DNA from: Sneathia sanguinegens
GTDB lineage: Bacteria; Fusobacteriota; Fusobacteriia; Fusobacteriales; Leptotrichiaceae
Reading direction: 5' to 3'
NCBI RefSeq assembly: GCF_001517935.1
Contig: NZ_LOQF01000003.1
Coordinates: 62,001-126,000 of the forward strand
Length of the DNA: 64,000 nucleotides
Below the pieces are notes generated by a model. It did not search any database. It saw only the letters and a list, made by a program, of their open reading frames with translations, and had not been told where the DNA came from. Shown one piece after another: positions 1 to 64,000 of this stretch; position 1 is the stretch's first letter; each line of letters starts with the position of its first letter. Made by a program: the position numbers and the translations under genes.

Positions 1-1637
1 AGATTTAAATTTATTTTATATACTATATCATAAAATATTCCTTTATTTATTTTATCAATTAAAGAAGCCTTAGAAAACCATACTGCTCCCTTATTAACAA
101 AACCTTTTTGTGAAAAATCAAAACTTAAATGTGTTTTATCTTGACCTATTACTTTTGAGTTTTCAACTATAATATTTTTAGTTAAAAATGTTGGATTAGG
201 ATTACCAAAACCAAAAGGTTTTAATAATTCAAGTATCCTATAAAATTCATAAGAAATTTTTTGAATAGGAATAGCCTTATCAATTTCTATTAATTTACAA
301 AAATCTGCTTCTTTTAAATATTTTTTTGCATAAGCATTAATCTTCTCTTTGAATTTTTTAATATTTTTAATTTCTATAGTAAAACCTGCTGCACCAACAT
401 GACCACCATAACGAACAAGTAAATCACCACAGTGTTGTAAAGCTTTAGTAATATCAAAATTAGGAATACTTCTACAAGAAGCAACGGCTATACCTTCGTC
501 CTTTTTTTCTTCTAAAATAATACAAGGTTTAAAATATATATCAACAAATTTTGCTGCTACGATACCTATAACACCATGATGATACAGTGGACTTGAACTT
601 ATTAAAATATAGTCTTTTTCATTTTTTTCTATTTCTTTTTTTGCTAGATTAAAAATATCATTTTGTATTTTTTTTCTCTCTGAATTTTTAAGAAGTAATT
701 CTTCTATTATAGCTTCAATTTCACGAGCATTTTGAGAAATAAGAAGATGGACAACTAATTTTGCATCTTGTAATCTACCAGCAGCATTGAAAATTGGACA
801 AATTGTAAAGGCAACATCTCCAACAGAAAAATCATCTATTTTATCTTGAAATACTTTATTTATTAGCAATTTAAGACCTAGATTTTTTGTGTTTTGTAGT
901 TGTTTTAGACCATATTTTACAATTATTCTATTTTCTTGAACTAAGGGTACAACATCTGCTATAGTTCCAAGACTAACAAGATCTATATAGTCAAGGGCTT
1001 CTTCATACATATCTTTTCTTTTGAATAATTCTAAAACTAGCATAAAAGCTGTACCTACACCAGCTAATTCCTTGAAAGGATATTTATTCTCCAATCTTTT
1101 TGGATTTACAACAGCATAGGCATTTGGGACTACTGGATCAAGTAAATTATGGTGATCGGTAACTATAACTGTTAAACCTAAAGAATTTGCATAGTTAATT
1201 TCTTTGTATGAGGTAATTCCACAATCAACAGTTATTATTAAATCGGCACCATTATCTTTTATTTGCTTTATAGCTTGATTATTAAGACCATAACCTTCAT
1301 CTCTTATTGGAATATAGAAATCAATATTTTTAGCTCCTAATTTTTTAAAGGCTAGGTATAGAATAGACGTGGAAGTAATACCGTCCACGTCATAATCTCC
1401 ATATATGCAAATCTTTTCATCATTAGATATAGCAACAAAAATTCTTTCAACAGCCTTTTCTAAATCTGTTAGTAGAAGAGGGTCGTGCAAATTTTTGATG
1501 TTAGGTTGTATAAAATTAATAATATCTTCTTTTTTTGTAATACCTCTTGTTGCTAAAATATTTAAAATATCTTTATCTATGGGTAAAGAAGTAATTTGTG
1601 CTTTCTTTTCTTTTAAAACCCATTTAGTATTTTGCAT
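1..1637 (-). CDS. recJ: Single-stranded-DNA-specific exonuclease RecJ (C-terminus beyond window)
   Basis: RecJ degrades single-stranded DNA 5'-to-3' in recombination and mismatch repair, using a Mn/Mg-dependent DHH phosphoesterase core in the cytoplasm. The reading frame is open from an ATG at 1637 to the left edge, so the C-terminal OB-fold part is cut off. Visible motifs in order are GDYDVDG (about residue 79), TDHHN (DHH box), NPKR, the FNAAGR segment and GGHVGAAGF of the DHHA1 domain. The ATG follows immediately after the TAG of the upstream gene (1638-1640), so it is probably translated by coupling as the last visible gene of a nagB-lipoprotein-recJ transcript. Identification is secure. 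Confidence 0.95.
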   Translation of the reverse strand, partial: MQNTKWVLKEKKAQITSLPIDKDILNILATRGITKKEDIINFIQPNIKNLHDPLLLTDLEKAVERIFVAISNDEKICIYGDYDVDGITSTSILYLAFKKLGAKNIDFYIPIRDEGYGLNNQAIKQIKDNGADLIITVDCGITSYKEINYANSLGLTVIVTDHHNLLDPVVPNAYAVVNPKRLENKYPFKELAGVGTAFMLVLELFKRKDMYEEALDYIDLVSLGTIADVVPLVQENRIIVKYGLKQLQNTKNLGLKLLINKVFQDKIDDFSVGDVAFTICPIFNAAGRLQDAKLVVHLLISQNAREIEAIIEELLLKNSERKKIQNDIFNLAKKEIEKNEKDYILISSSPLYHHGVIGIVAAKFVDIYFKPCIILEEKKDEGIAVASCRSIPNFDITKALQHCGDLLVRYGGHVGAAGFTIEIKNIKKFKEKINAYAKKYLKEADFCKLIEIDKAIPIQKISYEFYRILELLKPFGFGNPNPTFLTKNIIVENSKVIGQDKTHLSFDFSQKGFVNKGAVWFSKASLIDKINKGIFYDIVYKINLN

Positions 1638-2177
1638 CTATTTTACTAAACCTCTCAATTCTCCTACTAGAATAGGGACTACCACATTTTTATCAGCAAA
1701 ATCAGTTGAATTTTCCATTAAAATTACAACTGCAAAATCTTCTAAATAATAGTTTTGGTTAAACCATTTAGAAATACCTGAAAATTTCTTAGAAGGTTTT
1801 AAGCCAAATTGAAACATTCTATTTTTAATAATTTCTTCAACAGGACTTTCATAACCATTTACAAAGAAATCTTTCATATATATTCTTTTTCCTGTAGTAG
1901 CATCAAAAGTAAGACCATAATATTTGTTATCGCTTGTAGTTATAAGTACACTTTTGAAAGATGGATTATTTGCTTTTATTTCCAATTTAGGATCTTTTAA
2001 ATTTTTCATTGCATCTTTTATTTGTTCATCAATAGATTTGTCAACTTCAGAATTAGTTAAAAAATCATTTTTATCTAAACTTTGTGTGAATTGTTGTTTA
2101 TTAAAAAATTCAACATATGAAAAGGCAAAGGTATTAAGAGCTAATGTTAAGCTTAACAATATTAAAATTTTTTTCAT
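1638..2177 (-). CDS. Secreted/periplasmic protein, DUF3298-like
   Basis: A 179-residue protein with a typical Sec signal peptide ([19 protein letters not shown], cleavage after about residue 20) and no cysteine lipobox. The mature part alternates polar helices with a C-terminal beta-rich section ([17 protein letters not shown], then [15 protein letters not shown]), which recalls the DUF3298/RsiV C-terminal fold. That similarity is judged by eye and is uncertain. Its ATG overlaps the nagB stop by four bases (ATGA), and its own TAG abuts the recJ start, so the three genes form one minus-strand operon. The function is not known; an envelope-sensing or polymer-binding role is only a guess. Confidence 0.75.
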
Positions 2178-3007
2178 TTATTTTTTCCTCCTATTAGTGA
2201 ATAAAGGTCTTCAAGATTAAGATTTTTAGCTTCAATGTCTTTGAAATATTTATAAGTTTTTAATCTTAAATCAAGAGCTGCATCTTCATCTATAACAATT
2301 ATTGCTTTTTTGTGCATTTGCAACATAGAAACTGTCCACATATGATTAACACCCATTTCTATTGCATGTCTGACAGCTAAAGATTTTTTGTAACCATTAG
2401 CCATTATCATAATTTCAGCACTGTCCATTATGGTTCCAACTCCAACAGTAAGGGCTAATTTTGGAACTTGTGTAATGTCATTATCAAAAAATCTTGAATT
2501 AGCTAAGATAGTATCTTGTGTTAATTCTTTATCCCTTGTTCTTGAAGCTAATGAAGATCCAGGTTCATTAAAGGCAATATGCCCATCTTCACCTACACCA
2601 CCTAAGAAAAAGTTTATGCCACCATAGCTTTTTATTTTTTCTTCGTATCTTATGCATTCTGCTTCAGGATCAGTTGCTAAACCATTTAAAATATTTATAT
2701 TTTCTTCTTTTATATCAATATGTTTGAAAAAATTTTCATACATAAAATAGTGATAGCTTTGCTTATGATCAGGACTTAAACCTACATATTCATCCATGTT
2801 GAAGGTAACAACATTTTTGAAAGATACTACCCCTTCCTTATTTAATTTTATAAGTTCTTTATAAGTTACTAAGGGTGTAGATCCAGTTGGTAAACCTAAA
2901 ACAAAGGGTTTTTGTTCAGTTGGTTTAAATTCATTAATCCTCTTAGCTATTAAATATGCACTCCATTTTCCAATTTCTTCCTTATTTTTTAAAATAATAA
3001 CTCTCAT
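2174..3007 (-). CDS. nagB: Glucosamine-6-phosphate deaminase
   Basis: NagB converts glucosamine-6-phosphate to fructose-6-phosphate and ammonia, the step that feeds amino sugars into glycolysis. The 277-residue length is normal. Family motifs are present in order: GLPTGSTP (phosphate loop, about residue 39), NMDEYVGL with the catalytic Asp (about 70), and [18 protein letters not shown] with the ring-opening His (about 136-153). The ATG at 3007 has an AGAGG ribosome site upstream. It heads a coupled operon with the secreted protein and recJ. Together with the hexosaminidase of the glucuronide operon at 59.6 kb it would allow use of host-derived N-acetylglucosamine, provided a deacetylase (NagA) lies elsewhere. 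Confidence 0.96.
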
Positions 3008-3107
3008 TTACTTATACACCTCTTTTCTTTTTTTATTATACACTATTCTATATATTTTTTGAAATAAAAAATTGACTTTATGCTATAATTAACTAGGAGG
3101 TATATAA
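3008..3107. promoter_or_regulatory. Divergent promoter region nagB / M20 peptidase
   Basis: A 100-base spacer between divergent genes. On the minus strand a TATAAT lies at 3035-3040 upstream of nagB. On the plus strand a TATAAT lies at 3084-3089, with TTGAAA at 3059-3064 as a loosely spaced (19 nt) -35, followed by a strong AGGAGG Shine-Dalgarno before 3108. A TTGACT at 3072-3077 is too close to the -10 to serve as its -35. Confidence 0.55.
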
Positions 3108-4277
3108 ATGAAACTTGAAAAATTGGTTAAAGAATTAGAAAAAGATAAGGAAAAAATGATAAAAATTAGAAGATATTTACATGAAAATCCAGAAATATCT
3201 TTTAAAGAAACTAAAACAGCTGAATATATATCAAAATATTATGAAAATAAAGGAGTTGAAGTTAAAACTCATGTTGGAGGAAATGGTGTAGTTGTAATAA
3301 TAGATAGTGGAAAGCCTGGTAAGACAATGGGACTAAGAGCAGACTTTGATGCTCTACCAATAAAAGAAGAAACAGGTTTAACTTTTTCATCCAAAAATAT
3401 AGGAGTCATGCACGCTTGTGGGCATGATGCACATACTGCCTATCTTATGGTATTAGCAGATATTTTGATAAAATATAAAAAAGAGCTTAAAGGTAAAATA
3501 TATATAATTCATCAACATGCCGAAGAAATGACGCCAGGAGGAGCAATAGGTATGATAAAATCAGGTAATTTAGATGAAGTAGATAATTTTTTTGGTATAC
3601 ATGTTATGACGGATATGCCTGTTGGGAAAGTATATTATCATAGTGGAGAAACTCAACAAGGAAGATCAAAATTTAACGTTAAATTGATAGGTAAAGGTGG
3701 ACATGGTTCTATGCCACATACTGCAAATGATGCTATAGTTGCTGGTGCAAATCTTATTATGGCTTTACAGACTATAGTATCAAGAAGATTAAGTCCTTTT
3801 GAAAATGGTGTAGTAACTGTAGGTTCATTTGATGGAGCAGGGACTTTTAATATAATAAAGGATAAGATTGAAATTACAGGTGATGTTAGAGCAATGTCAG
3901 AAAATACAATAAAAAAAATTGAAGAACAAATAAATATAATTTCTCAAGGTATTGCAAAAACTTATTCTATGGATATAGAGTACAACTTTTTAATTGATTA
4001 TCCTATATTGAATAATGATAAAAAAATGACACAACTTGTTGTAAATGCAGTAAAAAAAGTGGGATTAGAAGCAGAAGACTGTGGTCCACAGTCTCCATCA
4101 GAAGATTTTGCTCATTATGCTAAAATTAAGCCTTCATGCTTTTTCTATGTTGGAGCAAAAAAAGATAATAATAATTATCCGCATCATAATTCGAAATTTG
4201 ATATTAATGAGGAAAGTTTATTAGTAGCTTCTAAAGCTATGCTAGCAGTTGTGTTTGAATATTTAGAAATTAATTAA
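3108..4277 (+). CDS. M20 family metallo-amidohydrolase (N-acyl-amino-acid/hippurate hydrolase type)
   Basis: A 389-residue cytoplasmic M20D-type peptidase that would hydrolyse N-acyl amino acids or related amides with two metal ions. MHACGHDAHT (residues 101-110) supplies Cys104 and His106 as metal ligands, and HQHAEE (135-140) carries the catalytic Glu. GGHGSMPH near residue 200 marks the dimerisation-domain His. The ATG at 3108 has AGGAGG eight bases upstream. Exact substrate cannot be read from the sequence: aminoacylase, indole-acetyl-amino-acid hydrolase and N-acetyl-diaminopimelate deacetylase all look alike. It stands alone, divergent from nagB, and the IS element begins only 17 bases after its stop. 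Confidence 0.88.
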   Translation: MKLEKLVKELEKDKEKMIKIRRYLHENPEISFKETKTAEYISKYYENKGVEVKTHVGGNGVVVIIDSGKPGKTMGLRADFDALPIKEETGLTFSSKNIGVMHACGHDAHTAYLMVLADILIKYKKELKGKIYIIHQHAEEMTPGGAIGMIKSGNLDEVDNFFGIHVMTDMPVGKVYYHSGETQQGRSKFNVKLIGKGGHGSMPHTANDAIVAGANLIMALQTIVSRRLSPFENGVVTVGSFDGAGTFNIIKDKIEITGDVRAMSENTIKKIEEQINIISQGIAKTYSMDIEYNFLIDYPILNNDKKMTQLVVNAVKKVGLEAEDCGPQSPSEDFAHYAKIKPSCFFYVGAKKDNNNYPHHNSKFDINEESLLVASKAMLAVVFEYLEIN

Positions 4278-4294
4278 AAAAATTTTAACATAAT

Positions 4295-4339
4295 GGGCAA
4301 GAAGTCGCCCACCTCTGTAGGTGGTGCGATGAATTGCCC
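4295..4339 (+). repeat. Left-end hairpin of the IS605-like element
   Basis: A nested fold: outer stem GGGCAA (4295-4300) with TTGCCC (4334-4339), middle stem TCGC (4305-4308) with GCGA (4326-4329), inner stem CCACCT (4309-4314) with AGGTGG (4319-4324) around a CTGT loop. Such subterminal hairpins are what TnpA binds on the top strand in this family. Confidence 0.75.
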
Positions 4340-4406
4340 TATTGTTTTTTAGAGAATAAGTTGTAAAATATAGAAGAAATTTATTTGATGAGAATTTGCT
4401 AAAGAT

Positions 4407-4616
4407 ATGTTTGTTAGGATTGGAAGCTCGTATCATATTACTTTAGTACAATGGAATCATGATAAAGACCATGTACATATAATGTTCAAAGCTCATCCTA
4501 AAACAGAATTGACTAAATTCATAAATGCATATAAATCAGCAAGTTCACGGATAATAAAAAAAGAATTTCCAAATGTAAAAAAATATATAGAAGAACAAGG
4601 ACAAAGGATTAAATAA
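4407..4616 (+). pseudogene. tnpA: tnpA remnant (Y1 transposase, internally deleted)
   Basis: Only 69 codons remain of a family normally about 130-155 residues long. The HUH-type motif HVHIMF (in DKDHVHIMF) that binds the catalytic metal is present, followed by the conserved stretch on FINAYKSASSRIIKKEFP. After that the sequence jumps to KKYIEEQG, which normally lies beyond the catalytic tyrosine, so the segment carrying that tyrosine is gone. The N-terminal beta-strand region is also missing. The protein cannot be an active single-strand transposase. It lies 19 bases upstream of tnpB on the same strand. Confidence 0.85.
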
Positions 4617-4635
4617 TTTTGAGGGATGTGGACTG

Positions 4636-5775
4636 ATGAAACAGCTAAAAGCATATAAATTTAGAATTTATCCAAGCGATGAACAAAAGATATTTTTTAG
4701 TAAAACTTTTGGTTGTGTTCGCCTTGTATATAATCTTATGCTAAATGATAGAATTAAAGCATATGAAGAAAGTAAGGGTAATTCTGATAAAAAATTAAAA
4801 TATCCTACTCCTGCAAAATATAAAAAAGAGTATGAATTTCTAAAAGAAGTTGATAGTCTTGCTCTTGCTAATGCTAAAATGAATTTAGATAAAGCATACA
4901 AAAACTTTTTTAGAGATAAGACTATAGGTTTTCCGAGATTCAAATCAAAGAAAAATACAGTTCAAAGCTACACAACAAACAACCAAAACGGAACTGTAAA
5001 TATAGTTGGAAAGCATATTAAAATTCCTAAATTAAAATCGCTAATAAAAATAAAAATACATAGAGAAATAAAAGGAATAATAAAGTCAGTAACAATATCG
5101 CGAGTAGCAAGTGGAAAATATTATGTATCTATCTTGTGTGAGACAGAAATAAATGAACTTCCTAAAACTAATTCAAACATTGGAATTGATTTAGGACTAA
5201 AAGATATGATGATATTATCAAATGGAGAAAAAGTAGGTAATAAAAAATTTAGTAGAAAATTAGAGAGAAAATTAAGAAGAGAACAAAGGAAATTATCAAG
5301 AAAACAAGAAGTAGCAAAAAAAGAAAAAAGAGATTTGAAAGAATGTAAAAATTATCAAAAACAAAAAATCAAATTGGTGAAGATACACGAAAAAATTATG
5401 AATAGTCGTAATGATTTCTTAAATAAGTTGAGTACAGAAATAATCAAAAGCCACGATATTATCTGTATAGAAGACTTAAATACAAAGGGCTTATTACAAA
5501 ATCATAAATTAGCAAGAAGTATAGCTGATGTATCATGGTATAAACTAATAAATAAATTAGAATACAAAGCTAAATGGTACGGAAAAGAAATTATAAAAAT
5601 AGACAGATGGTATCCATCAAGTCAAATATGCTCTGTATGTGGAGAAAATACAGGTAAGAAAGCTCTAAGTATAAGAGAGTGGACTTGTCCATTTTGTAAT
5701 ACAACACACGATAGAGATATAAATGCAGCGAAAAATATATTAGCTGAAGGTTTAAGAATAAGACAAGCAGTCTAA
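4636..5775 (+). CDS. tnpB: TnpB, RNA-guided RuvC-like nuclease of an IS605-like element
   Basis: TnpB proteins are the transposon ancestors of Cas12: guided by an RNA made from the element's 3' end, they cut DNA next to a short motif and so favour retention of the element. The 379-residue length is normal and the frame is intact. RuvC catalytic residues are in place: D185 (GIDLGLKD), E279 (ICIEDLNTKG) and D361 (THDRDINAA). A zinc finger with C332, C335, C351 and C354 lies between the last two. The N-terminal helix-turn-helix start (KQLKAYKFRIYPS) is canonical. The start ATG at 4636 has GAGGGATG upstream. Everything needed for a functional nuclease is visible although its partner tnpA is broken. 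Confidence 0.93.
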   Translation: MKQLKAYKFRIYPSDEQKIFFSKTFGCVRLVYNLMLNDRIKAYEESKGNSDKKLKYPTPAKYKKEYEFLKEVDSLALANAKMNLDKAYKNFFRDKTIGFPRFKSKKNTVQSYTTNNQNGTVNIVGKHIKIPKLKSLIKIKIHREIKGIIKSVTISRVASGKYYVSILCETEINELPKTNSNIGIDLGLKDMMILSNGEKVGNKKFSRKLERKLRREQRKLSRKQEVAKKEKRDLKECKNYQKQKIKLVKIHEKIMNSRNDFLNKLSTEIIKSHDIICIEDLNTKGLLQNHKLARSIADVSWYKLINKLEYKAKWYGKEIIKIDRWYPSSQICSVCGENTGKKALSIREWTCPFCNTTHDRDINAAKNILAEGLRIRQAV

Positions 5776-5903
5776 AAGAAAGTATAAAGAACCGTAGGAA
5801 CTACGGGGATAGCTTGGTAAATATAGTTACAAAAATAACTACTTCCCAAGAAGAAGCTCCCACTTCAAAAATTACAAAGTAATTTTAAGTGGGAGAGGTT
5901 CAC
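5700..5903 (+). ncRNA. Probable omega RNA (reRNA) and right-end hairpin of the tnpB element
   Basis: In this family the guide RNA overlaps the 3' end of tnpB and runs to the right end of the element, with the guide copied from flanking DNA. Here 5776-5903 is noncoding and strongly structured. The final hairpin pairs CTCCCACTT (5857-5865) with AAGTGGGAG (5887-5895) and continues after a two-base bulge with AAAATTA (5868-5874) and TAATTTT (5880-5886) around a CAAAG loop. The DNA just after 5903, inside the broken symporter gene, would be the guide. The 5' limit is an estimate. Confidence 0.6.
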
Positions 5904-6515
5904 TTATAGAAAATACTTCGCCAGTATAAGTTAGTTCGCATATAATACCAAAAATATGTATAGGTAATAAGGGGATTATAAAATAATTTAAAATTCTTGT
6001 AACTATCATTTCAAAATCATTGAAAATATTGAAAGTTGTTTCTCCAATTTTTTCTTTTCTCATATAACTTATAGTAATTCCTACCATAAATGCAAAAACT
6101 ATAGCCGTTGTAACATCTAATGCTGGTGAAAGAGGTATAGTGAAATATGGTGAAACTAGCATTGAATTGTTAGAAATAGTATATTGTAAGCTTTTAACAA
6201 GATCGGTAGATACTAAATTTGGGTAAAAGTTAAAAGCTACTGTATATGAAAATAAGCCGGCAATAATAGTTGAAATATATGAAATTCCAGCTGTTAATGC
6301 TAGTAAAATTCCTGCCCCTTCAGATAAACGAGCAATTCCAATTACAACAAAACCAATAATCATAAAAGGTATAAAAAAGCTAAAAAGCTACCAAAAAAGC
6401 TTGTGAAAGTTTTAAATATTCTAACAAAACTAAGGGGTAAAAAATTACCAAGTATAATTCCTAAAAAAATTGCAAAAATTAACCTTATAACAAGACTGAA
6501 TTTAAGCTTTTTCAT
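5904..6515 (-). pseudogene. Dicarboxylate/amino acid:cation symporter (DAACS/GltP family), truncated and frameshifted
   Basis: An ATG at 6515 with a perfect AGGAGG upstream begins a DAACS N-terminus (KKLKFSLVIRLIFAIFLGII). After about 45 codons the frame is lost at a run of six A on the plus strand (6373-6378). One more base would restore it into the second part, whose reading frame is open to 5872 and contains the family's transmembrane segments and SPALDVTTAIVFAF. About 200 of roughly 400 residues remain, because the C-terminal half is replaced by the right end of the IS element. The missing half is not present on the other side of the IS, so a deletion accompanied or followed the insertion. 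Confidence 0.85.
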
Positions 6516-6712
6516 ATGAAACCTCCTAATTAAAAAATTATATTATATTATATCAAAATTTTTAAATTTTTCAATTTAATGAAAAAAAGTTAAAAAAGTG
6601 TAAAAGTTCAATTTTAAAATAAAAAAATGAAAAATTAACAAAAAATAAAATTAAAACAAGACAAAGTTAAATATTTTAAATTAATTTTTGAGGGTAAGTA
6701 GTGATTTTATGA

Positions 6713-6718
6713 TATAAT
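6713..6718 (+). promoter_or_regulatory. -10 element upstream of first coiled-coil OMP gene
   Basis: TATAAT at 6713-6718, 29 bases before the ATG at 6748, in a 232-base A/T-rich spacer that contains no other feature I can name. No good -35 is seen at 17 bases; the nearest candidate is TTGAGG at 6687-6692. Confidence 0.5.
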
Positions 6719-6747
6719 AAGAATAATCTAAAATGGGGGAATAAAAT

Positions 6748-9207
6748 ATGAATAAACTTGCAATAACATCTATTTTTTTAACTTCTGTACTTTATGCAAA
6801 TGTGCATGGGAATGTAGAAGCGTTTAATAATAATCAATATAAGATAAATAGTAACAAATTTTCAGCTAAAGAAACAGGTATTAATGCTGAAGTGGAAGTT
6901 TTGGGCTTTAAAATAGGAACACATTTAGTAGCACAAGATGATTTTAAAAAATTTACTTCAAGTAATGTTTATGCTCAATATACAACACCTGCATACAAAG
7001 GAATTAAAGGTGAATTTAGAGGTAAAGCTTCTTTAGGAGCTCAATTAGAATTAGGAACAAAACTTATTTACGAACCTGTGAAAGATTTAGAATTAAGTTT
7101 TGCTAGTACATTTAATCCTGGTATAAATGGAAAGACTTTAGAATATAAAAATGTATTGACTGACGAAGGTGTTACAATAGAAAAAGATAGCGAAACAAAA
7201 TTGTTTGCTCATTCATATGTATTTGAAGCAAAATATACAAAAGATACTTTAAAAGTAATAGGAGATTTATTACTTCAACATGTAAATGAAAGATATGAAA
7301 AAAAGAAACCAAACCAAGTAGAAGCTCTTGAAAAAAATATTGATAAATTAAGAAAAACAAAAGAATTATTGGAAAAAAATAAAGAATTAAGAGAAATAGC
7401 AAAAGCATCAAAGGAAGAATTTGAAAAAGTAAATGTTACAGAAGAAGAAGCTAATAAGATTAAGACAGACTACACTACAAAGGAAGAAGAATTAAAAGCT
7501 AAGAGTGCTGAAAAAGATAAAAAACAAAAAAATGTAGATGAATTACAAAATGAACTAAATGAGTTAAAAGCACAAGTAGATGCAAATAAAATTACAGAAG
7601 AAGTTAAAGCATTGAAAGAAAATCAAGATGCTATTTCTAAAGAATTAGATAACTTGAAACAAGAAAATGCAAAATTAACAAATGAAAAAAAAGAAAATGA
7701 AAAATTAAAAGCTAAAAAAGAACAAGAAAAAAATAGCCATTTAGATAAATCAAAACAAATTAAAGATAGTATTTCACAAGGAAATAAAGATATTGAAACT
7801 CTTAAAAATGAAATAAGTAGTTCTGAAAATAGTTTAAAAAATCTAAAAAAAGAACAAGAAATCTATAAACAAATAGATAAAATTGATGAAAAGATAGCAA
7901 AATATGAAAAAGAATTAGAAAGTTCAAGTAAGACATATGTAGATTTACAAAAACTAAAAACAGTCTATGAAAAATTTTTAAAAGCAGAAGAAAAAGAACA
8001 AAACAAATCTTTTGTTGCAACTTTATTAAACAAAGTCTTTTCTAAATTAAAAACAAAAACTGAAGAAAAAATAAAAGAATACGAGAAAAAAGATGAAAAA
8101 CTATCTAAAACATATTCAGAATTACAAAATATGAAAAAAGCAAAAGAAATGTATGAAAATCGTTTAGAAAGTAAAGATATAAAGAAACAAATAGAAAATG
8201 CAAAAAAGAAAATAAAAGAAGAAAAAGAAAAATTAGAAATTAATCAAATAGCTGATAGGATAGTTTTAAACTATATAAATGAAACAGAATTAACTATAAG
8301 TACAATAGATAATAAGATAGAAGAATTAAATTCTAAAATAGAAGAAAATCAAAATGAAATTGCTAAAAAGTATAAAGAATACGATGACAAGTTTAAGGCG
8401 ATAACTAAAAAAACAACTCTAAAGAATTTAAATAATAACCTTAGTGAAAAAGATAAAACTATAAAAAATAAAGAAGCAGAACTTGAAGCAGCTAAAACTA
8501 GCTTGCAACAATTAAGTGATGAAGAAAATACTTTAAAAAATGATTTTGATGCTTTATCAAATAAAAAAGCTGGTATTGAAAATAAGAAAGATAAAAAAGC
8601 AAAATTTGATGAAGATAATAAAAACTTAACTGATAATGAAACTGAGTTGAAAAAAGAAGTATTTACTGGTGAAATTAATGCTGAAAATGTAGAAAATAAA
8701 CTTAAGGAAGTAAATGCTGAAATTGATATAAAAGAAAGAACTAAAGAAGAACAAATAAAAGATATAAATGAAAATCCATATAATAAAATGGAAGAAAATA
8801 CAATTTATGTTGGAGCAAAATTAGGTGTTGAATATGCTTATAAAAATCTTGGTGTTGAAGGTAAATTGACATTAGGAACAGCATATAAATCAGTAAAAAA
8901 AGATAAGGAAAAAGTGGTAAGTGAATTTATGCCTTATGCAAAATTAAATGGAAAAATTAACTATAATTTTGAAGTTAAGAAGAACATATTCATAGTACCA
9001 GAATTAAGTGGGCAAGTAACAGCAGACAAATTAACAACAAGTGATTTGAATATTAAATATAGCTTAACGCCTAAGGTAGCATTTAAATGTACACCAGTAA
9101 ATAACCTATTAATCAGTGCTGATTTAGAATTAAGCAATAATTTTGAAAAAGTTCAATATAAGGAAAGTGCATTGGGAACAAATATAAGTATTAAATATAT
9201 GTGGTAA
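6748..9207 (+). CDS. Outer-membrane beta-barrel protein with long central coiled coil, paralogue 1
   Basis: An 819-residue secreted protein. Residues 1-17 form a signal peptide ending ...SVLYA. Residues about 18-185 are beta-rich with alternating hydrophobic/polar strands (for example FKIGTHLVAQ, SLGAQLELGTKLIYE). Residues about 190-670 are almost pure Glu/Lys-rich coiled coil with no cysteine. Residues about 676-819 are again beta-strands, ending in the aromatic SIKYMW typical of outer-membrane barrels recognised by BamA. I infer one barrel formed by both ends with the coiled coil projecting from it. No named family is recognised. It is the first of three tandem paralogues and differs from the other two in the coiled coil (about residues 270-520). 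An intrinsic terminator follows it. Confidence 0.85.
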   Translation: MNKLAITSIFLTSVLYANVHGNVEAFNNNQYKINSNKFSAKETGINAEVEVLGFKIGTHLVAQDDFKKFTSSNVYAQYTTPAYKGIKGEFRGKASLGAQLELGTKLIYEPVKDLELSFASTFNPGINGKTLEYKNVLTDEGVTIEKDSETKLFAHSYVFEAKYTKDTLKVIGDLLLQHVNERYEKKKPNQVEALEKNIDKLRKTKELLEKNKELREIAKASKEEFEKVNVTEEEANKIKTDYTTKEEELKAKSAEKDKKQKNVDELQNELNELKAQVDANKITEEVKALKENQDAISKELDNLKQENAKLTNEKKENEKLKAKKEQEKNSHLDKSKQIKDSISQGNKDIETLKNEISSSENSLKNLKKEQEIYKQIDKIDEKIAKYEKELESSSKTYVDLQKLKTVYEKFLKAEEKEQNKSFVATLLNKVFSKLKTKTEEKIKEYEKKDEKLSKTYSELQNMKKAKEMYENRLESKDIKKQIENAKKKIKEEKEKLEINQIADRIVLNYINETELTISTIDNKIEELNSKIEENQNEIAKKYKEYDDKFKAITKKTTLKNLNNNLSEKDKTIKNKEAELEAAKTSLQQLSDEENTLKNDFDALSNKKAGIENKKDKKAKFDEDNKNLTDNETELKKEVFTGEINAENVENKLKEVNAEIDIKERTKEEQIKDINENPYNKMEENTIYVGAKLGVEYAYKNLGVEGKLTLGTAYKSVKKDKEKVVSEFMPYAKLNGKINYNFEVKKNIFIVPELSGQVTADKLTTSDLNIKYSLTPKVAFKCTPVNNLLISADLELSNNFEKVQYKESALGTNISIKYMW

Positions 9208-9222
9208 TAAAATAGAATAGGA

Positions 9223-9253
9223 GTTGTTAAAAAAATTTAACAACCCCTTTTTT
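9223..9253 (+). terminator. Intrinsic terminator after OMP paralogue 1
   Basis: Perfect 9-bp stem GTTGTTAAA (9223-9231) with TTTAACAAC (9236-9244), a four-base loop, then CCC and six T. Only 32 bases separate it from the next start, and no promoter is evident there, so paralogue 2 probably depends on read-through or on an unrecognised start site. Confidence 0.85.
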
Positions 9254-9285
9254 ATGGGAATTTTAGAATATAAATGGAGGATCTT

Positions 9286-11607
9286 ATGAATAAAATCGCA
9301 ATAACATCAATTTTATTAGCTTCTGTACTTTATGCAAATGTACATGGTAATGTCGAGGCATTTAATAAAAATCAATATGAAATTAATAATAATAAATTTT
9401 CAGCTAAAGAAACAGGTATTAATGCTGAAGTAGAAGCTTTAGGCTTTAAATTAGGAGCACATTTAGTTGCTCAAGATAATTTTACTCACTATACTTCAAG
9501 TAATGTATATATTAAATATACAACGCCTGCATATAAAGGAGTTACAGGAGATTTTAAAGGAGAAATATCTTTAGGAACTAAGGCAGAATTAGGAGCAAAA
9601 ATTAACTATGAAATTGCTAAAGATTTAGAATTAAGTTTTGATAGTACGTTTAATATAGGTATAAATGGAAAAACTTTAGAATACAAGAATGTGTTAACAG
9701 ATGAAAATGTTAGAATAGAAAAAAATAAGGATACAAAACTATTTGCTCATTCATATGTACTTGAAGCAAAATATACAAAAGATAATTTAAAAGTAATAGG
9801 AGATCTATTACTTCAACATGTAAATGAAAGATATGAAGAAAAAAGACAAAATCATGTAGAAGCAGAAATAGAACAATTAAAGAAGAAAAAAGAATTATTA
9901 GAAGAGAATAAAGTATTAAGAGAAAAGTTTAATGCTTCAAAAAAAGAATTTGAAAAATCAAATGTAACAGAAGAAGAATTAAAACAAGCAAAACAAGATT
10001 ATGATAAAAAAGAAGAAGAATTAAAAGCTAAGAGTGCTGAAAAGAAAAGTAAACAAGAAGAAGTAGATAAACTAGAAAAAGAAATTAAGCCATTAGAGGA
10101 TGGGTTGAAAGAAAAAATAAAAAATGAACAAGAATCAGAAGCAACAGCTAAAAAAGCATTTGAAACTGCAGATAATGAATATAAGGCAGCTAAGCAAAAA
10201 GAACAACAAGCATTTACAGAATTAAAGCAATTACATCAAGAAAATCAAAAATATAATGTTGATGAATTAACTAAAGAAAGAGCAAAAAAAGAAAAAGAAA
10301 AGGAACCATACAAAAATCATATAAATGAATATCAAGGTAAAGTAACTAATTTAAAAAATAAAATTAAAGAAGAGATAAAAAAGAAAATTGAAGAAATTTG
10401 TGCAGGATTGCAATCTGAAGAAATAAAAAGTAAAATAAAAACTTTGGAAAAAACAATAAATAACAATGAAGGTAAAACACAAGAAAAAATTGATGAGTTT
10501 TTAAGCAAAAATGTAGATTTAATTACAAAAGAAGTAGGATTAGGAAAAAAATTAAAAGACTTTGCTAATGAAATTAATAAAAACGAAGAAACTGTTAGAA
10601 CAGTTTCAGATATTTTGAAAAGTGAAGAAAATAAAATTCAACAATTAGATAATGAAATAAAAGAAATAGATGCAAAAATAGCAAAAGTTAATGAAAATAA
10701 AAAAGCACTTGATACAAAGCAAAAGGAATATGATAATGCAAAAAAAATATCAGGTGAAAAACAAGATAATAAAACAAAAAAAGAAACAGAATATAATAAA
10801 AAGAAAGCAGATAGAGAAGATGTTGAAAAAACATATGATAAAATTGCAGAACTTAAAGATAAAAGAGCAGAACTTGAAGCAGCTAAAACTAAGTTAGCGA
10901 GCTTAGAGAAGGAAGAAAATACTTTAAGAACTGAATTAAGTAATGCATTGAATAAAAAGTCAGCTCTTGAAAAAAAGATGACTGATAAAAATACTAAAGA
11001 AGCAACATATAATCAAGATAAGCAAAACTTGACTGATAATGAAACTAAATTGAAGAAAGAAGTATTTACTGGTGAAATTAAGGCTGAAGATGTAGAAAAG
11101 AAACTTAATGAAATAAATGCTGAAATTGAGAAAAAAGAAAATAATAAAGATCAAGATAAAGAAGTTTTAGAAAAAAATCCATATAAAATGGAAGAGAATA
11201 CAGTTTATTTTGGAGCAAAATTAGGTGTTGAATATACTTACAAAAATCTTGGCGTTGAAGGTAAATTAACATTAGGAACAGCATATAAATCAGTTAAAAA
11301 AGATAAGGAAAAAGTAGAAAGTAAATTTATGCCTTATGTAAAATTAAATGGAAAAATTAACTATAATTTTGAAGTTAAGAAAAACATATTCATAGTACCA
11401 GAGTTAAGTGGACAAGTAACAGCAGACAAATTAACAACAAGTGATTTGAATATTAAATATAGCTTAACGCCTAAGGTAGCATTTAAATGTTTACCATTAA
11501 ATAACCTATTAATCAGTGCTGATTTAGAATTAAGCAATAATTTTGAAAAAGTTCAATATAAGGGAAGTGCATTAGGAACAAATATAAGCATTAAATATAT
11601 GTGGTAA
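9286..11607 (+). CDS. Outer-membrane beta-barrel protein with long central coiled coil, paralogue 2
   Basis: The ATG at 9286 (NKIAITSILLASVLYA, signal peptide) is preferred over an in-frame ATG four codons upstream because GGAGGATCTT sits just before it. The protein is 773 residues: N-terminal beta region to about 185, coiled coil to about 630, and a C-terminal beta region of about 144 residues ending SIKYMW. Its N-terminal region is the most divergent of the three (VTGDFKGEISLGTKAELG instead of the FRGKASLGAQLELG shared by the others). Its coiled coil matches paralogue 3 closely and its C-terminal domain is almost identical to paralogue 1. A strong terminator follows. Confidence 0.85.
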   Translation: MNKIAITSILLASVLYANVHGNVEAFNKNQYEINNNKFSAKETGINAEVEALGFKLGAHLVAQDNFTHYTSSNVYIKYTTPAYKGVTGDFKGEISLGTKAELGAKINYEIAKDLELSFDSTFNIGINGKTLEYKNVLTDENVRIEKNKDTKLFAHSYVLEAKYTKDNLKVIGDLLLQHVNERYEEKRQNHVEAEIEQLKKKKELLEENKVLREKFNASKKEFEKSNVTEEELKQAKQDYDKKEEELKAKSAEKKSKQEEVDKLEKEIKPLEDGLKEKIKNEQESEATAKKAFETADNEYKAAKQKEQQAFTELKQLHQENQKYNVDELTKERAKKEKEKEPYKNHINEYQGKVTNLKNKIKEEIKKKIEEICAGLQSEEIKSKIKTLEKTINNNEGKTQEKIDEFLSKNVDLITKEVGLGKKLKDFANEINKNEETVRTVSDILKSEENKIQQLDNEIKEIDAKIAKVNENKKALDTKQKEYDNAKKISGEKQDNKTKKETEYNKKKADREDVEKTYDKIAELKDKRAELEAAKTKLASLEKEENTLRTELSNALNKKSALEKKMTDKNTKEATYNQDKQNLTDNETKLKKEVFTGEIKAEDVEKKLNEINAEIEKKENNKDQDKEVLEKNPYKMEENTVYFGAKLGVEYTYKNLGVEGKLTLGTAYKSVKKDKEKVESKFMPYVKLNGKINYNFEVKKNIFIVPELSGQVTADKLTTSDLNIKYSLTPKVAFKCLPLNNLLISADLELSNNFEKVQYKGSALGTNISIKYMW

Positions 11608-11615
11608 AAATAAAT

Positions 11616-11650
11616 AAGTGAGATTATAGAGATATAGTCTCACTTTTTTA
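11616..11650 (+). terminator. Intrinsic terminator after OMP paralogue 2
   Basis: Stem AAGTGAGA (11616-11623) with TCTCACTT (11638-11645) and a run of T to 11650. Confidence 0.85.
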
Positions 11651-11671
11651 AATATTCTTAAATTTTCATTT

Positions 11672-11764
11672 ATTTAAAATTGACAAAATAAGTAAAAATT
11701 AAAAAAAATCGTGGTTTTTATTGAATATAAAACATTTTTATCCATTTAAAATTGACAAAATAAG
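11672..11764 (+). repeat. 21-bp direct repeat upstream of OMP paralogue 3
   Basis: The same 21 bases, with core TTAAAATTGACAAAATAAG, occur at 11672-11692 and 11744-11764, 72 bases apart. Each contains TTGACA but no -10 is found 16-19 bases downstream of either copy, so they are not simple promoters. They could be binding sites for a regulator or the trace of a duplication. They are not seen in front of paralogues 1 and 2. Confidence 0.6.
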
Positions 11765-11792
11765 GGGTAAATTTAAAAATATTAAATTTTTT

Positions 11793-11821
11793 TAGTAAAA
11801 ATTCAATTTTTATGGTATAAT
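11793..11821 (+). promoter_or_regulatory. Probable promoter of OMP paralogue 3
   Basis: TATAAT at 11816-11821 with a weak -35 (TAGTAA, 11793-11798) 17 bases upstream. It lies 32 bases before the ATG at 11854, and GGAGGA provides the ribosome site. Confidence 0.5.
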
Positions 11822-11853
11822 TTATTAAAATAAAAAACGACGGAGGAACAGAT

Positions 11854-14184
11854 ATGAATAAAATCGCAATAGCATCTCTATTTTTAACTTCTGCACTTTA
11901 TGCAAATGTTCATGGAAATGTAGAAGCATTTAATAAAAACCAATATACTATAGATACTAATAAGTTTTCAGCTAAAGAAACAGGTATTAATGCTGAAGTA
12001 GAAGTTTTAGGGTTTAAATTAGGGACACATTTAGTTGCTCAAGATAATTTTACAAAATATACTTCAAGTAATGTTTATGTTCAATATACAACACCTGCAT
12101 ATAAAGGGCTTAAAGGTGAATTTAGGGGGAAAGCTTCATTAGGAGCTCAATTAGAATTAGGAACAAAACTTATTTATGAACCTACTAGTGATTTAGAAAT
12201 AAGTTTTGCTAGTACATTTAACCCTGGTATAAATGGAAAAACTTTGGAATACAAGAATGTATTGAAAGATGAAGATGTTAAGATAGAAAAAAATAGCGAT
12301 ACAAAACTATTTGCTCATTCATATGTAATTGAAGCAAAATATACAAAAGATAATTTAAAAGTAACAGGAGATTTATTACTTCAACATGTAAATGAAAGAT
12401 ATGAAGAAAAGAAACAAGATCAAATAGAAGATTTAGATAAAAATATTGATAAATTAAAGAAACAAAGAGATTTATTAACTGCTAATAAGAATTTAAGAAA
12501 AAAGGCTGACACTTCAAAAGAAGAATTTGAAAAAGTGAAAGTAACAGAAGAAGAATTAAAACAAGCAAATCAAGATTATGATAAAAAAATGAATGATTTA
12601 AATCAAAAAATTAACGATAAAAAAGAAGAAACAAAAAAAATAAGTGATTTGGAAAAAGAAATATCTCCATTAGAAAATGAATTAAATGAAAAAATAAAAA
12701 AAGAACGAGAAGCAGAAGCAGTAGCTAAAAAAGCATTTGAAAATGCAGATAATGAATATAAGGCAGCTATGCAAAAAGAACAACAAGCATTGACAGAATT
12801 AAATCAAATAAAGGCAGAAAGTGAAAAATATAAAGTTGATGAATTAACTAAAGAAAAAGAAAATAAAGAAAAAGAAAAGAAATCACCTCAAGATGAAATA
12901 AATACGTTTAAAAATAGTTTAAATGATAAAAAAAATGAAATTAAAAACGAGATAAAAAATAAAATTGCAGAAATTTGTACAGGATTGAAATCAGAAGAAA
13001 TAAAAAGTAAAATAAAAACTTTGGAAGAAACAATATATAAAAATGAAGGTAAGACACAAGAAAAAATTAACGAGTTTTTAAGTGAAAATAAAGACTTAAT
13101 TGGAAAAGAATCAGGTTTAGAAGAAAAATTAAAAAGTTTTGCTGATGAAATTAATAAAAAAGAAGAAACTGTTAGAAATGTTTCAAATACTTTGAAAAAT
13201 GATGAAAACAAAATTCAACAATTAGATAATGAAATAAATGAAATTGATGCAAAAATAAAAAAAGCTAATAAAAATAAGCAAGCACTTGATACGAAGCAAA
13301 ATGAATATGATAATGCAAAAAAAATATCAGGTGAAAAACAAGCTGATAAAACAAACAAAGAAACAGAATATAATGAAAAGAAAGCAGCTAGAGAAAATGT
13401 TGAAAAAACATATGATAAAATTGAAGAACTTAAAGGTAAAAGAACAAAATTTGAAACAGCTAAAACTAAGTTAGAAAGCTTAGAGAAGGAAGAAACTACT
13501 TTAAGAAATGAAAGAGATAATGCATTGAGAACAAAGACAGCTCTTGAAAAAAAGATGGCTGATAAAAATGCTAAAGAAGTAATCTATAATCAAGATATGA
13601 AAAACTTGACTGATAATGAAACTGAATTGAAAAAAGAAGTATTTACTGGTAAAATTAAGGCTGAAGATGTAGAAAAGAAACTTAATGAAATAAATAAAGA
13701 AATTGATAAAAGAGAAAAAAATAAAGATCATGATATAGAAATCTTAGAAAAAAATCCATATAAAATGGAAGCAAATAAAGTTTATATTGGAGCAAAATTA
13801 GGTGTTGAATATGCTTACAAAAATCTTGGTGTTGAAAGTAAATTGACATTAGGAACAGAATATAATTCACTTAAAAAAGATAAGAAAGAAATAGAAAAAA
13901 ACTTTATTCAATATGCAAAATTAAATGGAAAAGTTAATTATACTTTTGAAGTTAAGAAGAATATATTCATAGTCCCAGAATTAAATGGAGAAGTTAGTGT
14001 AGAAAAAGCAACTAAAAAAGATTTAGATGTTAAATATAGTTTAACACCTAAGTTAGCATTTAAATGCATTCCAGTAAAGAACTTGTTAATTGGTGCTGAT
14101 GTAAAATTAAGCAATAATTTTGAAAAAGTTGAATATAAGGGAAGTGCTTTAGGAACAAATATAAGTATTAAATATATGTGGTAA
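11854..14184 (+). CDS. Outer-membrane beta-barrel protein with long central coiled coil, paralogue 3
   Basis: A 776-residue protein of the same plan: signal peptide (NKIAIASLFLTSALYA), beta region to about 185, Lys/Glu coiled coil to about 630, C-terminal beta domain ending SIKYMW. The N-terminal beta region is nearly the same as paralogue 1 (FRGKASLGAQLELGTKLIYE), and the coiled coil follows paralogue 2 block by block (for example KAFE-ADNEYKAA and CTGLKSEEIKSKIKTLEE). The C-terminal domain has diverged from both (YNSLKKDKKEIEKNF, GEVSVEKATKKD). The three genes are therefore mosaics. It has its own promoter and terminator. Confidence 0.85.
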   Translation: MNKIAIASLFLTSALYANVHGNVEAFNKNQYTIDTNKFSAKETGINAEVEVLGFKLGTHLVAQDNFTKYTSSNVYVQYTTPAYKGLKGEFRGKASLGAQLELGTKLIYEPTSDLEISFASTFNPGINGKTLEYKNVLKDEDVKIEKNSDTKLFAHSYVIEAKYTKDNLKVTGDLLLQHVNERYEEKKQDQIEDLDKNIDKLKKQRDLLTANKNLRKKADTSKEEFEKVKVTEEELKQANQDYDKKMNDLNQKINDKKEETKKISDLEKEISPLENELNEKIKKEREAEAVAKKAFENADNEYKAAMQKEQQALTELNQIKAESEKYKVDELTKEKENKEKEKKSPQDEINTFKNSLNDKKNEIKNEIKNKIAEICTGLKSEEIKSKIKTLEETIYKNEGKTQEKINEFLSENKDLIGKESGLEEKLKSFADEINKKEETVRNVSNTLKNDENKIQQLDNEINEIDAKIKKANKNKQALDTKQNEYDNAKKISGEKQADKTNKETEYNEKKAARENVEKTYDKIEELKGKRTKFETAKTKLESLEKEETTLRNERDNALRTKTALEKKMADKNAKEVIYNQDMKNLTDNETELKKEVFTGKIKAEDVEKKLNEINKEIDKREKNKDHDIEILEKNPYKMEANKVYIGAKLGVEYAYKNLGVESKLTLGTEYNSLKKDKKEIEKNFIQYAKLNGKVNYTFEVKKNIFIVPELNGEVSVEKATKKDLDVKYSLTPKLAFKCIPVKNLLIGADVKLSNNFEKVEYKGSALGTNISIKYMW

Positions 14185-14192
14185 CACAAAAG

Positions 14193-14219
14193 GAGTTGTC
14201 ATTTGACAACTCTTTTTTT
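14193..14219. terminator. Intrinsic terminator after OMP paralogue 3
   Basis: Stem GAGTTGTC (14193-14200) with GACAACTC (14205-14212), four-base loop, seven T to 14219. The T run overlaps the last codon of the convergent DUF3800 gene, so the hairpin probably serves both strands. Confidence 0.85.
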
Positions 14220-14904
14220 ATGGCAATTTTATTACGAAAATATTTTTATTATAAAAATTTTTGGTGCTACGATAAATATTAAATGTTGTGTTTGCTAAAA
14301 TATCAGCATAACGAATTAAAATTTTAGATTTAGAATTAAGATAAGCGACATTAACATTTTTCAAATTAGGTAGTAGTGGTGGGGTTATGAGATTATATTC
14401 AAACTTTTCAATTCCAATTTTAAATTCACGAAAAATACTTGTTTGTAAATCGTGAATAGCATTTGTTGCGGTAGTATGTTCATCACAAAAAATTTTCAAA
14501 TAGTCAACATTATTTAGGTCTATGACCTTATTTTTTGCTAAATTAAGTAGAGCTTTTTTAATTCCTATTTTATAGGCATAATCTAAATATCTTTGTTTAG
14601 TTTTTTTGTCAATGAAAATTCTATCATAAATTTCTTCCTGATTTATTAAAACCACAAAATTAAAATTATTTTTTATACTTCTTAGTAATTTTCTTTTTTG
14701 ATTAAAATTTAACATGGTTGCTTTTAATTCAAAGTTATTATTCAAGGCTAATTTTTTCTTTATCTTATTTTCTGTATTTTGATAACTTTTTTCACTATCT
14801 TTAATATTATTAGGATCCAAAAATATTACACCAGCAAATACAAAAAAATCATTATGATTTTTATCGAATACTCCAGATTCGTCTGAATAAATATGTAATT
14901 CCAT
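14218..14904 (-). CDS. DUF3800 domain protein
   Basis: A 228-residue protein that starts with the DUF3800 hallmark YSDESG (in ELHIYSDESGVFDKN) and keeps the FFVFAGVIF strand that follows. Further family features are the Asp-rich FCDEHTT segment (about residue 150) and the late RYADILANTTF motif. The ATG at 14904 is chosen because AAGGAG lies just upstream; nine codons of in-frame sequence above it lack a ribosome site. DUF3800 is proposed to have an RNase H-like fold and is common near mobile elements, but its biochemical role is unknown to me. A structured RNA with its own promoter and terminator lies immediately upstream on the same strand. Confidence 0.87.
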   Translation of the reverse strand: MELHIYSDESGVFDKNHNDFFVFAGVIFLDPNNIKDSEKSYQNTENKIKKKLALNNNFELKATMLNFNQKRKLLRSIKNNFNFVVLINQEEIYDRIFIDKKTKQRYLDYAYKIGIKKALLNLAKNKVIDLNNVDYLKIFCDEHTTATNAIHDLQTSIFREFKIGIEKFEYNLITPPLLPNLKNVNVAYLNSKSKILIRYADILANTTFNIYRSTKNFYNKNIFVIKLP

Positions 14905-14913
14905 TTTTCTCCT

Positions 14914-15026
14914 TATAAAAAGACCACTCACATTAAAGGAGTGGCTCTATGTCTGACGTACTTACAGTACGCTTAAACTCACATTCAGTAATCATAGATA
15001 TAAACAGTATAGGTAGACCTATCTTC
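14914..15026 (-). ncRNA. Structured RNA upstream of DUF3800 gene (DUF3800-type motif candidate)
   Basis: Between a minus-strand promoter (15033-15060) and the DUF3800 ribosome site lies a segment of about 110 bases that can fold as two hairpins. One is CGTACT/AGTACG at 14957-14971. The other is CCACTC (14924-14929) with GAGTGG (14939-14944), which on the minus strand is followed by TCTTTTT, giving an intrinsic terminator only ten bases before the gene's Shine-Dalgarno. A 20-codon frame (14933-14995, minus) without a ribosome site overlaps it. Several RNA motifs named DUF3800-I to -XI have been described upstream of such genes; whether this one belongs to any of them needs a covariance search. 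It may be an sRNA or an attenuator. Confidence 0.6.
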
Positions 15027-15032
15027 AATGTA

Positions 15033-15060
15033 AGTATAGCATTTTTTGAGAAAAAGTCAA
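15033..15060 (-). promoter_or_regulatory. Promoter of the DUF3800-associated RNA
   Basis: On the minus strand TTGACT (15055-15060) and TATACT (15033-15038) are separated by 16 bases, a good sigma-70 match. Transcription would begin near 15026 and run into the structured RNA. Confidence 0.65.
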
Positions 15061-15085
15061 TAAAAAACAGGGGCAAAGCCCTGTT
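15060..15085 (-). terminator. Intrinsic terminator of the 15.1-16.4 kb operon
   Basis: On the minus strand AACAGGG (15079-15085) pairs with CCCTGTT (15066-15072) and is followed by TTTTTTA. It lies five bases after the stop of the gene at 15091 and separates it from the DUF3800 RNA promoter. Confidence 0.75.
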
Positions 15086-15090
15086 AAAAG

Positions 15091-15312
15091 TTAAAAAGAA
15101 AGATCAAATTGTATTCCATCAAATTGAGTTTTATATGAAATACCTAAAATTTTTTTATTATTTTTACCTTTCAGTATCTTTGATACTGGGATAATTTTTT
15201 CTATATTATTAAGTAATACATTTTCTTCAAAAAGTGAATTCTCAGACATTATTGTTAGAATAAGATCGCTATAAGGTTTTTTATATCTAACAAAAATGTG
15301 TGTACTTTCCAT
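15091..15312 (-). CDS. Small hypothetical protein
   Basis: A 73-residue protein beginning ESTHIFVRYKKPYSDL. The ATG at 15312 is chosen because GGAGGGAGGC lies directly upstream; the frame extends 30 codons above but without a ribosome site and inside the preceding gene. It is basic at the N-terminus, has no transmembrane segment or recognisable domain and ends FDGIQFDLSF. It overlaps the upstream gene by 26 bases, which implies coupled expression, and a terminator follows. I do not recognise it; it may be an accessory subunit of the upstream protein. Confidence 0.6.
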   Translation of the reverse strand: MESTHIFVRYKKPYSDLILTIMSENSLFEENVLLNNIEKIIPVSKILKGKNNKKILGISYKTQFDGIQFDLSF

Positions 15313-16390
15313 AGCCTCCCTCCTCAAGAAATTTAAGAAATGCATTAACTCGTTTAGAAACATAATAAGATAGGTTGTAATAATGACTTTTTTCTTTTTC
15401 ATTTAAGTCTTTAAAGTCCTTTTTCTTTAAAGTTAAAAGATTTTCATTTAAGTTTTTGATAAATAAAAAGAATAAATCATTTTTAAGGTTAGTTGTGGAT
15501 AGAATATATCTATTTTCTGTAGTCCACCAAAGTTTGTTTATATTTGAATCTGAGCAAAGATAAATATATATTTTATTTTTATCAATTTTTTTAAATTCAT
15601 CAAAAGTATTTTTAATGTGTAATCTATATTTTTTCTTAAAAAAAATACTAGATAGACTGAACATAAAAAATTTAAAATCTTCTTTTGTGATATCATCTAT
15701 GAAAATTTCTATTTTTTTTATTTCTTTTTTTCCTTTCAAGAAAAATTTCTTTTTATTTTCTAAAATTTCATAGGTATAAGTGTTTATATCACTTTCTTTA
15801 AAAAAAACTTTGTTTGTATATGAAATAGTATGTAAATTTTTACGGCAGTCTGTTAAATAGTTCTTATATTTATCTAAGGATATTTTAGAATTTTTCAAGA
15901 TAAGCTCATCGAAAATAAGGGAAAATTTTTCATTTATTTCTTTATCGTTGAAAGTGCTGATAGAGAAATGAAAGTCATTTTCCTTTACAGTTAGAGCCTT
16001 AAAAGTATTTTTTAACATGAAATCCATTTTTGTATAATCAATTGTTTTATGTTTTTTAAAAGTTAACGAAGAAAAATGAAAAATTTTAAAATAGTTTGCC
16101 AAAAATATCAAATTCATTTTAAATAAATAATTAAAATCTTTATTTAATAAATAAGTTTTTCTTTTTTTTAATTCTTTTTTTAAATGTGTATATAGAAACA
16201 TTGAACTTAAATTGAAAATTTTAAGATTTAATATCTCATCTAAAATATTAAAATTATTTTCCACATTATTTGGACTATAGAATGAAAAAATATATTTAAA
16301 AAATTCTTCCTTATTCCTATAGTACAAATTTGAAAGGTCAAGTGAACTATATTCATTATTAAAAAAATTTTTGTAATTAAGTGTTTCCAT
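15287..16390 (-). CDS. Hypothetical protein, Phe/Lys/Asn-rich
   Basis: A 367-residue protein from the ATG at 16390; a TTG at 16477 would add 29 residues but would place the start inside a likely promoter. It contains no signal peptide or membrane segments. The composition is extreme (Phe, Lys, Asn and Leu) even for this genome. Repeated short amphipathic stretches and segments such as KIEIFIDDITKEDFKFFMFSL and NKIYIYLCSDSN suggest an alpha/beta cytoplasmic protein. No family is recognised. There is no clear Shine-Dalgarno before 16390. It forms a pair with the overlapping gene at 15091-15312, and a palindromic pair of sites lies upstream. Confidence 0.65.
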   Translation of the reverse strand: METLNYKNFFNNEYSSLDLSNLYYRNKEEFFKYIFSFYSPNNVENNFNILDEILNLKIFNLSSMFLYTHLKKELKKRKTYLLNKDFNYLFKMNLIFLANYFKIFHFSSLTFKKHKTIDYTKMDFMLKNTFKALTVKENDFHFSISTFNDKEINEKFSLIFDELILKNSKISLDKYKNYLTDCRKNLHTISYTNKVFFKESDINTYTYEILENKKKFFLKGKKEIKKIEIFIDDITKEDFKFFMFSLSSIFFKKKYRLHIKNTFDEFKKIDKNKIYIYLCSDSNINKLWWTTENRYILSTTNLKNDLFFLFIKNLNENLLTLKKKDFKDLNEKEKSHYYNLSYYVSKRVNAFLKFLEEGGYGKYTHFC

Positions 16391-16420
16391 ATTATGATGA
16401 GTATAAAGAAAATAAAAAAA

Positions 16421-16473
16421 ATACGCATTGTATATTCTTGAAAAAGAGGTCAAAAATATATAAAAATGCGTAT
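16421..16473 (-). promoter_or_regulatory. Promoter flanked by 9-bp inverted repeats (putative operator)
   Basis: ATACGCATT at 16421-16429 and its reverse complement AATGCGTAT at 16465-16473 are a perfect inverted repeat 35 bases apart. Between them on the minus strand lie TTGACC (-35, about 16446-16451) and a TATACA/TACAAT -10 at 15-17 bases spacing. GC-containing boxes stand out in this AT-rich spacer, so they look like repressor half-sites around the promoter of the hypothetical operon. Confidence 0.45.
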
Positions 16474-16496
16474 ACAAAGTCAGTAAAACAAGGGTG

Positions 16497-17150
16497 TTAA
16501 ATATACATTAAAATTTCTTTTATATTTTTTAAGATTAGGCTACTAATATTTTTCATTTCAGCATTAGCCTTTTGTACATTAGGTATCATTATTGTATGCA
16601 TGTTAGCATTGACTCCAGCTCGTATGCCATTATATGAATCTTCAAAAACCATGCAATTATTAGGATTAACATTTTGTTTTTTTGCAGCTAGTAAAAATAT
16701 TTCTGGATTTGGTTTTCCATGTGTAATTTCATTACCAGCAGTATAATCGCAAAAATATTTTTCTAAATTATTTTTTTTAATATACTTTTTTATAATATCT
16801 ATACCTGAAGATGAGGCAATAACACATTTTTTACCCTTATCATGTAAATAGTTTAAAACATCTAAAACACCAGGTACAAGTTCAAGCCCGTATTTTTCAT
16901 TATGGTCAATTAATTTTTCATAAACTTTTTCTGATAAAGTCGCAAAAGGAAAATCTTTTCCATATTTATTTTCATAAAGTTGCTTCATGGAACTTAAATT
17001 CATTCCTATTGTTTGATTTATGGTATTTACATCAGGAGTATAACCTAATTGCTTCATTACTTCTGGTAAAAATTTTAAATAAAGTTTTTCTGTTTCAAAA
17101 ATTAAACCATCCATATCAAAAATAAATAAATCAATATTTTTAAATTTCAT
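16497..17150 (-). CDS. HAD-superfamily phosphatase, beta-phosphoglucomutase-like
   Basis: A 217-residue HAD hydrolase with all four motifs: DMDGLIFETE (motif I, with the nucleophile and acid Asp), CVIASSSG (motif II), the Lys in GKPNPEIF (motif III) and FEDSYNGIRAG (motif IV). The helical cap between motifs I and II makes it subfamily I, like beta-phosphoglucomutase and sugar-phosphate phosphatases. The substrate cannot be told. Its ATG overlaps the end of the ABC-F gene by 11 bases, so the two are coupled; no functional link is obvious. It ends just before the inverted-repeat region. Confidence 0.88.
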   Translation of the reverse strand: MKFKNIDLFIFDMDGLIFETEKLYLKFLPEVMKQLGYTPDVNTINQTIGMNLSSMKQLYENKYGKDFPFATLSEKVYEKLIDHNEKYGLELVPGVLDVLNYLHDKGKKCVIASSSGIDIIKKYIKKNNLEKYFCDYTAGNEITHGKPNPEIFLLAAKKQNVNPNNCMVFEDSYNGIRAGVNANMHTIMIPNVQKANAEMKNISSLILKNIKEILMYI

Positions 17151-19017
17151 TTAGAGCCTCCAATTCATCTGAGTAATTTTGCCATTTATTTAATAGTTCT
17201 TCTTCTTCTTTATCTAAATTTTCTATTTCTTTTTGAATTTCAACTAATTTTTCTATATTATTTGATATATTAGGTTCAAACATTGATTTTTGTTTTTCTT
17301 GTTTTTGTAAATTAATTGAATCTATTTTTTCTTCTAAACTAGCTATATCTTTTTTTAATTTATTCAATTTTTTTTGTTCTTCTTTTTTTTGAAAATAGTC
17401 TAGCTTTTTAGTTGTATCCTTATCTTTTGTTTCAACTTGTGCCAAACTTTTTCTATATTCTTCATAATTTCCTTTGAATTTTGTAAGACCTTTTTCATCT
17501 AATACATAGATAGTGTTGCAAATTGTGTCCAAAAAGTGTCTGTTGTGTGAAACAATTAAAAGAGTACCTTCATAATTTTCTAAAGCTTTTTCTAATATTT
17601 CTATTGAATAAATGTCTAAATGGTTAGTCGGTTCATCTAATACTAGAAAATTAGCTTGTTTTTGTATTAGTTTAATAAAGGAAACTCTTACTTTTTCTCC
17701 ACCTGATAAATCTTCTATTCTTTTATCAAGATCATCGTTTTTAAATAAAAAAGCACTAGCCATTCTTCGTAAATCTTCTATGGTATAAGAAATAGAAGTA
17801 TTTATTTCTTGTAAAATTGTGTTTTTAGGGTACAAGTTTTCGTTGTTTTGTTCATAAAAACCAAGATTGACATTAGAAGCAAGTTGAATTTCACCAGAAT
17901 CAGCTTTTAATAAACCGGCAATTATTTTTAATAATGTAGATTTTCCACAACCATTTTTACCAATTATCCCTATTCTTTCACCCTTATATATATCTAAATT
18001 TAAATTAGAAAATATGGGAGTGCTATCAAAGGCTTTAGTTAAGTTTTTTGCCCTTAAAACTACATTAGAACTAGGATTTTTAATTTCAAAATTCAAATGC
18101 ATATTTTCTTGCTTAACTTCTGGATTTTCACGAATTAATAAATGTGATAAAAGTTTTTGTCGTCCTTTAGCTTGTTTTGCCATACGACCAGCACGATTTC
18201 TTTCTATATATTCATTTAATTTCTTTATACGATCTTGTTCTTTTTCAAATTCCTTTATTTCACCTTTAATTAGCATTTCTTTTTGAATAACAAAATCCGA
18301 AAAATTTCCTTTATATATACGAAGTTTAGTATTTTCTATTTCAAAAATTTTATTGCAAATTGCATCTAGAAAAAGTCTGTCGTGTGAAACTAATAAAAAG
18401 GCTTTATTATATTTTTTAAGAAAAGATTCAAGCCATTCAATAGAATAAAGGTCAAGATGGTTTGTAGGTTCATCTAAAATTAATAGGTCAGGTTCTTTTA
18501 ATAAAAGTTTTGCTATTGAAAGTCTAGTTTTTTGACCACCAGATAAACTTGAAATAGTTCTATCTTTCAATTCTGTAAGGGCAAGCCCATTTATGACTTG
18601 ATTAATTTTATAGTCTATATTATATCCATCTTTAGCTTCAAATTTATTATATAGTTCGTCAAGTTCTTCTTTTAGTTCTGGTTGTGTTTCAAGTTTTATA
18701 TTTATTAAGCTTATCTTATTATATATTTTATGTAATTCTGAAAAGACACTGTCTAATTCTTCATATACAGTAGAATTATTATTAGAAAAATTATGTATTT
18801 GTGATACATAACCAATGCTAATATTTTTGTCAACAAAAATAGATCCTTGGCTTACTGGTTCTTCACCCAGTATCATTTTAATAATACTAGACTTACCAAC
18901 ACCATTAAGACCTATAAGACCTATTTTATCTTTCTTTTCTATATTAAAATTAATATCTTTTAAAATTGTTTTATCTAAATATGCTTTTGAAACATTATTA
19001 ATTTGTATAAGTGCCAT
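17140..19017 (-). CDS. ABC-F family ATPase (Uup/YdiF-like)
   Basis: A soluble protein of 625 residues with two ABC domains and no membrane segments, the mark of ABC-F factors that act on the ribosome (translation rescue or antibiotic protection). Walker A motifs are GLNGVGKSS (about residue 36) and GKNGCGKST (about 345). Signatures LSGGQKTRLS and LSGGEKVRVS are each followed by LDEPTNHLD. A basic linker lies between the domains and a C-terminal coiled coil (KKLDYFQKKEEQKKLNKL) as in Uup. The start at 19017 (ALIQINNVSKAY) is preferred over one nine codons upstream because GGAG lies before it. It is upstream of and overlaps the HAD gene. Confidence 0.92.
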   Translation of the reverse strand: MALIQINNVSKAYLDKTILKDINFNIEKKDKIGLIGLNGVGKSSIIKMILGEEPVSQGSIFVDKNISIGYVSQIHNFSNNNSTVYEELDSVFSELHKIYNKISLINIKLETQPELKEELDELYNKFEAKDGYNIDYKINQVINGLALTELKDRTISSLSGGQKTRLSIAKLLLKEPDLLILDEPTNHLDLYSIEWLESFLKKYNKAFLLVSHDRLFLDAICNKIFEIENTKLRIYKGNFSDFVIQKEMLIKGEIKEFEKEQDRIKKLNEYIERNRAGRMAKQAKGRQKLLSHLLIRENPEVKQENMHLNFEIKNPSSNVVLRAKNLTKAFDSTPIFSNLNLDIYKGERIGIIGKNGCGKSTLLKIIAGLLKADSGEIQLASNVNLGFYEQNNENLYPKNTILQEINTSISYTIEDLRRMASAFLFKNDDLDKRIEDLSGGEKVRVSFIKLIQKQANFLVLDEPTNHLDIYSIEILEKALENYEGTLLIVSHNRHFLDTICNTIYVLDEKGLTKFKGNYEEYRKSLAQVETKDKDTTKKLDYFQKKEEQKKLNKLKKDIASLEEKIDSINLQKQEKQKSMFEPNISNNIEKLVEIQKEIENLDKEEEELLNKWQNYSDELEALNEI

Positions 19018-19063
19018 AAAAACTCCTTTTTTATATTGTAGCAAAAAAAAGAAAAAAAAGAAA

Positions 19064-19508
19064 TTACTGTATTAACCATTTTGCGATGTTTATTATTTTG
19101 ATACCATCTATATCATATGAAATATTATCAGAAACTTGTATATATATTTTACTATTGTTTTTTATGGCAACAAAGTCAATTTCTTTTTGATAAAGCTTAC
19201 CAACATAAATATCGTAGCCTCGTCTTAAAAGTTCTAATGCTACTATATTTTCATAAGCTTTTCCATAATCCATATTTCTTATCCCAAGTATGCAATAACG
19301 CAACGATAAATCAACCAAATAATATTTATCATTTGTTTCTAGATATTTTTTACCTTTAATATCATATCTTTTTATTTTGTAAAACATAAAAGCGTTGCAT
19401 AGGTATTTAATATTTGGCATAGGCTATTAATAATTCTGATTTTCCGATTCTTCTCATACCAATTATAATCTTTATATCAGGTGAACTTTCAAGATTCTTT
19501 AATTTCAT
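19064..19508 (-). pseudogene. AAA ATPase / DUF4143 protein, deletion relic
   Basis: An ATG at 19508 starts a P-loop N-terminus ([30 protein letters not shown]) with the GMRRIGKS Walker A motif of the AAA/DUF4143 ATPases. About 33 codons later the sequence jumps into the C-terminal domain of the same family (open frame 19064-19420, with [29 protein letters not shown] and the PD-(D/E)XK-like KEIDFVA). The two parts are in different frames, so roughly 250 central residues were lost. The promoter and flanking repeats upstream are still intact. Members of this family are often multicopy in AT-rich anaerobes and of unknown function. Confidence 0.8.
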
Positions 19509-19680
19509 GAAAACACCACTTTCAAAACTTTAATTTTTTTTATCTTTTGAAACAATAATAGAATATATTAGCAGTTTAGTCAATAAAACTGACTTTCAAA
19601 ACTTTAATTTTTTTCATTTTTTGAAAGTGAAGGGATTAGTAAGTTAATATATTTTTTACTAAGATTAGTATTAAAAATCA
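19509..19680 (-). promoter_or_regulatory. Promoter between two 23-bp direct repeats, upstream of the DUF4143 relic
   Basis: The same 23 bases, beginning ACTTTCAAAACTTTAATT, occur at 19518-19540 and 19592-19614. Between them on the minus strand are TTGACT (19578-19583) and TATTAT (19555-19560) at 17-base spacing. The second copy continues into TTTTGAAAGT, making an inverted repeat with its own start. This looks like a promoter bracketed by regulator sites and is preserved although the gene is dead. The remaining bases to 19680 show nothing else. Confidence 0.6.
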
Positions 19681-19709
19681 TTGACATTTAGCTAAAAATA
19701 GTATATCAT
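19681..19709 (+). promoter_or_regulatory. Promoter of the ribosomal supercluster
   Basis: TTGACA (19681-19686) and TATCAT (19704-19709) separated by 17 bases, followed by a leader of about 190 bases before rpsL. It is the only clear strong promoter seen between here and secY. Confidence 0.75.
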
Positions 19710-19908
19710 TACCGAGTACAGAGCAGAGTCTGTTCTGTTTTATTGTGTACAAAAATTATTGTTTAGTAAGTTAGCTAACCTTTGAAGAAGCTTGATTTTT
19801 ACTGCTTTTGTTAGAACGTCAAAAGTTTTAAAAGATAGATTAATTAATTGTGAATGAATTTACTAAGACCCAACAATAAAATTAAAAAAAGAATTGAGAG
19901 GAGGAAAT
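19710..19908 (+). other. rpsL leader with hairpin
   Basis: The untranslated leader holds a stem of ACAGAGCAG (19718-19726) with CTGTTCTGT (19730-19738), one G-U pair and a three-base loop, directly after the transcription start, then TTTTATT. It may act as a 5' stabiliser or attenuator. The rest of the leader has no further strong pairing or reading frame. Confidence 0.45.
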
Positions 19909-20280
19909 ATGCCTACAATAAATCAATTAGTTAGATTTGGTAGAAGCACTTCTGAAAAGAAGAAAAAATCACCAGCCTTAAAGGCAAATCCACAAAAAAG
20001 AGGGGTTTGTGTAAGAGTTTATACAACAACACCTAAGAAACCTAACTCAGCTTTAAGAAAGGTTGCCAGAGTAAAACTTGTTAATGGAATAGAAGTTACA
20101 GCATACATACCAGGTATAGGACACAATCTTCAAGAACACTCAATAGTGTTAATAAGAGGAGGAAGAACAAAGGACTTACCAGGGGTTAGATATAAGATAA
20201 TAAGAGGAGCTTTAGATACTGCAGGAGTAGTAAATAGAAAGCAAGCTAGATCAAGATACGGTACTAAGAGACCTAAATAA
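19909..20280 (+). CDS. rpsL: 30S ribosomal protein uS12
   Basis: uS12 sits at the decoding centre and controls translational accuracy. The 123-residue protein begins [11 protein letters not shown] and has the family's central [15 protein letters not shown] and [10 protein letters not shown] loops; the Lys of TPKKPNSA is the classical streptomycin position, here wild type. The ATG at 19909 is used because GAGAGGAGG precedes it; an in-frame codon five residues upstream lies within that ribosome site. First gene of the str-type operon, 15 bases before rpsG. Confidence 0.98.
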
Positions 20281-20283
20281 TAA

Positions 20284-20766
<483 letters not shown>

Positions 20767-20777
20767 TAGGAGGATAA

Positions 20778-22856
20778 ATGGCAAGAAATGTAGAGCTTAA
20801 AGATACTAGAAATATAGGAATAATGGCTCATATAGATGCTGGTAAAACTACTACTACTGAAAGAATTTTATTCTATACTGGTGTTAATCATAAAATAGGA
20901 GAAGTTCATGATGGAGCAGCTACTATGGATTACATGGAACAAGAACAAGAAAGAGGAATTACAATAACTTCAGCAGCTATAACTTGTTTTTGGAAAAAAC
21001 ATAGAATAAATATTATAGATACTCCAGGTCACGTTGACTTCACAGTTGAAGTTGAAAGATCTTTAAGAGTACTAGATGGAGCAGTTGCAGTATTTTCAGC
21101 AGTTGATGGTGTTCAACCACAATCAGAAACTGTTTGGAGACAAGCAGACAAGTATAATGTACCTAGAATTGCATTCTTTAATAAGATGGATAGAACTGGT
21201 GCAAATTTTGAAATGTGTGTTGATGATATTAAGAAAAAATTAGGTGGTAATGGTGTACCTATTCAATTACCAATAGGAGCAGAAGAAAATTTTGAAGGTA
21301 TTATTGACCTAATTACTGAAAAAGAATATATATTTAAAGATGAAACTATGGGAGCAGCTTTTGAAATAAGAGATGTAAGACCTGAATTAAAAGATGCAAC
21401 TGAAGCAGCAAGACATCATTTAATAGAATCTGTAGTTGAAACAGATGATGAATTAATGGAAAAATTCTTTGCAGATGAACCAATAAGTGAAGAAGAATTA
21501 AAAAGAGCATTAAGAAAAGCAACTATTGACGGTGTAGTTGTACCAGTTACTTGCGGTACAGCATTTAAAAATAAGGGAATTCAACCTTTATTAGATGCAA
21601 TAGTTGAATATATGCCTTCTCCATTAGATATACCATCAATAAAGGGAACAAATCCTAAAACTGATGCTGAAGAAGTAAGACATCCAAGTGATAGCGAAAA
21701 ATTCTCAGCATTGGCATTTAAAATAGTTACTGACCCTTTTGTTGGAAGATTATCATTCTTTAGAGTTTATTCAGGTATGTTACAAAAAGGTTCATATGTT
21801 TTAAACTCAACTAAAGGTAAGAAAGAAAGAATGGGTAGATTACTTCTAATGCATGCTAATAAGAGAGAAGAATTAGAAGAAGTTTATACAGGAGATATAG
21901 CAGCAGCAGTTGGTTTGAAAGATACAACTACTGGAGATACATTGTGTGATGAAACAGCACCAATTATCTTAGAAAATATGGAATTCCCAGATCCAGTTAT
22001 ATCAGTTGCAGTTGAACCAAAAACTAAGGCTGACCAAGAAAAAATGGGAACTGCATTATCTAAATTAGCTGAAGAAGATCCAACATTTGTTGTAACAGCT
22101 AATCAAGAAACAGGTCAAACAGTAATTTCAGGAATGGGTGAATTACACCTTGAAATTATAGTAGACAGAATGAAAAGAGAATTTAAGGTTGAAGCTAATG
22201 TAGGTAAACCACAAGTTGCATATAGAGAAACTATACTTGGTAATTCAGATGTAGAAGAAAAATACATAAAACAATCAGGTGGTAGAGGACAATATGGACA
22301 TGTTAAGTTCAAAGTTGAACCTAACAAGGATAAAGGTTATGAATTCGTTAACCAAATTACAGGAGGGGTTATACCAAGAGAATATATACCTGCTGTAGAT
22401 AAGGGAGTTCAAGAAGCATTACAAGCTGGAGTTGTAGCTGGATATCCTGTACAAGATGTTAAAGTTACTCTATATGATGGTTCATATCACGAAGTCGATT
22501 CATCAGAAATGGCATTTAAGATTGCAGGATCTATGGGTATTAAGAAGGCTTTAAAATTAGCACAACCAATTTTACTTGAACCAATATTCAAAGTTGAAGT
22601 TACAACACCAGAAGAATATATGGGAGATGTTATAGGAGACTTAAACTCAAGAAGAGGACAAGTTTCAGGTATGAGTGATAGAAATAATGCTAAAATAATA
22701 GATGCACATGTACCATTATCAGAAATGTTTGGATATGCAACAGATCTTAGATCAAAGACTCAAGGAAGAGCATCATATTCAATGGAATTTGAAAAATATG
22801 TACAAGTTCCAAAAAATATTTCAGATAAGGTAGTTGAAGAAAGACAAGGAAAATAG
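20778..22856 (+). CDS. fusA: Elongation factor G
   Basis: EF-G is the GTPase that drives translocation of tRNA and mRNA and also helps recycle ribosomes. The 692-residue protein shows the G1 loop [10 protein letters not shown], the switch region [18 protein letters not shown] (G3) and NKMDRTGA (G4). Domain IV loop residues and the end EKYVQVPKN are as expected. All five domains are present. It begins 11 bases after rpsG with AGGAGG. No second fusA-like features, such as tetracycline-protection divergence, are seen. Confidence 0.98.
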
Positions 22857-22873
22857 TTTAGGAGGAAAAACAA

Positions 22874-24058
22874 ATGGCAAAACAAAAGTATGAAAGAAGT
22901 AAGCCCCATGTAAACATAGGGACAATAGGCCATGTAGACCATGGTAAGACAACAACAACAGCAGCAATATCAAAAGTATTAGCAGCAAAGGGACTAGCAC
23001 AAAAGGTAGATTTTGAAAATATCGACCAAGCCCCAGAAGAAAGAGAAAGAGGAATAACAATCAACACTGCGCACATAGAATATGAATCAGAAACAAGACA
23101 CTATGCACACGTAGACTGTCCAGGGCATGCTGACTATGTAAAGAACATGATAACAGGAGCAGCACAAATGGATGGAGCTATTCTAGTAGTATCAGCAGCA
23201 GATGGACCAATGCCACAAACAAGAGAACACATCTTGTTGGCAAGACAAGTAGGAGTACCTTACATAGTAGTATTCTTAAATAAAGTAGACATGGTTGATG
23301 ATGAAGAATTACTAGAATTAGTAGAAATGGAAGTAAGAGAATTATTAACTGAATATGGATTCCCAGGAGATGAAATACCAGTAATAAAGGGATCAGCATT
23401 AAAAGCCTTAGAAGGAGATGCAAAAGCAGAAGAACAAATCTTAGAATTAATTAAGGCAGTAGATGACTACATTCCAACACCAAATAGACCAATAGATGAA
23501 CCATTCTTGATGCCAATAGAAGATGTTATGACAATAACAGGAAGAGGAACAGTAGTAACAGGAAGAGTAGAAAGAGGAGTTGTAAAAGTTGGGGATGAAG
23601 TAGAAATAGTAGGAATCAAGCCAACATCAAAGACAACAGTAACAGGAATAGAAATGTTCAGAAAATTATTAGACCAAGGACAAGCAGGGGATAATATAGG
23701 AGCATTACTAAGAGGAGTTAAGAAAGAAGAAGTAGAAAGAGGACAAGTATTAGCAAAACCAGGAACAATAACACCACATACAGAATTCAAGGGAGAAATA
23801 TATGTTCTAACAAAAGAAGAAGGTGGAAGACATACACCATTCTTCACAGGATACAAACCACAATTCTACTTTAGAACAACAGATATAACAGGAGAAGTAC
23901 AATTACCAGAAGGAGTAGAAATGGTAATGCCTGGAGATAATGTATCAGTAGAAGTAAAATTAATACACCCAATTGCAATGGAACCAGGATTAAGATTTGC
24001 AATAAGAGAAGGTGGAAGAACAGTTGCTTCTGGAGTTGTTGCTAAAATTGATAAATAA
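22874..24058 (+). CDS. tuf: Elongation factor Tu
   Basis: EF-Tu delivers aminoacyl-tRNA to the ribosome as a GTP complex. The 394-residue protein has [14 protein letters not shown] (G1), [13 protein letters not shown] (switch I), [12 protein letters not shown] (G3) and [10 protein letters not shown] (G4), with the standard domain 2 and 3 barrels ending VVAKIDK. Codon use is strongly biased, for example almost only GTA for Val and ATA for Ile in the first half, and differs slightly from neighbours, consistent with very high expression. A stable hairpin follows the stop, before rpsJ. Confidence 0.98.
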
Positions 24059-24084
24059 AAATAATACATTTAATTGAAAACATA

Positions 24085-24110
24085 GTAGTAAGGGCTTCTG
24101 CCCTTGCTAC
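24085..24110 (+). promoter_or_regulatory. Stable hairpin between tuf and rpsJ
   Basis: An 11-bp stem (24085-24095 with 24100-24110, one G-U pair) closed by a TTCT tetraloop, core AAGGGCTTCTGCCCTT. No T run follows, so it is not a standard terminator. It could be a processing or stability element separating the very highly expressed tuf message from the S10 genes, or the target of an S10-operon autoregulator. Confidence 0.55.
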
Positions 24111-24133
24111 AAACAAAGTAGGGAGGAAAAATT

Positions 24134-24436
24134 TTGGAAAATAAATTAAGAATACATCTTCAATCATATGACCATAAATTGTTAGATCAATCTTCAAAAA
24201 AAATAGCTGAAGTTGTAAAAAAATCAGGATCTGAAATAGTTGGACCTATGCCTTTACCAACTAAGGTTAAAAAATATACTGTACTAAGATCAGTACATGT
24301 AAATAAAGATTCAAGAGAACAATTTGAAATGAGAATACATAGAAGATTTATTGAAGTTAAAAATTCAAATCAACAAGTGATGGATTCATTAAGTTCATTA
24401 ACTTTACCATCAGGTGTTGGAATAGAAATTAAGTAA
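24134..24436 (+). CDS. rpsJ: 30S ribosomal protein uS10
   Basis: uS10 is part of the 30S head and, with NusB, of transcription antitermination complexes. The 100-residue sequence contains LRSVHVNKDSREQFEMR and ends with GVGIEIK, both diagnostic. The start is a TTG at 24134, 12 bases after GGGAGG; no ATG is available near the conserved N-terminus (ENKLRIHLQSYDH). A weak start codon in a high-demand gene may compensate for the strong ribosome site. It opens the S10 block. Confidence 0.96.
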   Translation: MENKLRIHLQSYDHKLLDQSSKKIAEVVKKSGSEIVGPMPLPTKVKKYTVLRSVHVNKDSREQFEMRIHRRFIEVKNSNQQVMDSLSSLTLPSGVGIEIK

Positions 24437-24504
24437 TTATTGTGTTACAATGACACTTTAATACAAGTTGGTTTACCAACCAATATATTAAGGAGGAATA
24501 ATAG

Positions 24505-25128
24505 ATGATATTAGGAAAAAAAGTAGGTATGACACAAATATTTGAAGACAAAAAATTAGTACCAGTTACAGTTATAGAAGTAGGTTCAAATTTTGTCGTT
24601 CAAATAAAAACAAATGAAAAAGAAGGATATAATGCAATAGCATTAGGCTTCGATGAAAAAAGAGAAAAATTAGTTAAAAAACCTGAAATGGGTGTTTTCA
24701 AAAAAGCAGGAATTACTCCTAAAAAATTTGTAAAAGAATTTCGTGTTGATTCAGTCGAAGGATATGAATTAGGTAAGGAATTAACAATTGCTTCATTAGA
24801 AGGTATAGAATATGTTGATATCCAAGGTGTATCAAAAGGTAAAGGAACTGCTGGGGTTATGAAGAGACATAATTTCGGTGGTAATAGAGCTACACATGGG
24901 GTTTCAAGAAACCACAGACTTGGAGGTTCAAATGCTGGGGGTGCAGCATCAAATAGTAATGTACCAAAAGGTAAGAGAATGGCTGGAAGATTAGGTAATG
25001 AAAATGTTACAGTACAAAATCTAAAAGTTGTTGGAATAGATGCAGAAAATGGTATACTTTTAGTTAAAGGTGCAGTACCAGGAGCAAAAAAAGGATATCT
25101 TGTAATTAAAAAAGCAATAAAAAAATAG
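24505..25128 (+). CDS. rplC: 50S ribosomal protein uL3
   Basis: uL3 is an early assembly protein near the peptidyl-transferase entrance. It has 207 residues. ILGKKVGMTQIF at the start, the HNFGGNRATHGVSRNHR loop that reaches the catalytic centre, and PGAKKGYLVIKKA near the end are characteristic. AAGGAGG lies nine bases before the ATG. A short GGTT-containing hairpin occupies the 68-base gap from rpsJ (about 24468-24481). Confidence 0.97.
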   Translation: MILGKKVGMTQIFEDKKLVPVTVIEVGSNFVVQIKTNEKEGYNAIALGFDEKREKLVKKPEMGVFKKAGITPKKFVKEFRVDSVEGYELGKELTIASLEGIEYVDIQGVSKGKGTAGVMKRHNFGGNRATHGVSRNHRLGGSNAGGAASNSNVPKGKRMAGRLGNENVTVQNLKVVGIDAENGILLVKGAVPGAKKGYLVIKKAIKK

Positions 25129-25143
25129 TAGAAGGGAGTAAAG

Positions 25144-25782
25144 ATGGCAGTTTTAAATGTATATAAATTAGATGGTTCTATTAGTGGAACTGTTGAAGTA
25201 AGAGATGACTTATTATCATTAACACCAAATGCAACAGTTATGCATGAAGTGTTAACAGCTGAACTTGCAGAGGATAGACAAGGGTCAGCAAGTACAAAGA
25301 ATAGAGCTGAAGTTTCTGGTGGTGGAAAGAAACCATTTAGACAAAAAGGAACTGGTAGAGCAAGACAAGGATCAACAAGAGCACCACATATGGTAGGTGG
25401 AGGAGTTGTTCACGGGCCAAAACCAAGATCTTATGAAAAGAAAATAAATAAAAAAGTTAGAAAATTAGCGTTAAAATCAGCATTAGCAACTAGATTACAA
25501 GCTGGTAATGTTGTAATTATAGATGATTATGCACTAGAAGCACCTAAGACAAAGACTTTAATAGACTTTACAAAATCATTAGATATTTTAACAAATAAAA
25601 AATTATTCATAGTAAATGATTTATCAGAAGATAAAGATTACTACTTATACTTATCTGTTAGAAATATCAAAGATACAGAATTATTATTACCAGGTGAAAT
25701 AAGTGTATATTGGTTATTAAAGAGTGAAAAATTAGTAATTACTAAGGAAGCACTTTCAAGCCTTGAGGAGGTGTTAGCATAA
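25144..25782 (+). CDS. rplD: 50S ribosomal protein uL4
   Basis: uL4 lines the peptide exit tunnel and in some bacteria represses the S10 operon. The 212-residue protein has the extended tunnel loop [24 protein letters not shown] and the globular C-terminal Rossmann-like part. It begins 15 bases after rplC. The last codons contain the GAGGAGG ribosome site for rplW, which starts one base after the stop, so the two genes are tightly coupled. Confidence 0.97.
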
Positions 25783-25783
25783 T

Positions 25784-26068
25784 ATGACAATATATGATAT
25801 TATAAAAAAACCAATATTAAATACAGAAAAAGCTAGAGATTTAATGAATACTAATGAATATGTATTTGTTGTAGACAAAAAAGCTAACAAGCTTCAAATA
25901 AAAGAAGCTGTAGAAAAATTATTCTCAGTAAAGGTTGTATCTGTAAATACATTGAATACAAAAGCAAAAAAAGCAAGATCAAGAATGACAGTATATACTA
26001 TACAAGGATATAAGAAAGCTATAGTTAAATTAGCTGAAGGTGAAAAAATAGCTGCATATGAAATATAG
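25784..26068 (+). CDS. rplW: 50S ribosomal protein uL23
   Basis: uL23 surrounds the tunnel exit and is the docking site for trigger factor and SRP. The 94-residue length is normal. It starts TIYDIIKKPILNTEKA with the family's IIKPxxTEK signature and retains the KKARSRMT loop and a C-terminal VKLAEGEKI. The gene start nearly overlaps the end of rplD. A 134-base spacer with two hairpins separates it from rplB, unusual within this operon. Confidence 0.97.
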   Translation: MTIYDIIKKPILNTEKARDLMNTNEYVFVVDKKANKLQIKEAVEKLFSVKVVSVNTLNTKAKKARSRMTVYTIQGYKKAIVKLAEGEKIAAYEI

Positions 26069-26202
26069 GCTAGTAAAATAAAAAAAAATATGATATAATA
26101 ATATTTGTGTTTTAGAATGAAGGACAATTTTTTTGTCTTTCATTTTAAAAAGACACACGAGATTGTGTGTATTATAGGTTTAATAATGGAAGGAGAAATA
26201 AT
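26069..26202 (+). promoter_or_regulatory. Structured rplW-rplB spacer with possible internal promoter
   Basis: A TATAAT (26094-26099, no good -35) is followed by a 12-bp stem, AATGAAGGACAA (26116-26127) with TTGTCTTTCATT (26133-26144) around five T, and a second stem ACACAC/GTGTGT (26153-26158, 26165-26170). Neither has a T run, so neither is a classical terminator. Position and structure suggest a binding site for a ribosomal protein or a processing site controlling the downstream part of the operon. Confidence 0.5.
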
Positions 26203-27030
26203 ATGCCTATTAGAAAATTAAGACCAGTTACCAGTGGGACTCGGCATATGTCTATATTGGTAAATACTGAAATTGACAAGGTTAGACCTGAAAAATCTTT
26301 AGTAGAACCATTAAAGTCAGCATATGGAATTGACAATTACGGTCATAGAACAGGAAGAAATAGAGAAAAGGGACATAAGAGATTATACAGAATAATTGAT
26401 TGGAAAAGAAATAAGTTAGGTATTCCTGCTAAGGTTGCTACTATAGAATATGATCCAAATAGAACAGCAAATATAGCACTTTTACACTATGTTGATGGTG
26501 AAAAAAGATATATATTAGCTCCTAATGGATTACACAAAGGAGATATGGTTTTAGCTGGTGAAACAGCAGATATTAAACCAGGGAATGCTTTAAAATTAAA
26601 GAATTTACCTATAGGTACTCAAATTCATAATATTGAATTATTACCAGGTAAAGGTGGACAAATAGCTAGATCTGCAGGAACATCTGCAAGATTAGTTGCA
26701 AAAGAAGGAACATATTGCCACGTTGAATTACCATCAGGAGAATTAAGATTAATTCATAAAGAATGTATGGCAACTATAGGAGAAGTTGGTAATTCAGAAC
26801 ATTCATTAGTTTCATTAGGTAAAGCTGGAAGAAATAGACACTTAGGAAGAAAACCTCATGTTAGAGGATCAGTAATGAACCCAGTAGATCACCCACATGG
26901 TGGTGGAGAAGGTAGATCACCAATTGGTAGAAAAACACCAGTTACACCTTGGGGTAAACCTACTCTTGGAAAGAAAACTAGAGGTAAGAAGAATAGCGAT
27001 AAGTTCATAGTAAGAGGAAGAAAGAAATAA
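26203..27030 (+). CDS. rplB: 50S ribosomal protein uL2
   Basis: uL2 joins the subunits and is essential for peptidyl transfer. From the ATG at 26203 ([13 protein letters not shown]) it has 275 residues. That start is used because AAGGAGAAATA precedes it, and twelve upstream in-frame codons are not conserved in the family. HPHGGGEGR near residue 230 carries the conserved functional His, and the C-terminus [13 protein letters not shown] is typical. It stands behind the structured spacer and 29 bases before rpsS. Confidence 0.97.
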
Positions 27031-27059
27031 CAGTAAGATAATGAAATAAAGGAGGAAAA

Positions 27060-27335
27060 ATGGCTCGTTCATTAAGAAAAGGACCTTTTGTAGATTCATA
27101 TTTAATGAAAAAGGTTGAAAAAATGGGAGAAAAGAAACAAGTTATAAAGACATGGTCAAGAAGATCAACAATATTCCCTGAATTTATTGGACATACTTTT
27201 GCAGTATACAATGGAAAGAAGCATATACCTGTATATATTACAGATGAAATGATAGGGCACAAATTAGGAGAATTTGCACCTACAAGAACTTTCTATGGAC
27301 ATGGAAAAGATAAAAAAGATGTTAAGAAAAAATAA
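27060..27335 (+). CDS. rpsS: 30S ribosomal protein uS19
   Basis: uS19 forms a head complex with uS13 near the A-site tRNA. The 91-residue sequence begins [17 protein letters not shown] and contains [21 protein letters not shown] and the [13 protein letters not shown] signature. AAAGGAGG precedes the ATG. Nothing unusual in length or residues. Confidence 0.98.
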
Positions 27336-27362
27336 ATATTAACAAATTGAAAGGAGTAAGAG

Positions 27363-27698
27363 ATGGCAGCATATGCTAAATTACGTTACCAAAGACTAAG
27401 CCCACAAAAGGCAAGATTAGTTGCAGATATAGTAAGAGGTAAAGATGCATTACAAGCATTGAATATCTTAAAATTTACTAATAAAAAAGCGGCTCCATTA
27501 ATTGAAAAAACATTAAGATCAGCAATTGCAAATGCTGAACATAATTTTGGAATGAATCCAGATAAGCTATATATATCAAAAATTTTAATTGATAAAGGAC
27601 CAGTTTTAAAGAGAATGAATCCAAGAGCAATGGGAAGAGCAGATGTAATAAGAAAGCCGTTAGCACATATAACTGTAGAAGTTGAAGAAAGAAATTAA
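27363..27698 (+). CDS. rplV: 50S ribosomal protein uL22
   Basis: uL22 spans the large subunit and its beta-hairpin forms part of the exit-tunnel constriction. It has 111 residues. The N-terminal [18 protein letters not shown] and C-terminal loop [17 protein letters not shown] are conserved; the hairpin loop shows no insertion of the kind that causes macrolide resistance. The end overlaps no other gene; rpsC starts 17 bases later. Confidence 0.97.
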
Positions 27699-27715
27699 AG
27701 GTAGGAGGTAAATCT

Positions 27716-28372
27716 GTGGGACAAAAAGTAGATCCTAGAGGACTAAGAGTTGGAATTATCAAAACATGGAATTCTAAATGGTTTGCAAAGGGTGATGATT
27801 ACTTAAATAATTTTCATGAAGATTTAAAAATAAAAGAATATATAAAGAAGAATTACTACCAAGCTGGAATTTCAAGAATATTTATAGAAAGAAATTCATT
27901 AACAGAATTAACAGTAATTGTTGAAACTGCAAAAGCTGGTATCCTTATAGGAAGAAAAGGGCAAGAAATAGAAGCATTGAAAGCTAAATTAGAAAAAATG
28001 ACTGGTAAAAAGGTTAATACTAAAGCAGCTGAAATTAAAAACCCTAATAGAGATGCTCAATTAGTTGCAGAATCAATTGCAACTTCAATTGAAAAGCGTG
28101 TGGCTTATAAAAGAGCTGTGCAACAAGCAGTACAAAGAGCTGAAAAATCAGGTGTAAAGGGTATAAAAGTAATGGTTTCAGGTAGATTAAATGGTGCTGA
28201 AATTGCAAGAAGTGAATGGACATTATCTGGAAGAGTACCTTTACATACATTAAGAGCAGATATAGATTATGCTGTAGCAACAGCAAATACTACATATGGA
28301 GCCTTAGGTATCAAGGTATGGATATTTAATGGTGAAGTACTTCCAACAACAAAGGAAGGAGGAAACGAATAA
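27716..28372 (+). CDS. rpsC: 30S ribosomal protein uS3
   Basis: uS3 guards the mRNA entry channel and has helicase activity with uS4 and uS5. It has 218 residues, with an N-terminal KH domain ([19 protein letters not shown], the GxxG loop) and the C-terminal [14 protein letters not shown] region. Translation starts at a GTG (27716) 8 bases after [18 protein letters not shown] is the conserved N-terminus. Its last base is shared with the rplP start (TAATG), implying coupling. Confidence 0.97.
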
Positions 28373-28794
28373 TGTTAATACCTAAGAGAACAAAATATAG
28401 AAAGCAATTCAGAGGAAAAATTGGTGGAGTTGCAACAAAAGGAAACACAGTTGCCTTCGGTGAATTTGGATTAGCTGCTAAAGAATTTGGATGGATTACT
28501 TCAAGACAAATTGAAGCATGTCGTATTACAATAAATAGAACATTTAAAAGAGAAGGTAAAATTTGGATAAGAATATTCCCTGACAAGCCTTATACTAAAA
28601 GACCAGAAGGAACAAGAATGGGTAAAGGTAAAGGTAATACAGAAGGATGGGTAGCAGTAGTTAAAACCGGTAAAATCCTATTCGAAGTTGGAGGAGTTAA
28701 AGAAGAAACAGCAAAAGAAGCTTTAAGAAAAGCAGGACATAAATTACCTATAAAAGTTAAATTCGTTAGAAAAGAAGTAGGTGGTGAAAACTAA
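28372..28794 (+). CDS. rplP: 50S ribosomal protein uL16
   Basis: uL16 helps place the A-site tRNA and is added late in 50S assembly. The 140 residues start [15 protein letters not shown] and include [32 protein letters not shown]-like sequence and RMGKGKGN; the Arg hydroxylated in E. coli is within that last loop. Start and stop both overlap neighbours by one base (rpsC and rpmC), so these three genes are translated as a coupled set. Confidence 0.97.
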
Positions 28795-28979
28795 TGACAG
28801 CTAAAGAAATAAGAGAATTATCAGTTGAACAATTAGAAACAAAAGTAAAAGAATTAAAGCTTGAATTATTTAATTTGAAACTGCAAAAAACATTAGGACA
28901 ATTGCAAGATACAGCTAAAATAAGAACAGTTAAGAGAGATATTGCTAAGATGAAAACTATCTTAACTGAAAAGAAATAG
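28794..28979 (+). CDS. rpmC: 50S ribosomal protein uL29
   Basis: A 61-residue, two-helix protein next to the tunnel exit that with uL23 offers a platform for chaperones. [21 protein letters not shown] and [24 protein letters not shown] are clear family features. The ATG is shared with the rplP stop (TAATG). Eleven bases, containing AGGAGG, separate it from rpsQ. Confidence 0.96.
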
Positions 28980-28990
28980 GAGGTTTCGTT

Positions 28991-29245
28991 GTGGAAAGAA
29001 ACGAAAGAAAAGTTAGAGAAGGTGTAGTTGTTTCTGATAAAATGGATAAAACTGTTGTAGTAGTTGAAGAAACAATGAAACTGCATAAATTATATAAAAA
29101 GAGAGTAAAATTTTCTAAAAGATATAAAGCACATGATGAATTAAATGAGTGCAAGGTTGGAGATAAAGTTAGAATTATGGAAACTAGACCTTTAAGTAAA
29201 GATAAACATTGGAGAGTAGTTGAAATAATCGAAAAAGCTAAGTAG
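28991..29245 (+). CDS. rpsQ: 30S ribosomal protein uS17
   Basis: An 84-residue OB-fold primary binding protein of the 30S body. [20 protein letters not shown] and the [14 protein letters not shown] end are diagnostic. The start codon is GTG (28991) after AGGAGG; there is no alternative ATG near the conserved N-terminus. It continues the order rpmC-rpsQ-rplN found in most bacteria. Confidence 0.97.
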
Positions 29246-29266
29246 TAAGTGAGAGGAGGAACTGTA

Positions 29267-29635
29267 GTGGTTCAACAACAAACAATACTAAACGTTGCAG
29301 ATAATACTGGTGCTAAGAAAATTATGGTTATTAGAGTTCTAGGTGGATCAAAAAGAAGATTCGGAAGAATTGGAGATATAGTAGTTGCATCAGTTAAAGA
29401 AGCTATCCCTAATGGAAGTGTAAAAAAAGGTGATGTAGTAAAAGCTGTTATCGTTAGAACAAGAAAAGAAGTTAAAAGACAAGATGGGTCATATATAAAA
29501 TTTGATGATAATGCTGCTGTAATTTTAACAGCTTCATTAGAAATTAAAGGAACTAGAATATTTGGACCTGTAGCAAGAGAACTAAGAGCTAAGAATTTCA
29601 TGAAGATAGTTTCATTAGCTCCAGAAGTACTTTAA
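29267..29635 (+). CDS. rplN: 50S ribosomal protein uL14
   Basis: uL14 forms an intersubunit bridge and is where the silencing factor RsfS binds. From a GTG at 29267 it has 122 residues, the family's usual length, beginning [17 protein letters not shown]. An in-frame GTG six codons upstream overlaps the GAGAGGAGG ribosome site and is rejected. The C-terminal [24 protein letters not shown] is canonical. Confidence 0.97.
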
Positions 29636-29651
29636 AAAGGAGGATTAGGAC

Positions 29652-30035
29652 GTGATCAAAAGTAAAATAAAGTCAGTTCCTAATAAATTACATGTTAAAA
29701 CAGGTGATACTGTTGTTGTAATTAGTGGAAGATCAAATAAAGAACTAAGAAGTGAAAAATCTGGTCAAATGGGAGATAAAGGAAAAGTAGGTAAAGTACT
29801 AAAAGTTTTCCCTAAAACAGGTAAAATAATTGTTGAAGGAGTTAATATTAAGAAAAAACATATTAAACCTAATCAACAAAATGCACAAGGTAAAATAGTA
29901 GAAATGGAAATGCCAATTTTCTCTTCTAAGGTTATGTTGTGGGATGATGAAGCTAAAAAAGGAACAAGAATAAGACATAAAATAGTAGATGGAAAGAAAG
30001 TAAGAATTTCTGTAGTATCAGGAAAAGAAATATAG
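29652..30035 (+). CDS. rplX: 50S ribosomal protein uL24
   Basis: uL24 starts 50S assembly with its KOW domain ([13 protein letters not shown]). It has 127 residues, longer than the roughly 104 of E. coli; a short extra segment ([19 protein letters not shown]) interrupts the KOW core and there is a basic C-terminal extension. [19 protein letters not shown] follows as expected. Translation starts at GTG (29652) after AAAGGAGG. Frame and neighbours are normal, so the extra residues look like lineage variation. Confidence 0.95.
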
Positions 30036-30048
30036 AAAGGAGGAACCA

Positions 30049-30603
30049 ATGGCAGACAAATATGTTCCAAGATTACAAAAGAAATATAATGAAGAAATAA
30101 TAAATAATTTAGTCAAGGAATTAGAAATAAAAAATATTATGCAAGTTCCAAGATTAGAAAAAATAGTAGTAAATATGGGAATAGGAGAAGCTGTTAATAA
30201 TAGTAAACTTATAGATTCAGCATTAAAAGAATTAGCTCAAATAACAGGTCAACAACCTTTACCAAGAAGTGCTAAAAAATCTGAAGCAGGATTTAAATTA
30301 AGACAAGGTCAAAAAATAGGAGTTAGTGTTACTTTAAGAAAAGAAAGAATGTATGAATTTTTAGATAGACTAATCAGTATCGCATTACCAAGAGTTAGAG
30401 ACTTTGAAGGTGTATCTTCAAAAGCATTCGATGGTAGAGGAAATTATACTTTAGGTATTAAAGAACAAATTGTTTTCCCTGAAATTGAAATTGATAAGGT
30501 AGATAAGGTTTTAGGTTTAGGAATTACTATAGTAACATCAGCTAAAAATGATGAAGAAGGAAGAGCATTACTAAAAGCATTTGGTATGCCATTCGTTAAG
30601 TAG
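30049..30603 (+). CDS. rplE: 50S ribosomal protein uL5
   Basis: uL5 carries 5S rRNA and touches the P-site tRNA through its long loop. The 184 residues include [19 protein letters not shown], the loop [23 protein letters not shown], and [23 protein letters not shown]. Length is normal. AGGAGG precedes the ATG. It is followed after 11 bases by rpsN, the usual order. Confidence 0.97.
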
Positions 30604-30614
30604 GAGGTTTGTTT

Positions 30615-30902
30615 ATGGCTAAAGTAGCAATGGTACAAAAGAACTTAAGAAGAGCAAAAACTGTTGATAAATATGCTAAAAAGAGAGCAGAATTAAAAGA
30701 AAGAATTAAAAAAGGTGACAGAGAAGCTATACTTGAGTTACAAAAATTACCTAGAAATGCATCACCAACAAGATTAAGAAATAGATGTAAAATAAATGGA
30801 AGACCAAGAGGATATATGAGAGAATTTGGTATTTCAAGAGTTATGTTTAGAAAACTTGCTGGAGAAGCTTCAATACCAGGAATAACAAAATCAAGCTGGT
30901 AA
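30615..30902 (+). CDS. rpsN: 30S ribosomal protein uS14 (zinc-free type)
   Basis: uS14 is part of the 30S head. From the ATG at 30615 ([15 protein letters not shown]) it has 95 residues; two upstream in-frame codons are part of the ribosome site spacing (GGAGGTTTGTTT). It is the longer form that lacks the paired CxxC zinc ligands, with only one Cys in the [20 protein letters not shown] signature. A cell with this form does not lose uS14 function under zinc limitation. Confidence 0.96.
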
Positions 30903-30921
30903 TATTTGAGAGGAGGATAAG

Positions 30922-31317
30922 ATGAATTTAACAGATCCTATTGCAGATATGCTTACAAGAATTAGAAATGCAAATGCGGCTAAACACGCATCAGTTTCAA
31001 TACCATTCTCAAGAATAAAAGAAAGCATTGCAAATATATTAAAAAATGAAGGATATATAGTAGATTACGAAATCAAAGAAGAAGGAGCAATTAAAGATAT
31101 AGTTGTTACTTTAAAATTCGTTGATGGAGAAGAAGTTGTTAAAGGTTTAAGAAGAATATCTAAACCTGGAAGAAGAGTATATAGTTCAGTTGAAAATTTA
31201 CCAAAAGTTTTAGGTGGATTAGGTATAGCTATAGTATCTACACCAAAAGGTGTATTAACTGATAAAGAATGCAGAAAGCACAGTGTTGGAGGAGAAATTC
31301 TTTGCTACATATGGTAG
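30922..31317 (+). CDS. rpsH: 30S ribosomal protein uS8
   Basis: uS8 organises the central domain of 16S rRNA and in E. coli represses the spc operon. The 131 residues start [16 protein letters not shown], with [13 protein letters not shown] and the late [26 protein letters not shown]. It lies 19 bases after rpsN and 38 before rplF. Confidence 0.97.
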
Positions 31318-31355
31318 TAAGTAAACACTGCGGAAATTAACGCTAAGGAGGAAAA

Positions 31356-31889
31356 ATGTCAAGAATAGGAAATAAACCTATTATATTACCAAAGGGTGTA
31401 GAAGTTACTAAAGAAGGTAATGTATATACTGTTAAGGGACCAAAAGGAACATTAAAAAGAGAATTTTCTGATTTAATAAAAATTAATTTATTAGAAAATG
31501 AAATTACATTTGAAAGACCAAATGATGAACCAAAAACTAGAGCCTTACATGGAACTACAAGAGCAAACTTACATAATATGGTTGTTGGAGTACATGATGG
31601 TTTCCAAAAGAAATTGGAATTAGTTGGGGTTGGATATAGAGTACAAGCTAATGGTAAAGGTTTAGTATTAGCATTAGGATATTCACATCCAGTTGAAATA
31701 GCTCCAATTGAAGGAATACATTTTGTTGTTGAAGGAAATACTAAGATAACTGTTGAAGGTATTGACAGACAATTAGTAGGTCAAATAGCAGCAAATATTA
31801 GAGCAAAGAGACCACCAGAACCTTATAAAGGAAAAGGTGTTAAGTATGTTGATGAAATAATCAAGAGAAAAGAAGGTAAGAAAGGATAG
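31356..31889 (+). CDS. rplF: 50S ribosomal protein uL6
   Basis: uL6 lies near the factor-binding centre. The 177-residue sequence has [14 protein letters not shown] at the start, [16 protein letters not shown] in the middle and the family end [19 protein letters not shown]. Two repeated domains give the standard length. The 38-base spacer upstream holds CTGCGG and a strong AAGGAGG but no clear fold. Confidence 0.97.
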
Positions 31890-31903
31890 GAGGTAACTTT
31901 ACT

Positions 31904-32266
31904 ATGTATAAAAAAGTAGATAGAAAAAGCTTAAGAGCAAAAAAACACCAAAGCATAAGAAATAAAGTTAGTGGAACAGAATCAAGACCTAGACTTTCAG
32001 TATACAGAAGTTTAAATAATATTTTTGCTCAAATAATTGACGATGTTAAAGGAGTTACTTTAGTATCTGCGTCAACAGTTGAAAAAGATGGAAAAATTGA
32101 AAATGGTTCAAATGTTGAAGCTGCAAAAATTATTGGTGAAAGAATTGCTAAAAAAGCAATAGAAAAAGGAATTAAAGCTGTAGTATTCGATAGAAGTGGT
32201 TATGTATATACAGGTAGAATTAAAGCATTAGCAGATGCCGCAAGAGAAGCAGGACTAGAATTCTAA
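31904..32266 (+). CDS. rplR: 50S ribosomal protein uL18
   Basis: uL18 binds 5S rRNA and brings it to the large subunit with uL5. It has 120 residues. The basic N-terminus ([16 protein letters not shown]), [20 protein letters not shown] and the end [24 protein letters not shown] are typical. Normal spacing from rplF (14 bases) and rpsE (19 bases). Confidence 0.97.
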
Positions 32267-32285
32267 AGGATAAGGAGGATTTATT

Positions 32286-32783
32286 TTGGCAAAAGAAGTT
32301 AAGACTAATGAATACAAGGAAAGTCTTTTAAGAATAAGCAGAGTTTCAAAAACTGTTAAAGGAGGAAGAAGAATTTCATTCTCAGTTTTAGCAGCAGTTG
32401 GAGATGGTCAAGGGAAAGTTGGTATAGGTTTAGGAAAAGCTAATGGTGTACCTGATGCTATTAAAAAAGCTCTTGCATCTGCAAAGAAAAATATGATAAA
32501 AGTTTCATTGAAAGGTGGTACTATACCACATGAACAAATTGGAAAATTCAATGCAACAACAGTCTTATTAAAACCAGCTACACAAGGGACTGGAGTTATT
32601 GCAGGGTCTGCAACAAGAGAACTTCTTGAATTAGTAGGTATTACAGATGTACTAACTAAGATAAGAGGAGCAAGAAACAAAGATAATATTGCAAGAGCTA
32701 CATTAGATGGTTTAAAGAAATTAAGATCATTGGATGAAATTGCAAGATTAAGAGGAAAAACAATAGAAGAAATTATTAGATAG
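32286..32783 (+). CDS. rpsE: 30S ribosomal protein uS5
   Basis: uS5 contributes to decoding accuracy and mRNA unwinding at the entry pore. The 165 residues contain the spectinomycin loop region [22 protein letters not shown] and the second-domain [17 protein letters not shown]. The start is a TTG (32286) after AAGGAGG. The loop has its usual Lys-Gly-Gly-Arg-Arg, so no resistance mutation is seen. Confidence 0.97.
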
Positions 32784-32799
32784 GTTAGGGGGAAGATTA

Positions 32800-32979
32800 A
32801 TGACTAAGGTAAGAATAACACTTGTAAAAGGAATTAATAGAAGAAAACCTAATCATATTAAAACTGTAAAAGCACTTGGTTTATCAAAAATAAACCAAAG
32901 TGTTGAACACAATTTAACAGACGATATTAAAGGTAAGATTAAATTAATTTCTTATTTACTTAAAGTAGAGGAGGTTTAA
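32800..32979 (+). CDS. rpmD: 50S ribosomal protein uL30
   Basis: A 59-residue gene that is easy to miss because of its size. It starts [21 protein letters not shown] and contains [14 protein letters not shown], matching the uL30 pattern (LVKSxIGRxxxxxxTLxxLGL with a shortened first loop). GGGGGAAG precedes the ATG at 32800. It sits between rpsE and rplO, its expected place, and its own end contains the GAGGAGG that serves rplO six bases later. Confidence 0.93.
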
Positions 32980-32985
32980 TATCAA

Positions 32986-33519
32986 ATGAATATTAACGAA
33001 TTAAAACCTGCTGAAGGATCAAAAAAAGAAAGAAAGAGAATCGGAAGAGGACATGGTACTGGTTGGGGTAAAACAGCTGGTAAGGGACATAATGGTCAAA
33101 AACAAAGATCTGGAACATATGTTTCAGCAAGCTTTGAAGGTGGTCAAATGCCTTTAATCAGAAGAATACCTAAAAGAGGATTCTCAAATGCAGCATTTAA
33201 AAAGGATTTAGTTGTTGTAAATCTTAAAGATTTCATTGATAAGTATGAAGATGGAGAAACAGTATCTTTAGAAACATTAATAGCTAAAGGTGTTGTTAAA
33301 AATCCTAGCTTTAGAGTTAGATATACTGAAGATGGATTAAGAGATAGACAATATACAAGTATTTTAAAAGTTATAGGTGTCTATGAAATAAATAAAAAGT
33401 TAAAATTTGTTGTTGAAAAGATATCTAAATCAGCTAAAGAATTAGTTGAAAAAGCTGGAGGAACAGTAGAATTATTAGAAGTTAAATCTTATTCAAAGAT
33501 TGCTAAGAATAATAAATAA
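32986..33519 (+). CDS. rplO: 50S ribosomal protein uL15
   Basis: uL15 is a mid-assembly 50S protein whose N-terminal tail penetrates the rRNA core. RKRIGRGHGTGWGKTAGKGHNGQK and FEGGQMPLIRRIPKRGF are diagnostic, and the globular end SAKELVEKAGGTVELLE is normal. At 177 residues it is about 30 longer than E. coli L15; the extra residues lie around 103-135 (NPSFRVRYTEDGLRDRQY and following). The ATG at 32986 is only six bases from the rpmD stop. Confidence 0.96.
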   Translation: MNINELKPAEGSKKERKRIGRGHGTGWGKTAGKGHNGQKQRSGTYVSASFEGGQMPLIRRIPKRGFSNAAFKKDLVVVNLKDFIDKYEDGETVSLETLIAKGVVKNPSFRVRYTEDGLRDRQYTSILKVIGVYEINKKLKFVVEKISKSAKELVEKAGGTVELLEVKSYSKIAKNNK

Positions 33520-33546
33520 GCTAATTCATAGTTAAGGAGTGATATC

Positions 33547-34863
33547 ATGACATTATCTGAAGCAATAATGACTAGATTAAATTCTATTATTAAGGTTAGA
33601 GAACTAAGAAGAAGAGTTACATATACCCTATTGATGTTTTTGATTGCAAGAATAGGTGTTCATATAGCTGTTCCAGGCATCAATATGGCTGCCTTTGGGA
33701 AGATAACTAATAATCCATTAGCACAATTTTTGGATTTATTCTCAGGGGGAGCTATACAAAGAGCCTCAATTTTCTCTTTAGGTATTACTCCATATATTAA
33801 CGCTTCCATAGTATTTCAATTGTTAGGAGTTTTGTATCCTAAAATAGAAGAAATGCAAAGAGAAGGTGGAAAGCAAAGAGACACTATTACTCAATGGACA
33901 AGATATATGGCTATAGGTATAGCCCTTGTTCAATCAATAGGTATATCATTTATACTACAAGCACAAAGAATAGTAATAGAACCAGGGATATTATTTGTAA
34001 TTTCAACTGTTGCACTTATGACAGGTGGAGCAGCCTTCCTTATGTGGTTATCTGAAAAGATATCAATAAAGGGAATAGGAAATGGAACATCAATGTTGAT
34101 CTTTTTGAACATTGTTGCAAATTTACCTCAAGTTAGTTTTAATATGTGGAAGACCTTATCTAAAACAAATTTTGGAAGAGTACTATTAACATCTTCAATA
34201 ATCTTATTTATAGTAATAATAGTAGTTATGGTAATAATTCAATTAGGTGAAAGAAGAATACCAATACAATATGTTGGGAAATCAAGTAGAGGTTTTGGAC
34301 AAGGACCAAGTGTAGTTGGTAAAAAAACATTTTTACCAGTTAAAATTAATACTGCAGGTGTTATGCCTATAATCTTTGCTTCAATGTTGATGGCTATACC
34401 AGGTTTAATAGTTGCATCAATTAAAGATCCTACTAAGCATAAATATTGGGAAAAACTGCTTGGACAAACAGGTTGGTTATATTTACTAATTACAGTATTT
34501 TTAATCATATTGTTCTCTTTCTTCTATACAGCAATAGTATTTGATCCAGATAAGATAGCTGAAAGCTTAAAACAAAGTGGTGGTACTTTACCATTGAAAA
34601 GAGCAGGTAGTGAAACAGCTGATTATCTTGAAGAAGTGGTTACAACTATAACATATGGAACAGCGGTATTTTTAGCTATATTAGGAATATTACCTAATAT
34701 TTGGTTTGGTTATGTAGTTCATATGCCAGTTATGATAGGTGGAACAAGTTTAATAATTCTAGTTGGAGTAGCAGTTGAGTTAATTCAACAAATAGATTCT
34801 CATCTAGCAGTTAAAAAATATCGTGGTTTTGTACAAAGACATAGACCAAAAAGTGATAGATAA
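33547..34863 (+). CDS. secY: Preprotein translocase subunit SecY
   Basis: SecY forms the protein-conducting channel of the inner membrane. The 438-residue protein has ten transmembrane segments. Conserved cytoplasmic and plug-region motifs include RVTYTLLMFLIARIGVHI, the plug after FSGGAIQRAS, QLGERRIPIQYVG and the C-terminal GTSLIILVGVAVELIQQIDSHL. It is the last gene of this cluster: an intrinsic terminator follows, and the usual adk-map-infA-rpsM-rpsK-rpoA-rplQ genes are not here. Confidence 0.98.
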   Translation: MTLSEAIMTRLNSIIKVRELRRRVTYTLLMFLIARIGVHIAVPGINMAAFGKITNNPLAQFLDLFSGGAIQRASIFSLGITPYINASIVFQLLGVLYPKIEEMQREGGKQRDTITQWTRYMAIGIALVQSIGISFILQAQRIVIEPGILFVISTVALMTGGAAFLMWLSEKISIKGIGNGTSMLIFLNIVANLPQVSFNMWKTLSKTNFGRVLLTSSIILFIVIIVVMVIIQLGERRIPIQYVGKSSRGFGQGPSVVGKKTFLPVKINTAGVMPIIFASMLMAIPGLIVASIKDPTKHKYWEKLLGQTGWLYLLITVFLIILFSFFYTAIVFDPDKIAESLKQSGGTLPLKRAGSETADYLEEVVTTITYGTAVFLAILGILPNIWFGYVVHMPVMIGGTSLIILVGVAVELIQQIDSHLAVKKYRGFVQRHRPKSDR

Positions 34864-34868
34864 GAAAA

Positions 34869-34898
34869 GCTCACATTTTTAAAGTGTGAGTTTTTTAT
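34869..34898 (+). terminator. Intrinsic terminator after secY
   Basis: CTCACA (34870-34875) pairs with TGTGAG (34885-34890), followed by TTTTTTATT. It closes a transcription unit of about 15 kb. Confidence 0.85.
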
Positions 34899-34911
34899 TA
34901 GAAAGGTAAAA

Positions 34912-35448
34912 ATGAAAAAAAGATTAATTCAAGAAATATTAATTTTAATATTTAGATTAGCAATATCAATAAATGTAATTTATTTTATTTATCCTAAAGA
35001 TAAATTGACAGCAATATTATTAGCAATAATTCTTGTATCTCAACCTTTGATAACTCTTTTATCTTTAAAAGAGATATATAAAATAAATAAAGAAATGAAT
35101 TATATAATTTTTAGCATATTTTATGCTAAATTGGGTATGATATTGAGTATACTTTATATTGTGCTTTATATCATATCTTGGATATATTTTAAAATGAATC
35201 CGTTAGCTGTAACAATTTCTTCTTTATTTTTAGTTTATGGTTATGTTTGCGAACAAAAAAGTTATGTGTTATACGATCTTTTTTATGTTTTATATTACCA
35301 TAAAATTATTGAAATATCTAAAATACAAAGTATACAAAAGAAAGATAAAGAGATAAAATTAACATTTTTTAATAAAACAACAAAAGTATTGAAATTAAGA
35401 AATAAGAATGAAGTTGAAATAATAGAGAGAATATTGAGAAGAAAATAG
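34912..35448 (+). CDS. Membrane protein with C-terminal PH-like segment
   Basis: A 178-residue protein with about four hydrophobic segments (roughly residues 9-27, 32-52, 65-90 and 93-112), then a soluble C-terminal part. That part (SYVLYDLFYVLYYHKIIEISKIQSIQ, then a beta-rich stretch KEIKLTFFNKTTKVLKL) resembles the bacterial PH-type domains found after membrane anchors. The similarity is weak and by eye. The ATG has GAAAGG upstream and lies 13 bases after the secY terminator, so its promoter is unclear. Function unknown. Confidence 0.65.
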   Translation: MKKRLIQEILILIFRLAISINVIYFIYPKDKLTAILLAIILVSQPLITLLSLKEIYKINKEMNYIIFSIFYAKLGMILSILYIVLYIISWIYFKMNPLAVTISSLFLVYGYVCEQKSYVLYDLFYVLYYHKIIEISKIQSIQKKDKEIKLTFFNKTTKVLKLRNKNEVEIIERILRRK

Positions 35449-35555
35449 AAAATATTTTGTTTTACAATGTGATAAATGAAAAATGAAAAGAGAAAAAAAG
35501 TAAAGTAAATTATGCAAAATTTAAAAATATATTTATTTTACTTTTTTTTATATGA

Positions 35556-35561
35556 TATAAT
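35556..35561 (+). promoter_or_regulatory. -10 element of the peptide-binding lipoprotein gene
   Basis: TATAAT at 35556-35561, 29 bases before the start codon, in a T-rich stretch; AAGGAAGG at about 35573-35580 serves as ribosome site. No convincing -35 is visible. Confidence 0.5.
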
Positions 35562-35589
35562 AAAAAAAAACAAAGGAAGGATTGAAAGA

Positions 35590-36960
35590 ATGAAAAAACT
35601 ATTTTTTATCTTATTTCTCCCACTATTAATTGCCTGCTCTAATTTTGGAAATGGTAAATATATCAATACGGCTATGCCAGTAGATATTGACAGTTTAAAT
35701 CCATATAAATTTGTGGGTAGTTCAACAGAAGAAATTATGTTTAATGTTTATGAAGGATTAGTGAAACAAACACCAAATGGAGAAGTAGAACCAGCTATTG
35801 CTAAAAAATATACTATTTCAGATGATGGTTTAGTTTATACATTTGAAATTAGAGATAATGTATATTTTCACAATGATACAAAATTAACACCAAGTGATGT
35901 TGTATTTTCAATAAATAAAATGAGGGAATTGGCATTACAGCCAGCTTTTAAAAATATTAAAACAGTTAAAGAAGAAGGAAATAAAGTAATAATTGAATTA
36001 GAAAAAAAAGATGCTTCTTTAATTTATTATTTAATAACTCCTATAGTTGACGAGCAAAGTTATTCTAATATTGAAAATAAAGCTATTGGAACTGGACCAT
36101 ATTATGTTGATGAATATAAGAGGGAACAAAAGATAGTTTTAAAGGCATTTGATAAGTATTGGGGAGAAAAACCAAGCATAAAAAAAGTTAAAATTAATAT
36201 AATGCCAAATACAGATACAATATTCTTAAAATTCTTAAGTGGAGAATTGAATTTTGTATATAATCTTGATTCTAAGAAACTTAAAGAAATAAAGGACAAA
36301 AATGTTGTTAAAACACCTAGAAATATGCTATTTATTCTAGGAATAAATAATAAGAAATATGATAAAAATGTAAGAGAGGCATTAAGTGTTGCAGTAAATA
36401 GAAAAGAGATAGTAGATAATGTACTTAGTGGAAATGGTAGATTATTAGATAAAGATAGAAATGGTGACACAAGTATATTAAAAAATATGGTATTTGAATT
36501 AAAGGTGCCAACTAATAGCAAAATGTATACAGATACAGCACAAGTTATAAAGCAACAATTAGCAAAAGTTGGAGCAAAAGTAAATATAGTTCAAATTGAA
36601 TGGGCAAGTTGGTTACAAGATGTATATGCAAATAGAAATTATGAATTAACCTTAATTGGTTTCACTGGTAAATTAGATAAGGATGCTGTTTATAGAAGAT
36701 ATACGACAAGTTATAAAAAGAATTTTACAAACTTTAATAATTCAGAATATGATGAATTAATAAAAGAAGCAAAAGTAACATTGGATGGAAATAAGAGAAA
36801 TGAATTATATAATAAAGCATGGGGAATATTACTTGCAGATTGTGGAAGTGTATTTATAGCTGATCCTGAAAATATTATAGCTTTTGATAAAAATATTAGT
36901 GGTTTTGTGCCATATACTATTTCATTTATAAATTTTGCAAAATTAAAAATGAATAAATAA
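35590..36960 (+). CDS. ABC transporter substrate-binding lipoprotein, family 5 (peptide/nickel type)
   Basis: A 456-residue extracytoplasmic binding protein. The ATG at 35590 gives a lipoprotein signal (KKLFFILFLPLLIAC, lipobox Cys16); frame upstream of it is not signal-like and is excluded. The family-5 pattern includes DSLNPYKFVGSSTEEIMFNVYEGL, LTPSDVVFSINKM and GTGPYYVDEY. It is somewhat short for the family (usually 500-540). No permease or ATPase genes adjoin it, so it probably feeds a transporter encoded elsewhere. Peptide is the likeliest ligand; heme or nickel cannot be excluded. Confidence 0.88.
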   Translation: MKKLFFILFLPLLIACSNFGNGKYINTAMPVDIDSLNPYKFVGSSTEEIMFNVYEGLVKQTPNGEVEPAIAKKYTISDDGLVYTFEIRDNVYFHNDTKLTPSDVVFSINKMRELALQPAFKNIKTVKEEGNKVIIELEKKDASLIYYLITPIVDEQSYSNIENKAIGTGPYYVDEYKREQKIVLKAFDKYWGEKPSIKKVKINIMPNTDTIFLKFLSGELNFVYNLDSKKLKEIKDKNVVKTPRNMLFILGINNKKYDKNVREALSVAVNRKEIVDNVLSGNGRLLDKDRNGDTSILKNMVFELKVPTNSKMYTDTAQVIKQQLAKVGAKVNIVQIEWASWLQDVYANRNYELTLIGFTGKLDKDAVYRRYTTSYKKNFTNFNNSEYDELIKEAKVTLDGNKRNELYNKAWGILLADCGSVFIADPENIIAFDKNISGFVPYTISFINFAKLKMNK

Positions 36961-36966
36961 AATAAT

Positions 36967-36998
36967 GGGTTTGCTACAACAGAGCAAACCCTTTTTTA
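36967..36998. terminator. Terminator between convergent genes
   Basis: GGGTTTGCT (36967-36975) pairs with AGCAAACCC (36983-36991), followed by six T on the plus strand. On the minus strand the hairpin is followed by a looser A/T stretch, so it may also act for the EIIA gene. Confidence 0.85.
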
Positions 36999-37436
36999 CT
37001 ATTTATTAAATGCATTTAAAATTTCATCTTTATCATTTGAAACTTTTATTAAGTTTAAGAAATCGTTATCTAACACTTTTTTAGATACAGCCATTAGCAT
37101 GTCAATATGTAAATCAACATCAGCTTCTTTTGCTAAAATTGCAAATATAAATTTAGCATTATCTTCATCAGACCATCTTATAGCTTTTTTTACACGAACA
37201 AAGAAAATTGTATTTTTTAACACCTTATTACTTCTTGCATGTGGTATGGCACAATCTGTACCTAAATAAGTTTCTGAACTTTGTTCTTTTGCATAAAATT
37301 CTTCTATAACTTTATTTTCATCAGAAATAATATCTAATTCTTTAGCTAAAGCTGTTATTTTATTAAATAAATCAATTTTATCTTTTGCATCAACATCTAG
37401 CAAAATAGTTTCTGGTAATAGTACATTCTTAAGCAT
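36999..37436 (-). CDS. PTS EIIA domain protein (fructose/PtsN type)
   Basis: A 145-residue single EIIA domain. The phosphorylatable His66 lies in GTDCAIPHARSNKV, the signature of the fructose/mannitol/PtsN class. The ATG at 37436 has TAGGAGTGAT upstream; ten further in-frame codons are rejected for lack of a ribosome site. No EIIB or EIIC gene is nearby, which favours a regulatory PtsN-like role over sugar transport, but a free-standing transport EIIA is possible. Confidence 0.85.
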   Translation of the reverse strand: MLKNVLLPETILLDVDAKDKIDLFNKITALAKELDIISDENKVIEEFYAKEQSSETYLGTDCAIPHARSNKVLKNTIFFVRVKKAIRWSDEDNAKFIFAILAKEADVDLHIDMLMAVSKKVLDNDFLNLIKVSNDKDEILNAFNK

Positions 37437-37498
37437 AATATCACTCCTAAGTTTTATTTTTGACATTATAATTATACAATACTTTTTTTAAAAATCAA

Positions 37499-38173
37499 CT
37501 AAACTTCGAGCTTTTTATCTAACAAATAAGAAGATATAAAAGTCAAAATTATAGAATAAGCTAAATGAATAGCTGAAATTACTAAAATTGCTATTGTTTC
37601 ATTTTCAAGATTAAAAAAAGTAAATAATTTGGTTACACTATTAGTATCAAAAACAATTGCAAATATTATTAGTATAACAGCTAAAAAGCCACAGACCATT
37701 TTGCTATTAGTAAATATTTTTCCAAGTACAAATGAAATATTTGCTATTGAATAAATAAATAAGCAGGTAAAGCTAGTTGTAAATATGAATAAAATAATAT
37801 TAGTCGTTTTAATATTGAAAATTTCCATATTATTTTTTGAAATACATATTATAAATATCAATGTTGAAACCATAATAATAGAATAAACTAAGGCATAAAG
37901 TAATTTACCAAATTGAATACTATACTTTGATAAAGGTAAAGTATAGGTGAAATATTTTCTATTATTGAATAAATCTGCTGTAACATATTCTATGCAACGA
38001 TAAATTAAAAAGAATATGTATATTGAATAAAGAATAAATACAATAAATTTAAATAAACCTGAATTAATAGCAGGTGTATATTGTAATGAAAAATTTCCAA
38101 TCAATAATAAAATTGCTGTTCCCAAAAGAGTTAAAAAATCTTTTTTAAATATATAAATAAAGTATTTAATCAT
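37499..38173 (-). CDS. ABC transporter permease (ABC-2-like)
   Basis: A 224-residue protein with about six hydrophobic segments and short loops (for example DFLTLLGTAILLLIGNFSL, YSIIMVSTLIFIICI and VCGFLAVILIIFAIVFD). It is the membrane partner of the ATPase gene upstream, which it overlaps by eight bases. The ATG at 38173 is chosen for its distance from GGAG; another ATG three codons upstream is too close to it. The GntR-ATPase-permease arrangement resembles the YtrABC-type regulated exporters of Firmicutes. Substrate unknown. Confidence 0.75.
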   Translation of the reverse strand: MIKYFIYIFKKDFLTLLGTAILLLIGNFSLQYTPAINSGLFKFIVFILYSIYIFFLIYRCIEYVTADLFNNRKYFTYTLPLSKYSIQFGKLLYALVYSIIMVSTLIFIICISKNNMEIFNIKTTNIILFIFTTSFTCLFIYSIANISFVLGKIFTNSKMVCGFLAVILIIFAIVFDTNSVTKLFTFFNLENETIAILVISAIHLAYSIILTFISSYLLDKKLEV

Positions 38174-38867
38174 TATTATCATCTCCAAAATATTCAATAT
38201 AAAGTTCTTCTATGGATTTATTTTTAGTAGATCTAACTTCTTCTACATCATATATTTTATCTATTTGACCATTTTTTAGGAAACAAACTTTATCAAAAAT
38301 TTGTTCAATATCATGAATTAAATGTGTTGTTACTATTACACAAGCATCACTTTCTAAATTTTCAGTTAATAAATTCATAATTTCATTTCTTGTTACTATA
38401 TCGACTCCAGCTATAGGTTCATCTAAAATATATAATTTTGCTTTTCTAGATAAAATTAATATTAAATGTAATTTTTCTAGCATTCCTTTAGATAAAGTTT
38501 TTATTTTTGCTTTTTTATTTAAATTAAGTTTTTTTAGTAAATTATTTGCTTTATTTTCATCAAAATCCTTATAAAAATATTTGAACTCAAGGATACTTTG
38601 TTCTATTGTGTTTGAAGTATCAGCAAAAGGAACATCTGGTAAAAAAGCTACAAACTCATTAGTCTTATATGATAATTTTTCATTGTTTATTATAATAGAA
38701 CCACTATCGGCTTTCGAAGTGTTAGATAAAATTTTAAGTAGAGTTGTTTTACCTGAACCATTAGGACCTAAAAGACCTAAGATTTTACCATTTTCTAAAA
38801 AAAGATTTAAATTATTAAGTATAACTTTATTTTTAAATTTTTTTGTTAAATTGTTAATTGATATCAT
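38166..38867 (-). CDS. ABC transporter ATP-binding protein
   Basis: A 233-residue ABC ATPase with Walker A GPNGSGKTT (about residue 35), signature LSKGMLEKLHL (a common variant in ABC-2 exporters), Walker B LYILDEPIAGVD and the switch His in TTHL. It overlaps the GntR gene by 14 bases and the permease by eight, giving a three-gene coupled operon. It likely powers export of a peptide, lipid or drug. Confidence 0.9.
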   Translation of the reverse strand: MISINNLTKKFKNKVILNNLNLFLENGKILGLLGPNGSGKTTLLKILSNTSKADSGSIIINNEKLSYKTNEFVAFLPDVPFADTSNTIEQSILEFKYFYKDFDENKANNLLKKLNLNKKAKIKTLSKGMLEKLHLILILSRKAKLYILDEPIAGVDIVTRNEIMNLLTENLESDACVIVTTHLIHDIEQIFDKVCFLKNGQIDKIYDVEEVRSTKNKSIEELYIEYFGDDNND

Positions 38868-39219
38868 CGAAATTTACCTCCTCTATTTTTCTTAATAATT
38901 CCTTTTTAGAAAAACCACAATTTTTAATTTCTTTTAAAAAAGAAAGTATTAAAGAATCGATTCTTTTTTCACAAAAAGAATTTATAATATTTGTATCTGT
39001 TGTTACAAAAAAACCTAAACCTCTTTTTGAAATAATAATATTATCATACATTAATTCACGATAGGCATGTATTACAGTATTTTGATTTACAACATATTTT
39101 TTTGAAAATTCATTTATAGAAATAATCTTATCGCCGCATTTATATTTTCCATTAATGATATCACGAATTAACATATCATAAATTTGAGAATAAATGGGCT
39201 TTGAAGAATTAAAAACCAT
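38854..39219 (-). CDS. GntR-family transcriptional regulator (YtrA type)
   Basis: A 121-residue protein with an N-terminal winged helix-turn-helix (SKPIYSQIYDMLIRDIINGKYKCGDKI, then NQNTVIHAYRELMYDNIIISKRGLGFFV) and a short C-terminal helical tail instead of a large effector domain, which defines the YtrA subfamily. It is the first gene of the ABC operon and probably represses it. The promoter just upstream overlaps a TATATA-CT-TATATA element that could be its operator. Confidence 0.88.
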   Translation of the reverse strand: MVFNSSKPIYSQIYDMLIRDIINGKYKCGDKIISINEFSKKYVVNQNTVIHAYRELMYDNIIISKRGLGFFVTTDTNIINSFCEKRIDSLILSFLKEIKNCGFSKKELLRKIEEVNFDDIN

Positions 39220-39237
39220 ATCTTCCTCCTCTCAACT

Positions 39238-39277
39238 TATATACTTATATAGTACAGTAGTTTTAAATAAAAGTCAA
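39238..39277 (-). promoter_or_regulatory. Promoter and putative operator of the GntR-ABC operon
   Basis: On the minus strand TTGACT (39272-39277) and TACTAT (39249-39254) are 17 bases apart. TATATACTTATATA (39238-39251), a near-palindrome, overlaps the downstream edge of the -10, where a repressor would block initiation. Confidence 0.6.
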
Positions 39278-39294
39278 GAAAAAAAACTATGAGT

Positions 39295-39891
39295 TTAACT
39301 CATAGTTTTATCTGTTATTATTTCTATTAATTTATCTGTGCTTTGAGCACCAGAAGTTAAAAATTCACCATTGATAAATACCGTTGGAGAAGCTACAATT
39401 CTTTTTTCACGAACTTCTGCTATATACTCATTACCATCTATTGTATTAACAATAATATTGCTATTATTTAAAGCTATTTTATTTAAACTTTGAACAACGC
39501 CAGGGCAAAAAGTACAAGATAAAGTTACAAAAACCTCTATAACCATTTTTTCGTCTATATTCTTAATTTTAGCTTTTTGTTCATCTGTTAATTTTTCACC
39601 CAAGCCAAATATAGATAGAATTGCAAGTATAAAGCTATTGAATTCATGTCCACCAGGTATGCCTGAGAATACTATTCCAGTTGCTTTATCAACATCATAA
39701 AGTTCAAATGAATTATTACGATATGGTAAATCAGGATCTTGAACTATACTTAAGTTGTTAGACAATGAAACAATTTCTGATAAAAAGCTATTTAAATTTT
39801 CACTAGGATTTTTAGTATGTATTCGTACGGGTCTAGTTATATGTTTAAAATATTCAGATAATTGCTTCTTAATTTCGTTATTTATAAGCAT
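39295..39891 (-). CDS. AhpF N-terminal-domain-only protein (tandem thioredoxin fold)
   Basis: A 198-residue protein equal to the N-terminal domain of AhpF without its FAD/NADH reductase part. The second thioredoxin fold carries the redox motif CTFC (Cys126, Cys129) in FVTLSCTFCPGVV, and ASPTVFINGEF gives the cis-proline. The first fold lacks cysteines, as in AhpF. It overlaps ahpC by one base (TAATG). Its role should be to pass electrons to AhpC; the disulfide reductase that regenerates it would have to be encoded elsewhere, for instance a thioredoxin-reductase-like enzyme. Confidence 0.87.
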   Translation of the reverse strand: MLINNEIKKQLSEYFKHITRPVRIHTKNPSENLNSFLSEIVSLSNNLSIVQDPDLPYRNNSFELYDVDKATGIVFSGIPGGHEFNSFILAILSIFGLGEKLTDEQKAKIKNIDEKMVIEVFVTLSCTFCPGVVQSLNKIALNNSNIIVNTIDGNEYIAEVREKRIVASPTVFINGEFLTSGAQSTDKLIEIITDKTMS

Positions 39892-40457
39892 TATAATTTA
39901 CCTACCAAATCCAAACCAGGTTCTAGTGTTTCTTTACCTTCTTCCCATTTAGCTGGACATACAAGTCCTGGATGTTCAGCTATGAACTTAGCAGCTGTAG
40001 CCTTTCTTAATATTTCGCTGACTTCTCTACCTACACCATCAGCTGTAATATCACAAGCAACTATTTCACCTTCAGGATTTAAGATGAAAGCACCTCTATT
40101 AGCTAAACCTGTTGTTTCATCATAAACATCAAACATTCTTGATAATTCTCCTGTTTTATCACCTATCATTGCATATGTAATTTTATTAATTCTTTCTGAT
40201 GTATCATGCCAAGCCTTGTGACAGAAATGTGTATCTGTACTTACTGAAAAAACTTTGAAACCAAGATTTTCAAATTCAAGGTAATGGTCTTGTAAATCTT
40301 CTAATTCTGTGGGACATACAAATGTAAAGTCTGCAGGATAAAAGAAAAATAATGACCAATGTCCTTTAATATCTTTTTCAAAATTAATTACATCTAAACT
40401 TTCATTGTGATATGCGTTAACAGTAAAATCTTCAATTTTTTTCCCAATTATTGCCAT
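39891..40457 (-). CDS. ahpC: Alkyl hydroperoxide reductase AhpC (typical 2-Cys peroxiredoxin)
   Basis: AhpC reduces hydrogen and organic peroxides in the cytoplasm. The 188-residue protein has the peroxidatic Cys in ADFTFVCPTELEDL (about residue 47) and the resolving Cys in GLVCPAKWEEG near the C-terminus. The ATG at 40457 has GAGAGGG upstream; frame above it is not conserved. It lies upstream of the AhpF-like domain gene and behind its own promoter. In an anaerobe this pair is a main defence against peroxide. Confidence 0.95.
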   Translation of the reverse strand: MAIIGKKIEDFTVNAYHNESLDVINFEKDIKGHWSLFFFYPADFTFVCPTELEDLQDHYLEFENLGFKVFSVSTDTHFCHKAWHDTSERINKITYAMIGDKTGELSRMFDVYDETTGLANRGAFILNPEGEIVACDITADGVGREVSEILRKATAAKFIAEHPGLVCPAKWEEGKETLEPGLDLVGKL

Positions 40458-40489
40458 AATTATCCCTCTCTTTTCTTTAATATATTTAT

Positions 40490-40518
40490 ATTTTAATACA
40501 AGCACAGAATTATGTCAA
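40490..40518 (-). promoter_or_regulatory. ahpC promoter
   Basis: On the minus strand TTGACA (40513-40518) and TAAAAT (40490-40495) with 17-base spacing. No clear PerR or OxyR palindrome could be made out. Confidence 0.65.
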
Positions 40519-40536
40519 TAATCATTTACAAAAAAC

Positions 40537-40565
40537 TTGAAATGATGTTATATATGTGTTATATT
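40537..40565 (+). promoter_or_regulatory. Promoter of the MATE gene
   Basis: TTGAAA (40537-40542) and TATATT (40560-40565) with 17-base spacing, 20 bases before the start codon. Confidence 0.6.
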
Positions 40566-40585
40566 TATGGAACGGAGGGGGAATT

Positions 40586-41917
40586 ATGTGGAAATCTGTA
40601 TTTAAATTAGCAATACCAGTAGCAATACAAAGTATTATGTTCTCACTATTCAATATTTTTGATCAAATAATGGTTGGAACTTTGGGAACAACAGCGGTGG
40701 TTTCAGTTGGCTTAGGATCTAAGATTTTTTTCATTTTATTATTTACTATGATAGGTTTAACTGGAGGATTAGGTATTTTATCAGCACAATTAATAGGAAG
40801 CGAACAAACAGAAAAGATTAGTAAAATACAAGGTATGACAATGTTTGCAGGAAGTGTTTTAGTCTTGGTATTTGTTATCTTATCTATGGTATTTCCTAGA
40901 TTTTGTATGACTTTATTTACGAATGATGAAAAAGTAATATCCCTTGGAATAAAATATCATAGGGCTATTGCCTTAGGGTATATACCATTTTTCTTGAATA
41001 TAATATATGTAACCATTTTAAGAAATGCAAAAATAGTTAAAATTCCACTATATGCAACAATTGTAGGACTTGGTGTAAATACATTATTTAATTATATTTT
41101 AATTTTTGGTAAATTTGGTTTTCCAAAACTTGGTGTTTTAGGAGCTGGAATTGCAACTACATCTTCACAAACTATTTCTTGTATAATTTTACTGAGCATA
41201 GTTTATGGGAAAAAATTAATAGGGTCATATAGCATAAAGGAACTTTTACAATTTTTAACTTTTGATAAAGATATTCTTCTATATTGGAAATTAACCCTAC
41301 CAACTTTAGTTGAAAATATTAGCTTTATAGCAACAGATAGTATTTCAAACTCAATATATGGTTATATGGGGACAAAGCAAACAATAGCAGTTACAATAAT
41401 GTTTCCTATACAAGGAGCTATAATAGGATTTTTCAGTGGATTTTCAACTGCCTCTAGTGTTCTTGTAGGTAATTATTTAGGCAAAAATGAAAAAGAAAAG
41501 GCATATATAATTTCTAAAAAAATATTGATATTAGCAAGTGTTGCACCTCTTATAGTAGGTTGTATTTATTTGTTATTTAATAATCTATATCTAACTATTT
41601 TTAAATTAAGTCCATATTCATTAGAAATGACAAAAAAAGTAATGTATTTTATGGTAATTTTTGCACCAATAAAAATATTTAATATGACTATTACTAATGG
41701 TGCATTGACAGCAGGAGGAGAAACAAAATTTGTATTGTATCAATCTATAATAGGTTCTTGGGTTTTTGCTGTTCCAATGGGATATATTTCAGCCTTTATT
41801 TTACATTTTCCAATATATTATGTTTTTGTATCTATTTCATTTGCAGAAATATTAAGAGCTTGCTTATGCTATTATAAATATATGAATAAATCATGGTTAA
41901 ACAATTTAGTTAGCTAA
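40586..41917 (+). CDS. MATE family efflux transporter
   Basis: A 443-residue inner-membrane protein with about twelve transmembrane segments in two homologous halves. MATE features include the start WKSVFKLAIPVAIQSIMFSLFN, FDQIMVGTLG and the repeat in the second half (TLPTLVENISFIATD). It would export cationic drugs or metabolites in exchange for Na+ or H+. The ATG at 40586 is chosen because GGAGGGGG lies before it; the ten codons above overlap the promoter. No regulator adjoins it, and the divergent gene is ahpC. Confidence 0.9.
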   Translation: MWKSVFKLAIPVAIQSIMFSLFNIFDQIMVGTLGTTAVVSVGLGSKIFFILLFTMIGLTGGLGILSAQLIGSEQTEKISKIQGMTMFAGSVLVLVFVILSMVFPRFCMTLFTNDEKVISLGIKYHRAIALGYIPFFLNIIYVTILRNAKIVKIPLYATIVGLGVNTLFNYILIFGKFGFPKLGVLGAGIATTSSQTISCIILLSIVYGKKLIGSYSIKELLQFLTFDKDILLYWKLTLPTLVENISFIATDSISNSIYGYMGTKQTIAVTIMFPIQGAIIGFFSGFSTASSVLVGNYLGKNEKEKAYIISKKILILASVAPLIVGCIYLLFNNLYLTIFKLSPYSLEMTKKVMYFMVIFAPIKIFNMTITNGALTAGGETKFVLYQSIIGSWVFAVPMGYISAFILHFPIYYVFVSISFAEILRACLCYYKYMNKSWLNNLVS

Positions 41918-42074
41918 TCATAAATAAAATTAATAGTACTATAAATAATATATATTTTACAATATAAGAAAATATTAATATAATACAGTTAATGAGGTTA
42001 TCTTTTACAAGACTTAACTTTTATCAATTAGAATTATTTGAAATATTTTCCCTAAATTTATATCCTTTCATTAC

Positions 42075-42103
42075 TTGACAAAAAATCAGTAATTATGTAT
42101 AAT
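42075..42103 (+). promoter_or_regulatory. rpmF promoter
   Basis: TTGACA (42075-42080) and TATAAT (42098-42103) separated by 17 bases: a consensus sigma-70 promoter. The A/T-rich region from 41918 to 42074 shows nothing else. Confidence 0.8.
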
Positions 42104-42138
42104 TCTTATATTGACGAAAGAACGAAAGGAGTCTCGAA

Positions 42139-42333
42139 ATGGCAGTACCAAAGAAGAGAACCTCTAAAGCAAAAAGAAACATGAGAAGGGCACATGATGG
42201 GATATCAGCACCTTCATTTATAGTTGAAGCTGATGGAACAGTAAGAAGACCACATAGAGTAAACTTAGAAACAGGGCTATATAGAGGTAGACAAGTATTA
42301 GCTGAAGCTAAAGAAGAAAAGGAAGCAAAATAA
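42139..42333 (+). CDS. rpmF: 50S ribosomal protein bL32
   Basis: A 64-residue protein beginning AVPKKRTSKAKRNMRRAHD, the bL32 signature. The usual zinc-binding cysteines of the C-terminal half are replaced (SAPSFIVEADGTVRRPH), so this is the zinc-independent form, as with uS14 in this window. It is monocistronic, with its own promoter and a terminator, and lacks the plsX/fapR-type neighbours found in many bacteria. Confidence 0.95.
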   Translation: MAVPKKRTSKAKRNMRRAHDGISAPSFIVEADGTVRRPHRVNLETGLYRGRQVLAEAKEEKEAK

Positions 42334-42338
42334 ATATT

Positions 42339-42361
42339 GAAGTTTTGACTTCTTTTTTTTT
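42339..42361 (+). terminator. Intrinsic terminator after rpmF
   Basis: GAAGT (42339-42343) with ACTTC (42348-42352), loop TTTG, then a long T run. It overlaps the promoter of the next gene. Confidence 0.65.
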
Positions 42362-42373
42362 ATAATGTATAAT
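42345..42373 (+). promoter_or_regulatory. Promoter of the P1B ATPase gene
   Basis: TTGACT (42345-42350) and TATAAT (42368-42373), 17 bases apart. The -35 lies inside the rpmF terminator hairpin. Confidence 0.75.
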
Positions 42374-42409
42374 TTACTAGAAAATTAGTTTGAAAGGCAA
42401 AGTAAAAAT

Positions 42410-44764
42410 ATGGAAAAATATAGACTAGAAGGATTAGATTGTGCAGATTGCGGAATAAAATTAGAGAAATATTTACAGGAAAAAGAATATGTAGAAGAAG
42501 TTAGCATAAGTTTTGCAACTAAAACAATGATAATAACTACAAAGGACATGGCAAAGGTTAAAAAAGACATAAAAGAAATTGAACCTGATGTTAAAGTTTT
42601 AGAACCTAATAAAAGTAAGGCAGATATAGAAGCAGATCATGAAATAAATAATTTAGAAAAAGAAAAATATCTTATTATTACTTCATTTGTTCTTTTTGCC
42701 ATAGCATTTATTGTAGAAATATTGCAAAAATTTATGTATGTTCCTTATGATCTATATTTGTTCTTTGATCCCATATATATAGTATCTTATTTGATAATAG
42801 GGTTACCTATATTAATAGGAGCATATAATTGTATAATAAGAAAAAATTTCTTTGATGAAAAAGTACTTATGAGTATATCGACAATAGCCGCCTTTTGTAT
42901 AGGCTCATTTGAAGAAGCTTGTGGAGTTATGGTATTTTATGCTATTGGAGAATATTTCCAAAATATTGCTATTATAAATTCAAGAAAAGATATAAAGAAT
43001 TTATTAGAATTAAAAGAAGATACTGCAAATGTTATCTTAGATGAAAATGAAAACTTTGAAGAAGTTAAAATAGAAGATGTTAGGGAAGGTAGCTATATAT
43101 TAGTTAAACCTGGAGAAAAAGTACCTTTAGATGGAATAATAGTAAAAGGATCTGGAGAATTTAATTTGGCAGCTTTAACAGGTGAAAGTATGCCTAAACA
43201 AATAGAAATAGGTGAAGCAGTATATGCAGGGGCTATTAATATGAATTCTAAAATTATACTTAAAGTAACACATAAGTATGAAAATTCTTCAATGTTTAAA
43301 TTAGTCGAATTAATAGAAAGTTCTATGCATAAAAAAACGAAGGCAGATAAATTTATAACAACATTTTCTAATTGGTATACACCATGTATAATAATATTAG
43401 CTATTTTAGTTGCTATACTACCACCTTTGTTTACACAAAGAATTACTTTTGAAAAATCGCTTTATAGTAGTATAGTCTTACTTGTAATATCTTGTCCTTG
43501 TGCCTTGGTTTTGAGTATACCTTTAACATATTTTACTGGTGTTGGATCACTTGCTAAAAAAGGGATTTTAGTTAAGGCAATAAATATTTTTGATACAGTT
43601 GAAAAAGTTGATACGGTCTTTTTGGATAAAACTGGAACAATCACAGAAGGTAAGTTCCATGTTGCAGAAATAAATGAATATTATGATAATATGCGTGATT
43701 TGAATGAAAGAGAAATTTTTGAATATATTTATATTGCAGAAAATAATTCAAATCATCCCATTGCCAAAAGTATAATAGAGTTTATAAAAGCAAAATATGG
43801 CTTAACAAAGGTCAAATATGATGATGTATATATGGAATTTATTAGCTATTGTCAACATTGTGGTTGCTGTCATAAACCAAAAGAACATGGGGAAAATAAG
43901 GATGGGAAAATGTATGTTGATGAATATAGACATCATATAGGACATTTTGAGGAAGATTTATGTAATAATCATGAATTTAGTATAAATAATCCTGAAGAAG
44001 ATAAGACTTTTGGTCAAGATATTCAAATTAAAAGCCTAAAAGAAATAGCAGGTCAAGGTATAAAATTAATAACTGAAAAGTATGAAGTTTTAGTTGGAAA
44101 TGATGCTATGATGAAAAAAAATAAGGTATTGATTCCAGCTAGTGCGAAGAATATAAAGGATGAATATGGAACTAATGTTAATGTTGCCTTTAATGGGCAA
44201 TATGTTCTTAATATTTATATTAGAGATAAAGTTAAAAAAGATACTAAAGAAGCTATTAAACAAATGAGACAAAATGGTATAAAAAATATAGTTATGCTAA
44301 CAGGTGATAATAGACTTTCAGCAATGGAAGTTAAAAATTCATTAACTATTGATGAGTGCTACTATAATCTATTACCTAATGATAAGCTTAAAATATTAGA
44401 AGAACATAAAAAAGGGCAAAAAATTATGTATTTGGGTGATGGAATTAATGATGCCCCAGTTATAGCAAGTGCAGATGTAGGTGTAGCTATGGGGAAAGCT
44501 GGTAGTGATGTAACTATAGGAGCTTCAGATATAGTATTTAATACTGAAACTTTGATGAATGTTGTTTATTTGAAAAAAAATGCCAAAAAGATGAAGTATA
44601 TAGTATTAGAAAATATAAGTATAATACTTATAGTTAAATTTATTATAATCATTTTAGGTATCTTAGGCAAAGCAGGAATGTGGGGAGCTGTGTTTGGAGA
44701 TGTTGGAGTAGCTCTAGTTGCAATATTTAATTCTAAGAGAATAAAGAGAATAAAAATTAATTGA
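42410..44764 (+). CDS. Heavy-metal P1B-type ATPase (Zn/Cd/Pb efflux class), with Cys/His-rich insertion
   Basis: A 784-residue inner-membrane metal pump. An N-terminal HMA domain carries LDCADCG (residues about 9-14). Transmembrane segments flank the actuator TGES loop and the metal-binding SCPCAL; DKTGTITEG holds the phosphorylated Asp, and GDGINDAPVIASADVG the hinge. The CPC motif and the late Lys/Asp pattern (KAGMWGAVFGDVGVAL) favour the ZntA class over copper. Within the nucleotide-binding domain there is an insertion rich in Cys and His (CQHCGCCHKPKEHG, then HHIGHFEEDLCNNHEF, about residues 484-525), which is not standard and may bind metal. A terminator follows. Confidence 0.9.
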   Translation: MEKYRLEGLDCADCGIKLEKYLQEKEYVEEVSISFATKTMIITTKDMAKVKKDIKEIEPDVKVLEPNKSKADIEADHEINNLEKEKYLIITSFVLFAIAFIVEILQKFMYVPYDLYLFFDPIYIVSYLIIGLPILIGAYNCIIRKNFFDEKVLMSISTIAAFCIGSFEEACGVMVFYAIGEYFQNIAIINSRKDIKNLLELKEDTANVILDENENFEEVKIEDVREGSYILVKPGEKVPLDGIIVKGSGEFNLAALTGESMPKQIEIGEAVYAGAINMNSKIILKVTHKYENSSMFKLVELIESSMHKKTKADKFITTFSNWYTPCIIILAILVAILPPLFTQRITFEKSLYSSIVLLVISCPCALVLSIPLTYFTGVGSLAKKGILVKAINIFDTVEKVDTVFLDKTGTITEGKFHVAEINEYYDNMRDLNEREIFEYIYIAENNSNHPIAKSIIEFIKAKYGLTKVKYDDVYMEFISYCQHCGCCHKPKEHGENKDGKMYVDEYRHHIGHFEEDLCNNHEFSINNPEEDKTFGQDIQIKSLKEIAGQGIKLITEKYEVLVGNDAMMKKNKVLIPASAKNIKDEYGTNVNVAFNGQYVLNIYIRDKVKKDTKEAIKQMRQNGIKNIVMLTGDNRLSAMEVKNSLTIDECYYNLLPNDKLKILEEHKKGQKIMYLGDGINDAPVIASADVGVAMGKAGSDVTIGASDIVFNTETLMNVVYLKKNAKKMKYIVLENISIILIVKFIIIILGILGKAGMWGAVFGDVGVALVAIFNSKRIKRIKIN

Positions 44765-44768
44765 ATTT

Positions 44769-44793
44769 GCACCCAAAAAATGGGTGCTTTTTT
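44769..44793 (+). terminator. Intrinsic terminator after the P1B ATPase
   Basis: GCACCCA (44769-44775) with TGGGTGC (44781-44787), then six T. Confidence 0.88.
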
Positions 44794-44869
44794 AATTGAT
44801 TAGGTAAACAATTAATGGTAAAATAAAAAAGATACATAGGAATAATAAAAAATGGGAGAAATATAAAGT

Positions 44870-45557
44870 ATGTATAAAATTGATAAAAAAAGAGCAATGT
44901 TTATTTTAAATAAAGAATATGATAATACTATATTTGTATTATCAAAAGGTGAAGGTTCACAAATGACTTTTGCAGAAACGGTAGCAGCAATTTCAAATTT
45001 AAAAGTTAAAGCTAATGCTCGTGATATTATATTAGTTAAATCAATTCAAAATGGATTAGATTATCTTTTAGATAAATTGTATTATGATGACTTATATTTT
45101 GATAAAGATATTTTATGTATGATAAATAGATATGTAGCAGCTAATGAAAATTTTGATAATATAGGTGGCTTTTCCATTTCAGCTAGAATATGAATTTGAT
45201 GTTTTAAAATGTTGGTACAAAAATGAAAAAGAAAATAAGGGCAGAAAATATATTGAATTAGCTTTAAAATTATTTAAGCATCAATTTTTTGGAGATGGAA
45301 ATAAGAGAACAGCACAACTTATGATGAATGGTTTATTAGTGAAAAAAGGGTATGCTCCTTTTGTAATTAATTTTTATGATGAAAATACATCAAAAGAGTT
45401 GGTAGATTATTATGATAATGATAATATAATACCATTATTTAAAACAATGTTAAAAGCTCAAAAAGAAACAATGCTTTCATATTGTATCCCAGGAGAAGAA
45501 AAGAAAATAGAAGAAGAATATGAAAATGATTTAGAAATTATTGAAGGTGGAAAATGA
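44870..45557 (+). pseudogene. Fic/DOC family protein, frame-disrupted
   Basis: Fic proteins transfer AMP or other nucleotides to targets through HxFx(D/N)GNxR. The N-terminal half (44870-45193) ends at TGA soon after NFDNIGGFSISARI. A second frame from about 45165 continues with LEYEFDVLKCWY and holds the active-site HQFFGDGNKRTAQ (about 45279). The halves belong to one gene, broken by a frameshift or a small deletion near 45165-45190, where the normal linker is missing. The catalytic motif is intact, but a full product would need frameshifting. The stop overlaps the start of mod copy 1 (ATGA), so it was the first gene of a restriction-modification operon; Fic genes are frequent partners there. 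Confidence 0.8.
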
Positions 45558-46225
45558 ATATATCAAAAGAAAAAAGAGAAAAACTTTTAAATTATTTAGA
45601 AAAATTAAAAGAAGGAAAAGAAGATGAAGATATTAGAATAATATCAGAAATTGAAAAAGCATTAAATAAAAAGAAATATGGATTAGTATGGGAAGAACAT
45701 AGTGAAAAAGTAGACGAAGAATTAAAAACAAATATACCAGTATTTAAAGAAGTAGAAGAAAGAAAAATAGAAAAAGATAAAGAAAAAGCATATAACTTTT
45801 TACTAGAAGGAGATAACCTACATTCATTAAGACTATTAGAAAAGACACATAAGGGGAAAATAGATGTAATATATATAAGATCCACCATATAATACAGGTA
45901 ATAAGGATTTTATTTATAATGATCAATATGTAGACAAAACAGATGGCTACTCACATAGTAAGTGGCTAAGCTTTATGTAAAAAAGACTAAGAATAGCAAA
46001 AGAATTATTAACAGAAGAAGGAGTAATCTTCATTTCGATAGATGATAATGAACAAGCACAATTAAAGTTACTTTGCGATGAGATATTTGGGGGAGAGAAT
46101 TTTATAGCTAGTATTACAAGGAATACAAATAGTTCTAAAAATCAAAGTTTGTATATTTCAGTAAGTCATGAATACTGTTTAGTATATTCAAAAAATATTT
46201 ATAAATGGAACAATGCCAGATAGTA
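45554..46225 (+). pseudogene. Type III DNA methyltransferase Mod, copy 1 (decayed, truncated)
   Basis: The first 105 codons match copies 2 and 3 closely. One extra A near 45877-45880 then shifts the frame just before the DPPYNTG motif, and a substitution turns GAA into TAA at 45978-45980 further on. Homology continues through LLCDEIFGGENF to the start of a different target-recognition region (ASITRNTNSSKNQ), then ends near 46210-46225, where unrelated toxin-like sequence begins. The conserved C-terminal part and [10 protein letters not shown] are missing. The gene is dead, but its 5' part is a potential donor for recombination with the intact copies. Confidence 0.85.
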
Positions 46226-46292
46226 TATTTGATAAATATAAAAGTAGAACAGAGCTTATCCCCATTGAACCTTATACTTCAAAAGTACATAG

Positions 46293-46727
46293 AGGTGTAA
46301 TCTAATAGGTGCAGGTAATAGTGGTATATATAAAAATACCAAGGGAGCATTAAAACCAGAGCATTTGATGGATGAGCTTAGACGAAGTGGTGTTAAATTT
46401 ACAGAAGAAGATGTTATAGCAATAATGAGACAGAAAAATGGGAATATAGCTTGGTTAGAAAAGGGAAATAAAAGAGCTGGTTTTAGACATATATTAAATG
46501 AACATGAAAAAGACTTTAAATTGATAGGAATAGATAAATATCAATTACCTAGAGTAATTATTTATGCAATAAAAGTAGGGAAAATAGTTGGAAAACAAGG
46601 AACTGGTAAATTTCCGAGAGATATATATGAGATAGAGCTAAATGGGAAGAGAAAATATATAGCAATAACTATATCTAAAAATGGATATATTATAGGAGCT
46701 AATCCAAGTAAGGGGAACATGAAATGA
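46293..46727 (+). CDS. C-terminal toxin tip of a CdiA/polymorphic toxin (BECR-fold RNase-like), orphan
   Basis: The frame is open from 46293 without a good start; ATG 46368 is possible but lacks a ribosome site, so this looks like a displaced fragment of a large secreted toxin. A pretoxin-like part (GAGNSGIYKNTKGALKPEHLM) is followed by a compact domain with GFRHILNEHEKDF (His pair), IGKIVGKQG-type loops and the strand ending KYIAITISKNGYIIGANPSK. This pattern resembles the barnase/EndoU/colicin-E5/RelE-like (BECR) toxins. The stop overlaps the next gene by four bases, the usual toxin-immunity arrangement. Enzymatic activity is inferred only. Confidence 0.6.
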   Translation, partial: RCNLIGAGNSGIYKNTKGALKPEHLMDELRRSGVKFTEEDVIAIMRQKNGNIAWLEKGNKRAGFRHILNEHEKDFKLIGIDKYQLPRVIIYAIKVGKIVGKQGTGKFPRDIYEIELNGKRKYIAITISKNGYIIGANPSKGNMK

Positions 46728-47035
46728 AAACAATAAGAATTGATTTAGAATATGGTTTATATCCAATGTGGTTACTTAATGAAAATGGATATATTATAGA
46801 CAATATACTTGCAGAGCAATTGGGACTAGATGATGAAATTACAGAAAAAGTACAGAAATTACAAGATTTATATGATAGTTTATTTATAAATACAAAAATA
46901 GAATTTTCATATATTGGAGATAAAGAACCTAAAAAGATAGAAGAAATAAAAAAACTATATTTAGAAATTTCAAATAAAATTAAAAGTAAATTAAAATACA
47001 GATATAATGTTAAAATTTCAGAATTGAATATTTAA
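46724..47035 (+). CDS. Probable immunity protein
   Basis: A 103-residue acidic protein starting KTIRIDLEYGLYPMWLLNENG, with a beta-rich N-terminus and a helical C-terminus. It starts inside the toxin stop codon (ATGA), is small, has no signal peptide and no recognised family, all as expected for a cognate cytoplasmic immunity protein. It would neutralise the toxin domain encoded just upstream. The assignment rests on position and size. Confidence 0.6.
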   Translation: MKTIRIDLEYGLYPMWLLNENGYIIDNILAEQLGLDDEITEKVQKLQDLYDSLFINTKIEFSYIGDKEPKKIEEIKKLYLEISNKIKSKLKYRYNVKISELNI

Positions 47036-47055
47036 ATTAAGTAGTAAATAAATGA

Positions 47056-47253
47056 AGAAATTTAGATTTATATTCATCATATTATAAAATAGACTATAAA
47101 AACCAGCCAGTATATTTTGATAAAGAACAAGAAAAGAAAGATAAATACAAAATGCTAGACTTATTGGGTAAACTCCGAAAAAGACTCGATGAATTAAATG
47201 ACGGTTCTTTTGAAATTGATGACATAGAAACTGAAAGGGTTAAAAAACTGTAA
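47056..47253 (+). pseudogene. 5'-truncated gene relic (possible second immunity protein)
   Basis: A frame without start codon runs from 47056 to a TAA at 47251-47253. It encodes NLDLYSSYYKIDYKNQPVYFD, a Lys/Glu linker and KLRKRLDELNDGSFEIDDIE. It looks like the C-terminal part of a small acidic protein, in keeping with immunity gene remnants that pile up behind toxin tips, but I recognise no family. The rest of the 320-base gap before mod copy 2 is A/T-rich and shows nothing further except a GGAGAA ribosome site before 47356. Confidence 0.45.
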
Positions 47254-47355
47254 TGAAAGAATTTGTTACACAAAAAAGCTATTGATTTTGCAAAGTTGTA
47301 AATGAAATAAAGGTGAGGATAATTAAAAAATAAATAATAGGAGAATAGATAAACA

Positions 47356-49089
47356 ATGAATTTATCAAAAGAGAAAAGAGAAAGACTTTTAAATTATTTA
47401 GAAAAATTAAAAGAAGGAAAAGAAGATGAAGATATTAGAATAATATTAGAAATTGAAAAAGCCTTAAATGAAAAGAAATATGGTTTAGTATGGGAAGAAC
47501 ATAGTGAAAAAGTAGACGAAGAATTAAAAACAAATATACCAGTATTTAAAGAAGTAGAAGAAAGAAAAATAGAAAAAGATAAAGAAAAAGCATATAACTT
47601 TTTACTAGAAGGAGATAACCTACATTCATTAAGACTATTAGAAAAGACACATAAGGGGAAAATAGATGTAATATATATAGATCCACCATATAATACAGGT
47701 AATAAGGACTTTATTTATAATGATCAATATGTAGACAAAACAGATGGCTATTCACATAGCAAGTGGCTAAGTTTTATGGAAAAAAGATTAAGAATAGCAA
47801 AAGAATTATTAACAGAAGAAGGAGTAATCTTCATTTCAATAGATGATAATGAACAAGCACAATTAAAGTTACTTTGTGATGAGGTGTTTGGGGGAGAGAA
47901 TTTTGTTTCAAGTATATGTGTAGAATTATCCAAAACACAAGGAATGAAAGTAAAGTCAGCACAAGAAGGAAGAATTGTTAAGAATCACGAATATATTTTT
48001 ATATATAGTAAAAATATAGAAAAGATATATATAGATAGAAAACCATTGTACGAAAAAACAGATATTTGGGACAATCATTTTAATAAAATAATTTTAAATT
48101 TAGATAATAAATACTATATATACACAATTGATGAATACATAAAAAATAATAATGAGAAGATATTTAAATTATTTCAAAAATATAATATTTTAGATAATGA
48201 AAAGATTACAAATAATAGCATAAGAAAAGGTATATTAATAAATGAAGAAATACAAAAATATTTTTATAATGATATTTCAGATATAATATATCAAGAAATG
48301 GCATGTAGTATTGCGATTCCAGAATATATAATTGAAAAATTAGAAAAAGAAAAGATATTAAAATATGAGAAATATTTATTAACCACAACATCTAGTGGTA
48401 AAATAAGACAATTAAGATCGCTTAAAGAAAATATTAATTTTTCTGATGATTATGATCCAAAATTGCAAAGAGTTACAATAAGAGGAGCATTGTGGAAAGA
48501 TTTTTACTCAGATATGATGAATATTCAAAAAGAAGGGAAAATGGATTTTAAAAATGGTAAAAAACCTATTAGACTTATAAAACAATTAAATAAATGGTTC
48601 AACAGAAAAAATTCAATAGTCTTAGACTTCTTCGCAGGATCAGGTACAACAGGACATGCAGTTGTACAGCTTAATAAAGAAGATGGTGGAAATAGGAAAT
48701 ATATTCTTTGTACTAATAATGAAAATAATATATGTGAAGATGTAACATATAAAAGACTTAGTAATATACAAGAAGAATTGCCACATAATTTAAAATACTA
48801 TAAGGTAGATTGTGTATCAAAATCAGATGAAGAAGTATATGAAAAATTAAATGAACATATACAAGAAATGGTGAATTTGGAAGAAGGAAAAGAAGTAAAA
48901 GTAATTTACGATGAAGAAGAAGTAGAAAAAGTATTAGAAGAAAGTGCTTGTGATAGTTCAGTATATATTATGGGTGGAATAATGTTAAGTGGTAAAGAAC
49001 AAAAAATAGTAGAAAAAAAGAGAATAAAGATAAAAGAGGTTCCAGAAATATATTATAGAAATGAATTGAAAGAGTTGGGAGAAATATAG
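47356..49089 (+). CDS. Type III restriction-modification methyltransferase Mod, copy 2
   Basis: A 577-residue adenine-N6 methyltransferase of the beta class: catalytic motif IV DPPY at residues 109-112 comes before the SAM-binding motif [11 protein letters not shown] (about 424). In between, residues about 185-420 form the target-recognition domain, unique to this copy ([15 protein letters not shown] at its start). The C-terminal 150 residues, from the FAGSG motif, are almost identical to copy 3 and would mediate dimerisation and contact with Res. The frame is intact. Promoter not seen; a GGAG site precedes the ATG. It could modify DNA alone or with the res product. Confidence 0.92.
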
Positions 49090-49304
49090 TATAGAAATAA
49101 TTAAAGATTGGTTAGATATGGCAATTATACTAAAAAAGAATGAGCAATATGGGCAAAAATAAGATTAGCTATAATTTATATAGATACAATCAAAAAATTT
49201 ATAAAATAGAGAGTTAAATTTTAATTTAATTATTGGACATCGTATAAATTATTTTTTTAAAAATTTAGATATAGAAACTTAATGAATATAAAAAAGAGGT
49301 TAAT

Positions 49305-50003
49305 ATGAAAGATTTTTTGGAAAATATCGATATTATAGATATAAATGAATATGCTGAAAAAGTAGAAAAAATGAGTCAAAATATGGAATCATTATTTAGT
49401 GATAATGCAGGAATACATAGAACAGCTTATTTAAGTTGGAATATGAGAGATATTATTGACTCGGAGGAAGAAAAATTAATATTTTTAGCTGATTCTTATT
49501 ATTTTGTTAGTAAAAAAACATTAGAAGAATGTTTTGAATGTTATGAAAATAGAGATGCAGATAGGCTGATTTTTCCTATATTATTTTGCTTTATTCAAAC
49601 TATAGAATTATATTTTAAAGCTATAATTATAGTGATGGAAAAAATTTCAGAAGAAAAAGATATTTCTATTTCAAAATATAGGCACAATTTAAATAAATTA
49701 TATGAATATATAAAAAAAAGAATGGAAAAAGAAGAAGGTTCGGAACAATTATTAACAGGATTAAATTTAATATATAATTTTATAAAAAATATATATGATA
49801 AAACAAATGATTTAACTTTTGTGAGATATCCTTATACAAATAAAGGAGAAGAACAATTTTATTTAAAACAAAGAGAAGTCATAGATTTAGATATTTTATA
49901 TGAAAATATGGAATATGTGTATAAAATGCTTGTATTTATATATTTAGATTATTCTAGTAAATTAGAAATTATGGAAGAAATGAGAAATTCATATTCATAT
50001 TAG
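49305..50003 (+). CDS. HEPN-like helical protein in the restriction locus
   Basis: A 232-residue, all-helical, acidic protein. The middle (LIFPILFCFIQTIELYFKAIIIVMEK, then SKYRHNLNKLYEYIKKRM) resembles HEPN-type folds, where such a hydrophobic helix followed by an HNL/HxL helix is common; the later FVRYPYTNKGEEQFY also recalls that group. The canonical RxxxxH ribonuclease motif is not obvious, so activity is uncertain. A ribosome site (AAAGAGG) precedes the ATG. It sits between two intact mod genes, 12 bases before copy 3, so it belongs to the island's accessory genes and may be a defence or antitoxin-like component. Confidence 0.6.
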   Translation: MKDFLENIDIIDINEYAEKVEKMSQNMESLFSDNAGIHRTAYLSWNMRDIIDSEEEKLIFLADSYYFVSKKTLEECFECYENRDADRLIFPILFCFIQTIELYFKAIIIVMEKISEEKDISISKYRHNLNKLYEYIKKRMEKEEGSEQLLTGLNLIYNFIKNIYDKTNDLTFVRYPYTNKGEEQFYLKQREVIDLDILYENMEYVYKMLVFIYLDYSSKLEIMEEMRNSYSY

Positions 50004-50014
50004 AAAGGTGGAAA

Positions 50015-51565
50015 ATGAATATATCAAAAGAAAGAAGAGAAAAACTTTTAAATTATTTAGAAAAATTAAAAGAAGGAAAAGAAGATGAAGATATTAGAAT
50101 AATATCAGAAATTGAGAAAGCCTTAAATGAAAAGAAATATGGATTAGTATGGGAAGAACATAGTGAAAAAGTAGATGAAGAATTAAAAACAAATATACCA
50201 GTATTTAAAGAAGTAGAAGAAAGAAAAATAGAAAAAGATAAAGAAAAAGCATATAACTTTTTACTAGAAGGAGATAACCTACATTCATTAAGACTATTAG
50301 AAAAGACACATAAGGGGAAAATAGATGTAATATATATAGATCCACCATATAATACAGGTAATAAGGACTTTATTTATAATGATCAATATGTAGACAAAAC
50401 AGATGGCTATTCACATAGTAAGTGGCTAAGTTTTATGGAGAAAAGATTAAGAATAGCAAGGGAGTTATTGATAGATGATGGTATTATTTATATAAGTATC
50501 GATGATAATGAACTATTTCAACTTAAACTATTATGTGATGAAATTTTTGGAGGAGCAAATTTTATAGCTAATTTTACAAGAACTACCAGAAAAGGTGGTG
50601 GAAGCATGTCTAAGTATGTTTCAACTGATCATGAATATATATTGCTATATTCTAAAGATATAACAAAAAAAAATAGATTTTATGTTCCTTTTGATGAAAA
50701 ATATTTAAAGCGTTATAATGAATCAGATGATAATGGTAAATATTTTTGGGATACATTTGCAAGGAATAGACAAGGGAGTTCAAATATTTATAAAATTGAA
50801 TTTCCTAATGGAGAATTAGTAGAAAATTCTTGGATATATAAAAAAGAAAAATTTCTTGAATTATTAAAAAAAGGAGATATTAGATTTAAAAAAATAGCTG
50901 ATGGAAAATATTCATTACAAATAAAGCAAAGATTAAATGAAAATGGACAAATAATGAGAAGTGAAATAAGAGATTATCCTAATTCTTTGGGAACAAAAAC
51001 ATTAGTAAATTTAATTGGTAAAGATAAATTTAACTATGCAAAGCCGATAGAACTAATAATGTATATTCTTAGTTTTTCTAACAAAAACTCCACAATCCTC
51101 GACTTCTTCGCAGGATCAGGTACAACAGGACATGCAGTGGCAAAGCTTAATGTTGAAGATGGAGGGAATCGTAAGTATATATTATGTACTAATAATGAAA
51201 ATAATATATGTGAAGATGTAACATATAAAAGACTTAGTAATATACAGGAAGAATTACCACATAATTTAAAATACTATAAGGTAGATTATGTATCAAAATC
51301 AGATGAAGAAGTATATGAAAAATTAAATGAACATATACAAGAAATGGTAAATTTGGAAGAAGGAAAAGAAGTAAAAGTAATCTACGATGAAGAAGAAGTC
51401 GAAAAAGTATTAGAAGAAAGTTCTTGTGATAGTTCAGTATATATTATGAGTGGAATAATGTTAAGTGGTAAAGAACAAAAAATAGTAGAAAAAAAGAGAA
51501 TAAAGATAAAAGAGGTTCCAGAAATATATTATAGAAATGAATTGAAAGAGTTGGGAGAAATATGA
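50015..51565 (+). CDS. Type III restriction-modification methyltransferase Mod, copy 3
   Basis: A 516-residue beta-class adenine methyltransferase. DPPYNTG lies at residues 109-115 and [10 protein letters not shown] at about 364. The target-recognition region (about 180-360; NFTRTTRKGGGSMS at its start) has no similarity to copy 2, so a different recognition sequence is expected. The N-terminal 150 and C-terminal 150 residues are near-identical to copy 2. AAAGGTGGAAA precedes its start, as it does mod copy 1. The stop overlaps the res start (ATGA), making it the copy currently coupled to the endonuclease. Confidence 0.93.
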   Translation: MNISKERREKLLNYLEKLKEGKEDEDIRIISEIEKALNEKKYGLVWEEHSEKVDEELKTNIPVFKEVEERKIEKDKEKAYNFLLEGDNLHSLRLLEKTHKGKIDVIYIDPPYNTGNKDFIYNDQYVDKTDGYSHSKWLSFMEKRLRIARELLIDDGIIYISIDDNELFQLKLLCDEIFGGANFIANFTRTTRKGGGSMSKYVSTDHEYILLYSKDITKKNRFYVPFDEKYLKRYNESDDNGKYFWDTFARNRQGSSNIYKIEFPNGELVENSWIYKKEKFLELLKKGDIRFKKIADGKYSLQIKQRLNENGQIMRSEIRDYPNSLGTKTLVNLIGKDKFNYAKPIELIMYILSFSNKNSTILDFFAGSGTTGHAVAKLNVEDGGNRKYILCTNNENNICEDVTYKRLSNIQEELPHNLKYYKVDYVSKSDEEVYEKLNEHIQEMVNLEEGKEVKVIYDEEEVEKVLEESSCDSSVYIMSGIMLSGKEQKIVEKKRIKIKEVPEIYYRNELKELGEI

Positions 51566-53796
51566 TAGGAATAAATTTGAAAGATTTTCAAGAAAGAACG
51601 GTAGATTTTTTAATAGATAAAACTATGGATTCAGAATCAAATAGAAGAATAATAGTGAAAAGTCCAACTGGTAGTGGTAAGACAATAATATTATTAAACT
51701 TTATTGAAAGATATCTTGATATATCTGATGCAGTATTTTGTTGGTTGTGTCCTGGTAAAGGTGAACTTGAAAAGCAATCTCTTGAAAAAATGAATAAATT
51801 TTGTCCTAATTTAAAGACTGGAGATATAGACAGTATAATAAATAATGGATTTGAATTGAATACAACATATTTTATTAATTGGGAAAAAATTACAAAAAGG
51901 GGTAATATTGCAATTTCAGACACAGAAAGAAAGAATTTGTTTGAAAGAATTGCAGAAGCACATTCACAACAGTTTCCGTTTATAATAATAATTGATGAAG
52001 AACATAATAATGATACTAAAAAAGCTGATGATATAATAAATAGTATAAATGCTAAATATGAAATAAGAGTTTCGGCTACACCTAATCCAAAATCTATTGG
52101 TGAAATATATGAAATAAAAGAAGAAGATGTAATTAATGAAGGTTTAATTACAAAATTTATGTATATTAATAAAGATTTAAATGAAGTTGAAATAGATGAT
52201 ATACAACATGAAACGAATATATTAATTGAAAAGGCAAATGAAATTAGAAAACAAGTAAAAGAAGAATATAGAAAAATAGGAGAGAATATTAACCCTTTAG
52301 TTTTAGTTCAATTTCCTAACTTAAATGATGATCTTATACAACAAGTAGAAGATAAATTAAATGAAATGGGATACAGTTATGAAAATGGATTGGTTTCTAG
52401 TTGGTTTTCATCAGCAGATAAAAAAGAAAAATCTAAAAAAATAGGTATAATTAATCTAAAAGATATAACGAATATTGATGGAAAACAAGATTTTCTTTTA
52501 TTTAAACAAGCAATTGCAACAGGTTGGGACTGTCCGAGAGCGAAAATTTTGGTAAAATTAAGAGAAAAAATGAGTGAAACATTTGAAATACAGACTTTAG
52601 GTAGACTAAGAAGAATGCCTAGGGCAATACATTATGAAGATGATATATTAGATTGTTCATATTTATACACATTTGATGAAAAGTATAAATTAGAAGTTAT
52701 TAACTCAGGTTTAGGTTGTGAAAAACAAAAAGTATTTTTGAAAAATGACGCAAAGGAAATAAAATTAATAAAGCAAACAAGAAAAGATGACTATCAATAT
52801 CAAGATGAAAAAAAAGTTAGAAAAAATATTTATGAATTTTTAAAGAAAAAGTATAAATTAGGAACGATAAAGGAAAATAATAAAAAGATTTTAGAAATAT
52901 ATGGATATGAGTTTGGAGAATATATTACAAAGACATATCTTAAAGGAAAATATACAACTTTTGAACAAATAACAAAAAGTAAAGATATATCAAAAATGAA
53001 TATAAAGATAGATACACACTTACATGGTATAGATTTGCAACATAATACAAATGAATTGAAAAAAACGATGGGGCTTTCATATGAAACAACTAATAAAATT
53101 TTAAGAACCTTATTTAAAAAAGGCTATGGTATTAATTCAAATAAATTACTTAATTTAAAATTAAGTGAATATTATACTTTCATAATTAATAATATTGATA
53201 AGTTAAAAGAAGTATTTTATGAATTTCAAGAAATAGAATTGCAAGATAGTGGTGTACAACAAATAAAAGAAGCTAAAGAAGATTACTTCTATATTCCAAA
53301 AGAAGAATATTATGACTTTATACCTAATTCAAAAAATGTAGAAATAATGAATTCAAATGTATATAAAGGATATAATACAAGTATGATAGTTGAAGGAATA
53401 AGAAGTAAGCCTGAAAGATTGTTTGAAAAATATTGTGAAAGTTCTGAAAATGTTAAGTATTTCTATAAAAATGGAGATAAAGGGACTGAATATTTATCAA
53501 TAGTGTATATTACTAATTTGGGAAAAGAAAGTCTTTTTTATCCAGATTATGTTGTCGAAATGAAAGATGGAACAATTTGGCTAATAGAAACAAAAGGTGG
53601 AGAATATAAAGGTCAAAGTAAAAATATTGATATACAAGTTGGAAATAAATTTAAAGTTCTTAAAAATTTTTGCAAAAGACATGGATATAATTTTGGCTTT
53701 GTAAGAGATGTAAATGATGAATTATATATTAATAACGAAAAATATGTAGATGATATGAAAAATGATAGCTGGAAGAAATTATCAAAAGTTATATAA
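51562..53796 (+). CDS. Type III restriction endonuclease subunit Res
   Basis: A 744-residue superfamily 2 helicase-nuclease. Walker A SPTGSGKT is at residues 34-41, DEEH (motif II) near 149, VSATPNP (motif III-like) follows, and ATGWDCPRAKILV with QTLGRLRRMP forms motifs V and VI. The C-terminal PD-(D/E)XK nuclease reads YPDYVVEMKDGTIWLIETKGG (about residues 660-680). It acts with a Mod dimer to translocate and cut DNA at unmodified sites. It is slightly short for Res (usually 850-1000). It is coupled to mod copy 3, and there is one res for three mod genes. Confidence 0.93.
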   Translation: MIGINLKDFQERTVDFLIDKTMDSESNRRIIVKSPTGSGKTIILLNFIERYLDISDAVFCWLCPGKGELEKQSLEKMNKFCPNLKTGDIDSIINNGFELNTTYFINWEKITKRGNIAISDTERKNLFERIAEAHSQQFPFIIIIDEEHNNDTKKADDIINSINAKYEIRVSATPNPKSIGEIYEIKEEDVINEGLITKFMYINKDLNEVEIDDIQHETNILIEKANEIRKQVKEEYRKIGENINPLVLVQFPNLNDDLIQQVEDKLNEMGYSYENGLVSSWFSSADKKEKSKKIGIINLKDITNIDGKQDFLLFKQAIATGWDCPRAKILVKLREKMSETFEIQTLGRLRRMPRAIHYEDDILDCSYLYTFDEKYKLEVINSGLGCEKQKVFLKNDAKEIKLIKQTRKDDYQYQDEKKVRKNIYEFLKKKYKLGTIKENNKKILEIYGYEFGEYITKTYLKGKYTTFEQITKSKDISKMNIKIDTHLHGIDLQHNTNELKKTMGLSYETTNKILRTLFKKGYGINSNKLLNLKLSEYYTFIINNIDKLKEVFYEFQEIELQDSGVQQIKEAKEDYFYIPKEEYYDFIPNSKNVEIMNSNVYKGYNTSMIVEGIRSKPERLFEKYCESSENVKYFYKNGDKGTEYLSIVYITNLGKESLFYPDYVVEMKDGTIWLIETKGGEYKGQSKNIDIQVGNKFKVLKNFCKRHGYNFGFVRDVNDELYINNEKYVDDMKNDSWKKLSKVI

Positions 53797-53817
53797 AAAT
53801 AGGTTTTCAGAGTTATA

Positions 53818-53860
53818 AAGTCTATAACCCTTAATTTTATTGAGAGTATAGGCTTTTTTT
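53818..53860 (+). terminator. Intrinsic terminator after res
   Basis: AAGTCTATA (53818-53826) pairs with TATAGGCTT (53847-53855), one G-U pair, loop of about 20 bases, followed by seven T. Confidence 0.7.
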
Positions 53861-53986
53861 GATTGTGAAAAATAAAAAAAGCAAAATTTTATGATGATGA
53901 CTTTGAAAGATATAGAAGCATAATTAGAATAATTAAATTTAGTCTGTCAAGTAAAAGTGATTTTGTCGCAAAAATTCAATTTTATT

Positions 53987-54013
53987 AGCCCTGTTTTTTA
54001 AGCAGGGCTTTTT
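53987..54013 (+). terminator. Second terminator-like hairpin
   Basis: AGCCCTG (53987-53993) with CAGGGCT (54003-54009), then TTTTT. No gene ends directly before it; it may insulate the glucuronide operon or be the remains of a lost gene's end. Confidence 0.75.
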
Positions 54014-54118
54014 CACATTTTTTAGATTTCTTTTGAATTAACTTCTTTTTTTCATCTATTTCTATTAAGTTGTACACTTTATCTCACAATAGTCATAAAA
54101 AAAATTACTATTTTTTTA

Positions 54119-54146
54119 TTGACAAAAGTCTAAATCGAGTTACAAT
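54119..54146 (+). promoter_or_regulatory. Promoter of the glucuronide operon
   Basis: TTGACA (54119-54124) and TACAAT (54141-54146), 16 bases apart, 38 bases before uxaC. The stretch around CGAGTTACAATATAG and GACAACGAGG has partly symmetrical GTTAC/GACAAC boxes that could be an operator. No regulator gene is adjacent. Confidence 0.65.
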
Positions 54147-54184
54147 ATAGTAGATAATGACAACGAGGACAAAAGGAGGCAAAA

Positions 54185-55573
54185 ATGAAATTAGATATGG
54201 AGAAATTTATGCTTAACAGTGAATTGGCTAATAAGCTATACACTGAATATGCGAAAGATATACCTATTTATGACTACCATTGTCATTTAGACCCTAAAGA
54301 AATATATGAAGATAAGGAATTTTCTAATATTTCTAAAATTTGGTTAAATGGTGATCACTATAAATGGCGTGCTATGAGGGCGAATGAAATTCGTGAAGAA
54401 TATATTACAGGTGATAAGACAGATTATGAAAAATTTTATGCATGGGCTAGTACACTTGATAAGTGTATATTAAATCCACTTTATCACTGGAATGCATTAG
54501 AATTAAAAAGATATTTCAATATAGATGAAATATTAACAAGTAAAAATGCAAACGTTATTTGGGATGCTGTTAATAGTATAAAGTATAGTCCAAGAAAGTT
54601 AATAGAAATATCTAATGTAAATACTTTATGTACGACTGATAGTCCGATATCAGATTTAAAATATCATAAATTAATACGTGAAAGTAACTTTAAAACTAAT
54701 GTGTTACCGGGATTTAGACCCGATGAAGCATTAAGTATAGGTAAATCTAAGTTCTATAACTTTATTAATCAAATTCCTTCTGTTGTAGGATATGAAATAA
54801 AGGGGTATGAGGACTTAGTTAGAGCATTAAGTGAAAGAATAAAATATTTTGATGAAAATGGTACTTGTGTTTGTGATCATGGACTAACATATATGCCATT
54901 TGAAAAGGCTAGTTTAGAAGAAGTAAAAGAAATTTTTAAGAAAGCTTTAAATAAAGAGGAATTAAGTGAAAAAGAAGTAAATAAATATTTGACAAGGCTC
55001 TTAGTAGATTTAAGCAAAGAATACAAAAAATATGATTGGACTATGCAAATACATTTTGGTGCTATCAGAGATAATAACAAGAAATACTTTGAAAAGTTAG
55101 GTTATGATACAGGATTTGATTCAATTACTGATGATACAAATTTAGCATACAAGTTAAATGGCTTATTAAATGAAATGGTAGAAAATGACAGTTTACCTAA
55201 AATGATAATATATAACTTAAACCCTATGTATAATGATTTGATAGCAAGCACTATAGCAAATTTTCAAATAAACAATGGAAATATGCAATTTGGTGCTGCT
55301 TGGTGGTTCAATGATACTAAAGAAGGTATGCTAAAACAAATGAAATGTTTAGCAAATAATGGTTTATTCTCAAAATTTGTAGGTATGTTAACAGATTCAA
55401 GAAGTTTCTTATCATATACAAGACATGATTACTTTAGAAGAATTTTGTGTGATTTCATTGCTGATTTAGTAGAAAAAAACGAAATACCAAAAGATATGGA
55501 TATGTTAAAAGAACTGATACAGAATATTTGTTATTATAACGCAAAAAGATATTTTGAAAAAAGGGGTAGATAG
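54185..55573 (+). CDS. uxaC: Glucuronate isomerase
   Basis: UxaC converts D-glucuronate to D-fructuronate, the first step of hexuronate breakdown. The 462-residue length is normal. IYDYHCHLDPKEIYED (about residues 28-43) carries the metal-binding HxH of this amidohydrolase-fold family, and GDHYKWRAMRANEI, CDHGLTY, MQIHFGAIRDNN and RHDYFRR are typical UxaC motifs. AAAGGAGG precedes the ATG. It is the first gene of an operon of seven tightly packed genes; uxuA starts two bases after its stop. Confidence 0.96.
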   Translation: MKLDMEKFMLNSELANKLYTEYAKDIPIYDYHCHLDPKEIYEDKEFSNISKIWLNGDHYKWRAMRANEIREEYITGDKTDYEKFYAWASTLDKCILNPLYHWNALELKRYFNIDEILTSKNANVIWDAVNSIKYSPRKLIEISNVNTLCTTDSPISDLKYHKLIRESNFKTNVLPGFRPDEALSIGKSKFYNFINQIPSVVGYEIKGYEDLVRALSERIKYFDENGTCVCDHGLTYMPFEKASLEEVKEIFKKALNKEELSEKEVNKYLTRLLVDLSKEYKKYDWTMQIHFGAIRDNNKKYFEKLGYDTGFDSITDDTNLAYKLNGLLNEMVENDSLPKMIIYNLNPMYNDLIASTIANFQINNGNMQFGAAWWFNDTKEGMLKQMKCLANNGLFSKFVGMLTDSRSFLSYTRHDYFRRILCDFIADLVEKNEIPKDMDMLKELIQNICYYNAKRYFEKRGR

Positions 55574-55574
55574 A

Positions 55575-56630
55575 ATGAAAATAGGATTTAGATGGTACGG
55601 TACCGAGGATAATATACCAGTTGAATATATTAGACATATACCAAATGTAGATACAGTGGTAACGGCTGTATACAGCGTAAAAGTAGGAGAAGTTTGGCCT
55701 ATGGAAGATATATTAGATTTAAAAGAAAAGGCTAATAAAGTAGGACTTAATTTCCTTGTAGTAGAAAGTATACCAGTACATGAAGATATTAAATTAGGTA
55801 AAAGAGACTACAAGAGATATATAGAAAACTATAAGGAAAATATTAGAAGATGTGCAAAAGCAGGAGTAAAGGTTATATGCTACAATTTCATGCCTGTATT
55901 TGATTGGACAAGAAGTGAATTAGATCATAAAAGAGAAGATGGATCAACATGTTTAGTATTTTATAAGGATCAAATAAAAAAACTTGACCCTACAAAATTA
56001 GCACTTCCTGGATGGGATTCATCATATAGTGTTGAAGAAATGGCAAAGTTAATTAATGAGTATAAAGAATTAGGAGAAGAAGGATTATGGAAGAATCTAG
56101 AATACTTCTTAAAAGAAATAATACCAGTGGCTATAGAAAATGATGTATATATGGCAATACATCCAGATGATCCACCATATTCAATATTTGGTATACCAAG
56201 AATAATAACTTGCAGAGATAATTTAAGAAGATTTTTAGATATATATCCTGATAAACACCATGGTTTAACAATGTGTGCTGGAAGTTTAGGATGCGATCCT
56301 AGAAATGATTATATAGCTATGGTTAAAGAATTTGGTAGTGAAGGAAGAATACATTTTGCACATTTAAGAAATATAAAGATACTAGAGGACGGAAGCTTTG
56401 AAGAATCAGGTCATATAACGAAAGAAGGTAGTTTAGATTTTTCTGAAATAGTTAAGACATACTATAATTTAGGCTACAAAGGTTACTTTAGACCAGATCA
56501 TGGAAGAATGATATGGGGAGAAACAGGTAAACCAGGTTATGGTCTATATGACAGAGCGTTAGGAGTAGCATATATAAATGGATTATGGGAAATGTGTGAA
56601 AAATTAAAAGGGGGCAAAAATGAAAAATAA
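55575..56630 (+). CDS. uxuA: D-mannonate dehydratase
   Basis: UxuA removes water from D-mannonate to give 2-keto-3-deoxygluconate. From the ATG at 55575 (KIGFRWYGTEDNIPVEYIRHIP) it has 351 residues. Conserved features are CYNFMPVFDWTRS, the metal-site IHPDDPPYSIFG, MCAGSLGCDPRND and IHFAHLRN. In-frame codons further upstream fall inside uxaC. Its end overlaps the reductase gene by 11 bases. Confidence 0.96.
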   Translation: MKIGFRWYGTEDNIPVEYIRHIPNVDTVVTAVYSVKVGEVWPMEDILDLKEKANKVGLNFLVVESIPVHEDIKLGKRDYKRYIENYKENIRRCAKAGVKVICYNFMPVFDWTRSELDHKREDGSTCLVFYKDQIKKLDPTKLALPGWDSSYSVEEMAKLINEYKELGEEGLWKNLEYFLKEIIPVAIENDVYMAIHPDDPPYSIFGIPRIITCRDNLRRFLDIYPDKHHGLTMCAGSLGCDPRNDYIAMVKEFGSEGRIHFAHLRNIKILEDGSFEESGHITKEGSLDFSEIVKTYYNLGYKGYFRPDHGRMIWGETGKPGYGLYDRALGVAYINGLWEMCEKLKGGKNEK

Positions 56631-57429
56631 AGTAGTAGTTGTAACTGGAGCAGCAGGTGTAATTTGTTCAATGATAGCAAAACATTTTGCAAAATTAGGT
56701 GCTAAGGTAGCGATGCTAGATTTAAATTATGAAAAAGCAAAAGAATATGAAAAAGAATTTACAAAAGAAGGGCTAAAGACTAAGGCATATAAGTGTAATG
56801 TTTTAGATAAAAAAAATATTGAAGAAGTTTATGAAAATATAAAAAAGGATTTAGGTAAGGTAGATGTATTAATAAATGGTGCTGGGGGAAATAATCCAAA
56901 AGCAACAGCAGACCAAGAATTCTACGATAAAGAAAACAAAGGTACAAGCTTTTTTGACTTAGATCCTAAAGGTATAAGTTTTGTTTTTGATTTAAATATT
57001 TTAGGAACAATATTACCCACACAAGTAATTGCAAAAGATATGGAAAAAGGATGTAGCATAATAAATATATCAAGTATGAACTCATACACACCATTAACAA
57101 AGATAGTTGCATATTCAGGGGCCAAAGCTAGTGTAAATAACTTTACACAATGGTTAGCAGTACACTTAGCCAAAGTAGGCGTAAGATGTAATGCAATAGC
57201 ACCAGGATTTTTAGTAACTAATCAAAATAAAAAGTTATTATTTAATGATGATGGAACACCAACACAAAGAACAGGTAAGATATTAAGAAATACACCAATG
57301 GAAAGATTTGGAGAACCAGAAGAAATGTTAGGAGCATTAGAATTTTTAGTAGATAATGAAAAAGCAAGTTTTATTACAGGAGTAATAATACCTATTGACG
57401 GCGGATTCAGTGCATATTCGGGGGTATAA
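56620..57429 (+). CDS. SDR-family D-mannonate oxidoreductase (fructuronate reductase)
   Basis: A 269-residue short-chain dehydrogenase. The NAD(P)-binding TGAAGVICSM, NGAGGNNP, the Ser of NISSMNSY and the catalytic YSGAK (Tyr about 168) are all present. It lies between uxuA and the transporter, and the pathway step left open by its neighbours is reduction of fructuronate to mannonate, which SDR enzymes of the YjmF/UxuB-replacing type catalyse. It is not related to the long-chain UxuB of E. coli. Context makes the assignment likely, though the fold alone would not show the substrate. Confidence 0.87.
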   Translation: MKNKVVVVTGAAGVICSMIAKHFAKLGAKVAMLDLNYEKAKEYEKEFTKEGLKTKAYKCNVLDKKNIEEVYENIKKDLGKVDVLINGAGGNNPKATADQEFYDKENKGTSFFDLDPKGISFVFDLNILGTILPTQVIAKDMEKGCSIINISSMNSYTPLTKIVAYSGAKASVNNFTQWLAVHLAKVGVRCNAIAPGFLVTNQNKKLLFNDDGTPTQRTGKILRNTPMERFGEPEEMLGALEFLVDNEKASFITGVIIPIDGGFSAYSGV

Positions 57430-57432
57430 TAT

Positions 57433-58851
57433 ATGGAATATAGAAAGTTTGGTATGTTAGATAAATTAGCATACATGTCAGGTGACGTAGCAAATGATTT
57501 GTCATTTATATTTGTAATGATGTATTTAATGGTATTCTATACTAAGGTATTAGGTATATCAGGAGCAGTAGTAGGATTACTATTTTTAACTGCAAGAATA
57601 GTTGATGCATTTACTGATATAGGGATGGGTAGATTAGTTGACGTAATCAAACCAAGAAAAGAAGGTAAATTTAGATTTTGGATAAAAATAGTTGCACCTT
57701 TTGTAAGTTTATCGTCATTTTTACTATTTGTATATGTAGTTAAATATTTTTCTATGCCTATAAAAATAGCATATATATTTGTTACATACATTTTTTGGGG
57801 AAGCATATGCTATACAGCAATAAATATTCCGTATGGATCAATGGCTTCAGTTATAACTATAGATTGTGAAAAAAGAGCATCATTATCAGTATATAGAAGT
57901 GTAGGAGCAAGTATATCAATTTTATTAATCTCATATATAGTTCCTAAAGTGATATTTGTTGAAAAGTATATAGATGGTAAGTTAGAAAATGTAATAGTCC
58001 CAGAAAGATTTACAATTTTAGCCTTAGCATTTTCAATTTTATCATTCATATTCTATATGTTTTGCTATAAATTTTCTATAGAAAGAGTAAAAGTTAAAAT
58101 TTGTGAGTATAATAAAGAAGAAAAGAGTTTTTTAAAAGAAGTAAAGAAGATAGGAAATAGCTTAAAAGTTAATAGATCATTACAAGTATTTTTGGTAATA
58201 TCTTTAATATATTTATTAACAACAATGTTAGGTAGTGGTTTATCAGCATATATTTATATTGATTATTTTAAAAATAAAGAAGTATTAGCGTATTCAGGTA
58301 TGATAGGAGCAATTTTAACATTTGCTGTCTCACCTATTGCAAGTAAAATAGTAAAAAAGATAGGTAAAAAGACATCAGGATCAATAGGTCTATTAATATC
58401 AGGAGGCATATTCATAATTCTATACCTTTTAAGACTTAATAATGCATGGATATTCTTTGCGTTTTTTGTACTATGTGCACTAGGTACATCATACTTTAAT
58501 GTAATAGTTTGGGCCTTTATAACAGACATAATAGATGATCAAGAAGTTAGAACAGGTTGTAGAGAAGATGGTACAGTATATGCTGTATATTCATTTGCTA
58601 GAAAGTTAGGTCAAGCATTAGCTGGTGGGATGACAGGATTCATATTATCATATATAGGATATAATTCAAGTCAAGTAATACAAAGTGTAAGTGTAAGTAA
58701 TAGTATTTATTCAATATACACATTAGCACAAGGAGTAGGTTGTATTTTATGTGGTGTAGTACTACTATTTATATATCCTTTAGGTATAAAGCAAGTTATG
58801 ATAAATACAGAAAAATTAAATAAACGTAGAGAGGTAGAAAATGAAAAATAG
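57433..58851 (+). CDS. GPH-family glycoside/hexuronide:cation symporter
   Basis: A 472-residue inner-membrane carrier with twelve predicted helices. The N-terminal KLAYMSGDVANDLSFIFVMMYLMVFYTKVLG and the TDIGMGRLVDVIKPRKEGKFRFW loop are typical of the UidB/MelB/YjmB (GPH) group. It would bring a glucuronide into the cytoplasm with Na+ or H+. Its position between the hexuronate genes and two cytoplasmic glycosidases supports an uncleaved oligosaccharide or glucuronide as substrate. The gene starts three bases after the reductase stop and overlaps the HAD gene by 11. Confidence 0.92.
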   Translation: MEYRKFGMLDKLAYMSGDVANDLSFIFVMMYLMVFYTKVLGISGAVVGLLFLTARIVDAFTDIGMGRLVDVIKPRKEGKFRFWIKIVAPFVSLSSFLLFVYVVKYFSMPIKIAYIFVTYIFWGSICYTAINIPYGSMASVITIDCEKRASLSVYRSVGASISILLISYIVPKVIFVEKYIDGKLENVIVPERFTILALAFSILSFIFYMFCYKFSIERVKVKICEYNKEEKSFLKEVKKIGNSLKVNRSLQVFLVISLIYLLTTMLGSGLSAYIYIDYFKNKEVLAYSGMIGAILTFAVSPIASKIVKKIGKKTSGSIGLLISGGIFIILYLLRLNNAWIFFAFFVLCALGTSYFNVIVWAFITDIIDDQEVRTGCREDGTVYAVYSFARKLGQALAGGMTGFILSYIGYNSSQVIQSVSVSNSIYSIYTLAQGVGCILCGVVLLFIYPLGIKQVMINTEKLNKRREVENEK

Positions 58852-59644
58852 GAAAATTGTATGTATAGATTCAGATGGTTGTGCTATGGATACTATGAAT
58901 TACAAACATATATATTGTTTTGGACCTATTGCTGTAAAAGTATTTAATATAAAAGAAAAAGAAGAATTTTTAAAAAAATGGAATAAGATAAATCTTTATT
59001 CAAAAACAAGAGGAGTAAACAGATTTGTTGGGCTTTCCTTAGTGTTTGATAGTATAAATAAACCTTTAAACGATTTGAAAGCATGGATAAATTCAACAAA
59101 TGAGTTATCAAATAAGTCTTTAGAGAAAGAAATTTCCAAAAAAAAGAGTGGTGAGTTAGAAAAGGCACTTATATGGAGCAATGAAGTTAATAGAAAAATA
59201 GAAAGTATAAAATATATGGCTAAGCCTTTTTCTAGCGTTAAAGATGCAATACATAAGATAAAAAAATATGTGGATATAGCAATAGTGTCAGCAGCAAATA
59301 ATGAGGCTATAAAAGACGAATGGGAAAAATTTGGATTAATAGATTATGTAGATTATGTAATGGGTCAAAGTCAAGGTACGAAGAAAGATTGTATTAAATA
59401 TTTAATTGATAAAGGGTATGAACCTAAAAATATAGTGATGATGGGTGATTCACCAGGAGATATACTGTCTGCAAAAGAAAATAATGTTCTTATGTACCCT
59501 ATAATAGTAAACGAAGAAAATAAAAGTTGGGATTTATTCATAAACCATATCCTAGAAAAATTTTTGAAAGATGAATACAAAGATGCTGAATATATAAAAA
59601 AATATGAAAGAAAGTTAGGTGACTTAGATGCCAAGAACAGTTAA
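58841..59644 (+). CDS. HAD-family hydrolase in the glucuronide operon
   Basis: A 267-residue HAD protein. Motif I is CIDSDGCAMD (Asp nucleophile and acid two residues on), motif II VSAANNEA, motif III Lys within SQGTKKD and motif IV MGDSPGDILSAKE. A large helical insertion follows motif I (KHIYCFGPIAVKVFN, then KTRGVNRFVGLSL). It is embedded in the operon, overlapping both neighbours (11 and 17 bases). A sugar-phosphate or phosphorylated by-product is the probable substrate, perhaps for detoxification; no specific reaction can be named. Confidence 0.85.
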   Translation: MKNRKIVCIDSDGCAMDTMNYKHIYCFGPIAVKVFNIKEKEEFLKKWNKINLYSKTRGVNRFVGLSLVFDSINKPLNDLKAWINSTNELSNKSLEKEISKKKSGELEKALIWSNEVNRKIESIKYMAKPFSSVKDAIHKIKKYVDIAIVSAANNEAIKDEWEKFGLIDYVDYVMGQSQGTKKDCIKYLIDKGYEPKNIVMMGDSPGDILSAKENNVLMYPIIVNEENKSWDLFINHILEKFLKDEYKDAEYIKKYERKLGDLDAKNS

Positions 59645-61340
59645 TTTAAAAGAAAAACCATATAATTTGAGTGACAAACAAATTTCATGGGTTGAAAATA
59701 CAATAAATTCAATGAGTGATGAAGAAAAAATAGGGCAACTATTCTTTAATCTTTTCAGTCTAGAAGATAGAAAATTTACTGAAACAGATTTAACAAATAA
59801 GGAAATTATAGAAAAATATCATATAGGAGGTGCAAGATATCAAGGTGGTAATAAAGAAGCTGTAATGAATTTAATAAATGATTTACAAGAATATTCGAAA
59901 ATACCTCTATTAGTCGCTGCTAACTGTGATTCAGGTGGAGATGGTGCTTGTAGCGATGGTACATATATAGCAACAGCTGCACAATGCGAAGCTAGTGGAG
60001 ATGAAACTGTTTCATATAATGCTGGGTATGTTAGTGGAGTAGAAGAACAAGCACTAGGAATAAATGTTAATTTTGATCCTTGTGTAGATATAATAAAAAA
60101 CTTTAGAAATACAATTATTAATACAAGAGCATATGGTAGAGATACAGATGTTGTAATTAAACATACAGTCTCATATTTAAAAGGTTTAGATAAGAGCAAT
60201 GTTATAAAATGCATAAAACATTTCCCTGGAGATGGAATAGAAGAAAGAGATCAACACTTAGTATTAGGAATTAACAATTTAAGTATAGAAGATTGGGAAA
60301 AAAGTTTTGGAGAAGTATACAGAACTCATATAAATAACGGTGTTGAAATGATAATGGCAGGTCATATTGCACTACCTAATTATCAAAAATACTTAGTTAA
60401 AGGATTAGAAGATAAAGATGTGTTACCAGCAACATTAGCAAGTGAATTAATACAAGACTTATTAAAAGAAAAATTAAACTTTAATGGTTTAGTTATTACG
60501 GATGCATCACATATGCTAGGTATGACTTCTAGTATGCAAAGAAAAGACTATGTACCTAAGGCAATAGCAGCTGGATGCGATATGTTCTTATTCTTCAATG
60601 ATATAGATGAAGACTTTAACTATATGTTAAATGGGTATAAAAATGGTGTAATAACAAATGAAAGATTACATGATGCATTAAGAAGAATTTTAGGTCTTAA
60701 GGCAAAGTTAGGACTAAATATTGAAAAACCTAAAAGAAGTCTAAAAGATTTAGATGTAATTGGGTGCAAAGAGCATAAGGAAATGCAAAAAGAAGCTATA
60801 GATAAAGGTATAAGTTTAATTAAAGACACAAAAAATGTTTTGCCTATTAATAATAAAAAACACAAAAGAGTAAGACTATACATAATAGAAGGTGAAAAGA
60901 ATGGAATATATAAACCAAACGAAGAATTTGAAAAATTATGTGTAGAAAAATTAGAAAAAGAAGGATTCATAGTAACTTTAAATGATAGAGGAGTTCGTGC
61001 TAAAGGAAGTGTAGAAAAATACAAAAAAGAAGTTGATTTAGCATTAGTATTTGTAGATGTTAAAGGGTATGCTGAACAAAATAATATGAGAATTAAATAT
61101 AGTGGACCTATGTCAAATGAAATACCTTGGTTTGTTCATGAAGTACCTACTGTTGTTGTTTCATTTAATTTTACAAATCATTTACATGACTTAACAATGG
61201 CAAAGTGCTACATTAATGCATATTCTGATTGCAAGGAAACAATTAACCAATTAGTAGATAAACTATTAGGTAAATCAGAATTTAAAGGAAAATATTTTAA
61301 TGAAAATGTTTGGGCTAATCAATTCCAAGCTAAACTATAA
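59628..61340 (+). CDS. Glycoside hydrolase family 3, beta-N-acetylhexosaminidase type
   Basis: A 570-residue GH3 enzyme without signal peptide, so cytoplasmic. KHFPGDGIEERDQH is the NagZ-like loop with the Asp/His pair used as acid/base, and LVITDASHMLGM holds the Asp nucleophile. MAGHIALPNYQ is a further family feature. The C-terminal 200 residues form an extra alpha/beta domain, giving a two-domain enzyme longer than NagZ (about 340). With the neighbouring beta-glucuronidase it could alternately remove GlcNAc and glucuronate from the ends of hyaluronan- or chondroitin-like oligosaccharides. Specificity (GlcNAc, GalNAc or glucose) is not certain. Confidence 0.85.
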   Translation: MPRTVNLKEKPYNLSDKQISWVENTINSMSDEEKIGQLFFNLFSLEDRKFTETDLTNKEIIEKYHIGGARYQGGNKEAVMNLINDLQEYSKIPLLVAANCDSGGDGACSDGTYIATAAQCEASGDETVSYNAGYVSGVEEQALGINVNFDPCVDIIKNFRNTIINTRAYGRDTDVVIKHTVSYLKGLDKSNVIKCIKHFPGDGIEERDQHLVLGINNLSIEDWEKSFGEVYRTHINNGVEMIMAGHIALPNYQKYLVKGLEDKDVLPATLASELIQDLLKEKLNFNGLVITDASHMLGMTSSMQRKDYVPKAIAAGCDMFLFFNDIDEDFNYMLNGYKNGVITNERLHDALRRILGLKAKLGLNIEKPKRSLKDLDVIGCKEHKEMQKEAIDKGISLIKDTKNVLPINNKKHKRVRLYIIEGEKNGIYKPNEEFEKLCVEKLEKEGFIVTLNDRGVRAKGSVEKYKKEVDLALVFVDVKGYAEQNNMRIKYSGPMSNEIPWFVHEVPTVVVSFNFTNHLHDLTMAKCYINAYSDCKETINQLVDKLLGKSEFKGKYFNENVWANQFQAKL

Positions 61341-61352
61341 TGAGGTGATAAT

Positions 61353-63092
61353 ATGTTATATCCATTACAAACTAAAACACGTGATTTAATAGATTTATCA
61401 GGTATATGGAAATTTAATTTTGAGAATGAAAAAGAAGAAATGATAGCTGTTCCTGGTTCGTTTAATGATCAAGTGGTAGGACATGATAAGAAAAATTATG
61501 TAGGAAATTTAATTTATCAAAAAGACTTTTTGGTAAAAGAAGAGATGTTACTAAACGATATATTTTTAAGATTTGGTTCAGTTACACATATTGCAAAGGT
61601 ATATATAAACAATGAATTAGTAGGGACACATAAAGGTGGTTTTACGCCTTTTGAATTTAATATAAATAAATATGTAAAAGAAGGGGAAAACAGATTAAAA
61701 GTTATTGTTTCAAATAAGTTAGACTATACTTCATTACCCGTTGGAAACTATAGTAATGAAAATGGTCAAGAAAAAGTTGATGAAAATTTTGATTTCTTTA
61801 ATTATGCAGGTATACATAGACCTGTTAAATTATGGATAAAACCTAAGCAACATATAGATGATATAGTAATTACATATGAAGTTAATAAAAATAATGCTAA
61901 AGTAAGTTTTGATGTAAAAACAAATGTTGAAAATCCTAAATTAAAAATAAGTATATTAGATGAAAGAAATAATGTTGTGTCAATTGATGGTGTAATTGAA
62001 AATGTGAGATTATGGGAGCCATTAAATGCATATTTATACAAAGCAAAAGTAGAACTATTATCAAATGATGACAAAGTTATTGATGAATATACAGAAGAGT
62101 TTGGAATAAGAACTGTAGAAGTTAGAGATAATAAGTTTTTAATTAATGGAAAATCATTCTATTTTAAAGGATTTGGTAGACATGAAGACTCATATATACA
62201 TGGAAGAGGCTTAGATGAAGTTTTAAATGTATCTGATATTAATCGAATGAAGTGGTTAGGTGCAAATTCATTTAGAACATCACATTATCCATATTCTGAG
62301 GAAATGATGAGATTAGCTGATAGAGAAGGTTTTGTTGTAATAGATGAAACAACAGCTGTTGGTCTTATGGCTAATTTTGGGTTTGATTTAAATGGAACAA
62401 CTGAAAAAAAGAATACTTGGGAAAAAATAAATACAAAAGAAGCTCATGAACAAGTGATAAGAGAACTAATAGATAGAGATAAAAATTATGCTTGTGTTGT
62501 AATGTGGTCTATAGCAAATGAACCATCTACTGCAGAAAAAGGGGCTTATGAATATTTTGAACCATTATTTAAATTAGCTAGAAAATTAGATAAGCAAAAA
62601 AGACCTTGTACTTTTGCAAATATTATGTTAGCACCAGTAAATAAATGTCTAGCTAGTAGTTTATGTGATGTACTTTGCCTTAATAGATATTATGGTTGGT
62701 ATGTAAATTTAGGAGATTTAAAAGTTGCTAGAGAAAAAATGCTAGAAGAATTAAATTTATGGCATGAAAAATATCCAAATAAACCAATAATGTTTACAGA
62801 ATATGGTGTAGATACTATAGCTGGTATACATGATATAGATGAAATGACACCTTTTTCTGAAGAATTTCAAATAGAGTATTATAAAATGAATGAAGAAGTT
62901 TTCGATAGTTTACCATACTTTATAGGAGAACAAACATGGAATTATGCAGACTTCCAAACAAAATACGGCCTATTTAGAGTTCAAGGTAATAAGAAAGGAA
63001 TATTTACAAGAGAAAGAAATCCTAAGTCAATTGCAAAGCACCTAAAAAATAGATGGACTAAGATACCAAATTATGGGTATAAGGAATTATAG
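61353..63092 (+). CDS. uidA: Beta-glucuronidase (GH2)
   Basis: A 579-residue GH2 enzyme that releases glucuronate from beta-glucuronides. Jelly-roll N-terminus (LSGIWKFNF, HKGGFTPFEFNI), immunoglobulin-like middle and TIM barrel are present. The acid/base Glu lies in SIANEPST and the nucleophile in MFTEYGVDT. The GNKKG motif near residues 545-549 is the Asn-x-Lys pair that recognises the glucuronate carboxylate, which separates this enzyme from beta-galactosidases. No signal peptide. It is the last gene of the operon, 12 bases after the GH3 gene, and is followed by a terminator. Confidence 0.95.
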   Translation: MLYPLQTKTRDLIDLSGIWKFNFENEKEEMIAVPGSFNDQVVGHDKKNYVGNLIYQKDFLVKEEMLLNDIFLRFGSVTHIAKVYINNELVGTHKGGFTPFEFNINKYVKEGENRLKVIVSNKLDYTSLPVGNYSNENGQEKVDENFDFFNYAGIHRPVKLWIKPKQHIDDIVITYEVNKNNAKVSFDVKTNVENPKLKISILDERNNVVSIDGVIENVRLWEPLNAYLYKAKVELLSNDDKVIDEYTEEFGIRTVEVRDNKFLINGKSFYFKGFGRHEDSYIHGRGLDEVLNVSDINRMKWLGANSFRTSHYPYSEEMMRLADREGFVVIDETTAVGLMANFGFDLNGTTEKKNTWEKINTKEAHEQVIRELIDRDKNYACVVMWSIANEPSTAEKGAYEYFEPLFKLARKLDKQKRPCTFANIMLAPVNKCLASSLCDVLCLNRYYGWYVNLGDLKVAREKMLEELNLWHEKYPNKPIMFTEYGVDTIAGIHDIDEMTPFSEEFQIEYYKMNEEVFDSLPYFIGEQTWNYADFQTKYGLFRVQGNKKGIFTRERNPKSIAKHLKNRWTKIPNYGYKEL

Positions 63093-63097
63093 TGCGT

Positions 63098-63138
63098 AAA
63101 TCTCTCTATCTTTAAAGATTAGAGGGATTTTTTTTTGA
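63098..63138 (+). terminator. Intrinsic terminator of the glucuronide operon
   Basis: AAATCTCTCTA (63098-63108) pairs with TTAGAGGGATTT (about 63119-63130) with one G-U and an extended inner stem, followed by eight T. Confidence 0.85.
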
Positions 63139-63289
63139 TATTTTATTTGCAATTCATCATAAAAAAATAAATTTAATATAATTTTTATAAAATTAACACC
63201 GATTTTATAGTATTTTTAAGATATTGATTAATAAAAAAAAATATGTTACGATCTTACTAAAAAAATACTAAAAAAAGGAGTTTAAATTT

Positions 63290-63532
63290 ATGAAAAAATT
63301 TGAATATTTAAATATATTATTTATTTTTATCACTATTATTTTAATACCTATATTAAAACCTAATCCATATGATTTTATTTCATTTATAGCATTATTTTGT
63401 CTTATAATAAATGATTTAAAATTTAATAATTGGAAAATAGAAAATATAAAATTTAAGACAACAAACATATTAATAATAGGTTATTGGTTAATATCTATTA
63501 CAAAATTTATAATAAAAATATTATTCAAATAA
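63290..63532 (+). CDS. Small membrane protein, hypothetical
   Basis: An 80-residue frame with AAAAGGAG 10 bases before its ATG. It has two to three hydrophobic helices (YLNILFIFITIILIPIL, YDFISFIALFCLIIND and a C-terminal NILIIGYWLISITKFIIKI) and a basic end. No domain is recognised. A terminator-like hairpin lies 55 bases after its stop. It may be a real small membrane protein; in such A/T-rich sequence a chance frame cannot be excluded. Confidence 0.5.
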   Translation: MKKFEYLNILFIFITIILIPILKPNPYDFISFIALFCLIINDLKFNNWKIENIKFKTTNILIIGYWLISITKFIIKILFK

Positions 63533-63586
63533 AAAAATTTAATATAGTTTTTGATTTTATTATTATTTTAAACAATTACATTTTAG

Positions 63587-63612
63587 GGAGTGTAGCAATA
63601 CTCCTTTTTTTT
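63587..63612 (+). terminator. Intrinsic terminator between the small membrane protein and KDPG aldolase
   Basis: GGAGT (63587-63591) with ACTCC (63600-63604), then eight T. The spacer to 63794 holds nothing else I can name. Confidence 0.65.
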
Positions 63613-63794
63613 GAAATTAATTTTATATTTAGTATAATGAATAAAATTTATTTCAATCAACAAAATTATGATTAGTATAAATTCGTTCTTTAAAACGCAT
63701 TAGAGTGTTTTTGGGGATATTTTATTTACAATTCAAAAACAAAGTGCATAAATTATTTTATAACTTACACACTTTATTATACACTTCTCCTACC

Positions 63795-64000
63795 TTATTT
63801 TATCCCGTTATATTTTTCAACGAATGCTTTAGTAGTATCAACGATTTTATCTATACCCCCTTTTGTTAGTGCAGATCCTATACCTATAGCGTATGCACCA
63901 GCATTTATCCATTTATCCATATTATCGATGTTTACGCCACCTGATGGCATCATATTTGCATAAGGAATAGGTCCATGTACATCTTTAATAAAGCTGGATC
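63795..64000 (-). CDS. eda: KDPG/KHG aldolase, C-terminal part (continues beyond window)
   Basis: The last 68 codons of a minus-strand gene that begins beyond the right edge. It carries IKDVHGPIPYANMMPSGGVNIDN, WINAGAYAIGIGSALT and a helical end, the phosphate-binding half of 2-keto-3-deoxy-6-phosphogluconate aldolase. The Schiff-base Lys is outside the window. Eda splits KDPG into pyruvate and glyceraldehyde-3-phosphate, the step after the UxuA product is phosphorylated; the needed kinase may lie next to it outside the window. Confidence 0.88.
   Translation of the reverse strand, partial: SSFIKDVHGPIPYANMMPSGGVNIDNMDKWINAGAYAIGIGSALTKGGIDKIVDTTKAFVEKYNGIK

Follow-up and report, generated by a model that had tools for sequence, protein, structure and literature searches.

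What kind of protein is built from two beta-rich ends around a long helical middle, and on which side of the outer membrane would that middle lie? The question is raised by three tandem genes in a stretch of 64,000 nucleotides from Sneathia sanguinegens (the window, in whose numbering positions are given unless another locus is named). The source genome is AT-rich and comprises 1.29 Mb in 32 contigs. To our knowledge, few surface proteins of Sneathia, a vaginal and bloodstream organism, have been characterised. Our analysis suggests that the three genes probably encode 16-stranded porin-like barrels whose fifth outward loop is a coiled-coil surface rod of 447-493 residues, most likely serving attachment or contact.

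Three intact genes with beta-rich ends and a heptad-repeat middle

All three open reading frames are intact and lie in tandem (Table 1). Each encodes a short signal peptide, a beta-rich N part of about 168 aa, a helical middle (493 aa in copy 1, 447 aa in copy 2 and 450 aa in copy 3) and a beta-rich C part of about 141 aa, which ends in SIKYMW in all three proteins. For copy 2, signal-peptide homology makes 9286, where the homologous MNKIAIT begins, the most likely start rather than the in-frame ATG at 9274.

Table 1 Features of the three tandem genes and their surroundings
Feature	Position	Strand	Description
Copy 1, split-barrel outer-membrane protein, 819 aa	6748..9207	+	N barrel part aa 18-185, coiled coil ~186-678, C barrel part ~679-819; boundaries via alignment to the copy 3 AlphaFold2 model
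Copy 2, same architecture as copy 1, 773 aa, insert 447 aa	9286..11607	+	
Copy 3, same architecture, 776 aa	11854..14184	+	AlphaFold2: strands 1-9 aa 20-185, helices 188-633, strands 10-16 aa 636-775
Putative signal peptide of copy 3, MNKIAIASLFLTSALYA; copies 1 and 2 equivalent	11854..11904	+	By-eye reading: n-region, hydrophobic core, small residues ahead of the cut
Coiled-coil insert of copy 3, aa 186-635, loop following strand 9	12409..13758	+	
Extended -10-like TGATATAAT and ribosome-binding site (ggggg), 5' of copy 1	6706..6747	+	Resemblance to consensus only
TGGTATAAT, resembling TGATATAAT, 5' of copy 3	about 11812-11820		Resemblance to consensus only
Terminator-like hairpin, copy 1/copy 2 gap	9219..9248	.	
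Terminator-like hairpin, 3' of copy 2	11616..11645	+	
Terminator-like hairpin, 3' of copy 3	14193..14212	.	

Heptad periodicity in the three middles reaches z values of 6.9, 7.7 and 10.6, equalled by 0 of 300 shuffles, the spectral peak lies near 104 degrees, where 102.9 is expected, and the flanks show beta alternation at z 3.0-5.1. Applied to the same three proteins, the test detected neither a heptad signal in the flanks nor beta alternation in the middles. These values, together with the measured insert lengths, bear out the original prediction of three tandem proteins with beta-rich ends, a KYMW C-terminus and a coiled coil of about 450-490 residues.

The flanks close into a single barrel in the model

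AlphaFold2 was run on the copy 3 monomer with an alignment of 10 sequences (copy 3 and nine relatives). The model shows a single 16-stranded barrel, with 9 + 7 strands around an all-helical middle and with strand 1 directly at the start of the mature chain. Strands 1-9 comprise residues 20-32, 37-51, 54-62, 69-79, 86-95, 99-111, 114-124, 151-165 and 168-185, and strands 10-16 residues 636-655, 658-675, 678-696, 704-717, 725-741, 744-757 and 760-775; the seven strands of the C part had already been counted by eye ahead of this result. The pLDDT is mostly 85-97 in the barrel blocks and mostly 75-92 in the helical insert, with a mean of 82.6. The pTM is only 0.46, as would be expected from a flexible long rod, and the course of the rod and its angle to the barrel are not fixed by the model.

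In Foldseek searches, the copy 3 barrel matches outer-membrane barrels, among them CymA (E 1e-8) and OmpG (target TM-score 0.55), and the insert matches the coiled coils of Rad50 and MukB; a search of a viral fold library returned almost exclusively coiled-coil proteins. The idea of one barrel split by a long coiled coil, for which structure prediction of the single chain had been proposed as a check, is thus upheld by the closure of the N and C parts of copy 3 and by these matches. No adhesive or head domain was recognised in the rod, and its tip (about aa 376-422, copy 3) consists of short helices only.

We also considered that these might be SMC-like cytoplasmic coiled-coil proteins misread as outer-membrane proteins, given weak NCBIfam SMC/Rad50 matches to the middle (best E 8e-8, far below the model cut-offs). 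We judge these matches to reflect coiled-coil composition. The signal peptide, the beta alternation, the C-terminal aromatic residue, the 16-strand model and the existence of coil-free barrel homologues all contradict a cytoplasmic protein, and that reading, which we hold to be almost certainly wrong, is largely refuted.

The insert is predicted to face outward

Outer-membrane barrels keep both termini in the periplasm and, as a rule, their outside loops are long and variable and their inside turns tight. Since the insert follows an odd strand (strand 9) of an even-stranded barrel whose termini lie at strand ends, it is placed on the face opposite the termini. Loop lengths across 22 family members give an independent view of the two faces: the standard deviations of the eight loops on the insert's face are 11.6, 5.8, 32.9, 7.4, 147, 6.9, 7.7 and 5.3, and those of the seven turns on the opposite face are 1.0, 0.5, 0.7, 2.4, 0.7, 1.2 and 0.2, with no overlap. 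The chance of such complete separation is 1 in 6435, assuming exchangeable loops. Lengths were taken as centre-to-centre strand spacing, and the alignment predates, and is independent of, the AlphaFold2 model. We note that, where the window proteins lack four strands, the MAFFT placement of their N parts relative to longer paralogues is uncertain, and that strands 6-9 of the 22-member alignment are unreliable; the order of loop and turn variation is unchanged without strands 6-9, and these strands of the alignment are not the sole basis of the topology claim.

A second model comes from a paralogue with its coiled coil elsewhere (L066:1510-3474). It has 20 strands and a 248-residue insert after strand 5, and its barrel matches OmpF/OmpC-type porins. 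In this model, the insert emerges on the same outer face as that of the window proteins. The original prediction had allowed the stalk to lie either outside the cell or in the periplasm. Strand parity, turn lengths and the indel pattern, joined by the second model, favour the former location and speak against the latter, so far as models and alignments can indicate.

The insert connects adjacent strands at its two ends, and the coil therefore has to run outward and return. Its simplest course would be an antiparallel hairpin, which by helix rise could form a rod of up to about 30 nm if fully extended, with about 210 residues in each arm. At about 30 nm, such a hairpin would be too long for the usual periplasm. 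The insert is assigned to the variable outward face both by strand parity, in two models whose insertion points differ, and by loop/turn variation, and no match to an SLH domain or another wall-binding family was found. We therefore consider it very unlikely that the coil is a spacer or tether on the periplasmic side, bridging outer membrane and cell wall in the manner of Omp-alpha or the OmpM stalk, even with the precedent of OmpM, a coiled-coil porin of deep-branching diderms that has such a stalk (PMC10628300).

A family with rods at two sites

The window proteins match no Pfam family at E up to 1 (whole proteins) or up to 10 (barrel parts), no NCBIfam family model describes them, and PDB sequence searches, run on both the whole proteins and the barrel parts, yielded no usable match. 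Pattern scans of genome contigs found no relatives; the patterns were poor, and near genomes were probably left out. A family profile was built from paralogues without a long insert at the window's site and searched against 98 Fusobacteriota genomes. It found the family in 10 of them, with strong matches in two Sneathia-like genomes and weak ones in a few other Leptotrichiaceae, several of the weak ones covering C-terminal strands only; the family was not found in the neighbouring family, to which most of the 98 genomes belong. Each of the two Sneathia-like genomes holds at least 12 members (a by-eye count, approximate owing to fragments). Elsewhere in the source genome lies a fourth relative (P0004), 35% identical to copy 2. 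One protein with a C-terminal match only (L076:454-4497, 1347 aa) was read and excluded as a different protein.

Insert length varies at two sites. At the window's loop (site B), it is about 6-40 aa without a rod and 149-508 aa with one; at site A (second outward loop), it is 7, 11, 14, 43, 78-108 or 248 aa, the inserts of 43-248 aa being helical. In a tree built on 381 mostly barrel columns, paralogues with rods at the window's site cluster apart from the paralogue whose rod is at the other site; support is 0.83 for the larger rod group, which includes one rodless protein, and 0.97 for one part of it. At least two separate gains of a rod are likely but not proven on this tree. Another barrel paralogue, L071:1426-3342, carries a short insert (about 149 aa) at the window's site, broken by an Ala/Thr/Pro-rich linker, and may be an intermediate or a degraded rod.

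Some paralogues have no insert at all. Their existence and the resemblance of the barrel fold to CymA, OmpG and OmpF/OmpC would suit porins with decorated loops, whose main job is nutrient diffusion and whose rods modulate access or trimer packing. This would leave rods of up to 493 residues unexplained, and we think it unlikely.

Variation and probable exchange among the copies

Relative to copy 1, the C part is 93% identical in copy 2 and 74% in copy 3, and the N part 78% and 86%, respectively; the middle of copy 1 is only about 19-35% identical to those of copies 2 and 3. Copies 1 and 2 are near-identical throughout the C part (92-100% per 40 aa), the N part is closer between copies 1 and 3, and the rod is closer between copies 2 and 3. 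This mosaic appears best explained by recombination among the copies. The rods are of near-neutral charge with few aromatic residues, a composition with no bearing on a ligand.

High variability of the rod alongside a conserved barrel, the lack of a visible head domain, and rod lengths that differ widely across paralogues would all fit a surface spacer or shield without a specific ligand, in which abundant rods keep a layer, mask the porin mouth or scatter antibodies. Variable adhesins are, however, equally expected to vary and to lack a head domain. We regard such a spacer as possible though doubtful, and as the main rival to adhesion.

A clear slipped-repeat phase-variation switch was not found in the window copies, whose tandem repeats are A-rich and mostly imperfect. 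In the closest related genome compared (G001, 1,330,224 bases), a barrel paralogue is frameshifted at a CAAGT pentamer run (L063:3030-3050; G001:C1 about 64030-64050) where its relatives are intact, and the run is a candidate slipped-strand on/off switch. Nearby, two adjoining barrel open reading frames (L063:3663-6354; G001:C1 64662-67350) comprise what seems to be a truncated gene that leads into one lacking its N-terminal part; the pair looks like the product of deletion or recombination inside a tandem array.

Genomic setting

In the related genome, the orthologous flanks are present (M20 peptidase, 68%; ABC-F, 65%) with an apparent sugar-transport operon between them instead of the array, and a pair of barrel paralogues lies about 2.8 kb upstream of the M20 peptidase. 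As far as two genomes show, the window array would be a species-specific arrangement.

Upstream of the array lie an IS605-type OrfB/TnpB gene (4636-5775), with an apparent TnpA-like remnant just before it (about 4397-4616), and, between the TnpB gene and copy 1, an apparent broken membrane-transporter gene on the minus strand (5872-6515), by eye dicarboxylate/glutamate symporter-like. Downstream, 15287-16477 encodes a conserved protein (counterpart at L087:7479-8591; about 370-396 aa) that adjoins a HAD hydrolase and an ABC-F gene in both species; the window protein matches no Pfam family. DNA methylase and ResIII/DEAD helicase genes at 47356-53796 have the make-up of a type III restriction-modification locus.

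A proposed path to the surface

The signal peptide would direct the chain to the periplasm, where the BAM machinery would fold the barrel. With the coiled coil replacing the fifth outward-facing loop (after strand 9), the rod would stand on the cell surface as a passenger displayed from its own barrel, much as in Hop or type 5f proteins, and would most likely mediate attachment to or contact with host or neighbouring cells. Sequence variation would be concentrated in this exposed rod, with copies reshuffled through recombination. The computations show the architecture, the helix periodicity, the face of the insert, the family and the variable second insertion site; the hairpin and its length, exposure of the rod on living cells and adhesion go beyond them as inferences, and for adhesin function taken alone we see about even chances.

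If the rods are outside, these proteins represent a second lineage in which a loop of the barrel became a large passenger on the surface, and the series of inserts from 7 to 508 residues offers natural intermediates showing how such insertions grow. The rods would be testable surface antigens and candidate adhesins for Sneathia, and the proteins a model for studying barrel folding by BAM when a coil of about 52-57 kDa has to cross to the other side.

Comparison with known systems

Hop or type 5f (Vf) proteins have a predicted 8-stranded barrel, and the extracellular loop linking its strands 1 and 2 is an alpha-helical passenger of 15-110 kDa (PMC8151025, PMC9289746), and BabA has a two-helix antiparallel coiled coil close to the membrane (PMC4643811). 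The original remark that no named family has this plan consequently holds for sequence (no Pfam or NCBIfam family) and fails for the plan itself, which has this precedent. Like BabA, SabA, HopQ and LabA, the proteins described here have, in computation, an interrupted barrel with a mainly alpha-helical passenger for one of its extracellular loops. They differ in that the insert follows strand 9 of a 16-stranded barrel or, in the modelled paralogue, strand 5 of a 20-stranded one, and the insert of the window proteins is a plain long coil with no visible head. No match to any of the Helicobacter OMP (Hop) Pfam families was found for the window proteins (E up to 1 for whole proteins, up to 10 for barrel parts). 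With a different barrel size, insertion point and sequence, the window proteins are not Hop members. A further trait in common is that Hop adhesins, too, occur as many paralogues within a small genome.

Stalked porins of the OmpM/SlpA type also combine a 16-stranded porin-like barrel with a coiled coil. In OmpM, the coil is N-terminal, trimeric and periplasmic, with an SLH domain (PMC10628300), whereas that of the window proteins lies inside the barrel sequence, on the predicted outer face and without an SLH match. FadA of Fusobacterium, from the same phylum, is a helical-hairpin surface protein, as is proposed for the window proteins, but its hairpin is small (111-129 aa), forms filaments and comes with no barrel (PMC13432900); the window proteins carry a barrel and show no FadA family match.

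Trimeric autotransporters (YadA, Hia; type Vc) resemble this plan in that a barrel holds a coiled-coil stalk outside the cell. The Vc barrel has 12 strands and is assembled from three chains; here, one chain forms the whole 16-strand barrel and the coil is a loop, and no Pfam match to the YadA-type anchor (four strands per chain) was found in the window proteins. Hia- and YadA-like proteins are the possible adhesins named in the genome paper on S. amnii, where the passages located make no mention of the window barrel family (PMC3535699). A literature search found no paper linking Sneathia with a coiled coil.

To general porins, the window proteins (CymA, OmpG) and the 20-stranded paralogue (OmpF/OmpC) show a resemblance of fold only. 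In sum, the plan looks like a barrel loop grown into a helical rod, previously known only from the unrelated Helicobacter adhesins and here in a larger version. We lean slightly towards a second, independently evolved subclass of interrupted-barrel surface proteins in Fusobacteriota, with a 16-20-strand porin-like scaffold bearing rods of varied length in at least two outward loops and with a diversity that arose through duplication and recombination within tandem arrays in small vaginal genomes.

Follow-up and report, generated by a model that had tools for sequence, protein, structure and literature searches.

Type III restriction-modification (R-M) enzymes are Res1Mod2 complexes, each of which binds a single site (PMC4005696), and in most systems Mod methylates without Res (PMC8259958). 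The closest described arrangement to the locus analyzed here is that of Mycoplasma agalactiae 5632, where a tandem mod pair (MAGa1570/MAGa1580; REBASE M1/M2.Mag5632ORF1570P) with one res has been published together with methylome data (PMC9465063). Only one of the two tandem mods was tied to a motif, and the authors raised the possibility that both Mods are needed (PMC9465063). Movement of target-recognition domains (TRDs) by recombination in conserved flanks is likewise a published mode in Type III systems (PMC3311624, PMC3983042).

We analyzed a 64,000-nt window (27% GC) of the Sneathia sanguinegens genome, a 1.29 Mb draft in 32 contigs. Its Type III locus (44870-53796) contains one intact res, two intact mod genes and one broken third mod, with all genes on the + strand in the order frameshifted fic, mod1 remnant, toxin/immunity-like cassette, mod2, a gene for a 232-aa helical protein, mod3 and res. 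The first-pass annotation had described the interval as three mods and one res. This anatomy holds, except that 44870-45557 is the fic gene and copy 1 starts at 45554; the fic gene, the cassette (46198-47263) and the helical-protein gene (49305-50003) had been missed. It had also regarded the tandem array as a different architecture, a claim that the M. agalactiae report (PMC9465063) contradicts. The locus is an informative further example of a layout already known from mycoplasmas.

The two intact mods, mod2 (47356-49089) and mod3 (50015-51565), encode Type III methyltransferases of 577 aa (TRD at ~aa 180-420) and 516 aa (TRD at ~aa 180-360), respectively. Both products match the PADLOC MTase_III model PDLC03642 (E 3.7e-152 for Mod2 and 1.5e-189 for Mod3) and Pfam N6_N4_Mtase, and each carries DPPY before the TRD and FxGSGTT after it, the order of beta-type amino-methyltransferases. 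Mod2 additionally matches 4zcf_A (E 9e-36). The res gene (51562-53796) encodes a 744-aa protein detected by Pfam ResIII (E 8e-17) and PADLOC REase_III (E 5e-15), in which the motifs GSGKT, DEEH, SATP, GRxRR and a PD-(D/E)xK-like PDY...ETKGG represent the SF2 helicase and PD-(D/E)xK nuclease of a Type III Res. The end of mod3 and the beginning of res share 4 nt, so that res directly follows mod3, and mod2 has no res linkage. Judged by these features, Mod2 and Mod3 are intact Type III Mods and Res a complete helicase-nuclease, in agreement with the first-pass annotation, which had called copies 2 and 3 intact and only copy 3 coupled to res. A candidate res remnant 3' of mod2 was rejected, its local alignment being matched or beaten by 42 of 200 shuffles.

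At their ends, mod2 and mod3 are nearly identical. The first ~420 nt (block 47355-47775, with further copies from 45553 and 50014) are 93-100% identical in DNA, the last ~360 nt (48730-49089, second copy ~51206-51565) 97-98%, and the middle only 44-67%; the proteins share 93% identity in the N-terminal domain, 95% in the C-terminal domain and 27% in the TRD. As direct repeats, the N-terminal blocks are 97-98% identical over 300 nt in three copies (45553, 47355, 50014) and 94%/82% over a further 237 nt, and a C-terminal 300-nt repeat is 92% identical in two copies (48607, 51083). Such identity is far above chance. Near-identical ends, unrelated centres and long direct repeats had all been noted before; we only slightly correct the limits of the variable centres, to ~aa 180-420 (Mod2) and ~aa 140-395 (Mod3) with the imported "shoulders" counted. 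Furthermore, mod1 and mod2 are alike to nt ~540, and mod2 and mod3 only to nt ~420. Because these boundaries differ, at least two separate exchanges took place, and their breakpoints fall within the conserved domains. Blocks of low dS (0.07-0.08) give way abruptly to shoulders of dS 0.5-3, a pattern that fits recombinational import.

A second array, in a genome of the same family (G096), allowed the domains to be compared across genera. Within each genome the copies share 93/95% (window) and 89/85% (G096) of their N/C-terminal residues; between the two genomes, the values are 76-79% for N and 55-58% for C. When mod centres are aligned across related genomes, the mod2 TRD is 62% identical to that of G096 copy A vs 27% to that of mod3, and the TRD of G096 copy B has its counterparts in clostridial mods (50-54%). 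AU tests rejected a mod2+G096_A grouping for the N+C domains (p 2.9e-12) and, for the TRDs, rejected both mod2+mod3 (p 1e-61) and G096_A+G096_B (p 9e-78). The N/C domains cluster by genome and the TRDs by allele across genomes, and this tree conflict (AU tests p<1e-11) indicates that the recombination among copies previously proposed is real. The mod carrying this shared allele, TRD-A, occupies the same place in both genomes, upstream of the res-linked mod, with dN 0.27 and dS ~1.5 (saturating) between them. Since it is intact in both genera and dN is below dS, it looks conserved by selection. On a wider scale, the single mod of G094 has a TRD ~80% identical to TRDs of Fenollaria and Streptococcus porci, with its own C domain at 53-60% and C domains among the three at 51-60% (L120, L021, L011), which indicates inter-phylum TRD movement.

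Taken as a whole, we consider it probable that this is a multi-specificity Type III R-M locus in which Mod2 and Mod3 share a single Res, and two Mods sharing one Res to give two specificities is the most likely interpretation of the sequence. Mod2 and Mod3 would each dimerize, each reading its own non-palindromic site through its own central TRD and methylating one adenine within that site. Mod2, Mod3 and possibly Mod2:Mod3 heterodimers would recruit the single Res, because the N/C domains responsible for catalysis, dimerization and Res binding are nearly identical; with two Mods recruiting one Res, the cell would protect, and could restrict at, two sequences. The sequence itself establishes that the genes are intact, that the TRDs differ between copies with common flanks, and that their history is mosaic; Mod2 activity, Res sharing and heterodimers are what we infer from the genes, and mod2 may be unexpressed. 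The array would have originated by mod duplication upstream of res, followed by import of foreign TRDs through homologous exchange within the conserved domains. The flanks would have been kept alike by recent duplication or by gene conversion, and losing copies would decay, as exemplified by mod1, truncated by the toxin/immunity-like cassette. The locus is a clean natural experiment that asks whether Mods differing in specificity can share one Type III Res and whether mixed dimers are functional.

Alternatively, only mod3-res may work, with mod1 and mod2 as leftovers or silent donors; mod2 would be either a cassette kept silent or an allele in transition towards decay. The broken and truncated mod1 and the confinement of res coupling to mod3 speak for this, as do the decayed third copy beside two intact ones in G096 and the M. 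agalactiae pair member without an assigned motif (PMC9465063). However, all 577 codons of mod2 are intact and every motif is present, its TRD allele survives intact at the equivalent position in another genus, and its dN is well below dS, so that we regard this explanation as unlikely. Less probable still is recombination-driven phase variation, in which frequent exchange between repeats would alter the TRD coupled to res and switch the methylome. The first-pass annotation had proposed that the repeats let specificity be swapped and cassettes dropped; past recombination is certain and long near-identical repeats do flank different TRDs, but no feature of the locus points to reversible switching. 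Only direct repeat copies were found there and no inverted ones, the flanking ORFs scanned include no recombinase, and neither a phasevarion-type nor a (GA)n simple sequence repeat (SSR) is present, the longest dinucleotide run in the mods being 4 units. Known recombination-switched Type I hsdS genes, in contrast, depend on inverted repeats, and a recombinase is often encoded at the locus (PMC7394358). As the repeats are direct, crossovers would delete and gene conversion would overwrite, neither being readily reversible. Slow homologous deletion and gene conversion are the mechanisms that the sequence appears to leave; they would homogenize the ends, and the wreck of mod1 fits them. Finally, short reads mis-joined across 97-98% repeats of 300-540 nt could produce an artefactual array in a 32-contig draft, an explanation we find very hard to credit given that the genes flanking each copy are unique to it, that each copy carries substitutions of its own and that the same arrangement occurs in independent assemblies (G096, L145, mycoplasmas).

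The mod1 remnant (45554 to ~46197) retains the N-terminal domain, whose DNA is 97-98% identical to that of mod2 and mod3, and ~34 aa belonging to a third TRD. Its reading frame is shifted close to the DPPY codons and interrupted by an in-frame stop, and its C-terminal half is gone, all of which supports its earlier description as a decayed third variant. The TRD stretch is identical at 34 of 34 aa to a mod of Gemella sp. GH3 (L013), with 75% DNA identity over the whole 644-nt match including the N domain. Likeness to the closest TRD relative ends at 46197, exactly where the cassette begins, which suggests that a toxin/immunity-type module has taken the place of the 3' half of mod1. The cassette (46198-47263) comprises a PBECR1-like nuclease ORF (46365-46727; Pfam PBECR1 E 0.006, below cut-off), a small ORF (46724-47035) that is possibly an immunity gene, and the remnant of a second immunity-like gene (47048-47263). 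An unaligned structure model of the PBECR-like ORF (pLDDT 39) was too poor for structure search. A diverged paralogue lies on another contig of the same genome (G000:C5; L152:7341-8107; 69-77% DNA identity), where it is near repeated phage-regulator-like genes, and in G091 a relative is found at the C-terminal end of a large ORF. The cassette looks like a displaced polymorphic-toxin module. Upstream of mod1, the Fic/DOC-family gene (44870-45557) is split by a frameshift into overlapping ORFs (44870-45193 and 45165-45557). It matches Pfam Fic (E 3e-4, below cut-off) and PADLOC PDC-S04 (E 1.5e-6), and contains HQFFGDGNKRTAQL, which resembles the Fic motif. Its 3' end overlaps the mod1 start by 4 nt, and a Fic-Mod1 unit may once have existed.

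Between the intact mods, the gene for the 232-aa helical protein (49305-50003) starts 215 nt after mod2 and ends 12 nt upstream of mod3. Given this short gap, it is probably cotranscribed with mod3 and res as one transcription unit. By eye the protein is perhaps HEPN-like; its unaligned AlphaFold model is all-helical and of low confidence (pLDDT 44), too poor for structure search. Across the locus, Rfam searches gave zero matches, and the promoter/terminator scan found 75 promoter-like sites vs 77 expected in this 27% GC DNA.

The locus is bordered by a gene for a metal-transporting P-type ATPase (42410-44764) on one side and by a hexuronate operon (from 54185) on the other. Short repeats at 53945-54175 were considered as element ends and set aside: 54089-54175 has a near-consensus promoter before uxaC, and we read this stretch as a shared promoter. 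A 9-kb hexuronate/glucuronide utilisation island (54088-63090) is 97% identical to that of a sister species (G001), and the ATPase gene just 5' of the R-M locus is 79% identical to its G001 counterpart, which sits elsewhere in that genome. These observations suggest recent transfer between the two species. G001 itself has no mod, and the flanks lie far apart in it, leaving no empty-site comparison with an ancestral locus. Elsewhere in the window, a 634-aa protein encoded on the - strand (17140-19044) matches PADLOC mad3 of the MADS system (E 6e-53).

Tandem mod arrays appear to be uncommon but recurrent, the occurrence counts being lower bounds. In the phylum of the window, at least 28 of 98 genomes have a match and at least two carry arrays: that of the window itself and that of G096, where two intact mods are accompanied by a C-terminal piece of a third mod and by res. 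(At L119:1200-3231, a SIR2-type protein and a TIR-like protein come after the G096 array; by eye, they recall Thoeris.) At least 34 of 198 Mycoplasmatales genomes have a match; L132, L133 and L134 show mod-mod-res with several copies frameshifted, and L136 shows mod-res-mod. Another mycoplasma contig, L135, was not counted as mod-mod-mod-res: its three mod copies are followed by a 901-aa Walker-A ORF unmatched to Res. Among the matches listed, tandem mods occur only in the seed for Clostridia (at least 16 of 391 genomes with a match) and not at all in the order of Streptococcus porci (at least 6 of 298). In the genome contigs of the best 80 relatives, some of them short, only a Clostridium MAG (L074) has a second adjacent mod among the matches listed, on a contig that ends before any res, and L021 has an N-terminal mod fragment after res. 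One IMG/VR contig with mod-mod-res was found (L145). It is conceivable, if somewhat doubtful, that such arrays repeatedly provide a single Res with several specificities through interchangeable N/C domains and homo- and heterodimers, gene conversion keeping the dimer/Res interface over genus-level time and TRDs being exchanged freely, even across phyla. Independent duplication and TRD replacement in each lineage is the alternative to such long-term concerted evolution. If the shared-Res reading with concerted evolution holds, these arrays would be to Type III systems what multi-hsdS loci are to Type I. The TRD alleles shared by window mod2 and G096 and by mod1 and Gemella show Type III specificity modules travelling between phyla, and a single locus may allow host-restricted bacteria to accumulate several specificities.

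Compared with known systems, the locus most resembles that of M. agalactiae 5632: at least two Type III mods with conserved ends and different central TRDs stand in tandem before one REase gene, likely as an operon, and mod copies are often pseudogenised. The M. agalactiae copies are ~65% identical overall, whereas the flanks here are 93-98% identical in DNA; here unrelated genes lie between the copies and the third copy is dead. The M. agalactiae mods have (GA)n phase-variation tracts and those of the window have no SSR, the tract being a feature of that example and not of the tandem layout. Res sharing and mixed dimers are a question already raised for that species. En bloc replacement of the TRD/DRD via conserved flanks, including across species, links the locus to phasevarion modA (PMC3311624) and the Type III mods of Helicobacter pylori (PMC3983042), although in those cases the alleles that exchange occupy single-copy loci across a population, and here alternative alleles adjoin in one genome. 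Duplicated hsdS genes of Type I systems (PMC7394358) similarly combine duplicated specificity determinants and different TRDs in one R-M locus, but they rely on inverted repeats, often with a recombinase, for reversible switching, in contrast to the direct repeats here, with no recombinase in the flanking ORFs scanned. Finally, the domain make-up of Mod and Res is that of EcoP1I/EcoP15I (Res1Mod2; PMC4005696; PDB 4zcf), in which one mod accompanies each res, whereas here two intact mods accompany one.
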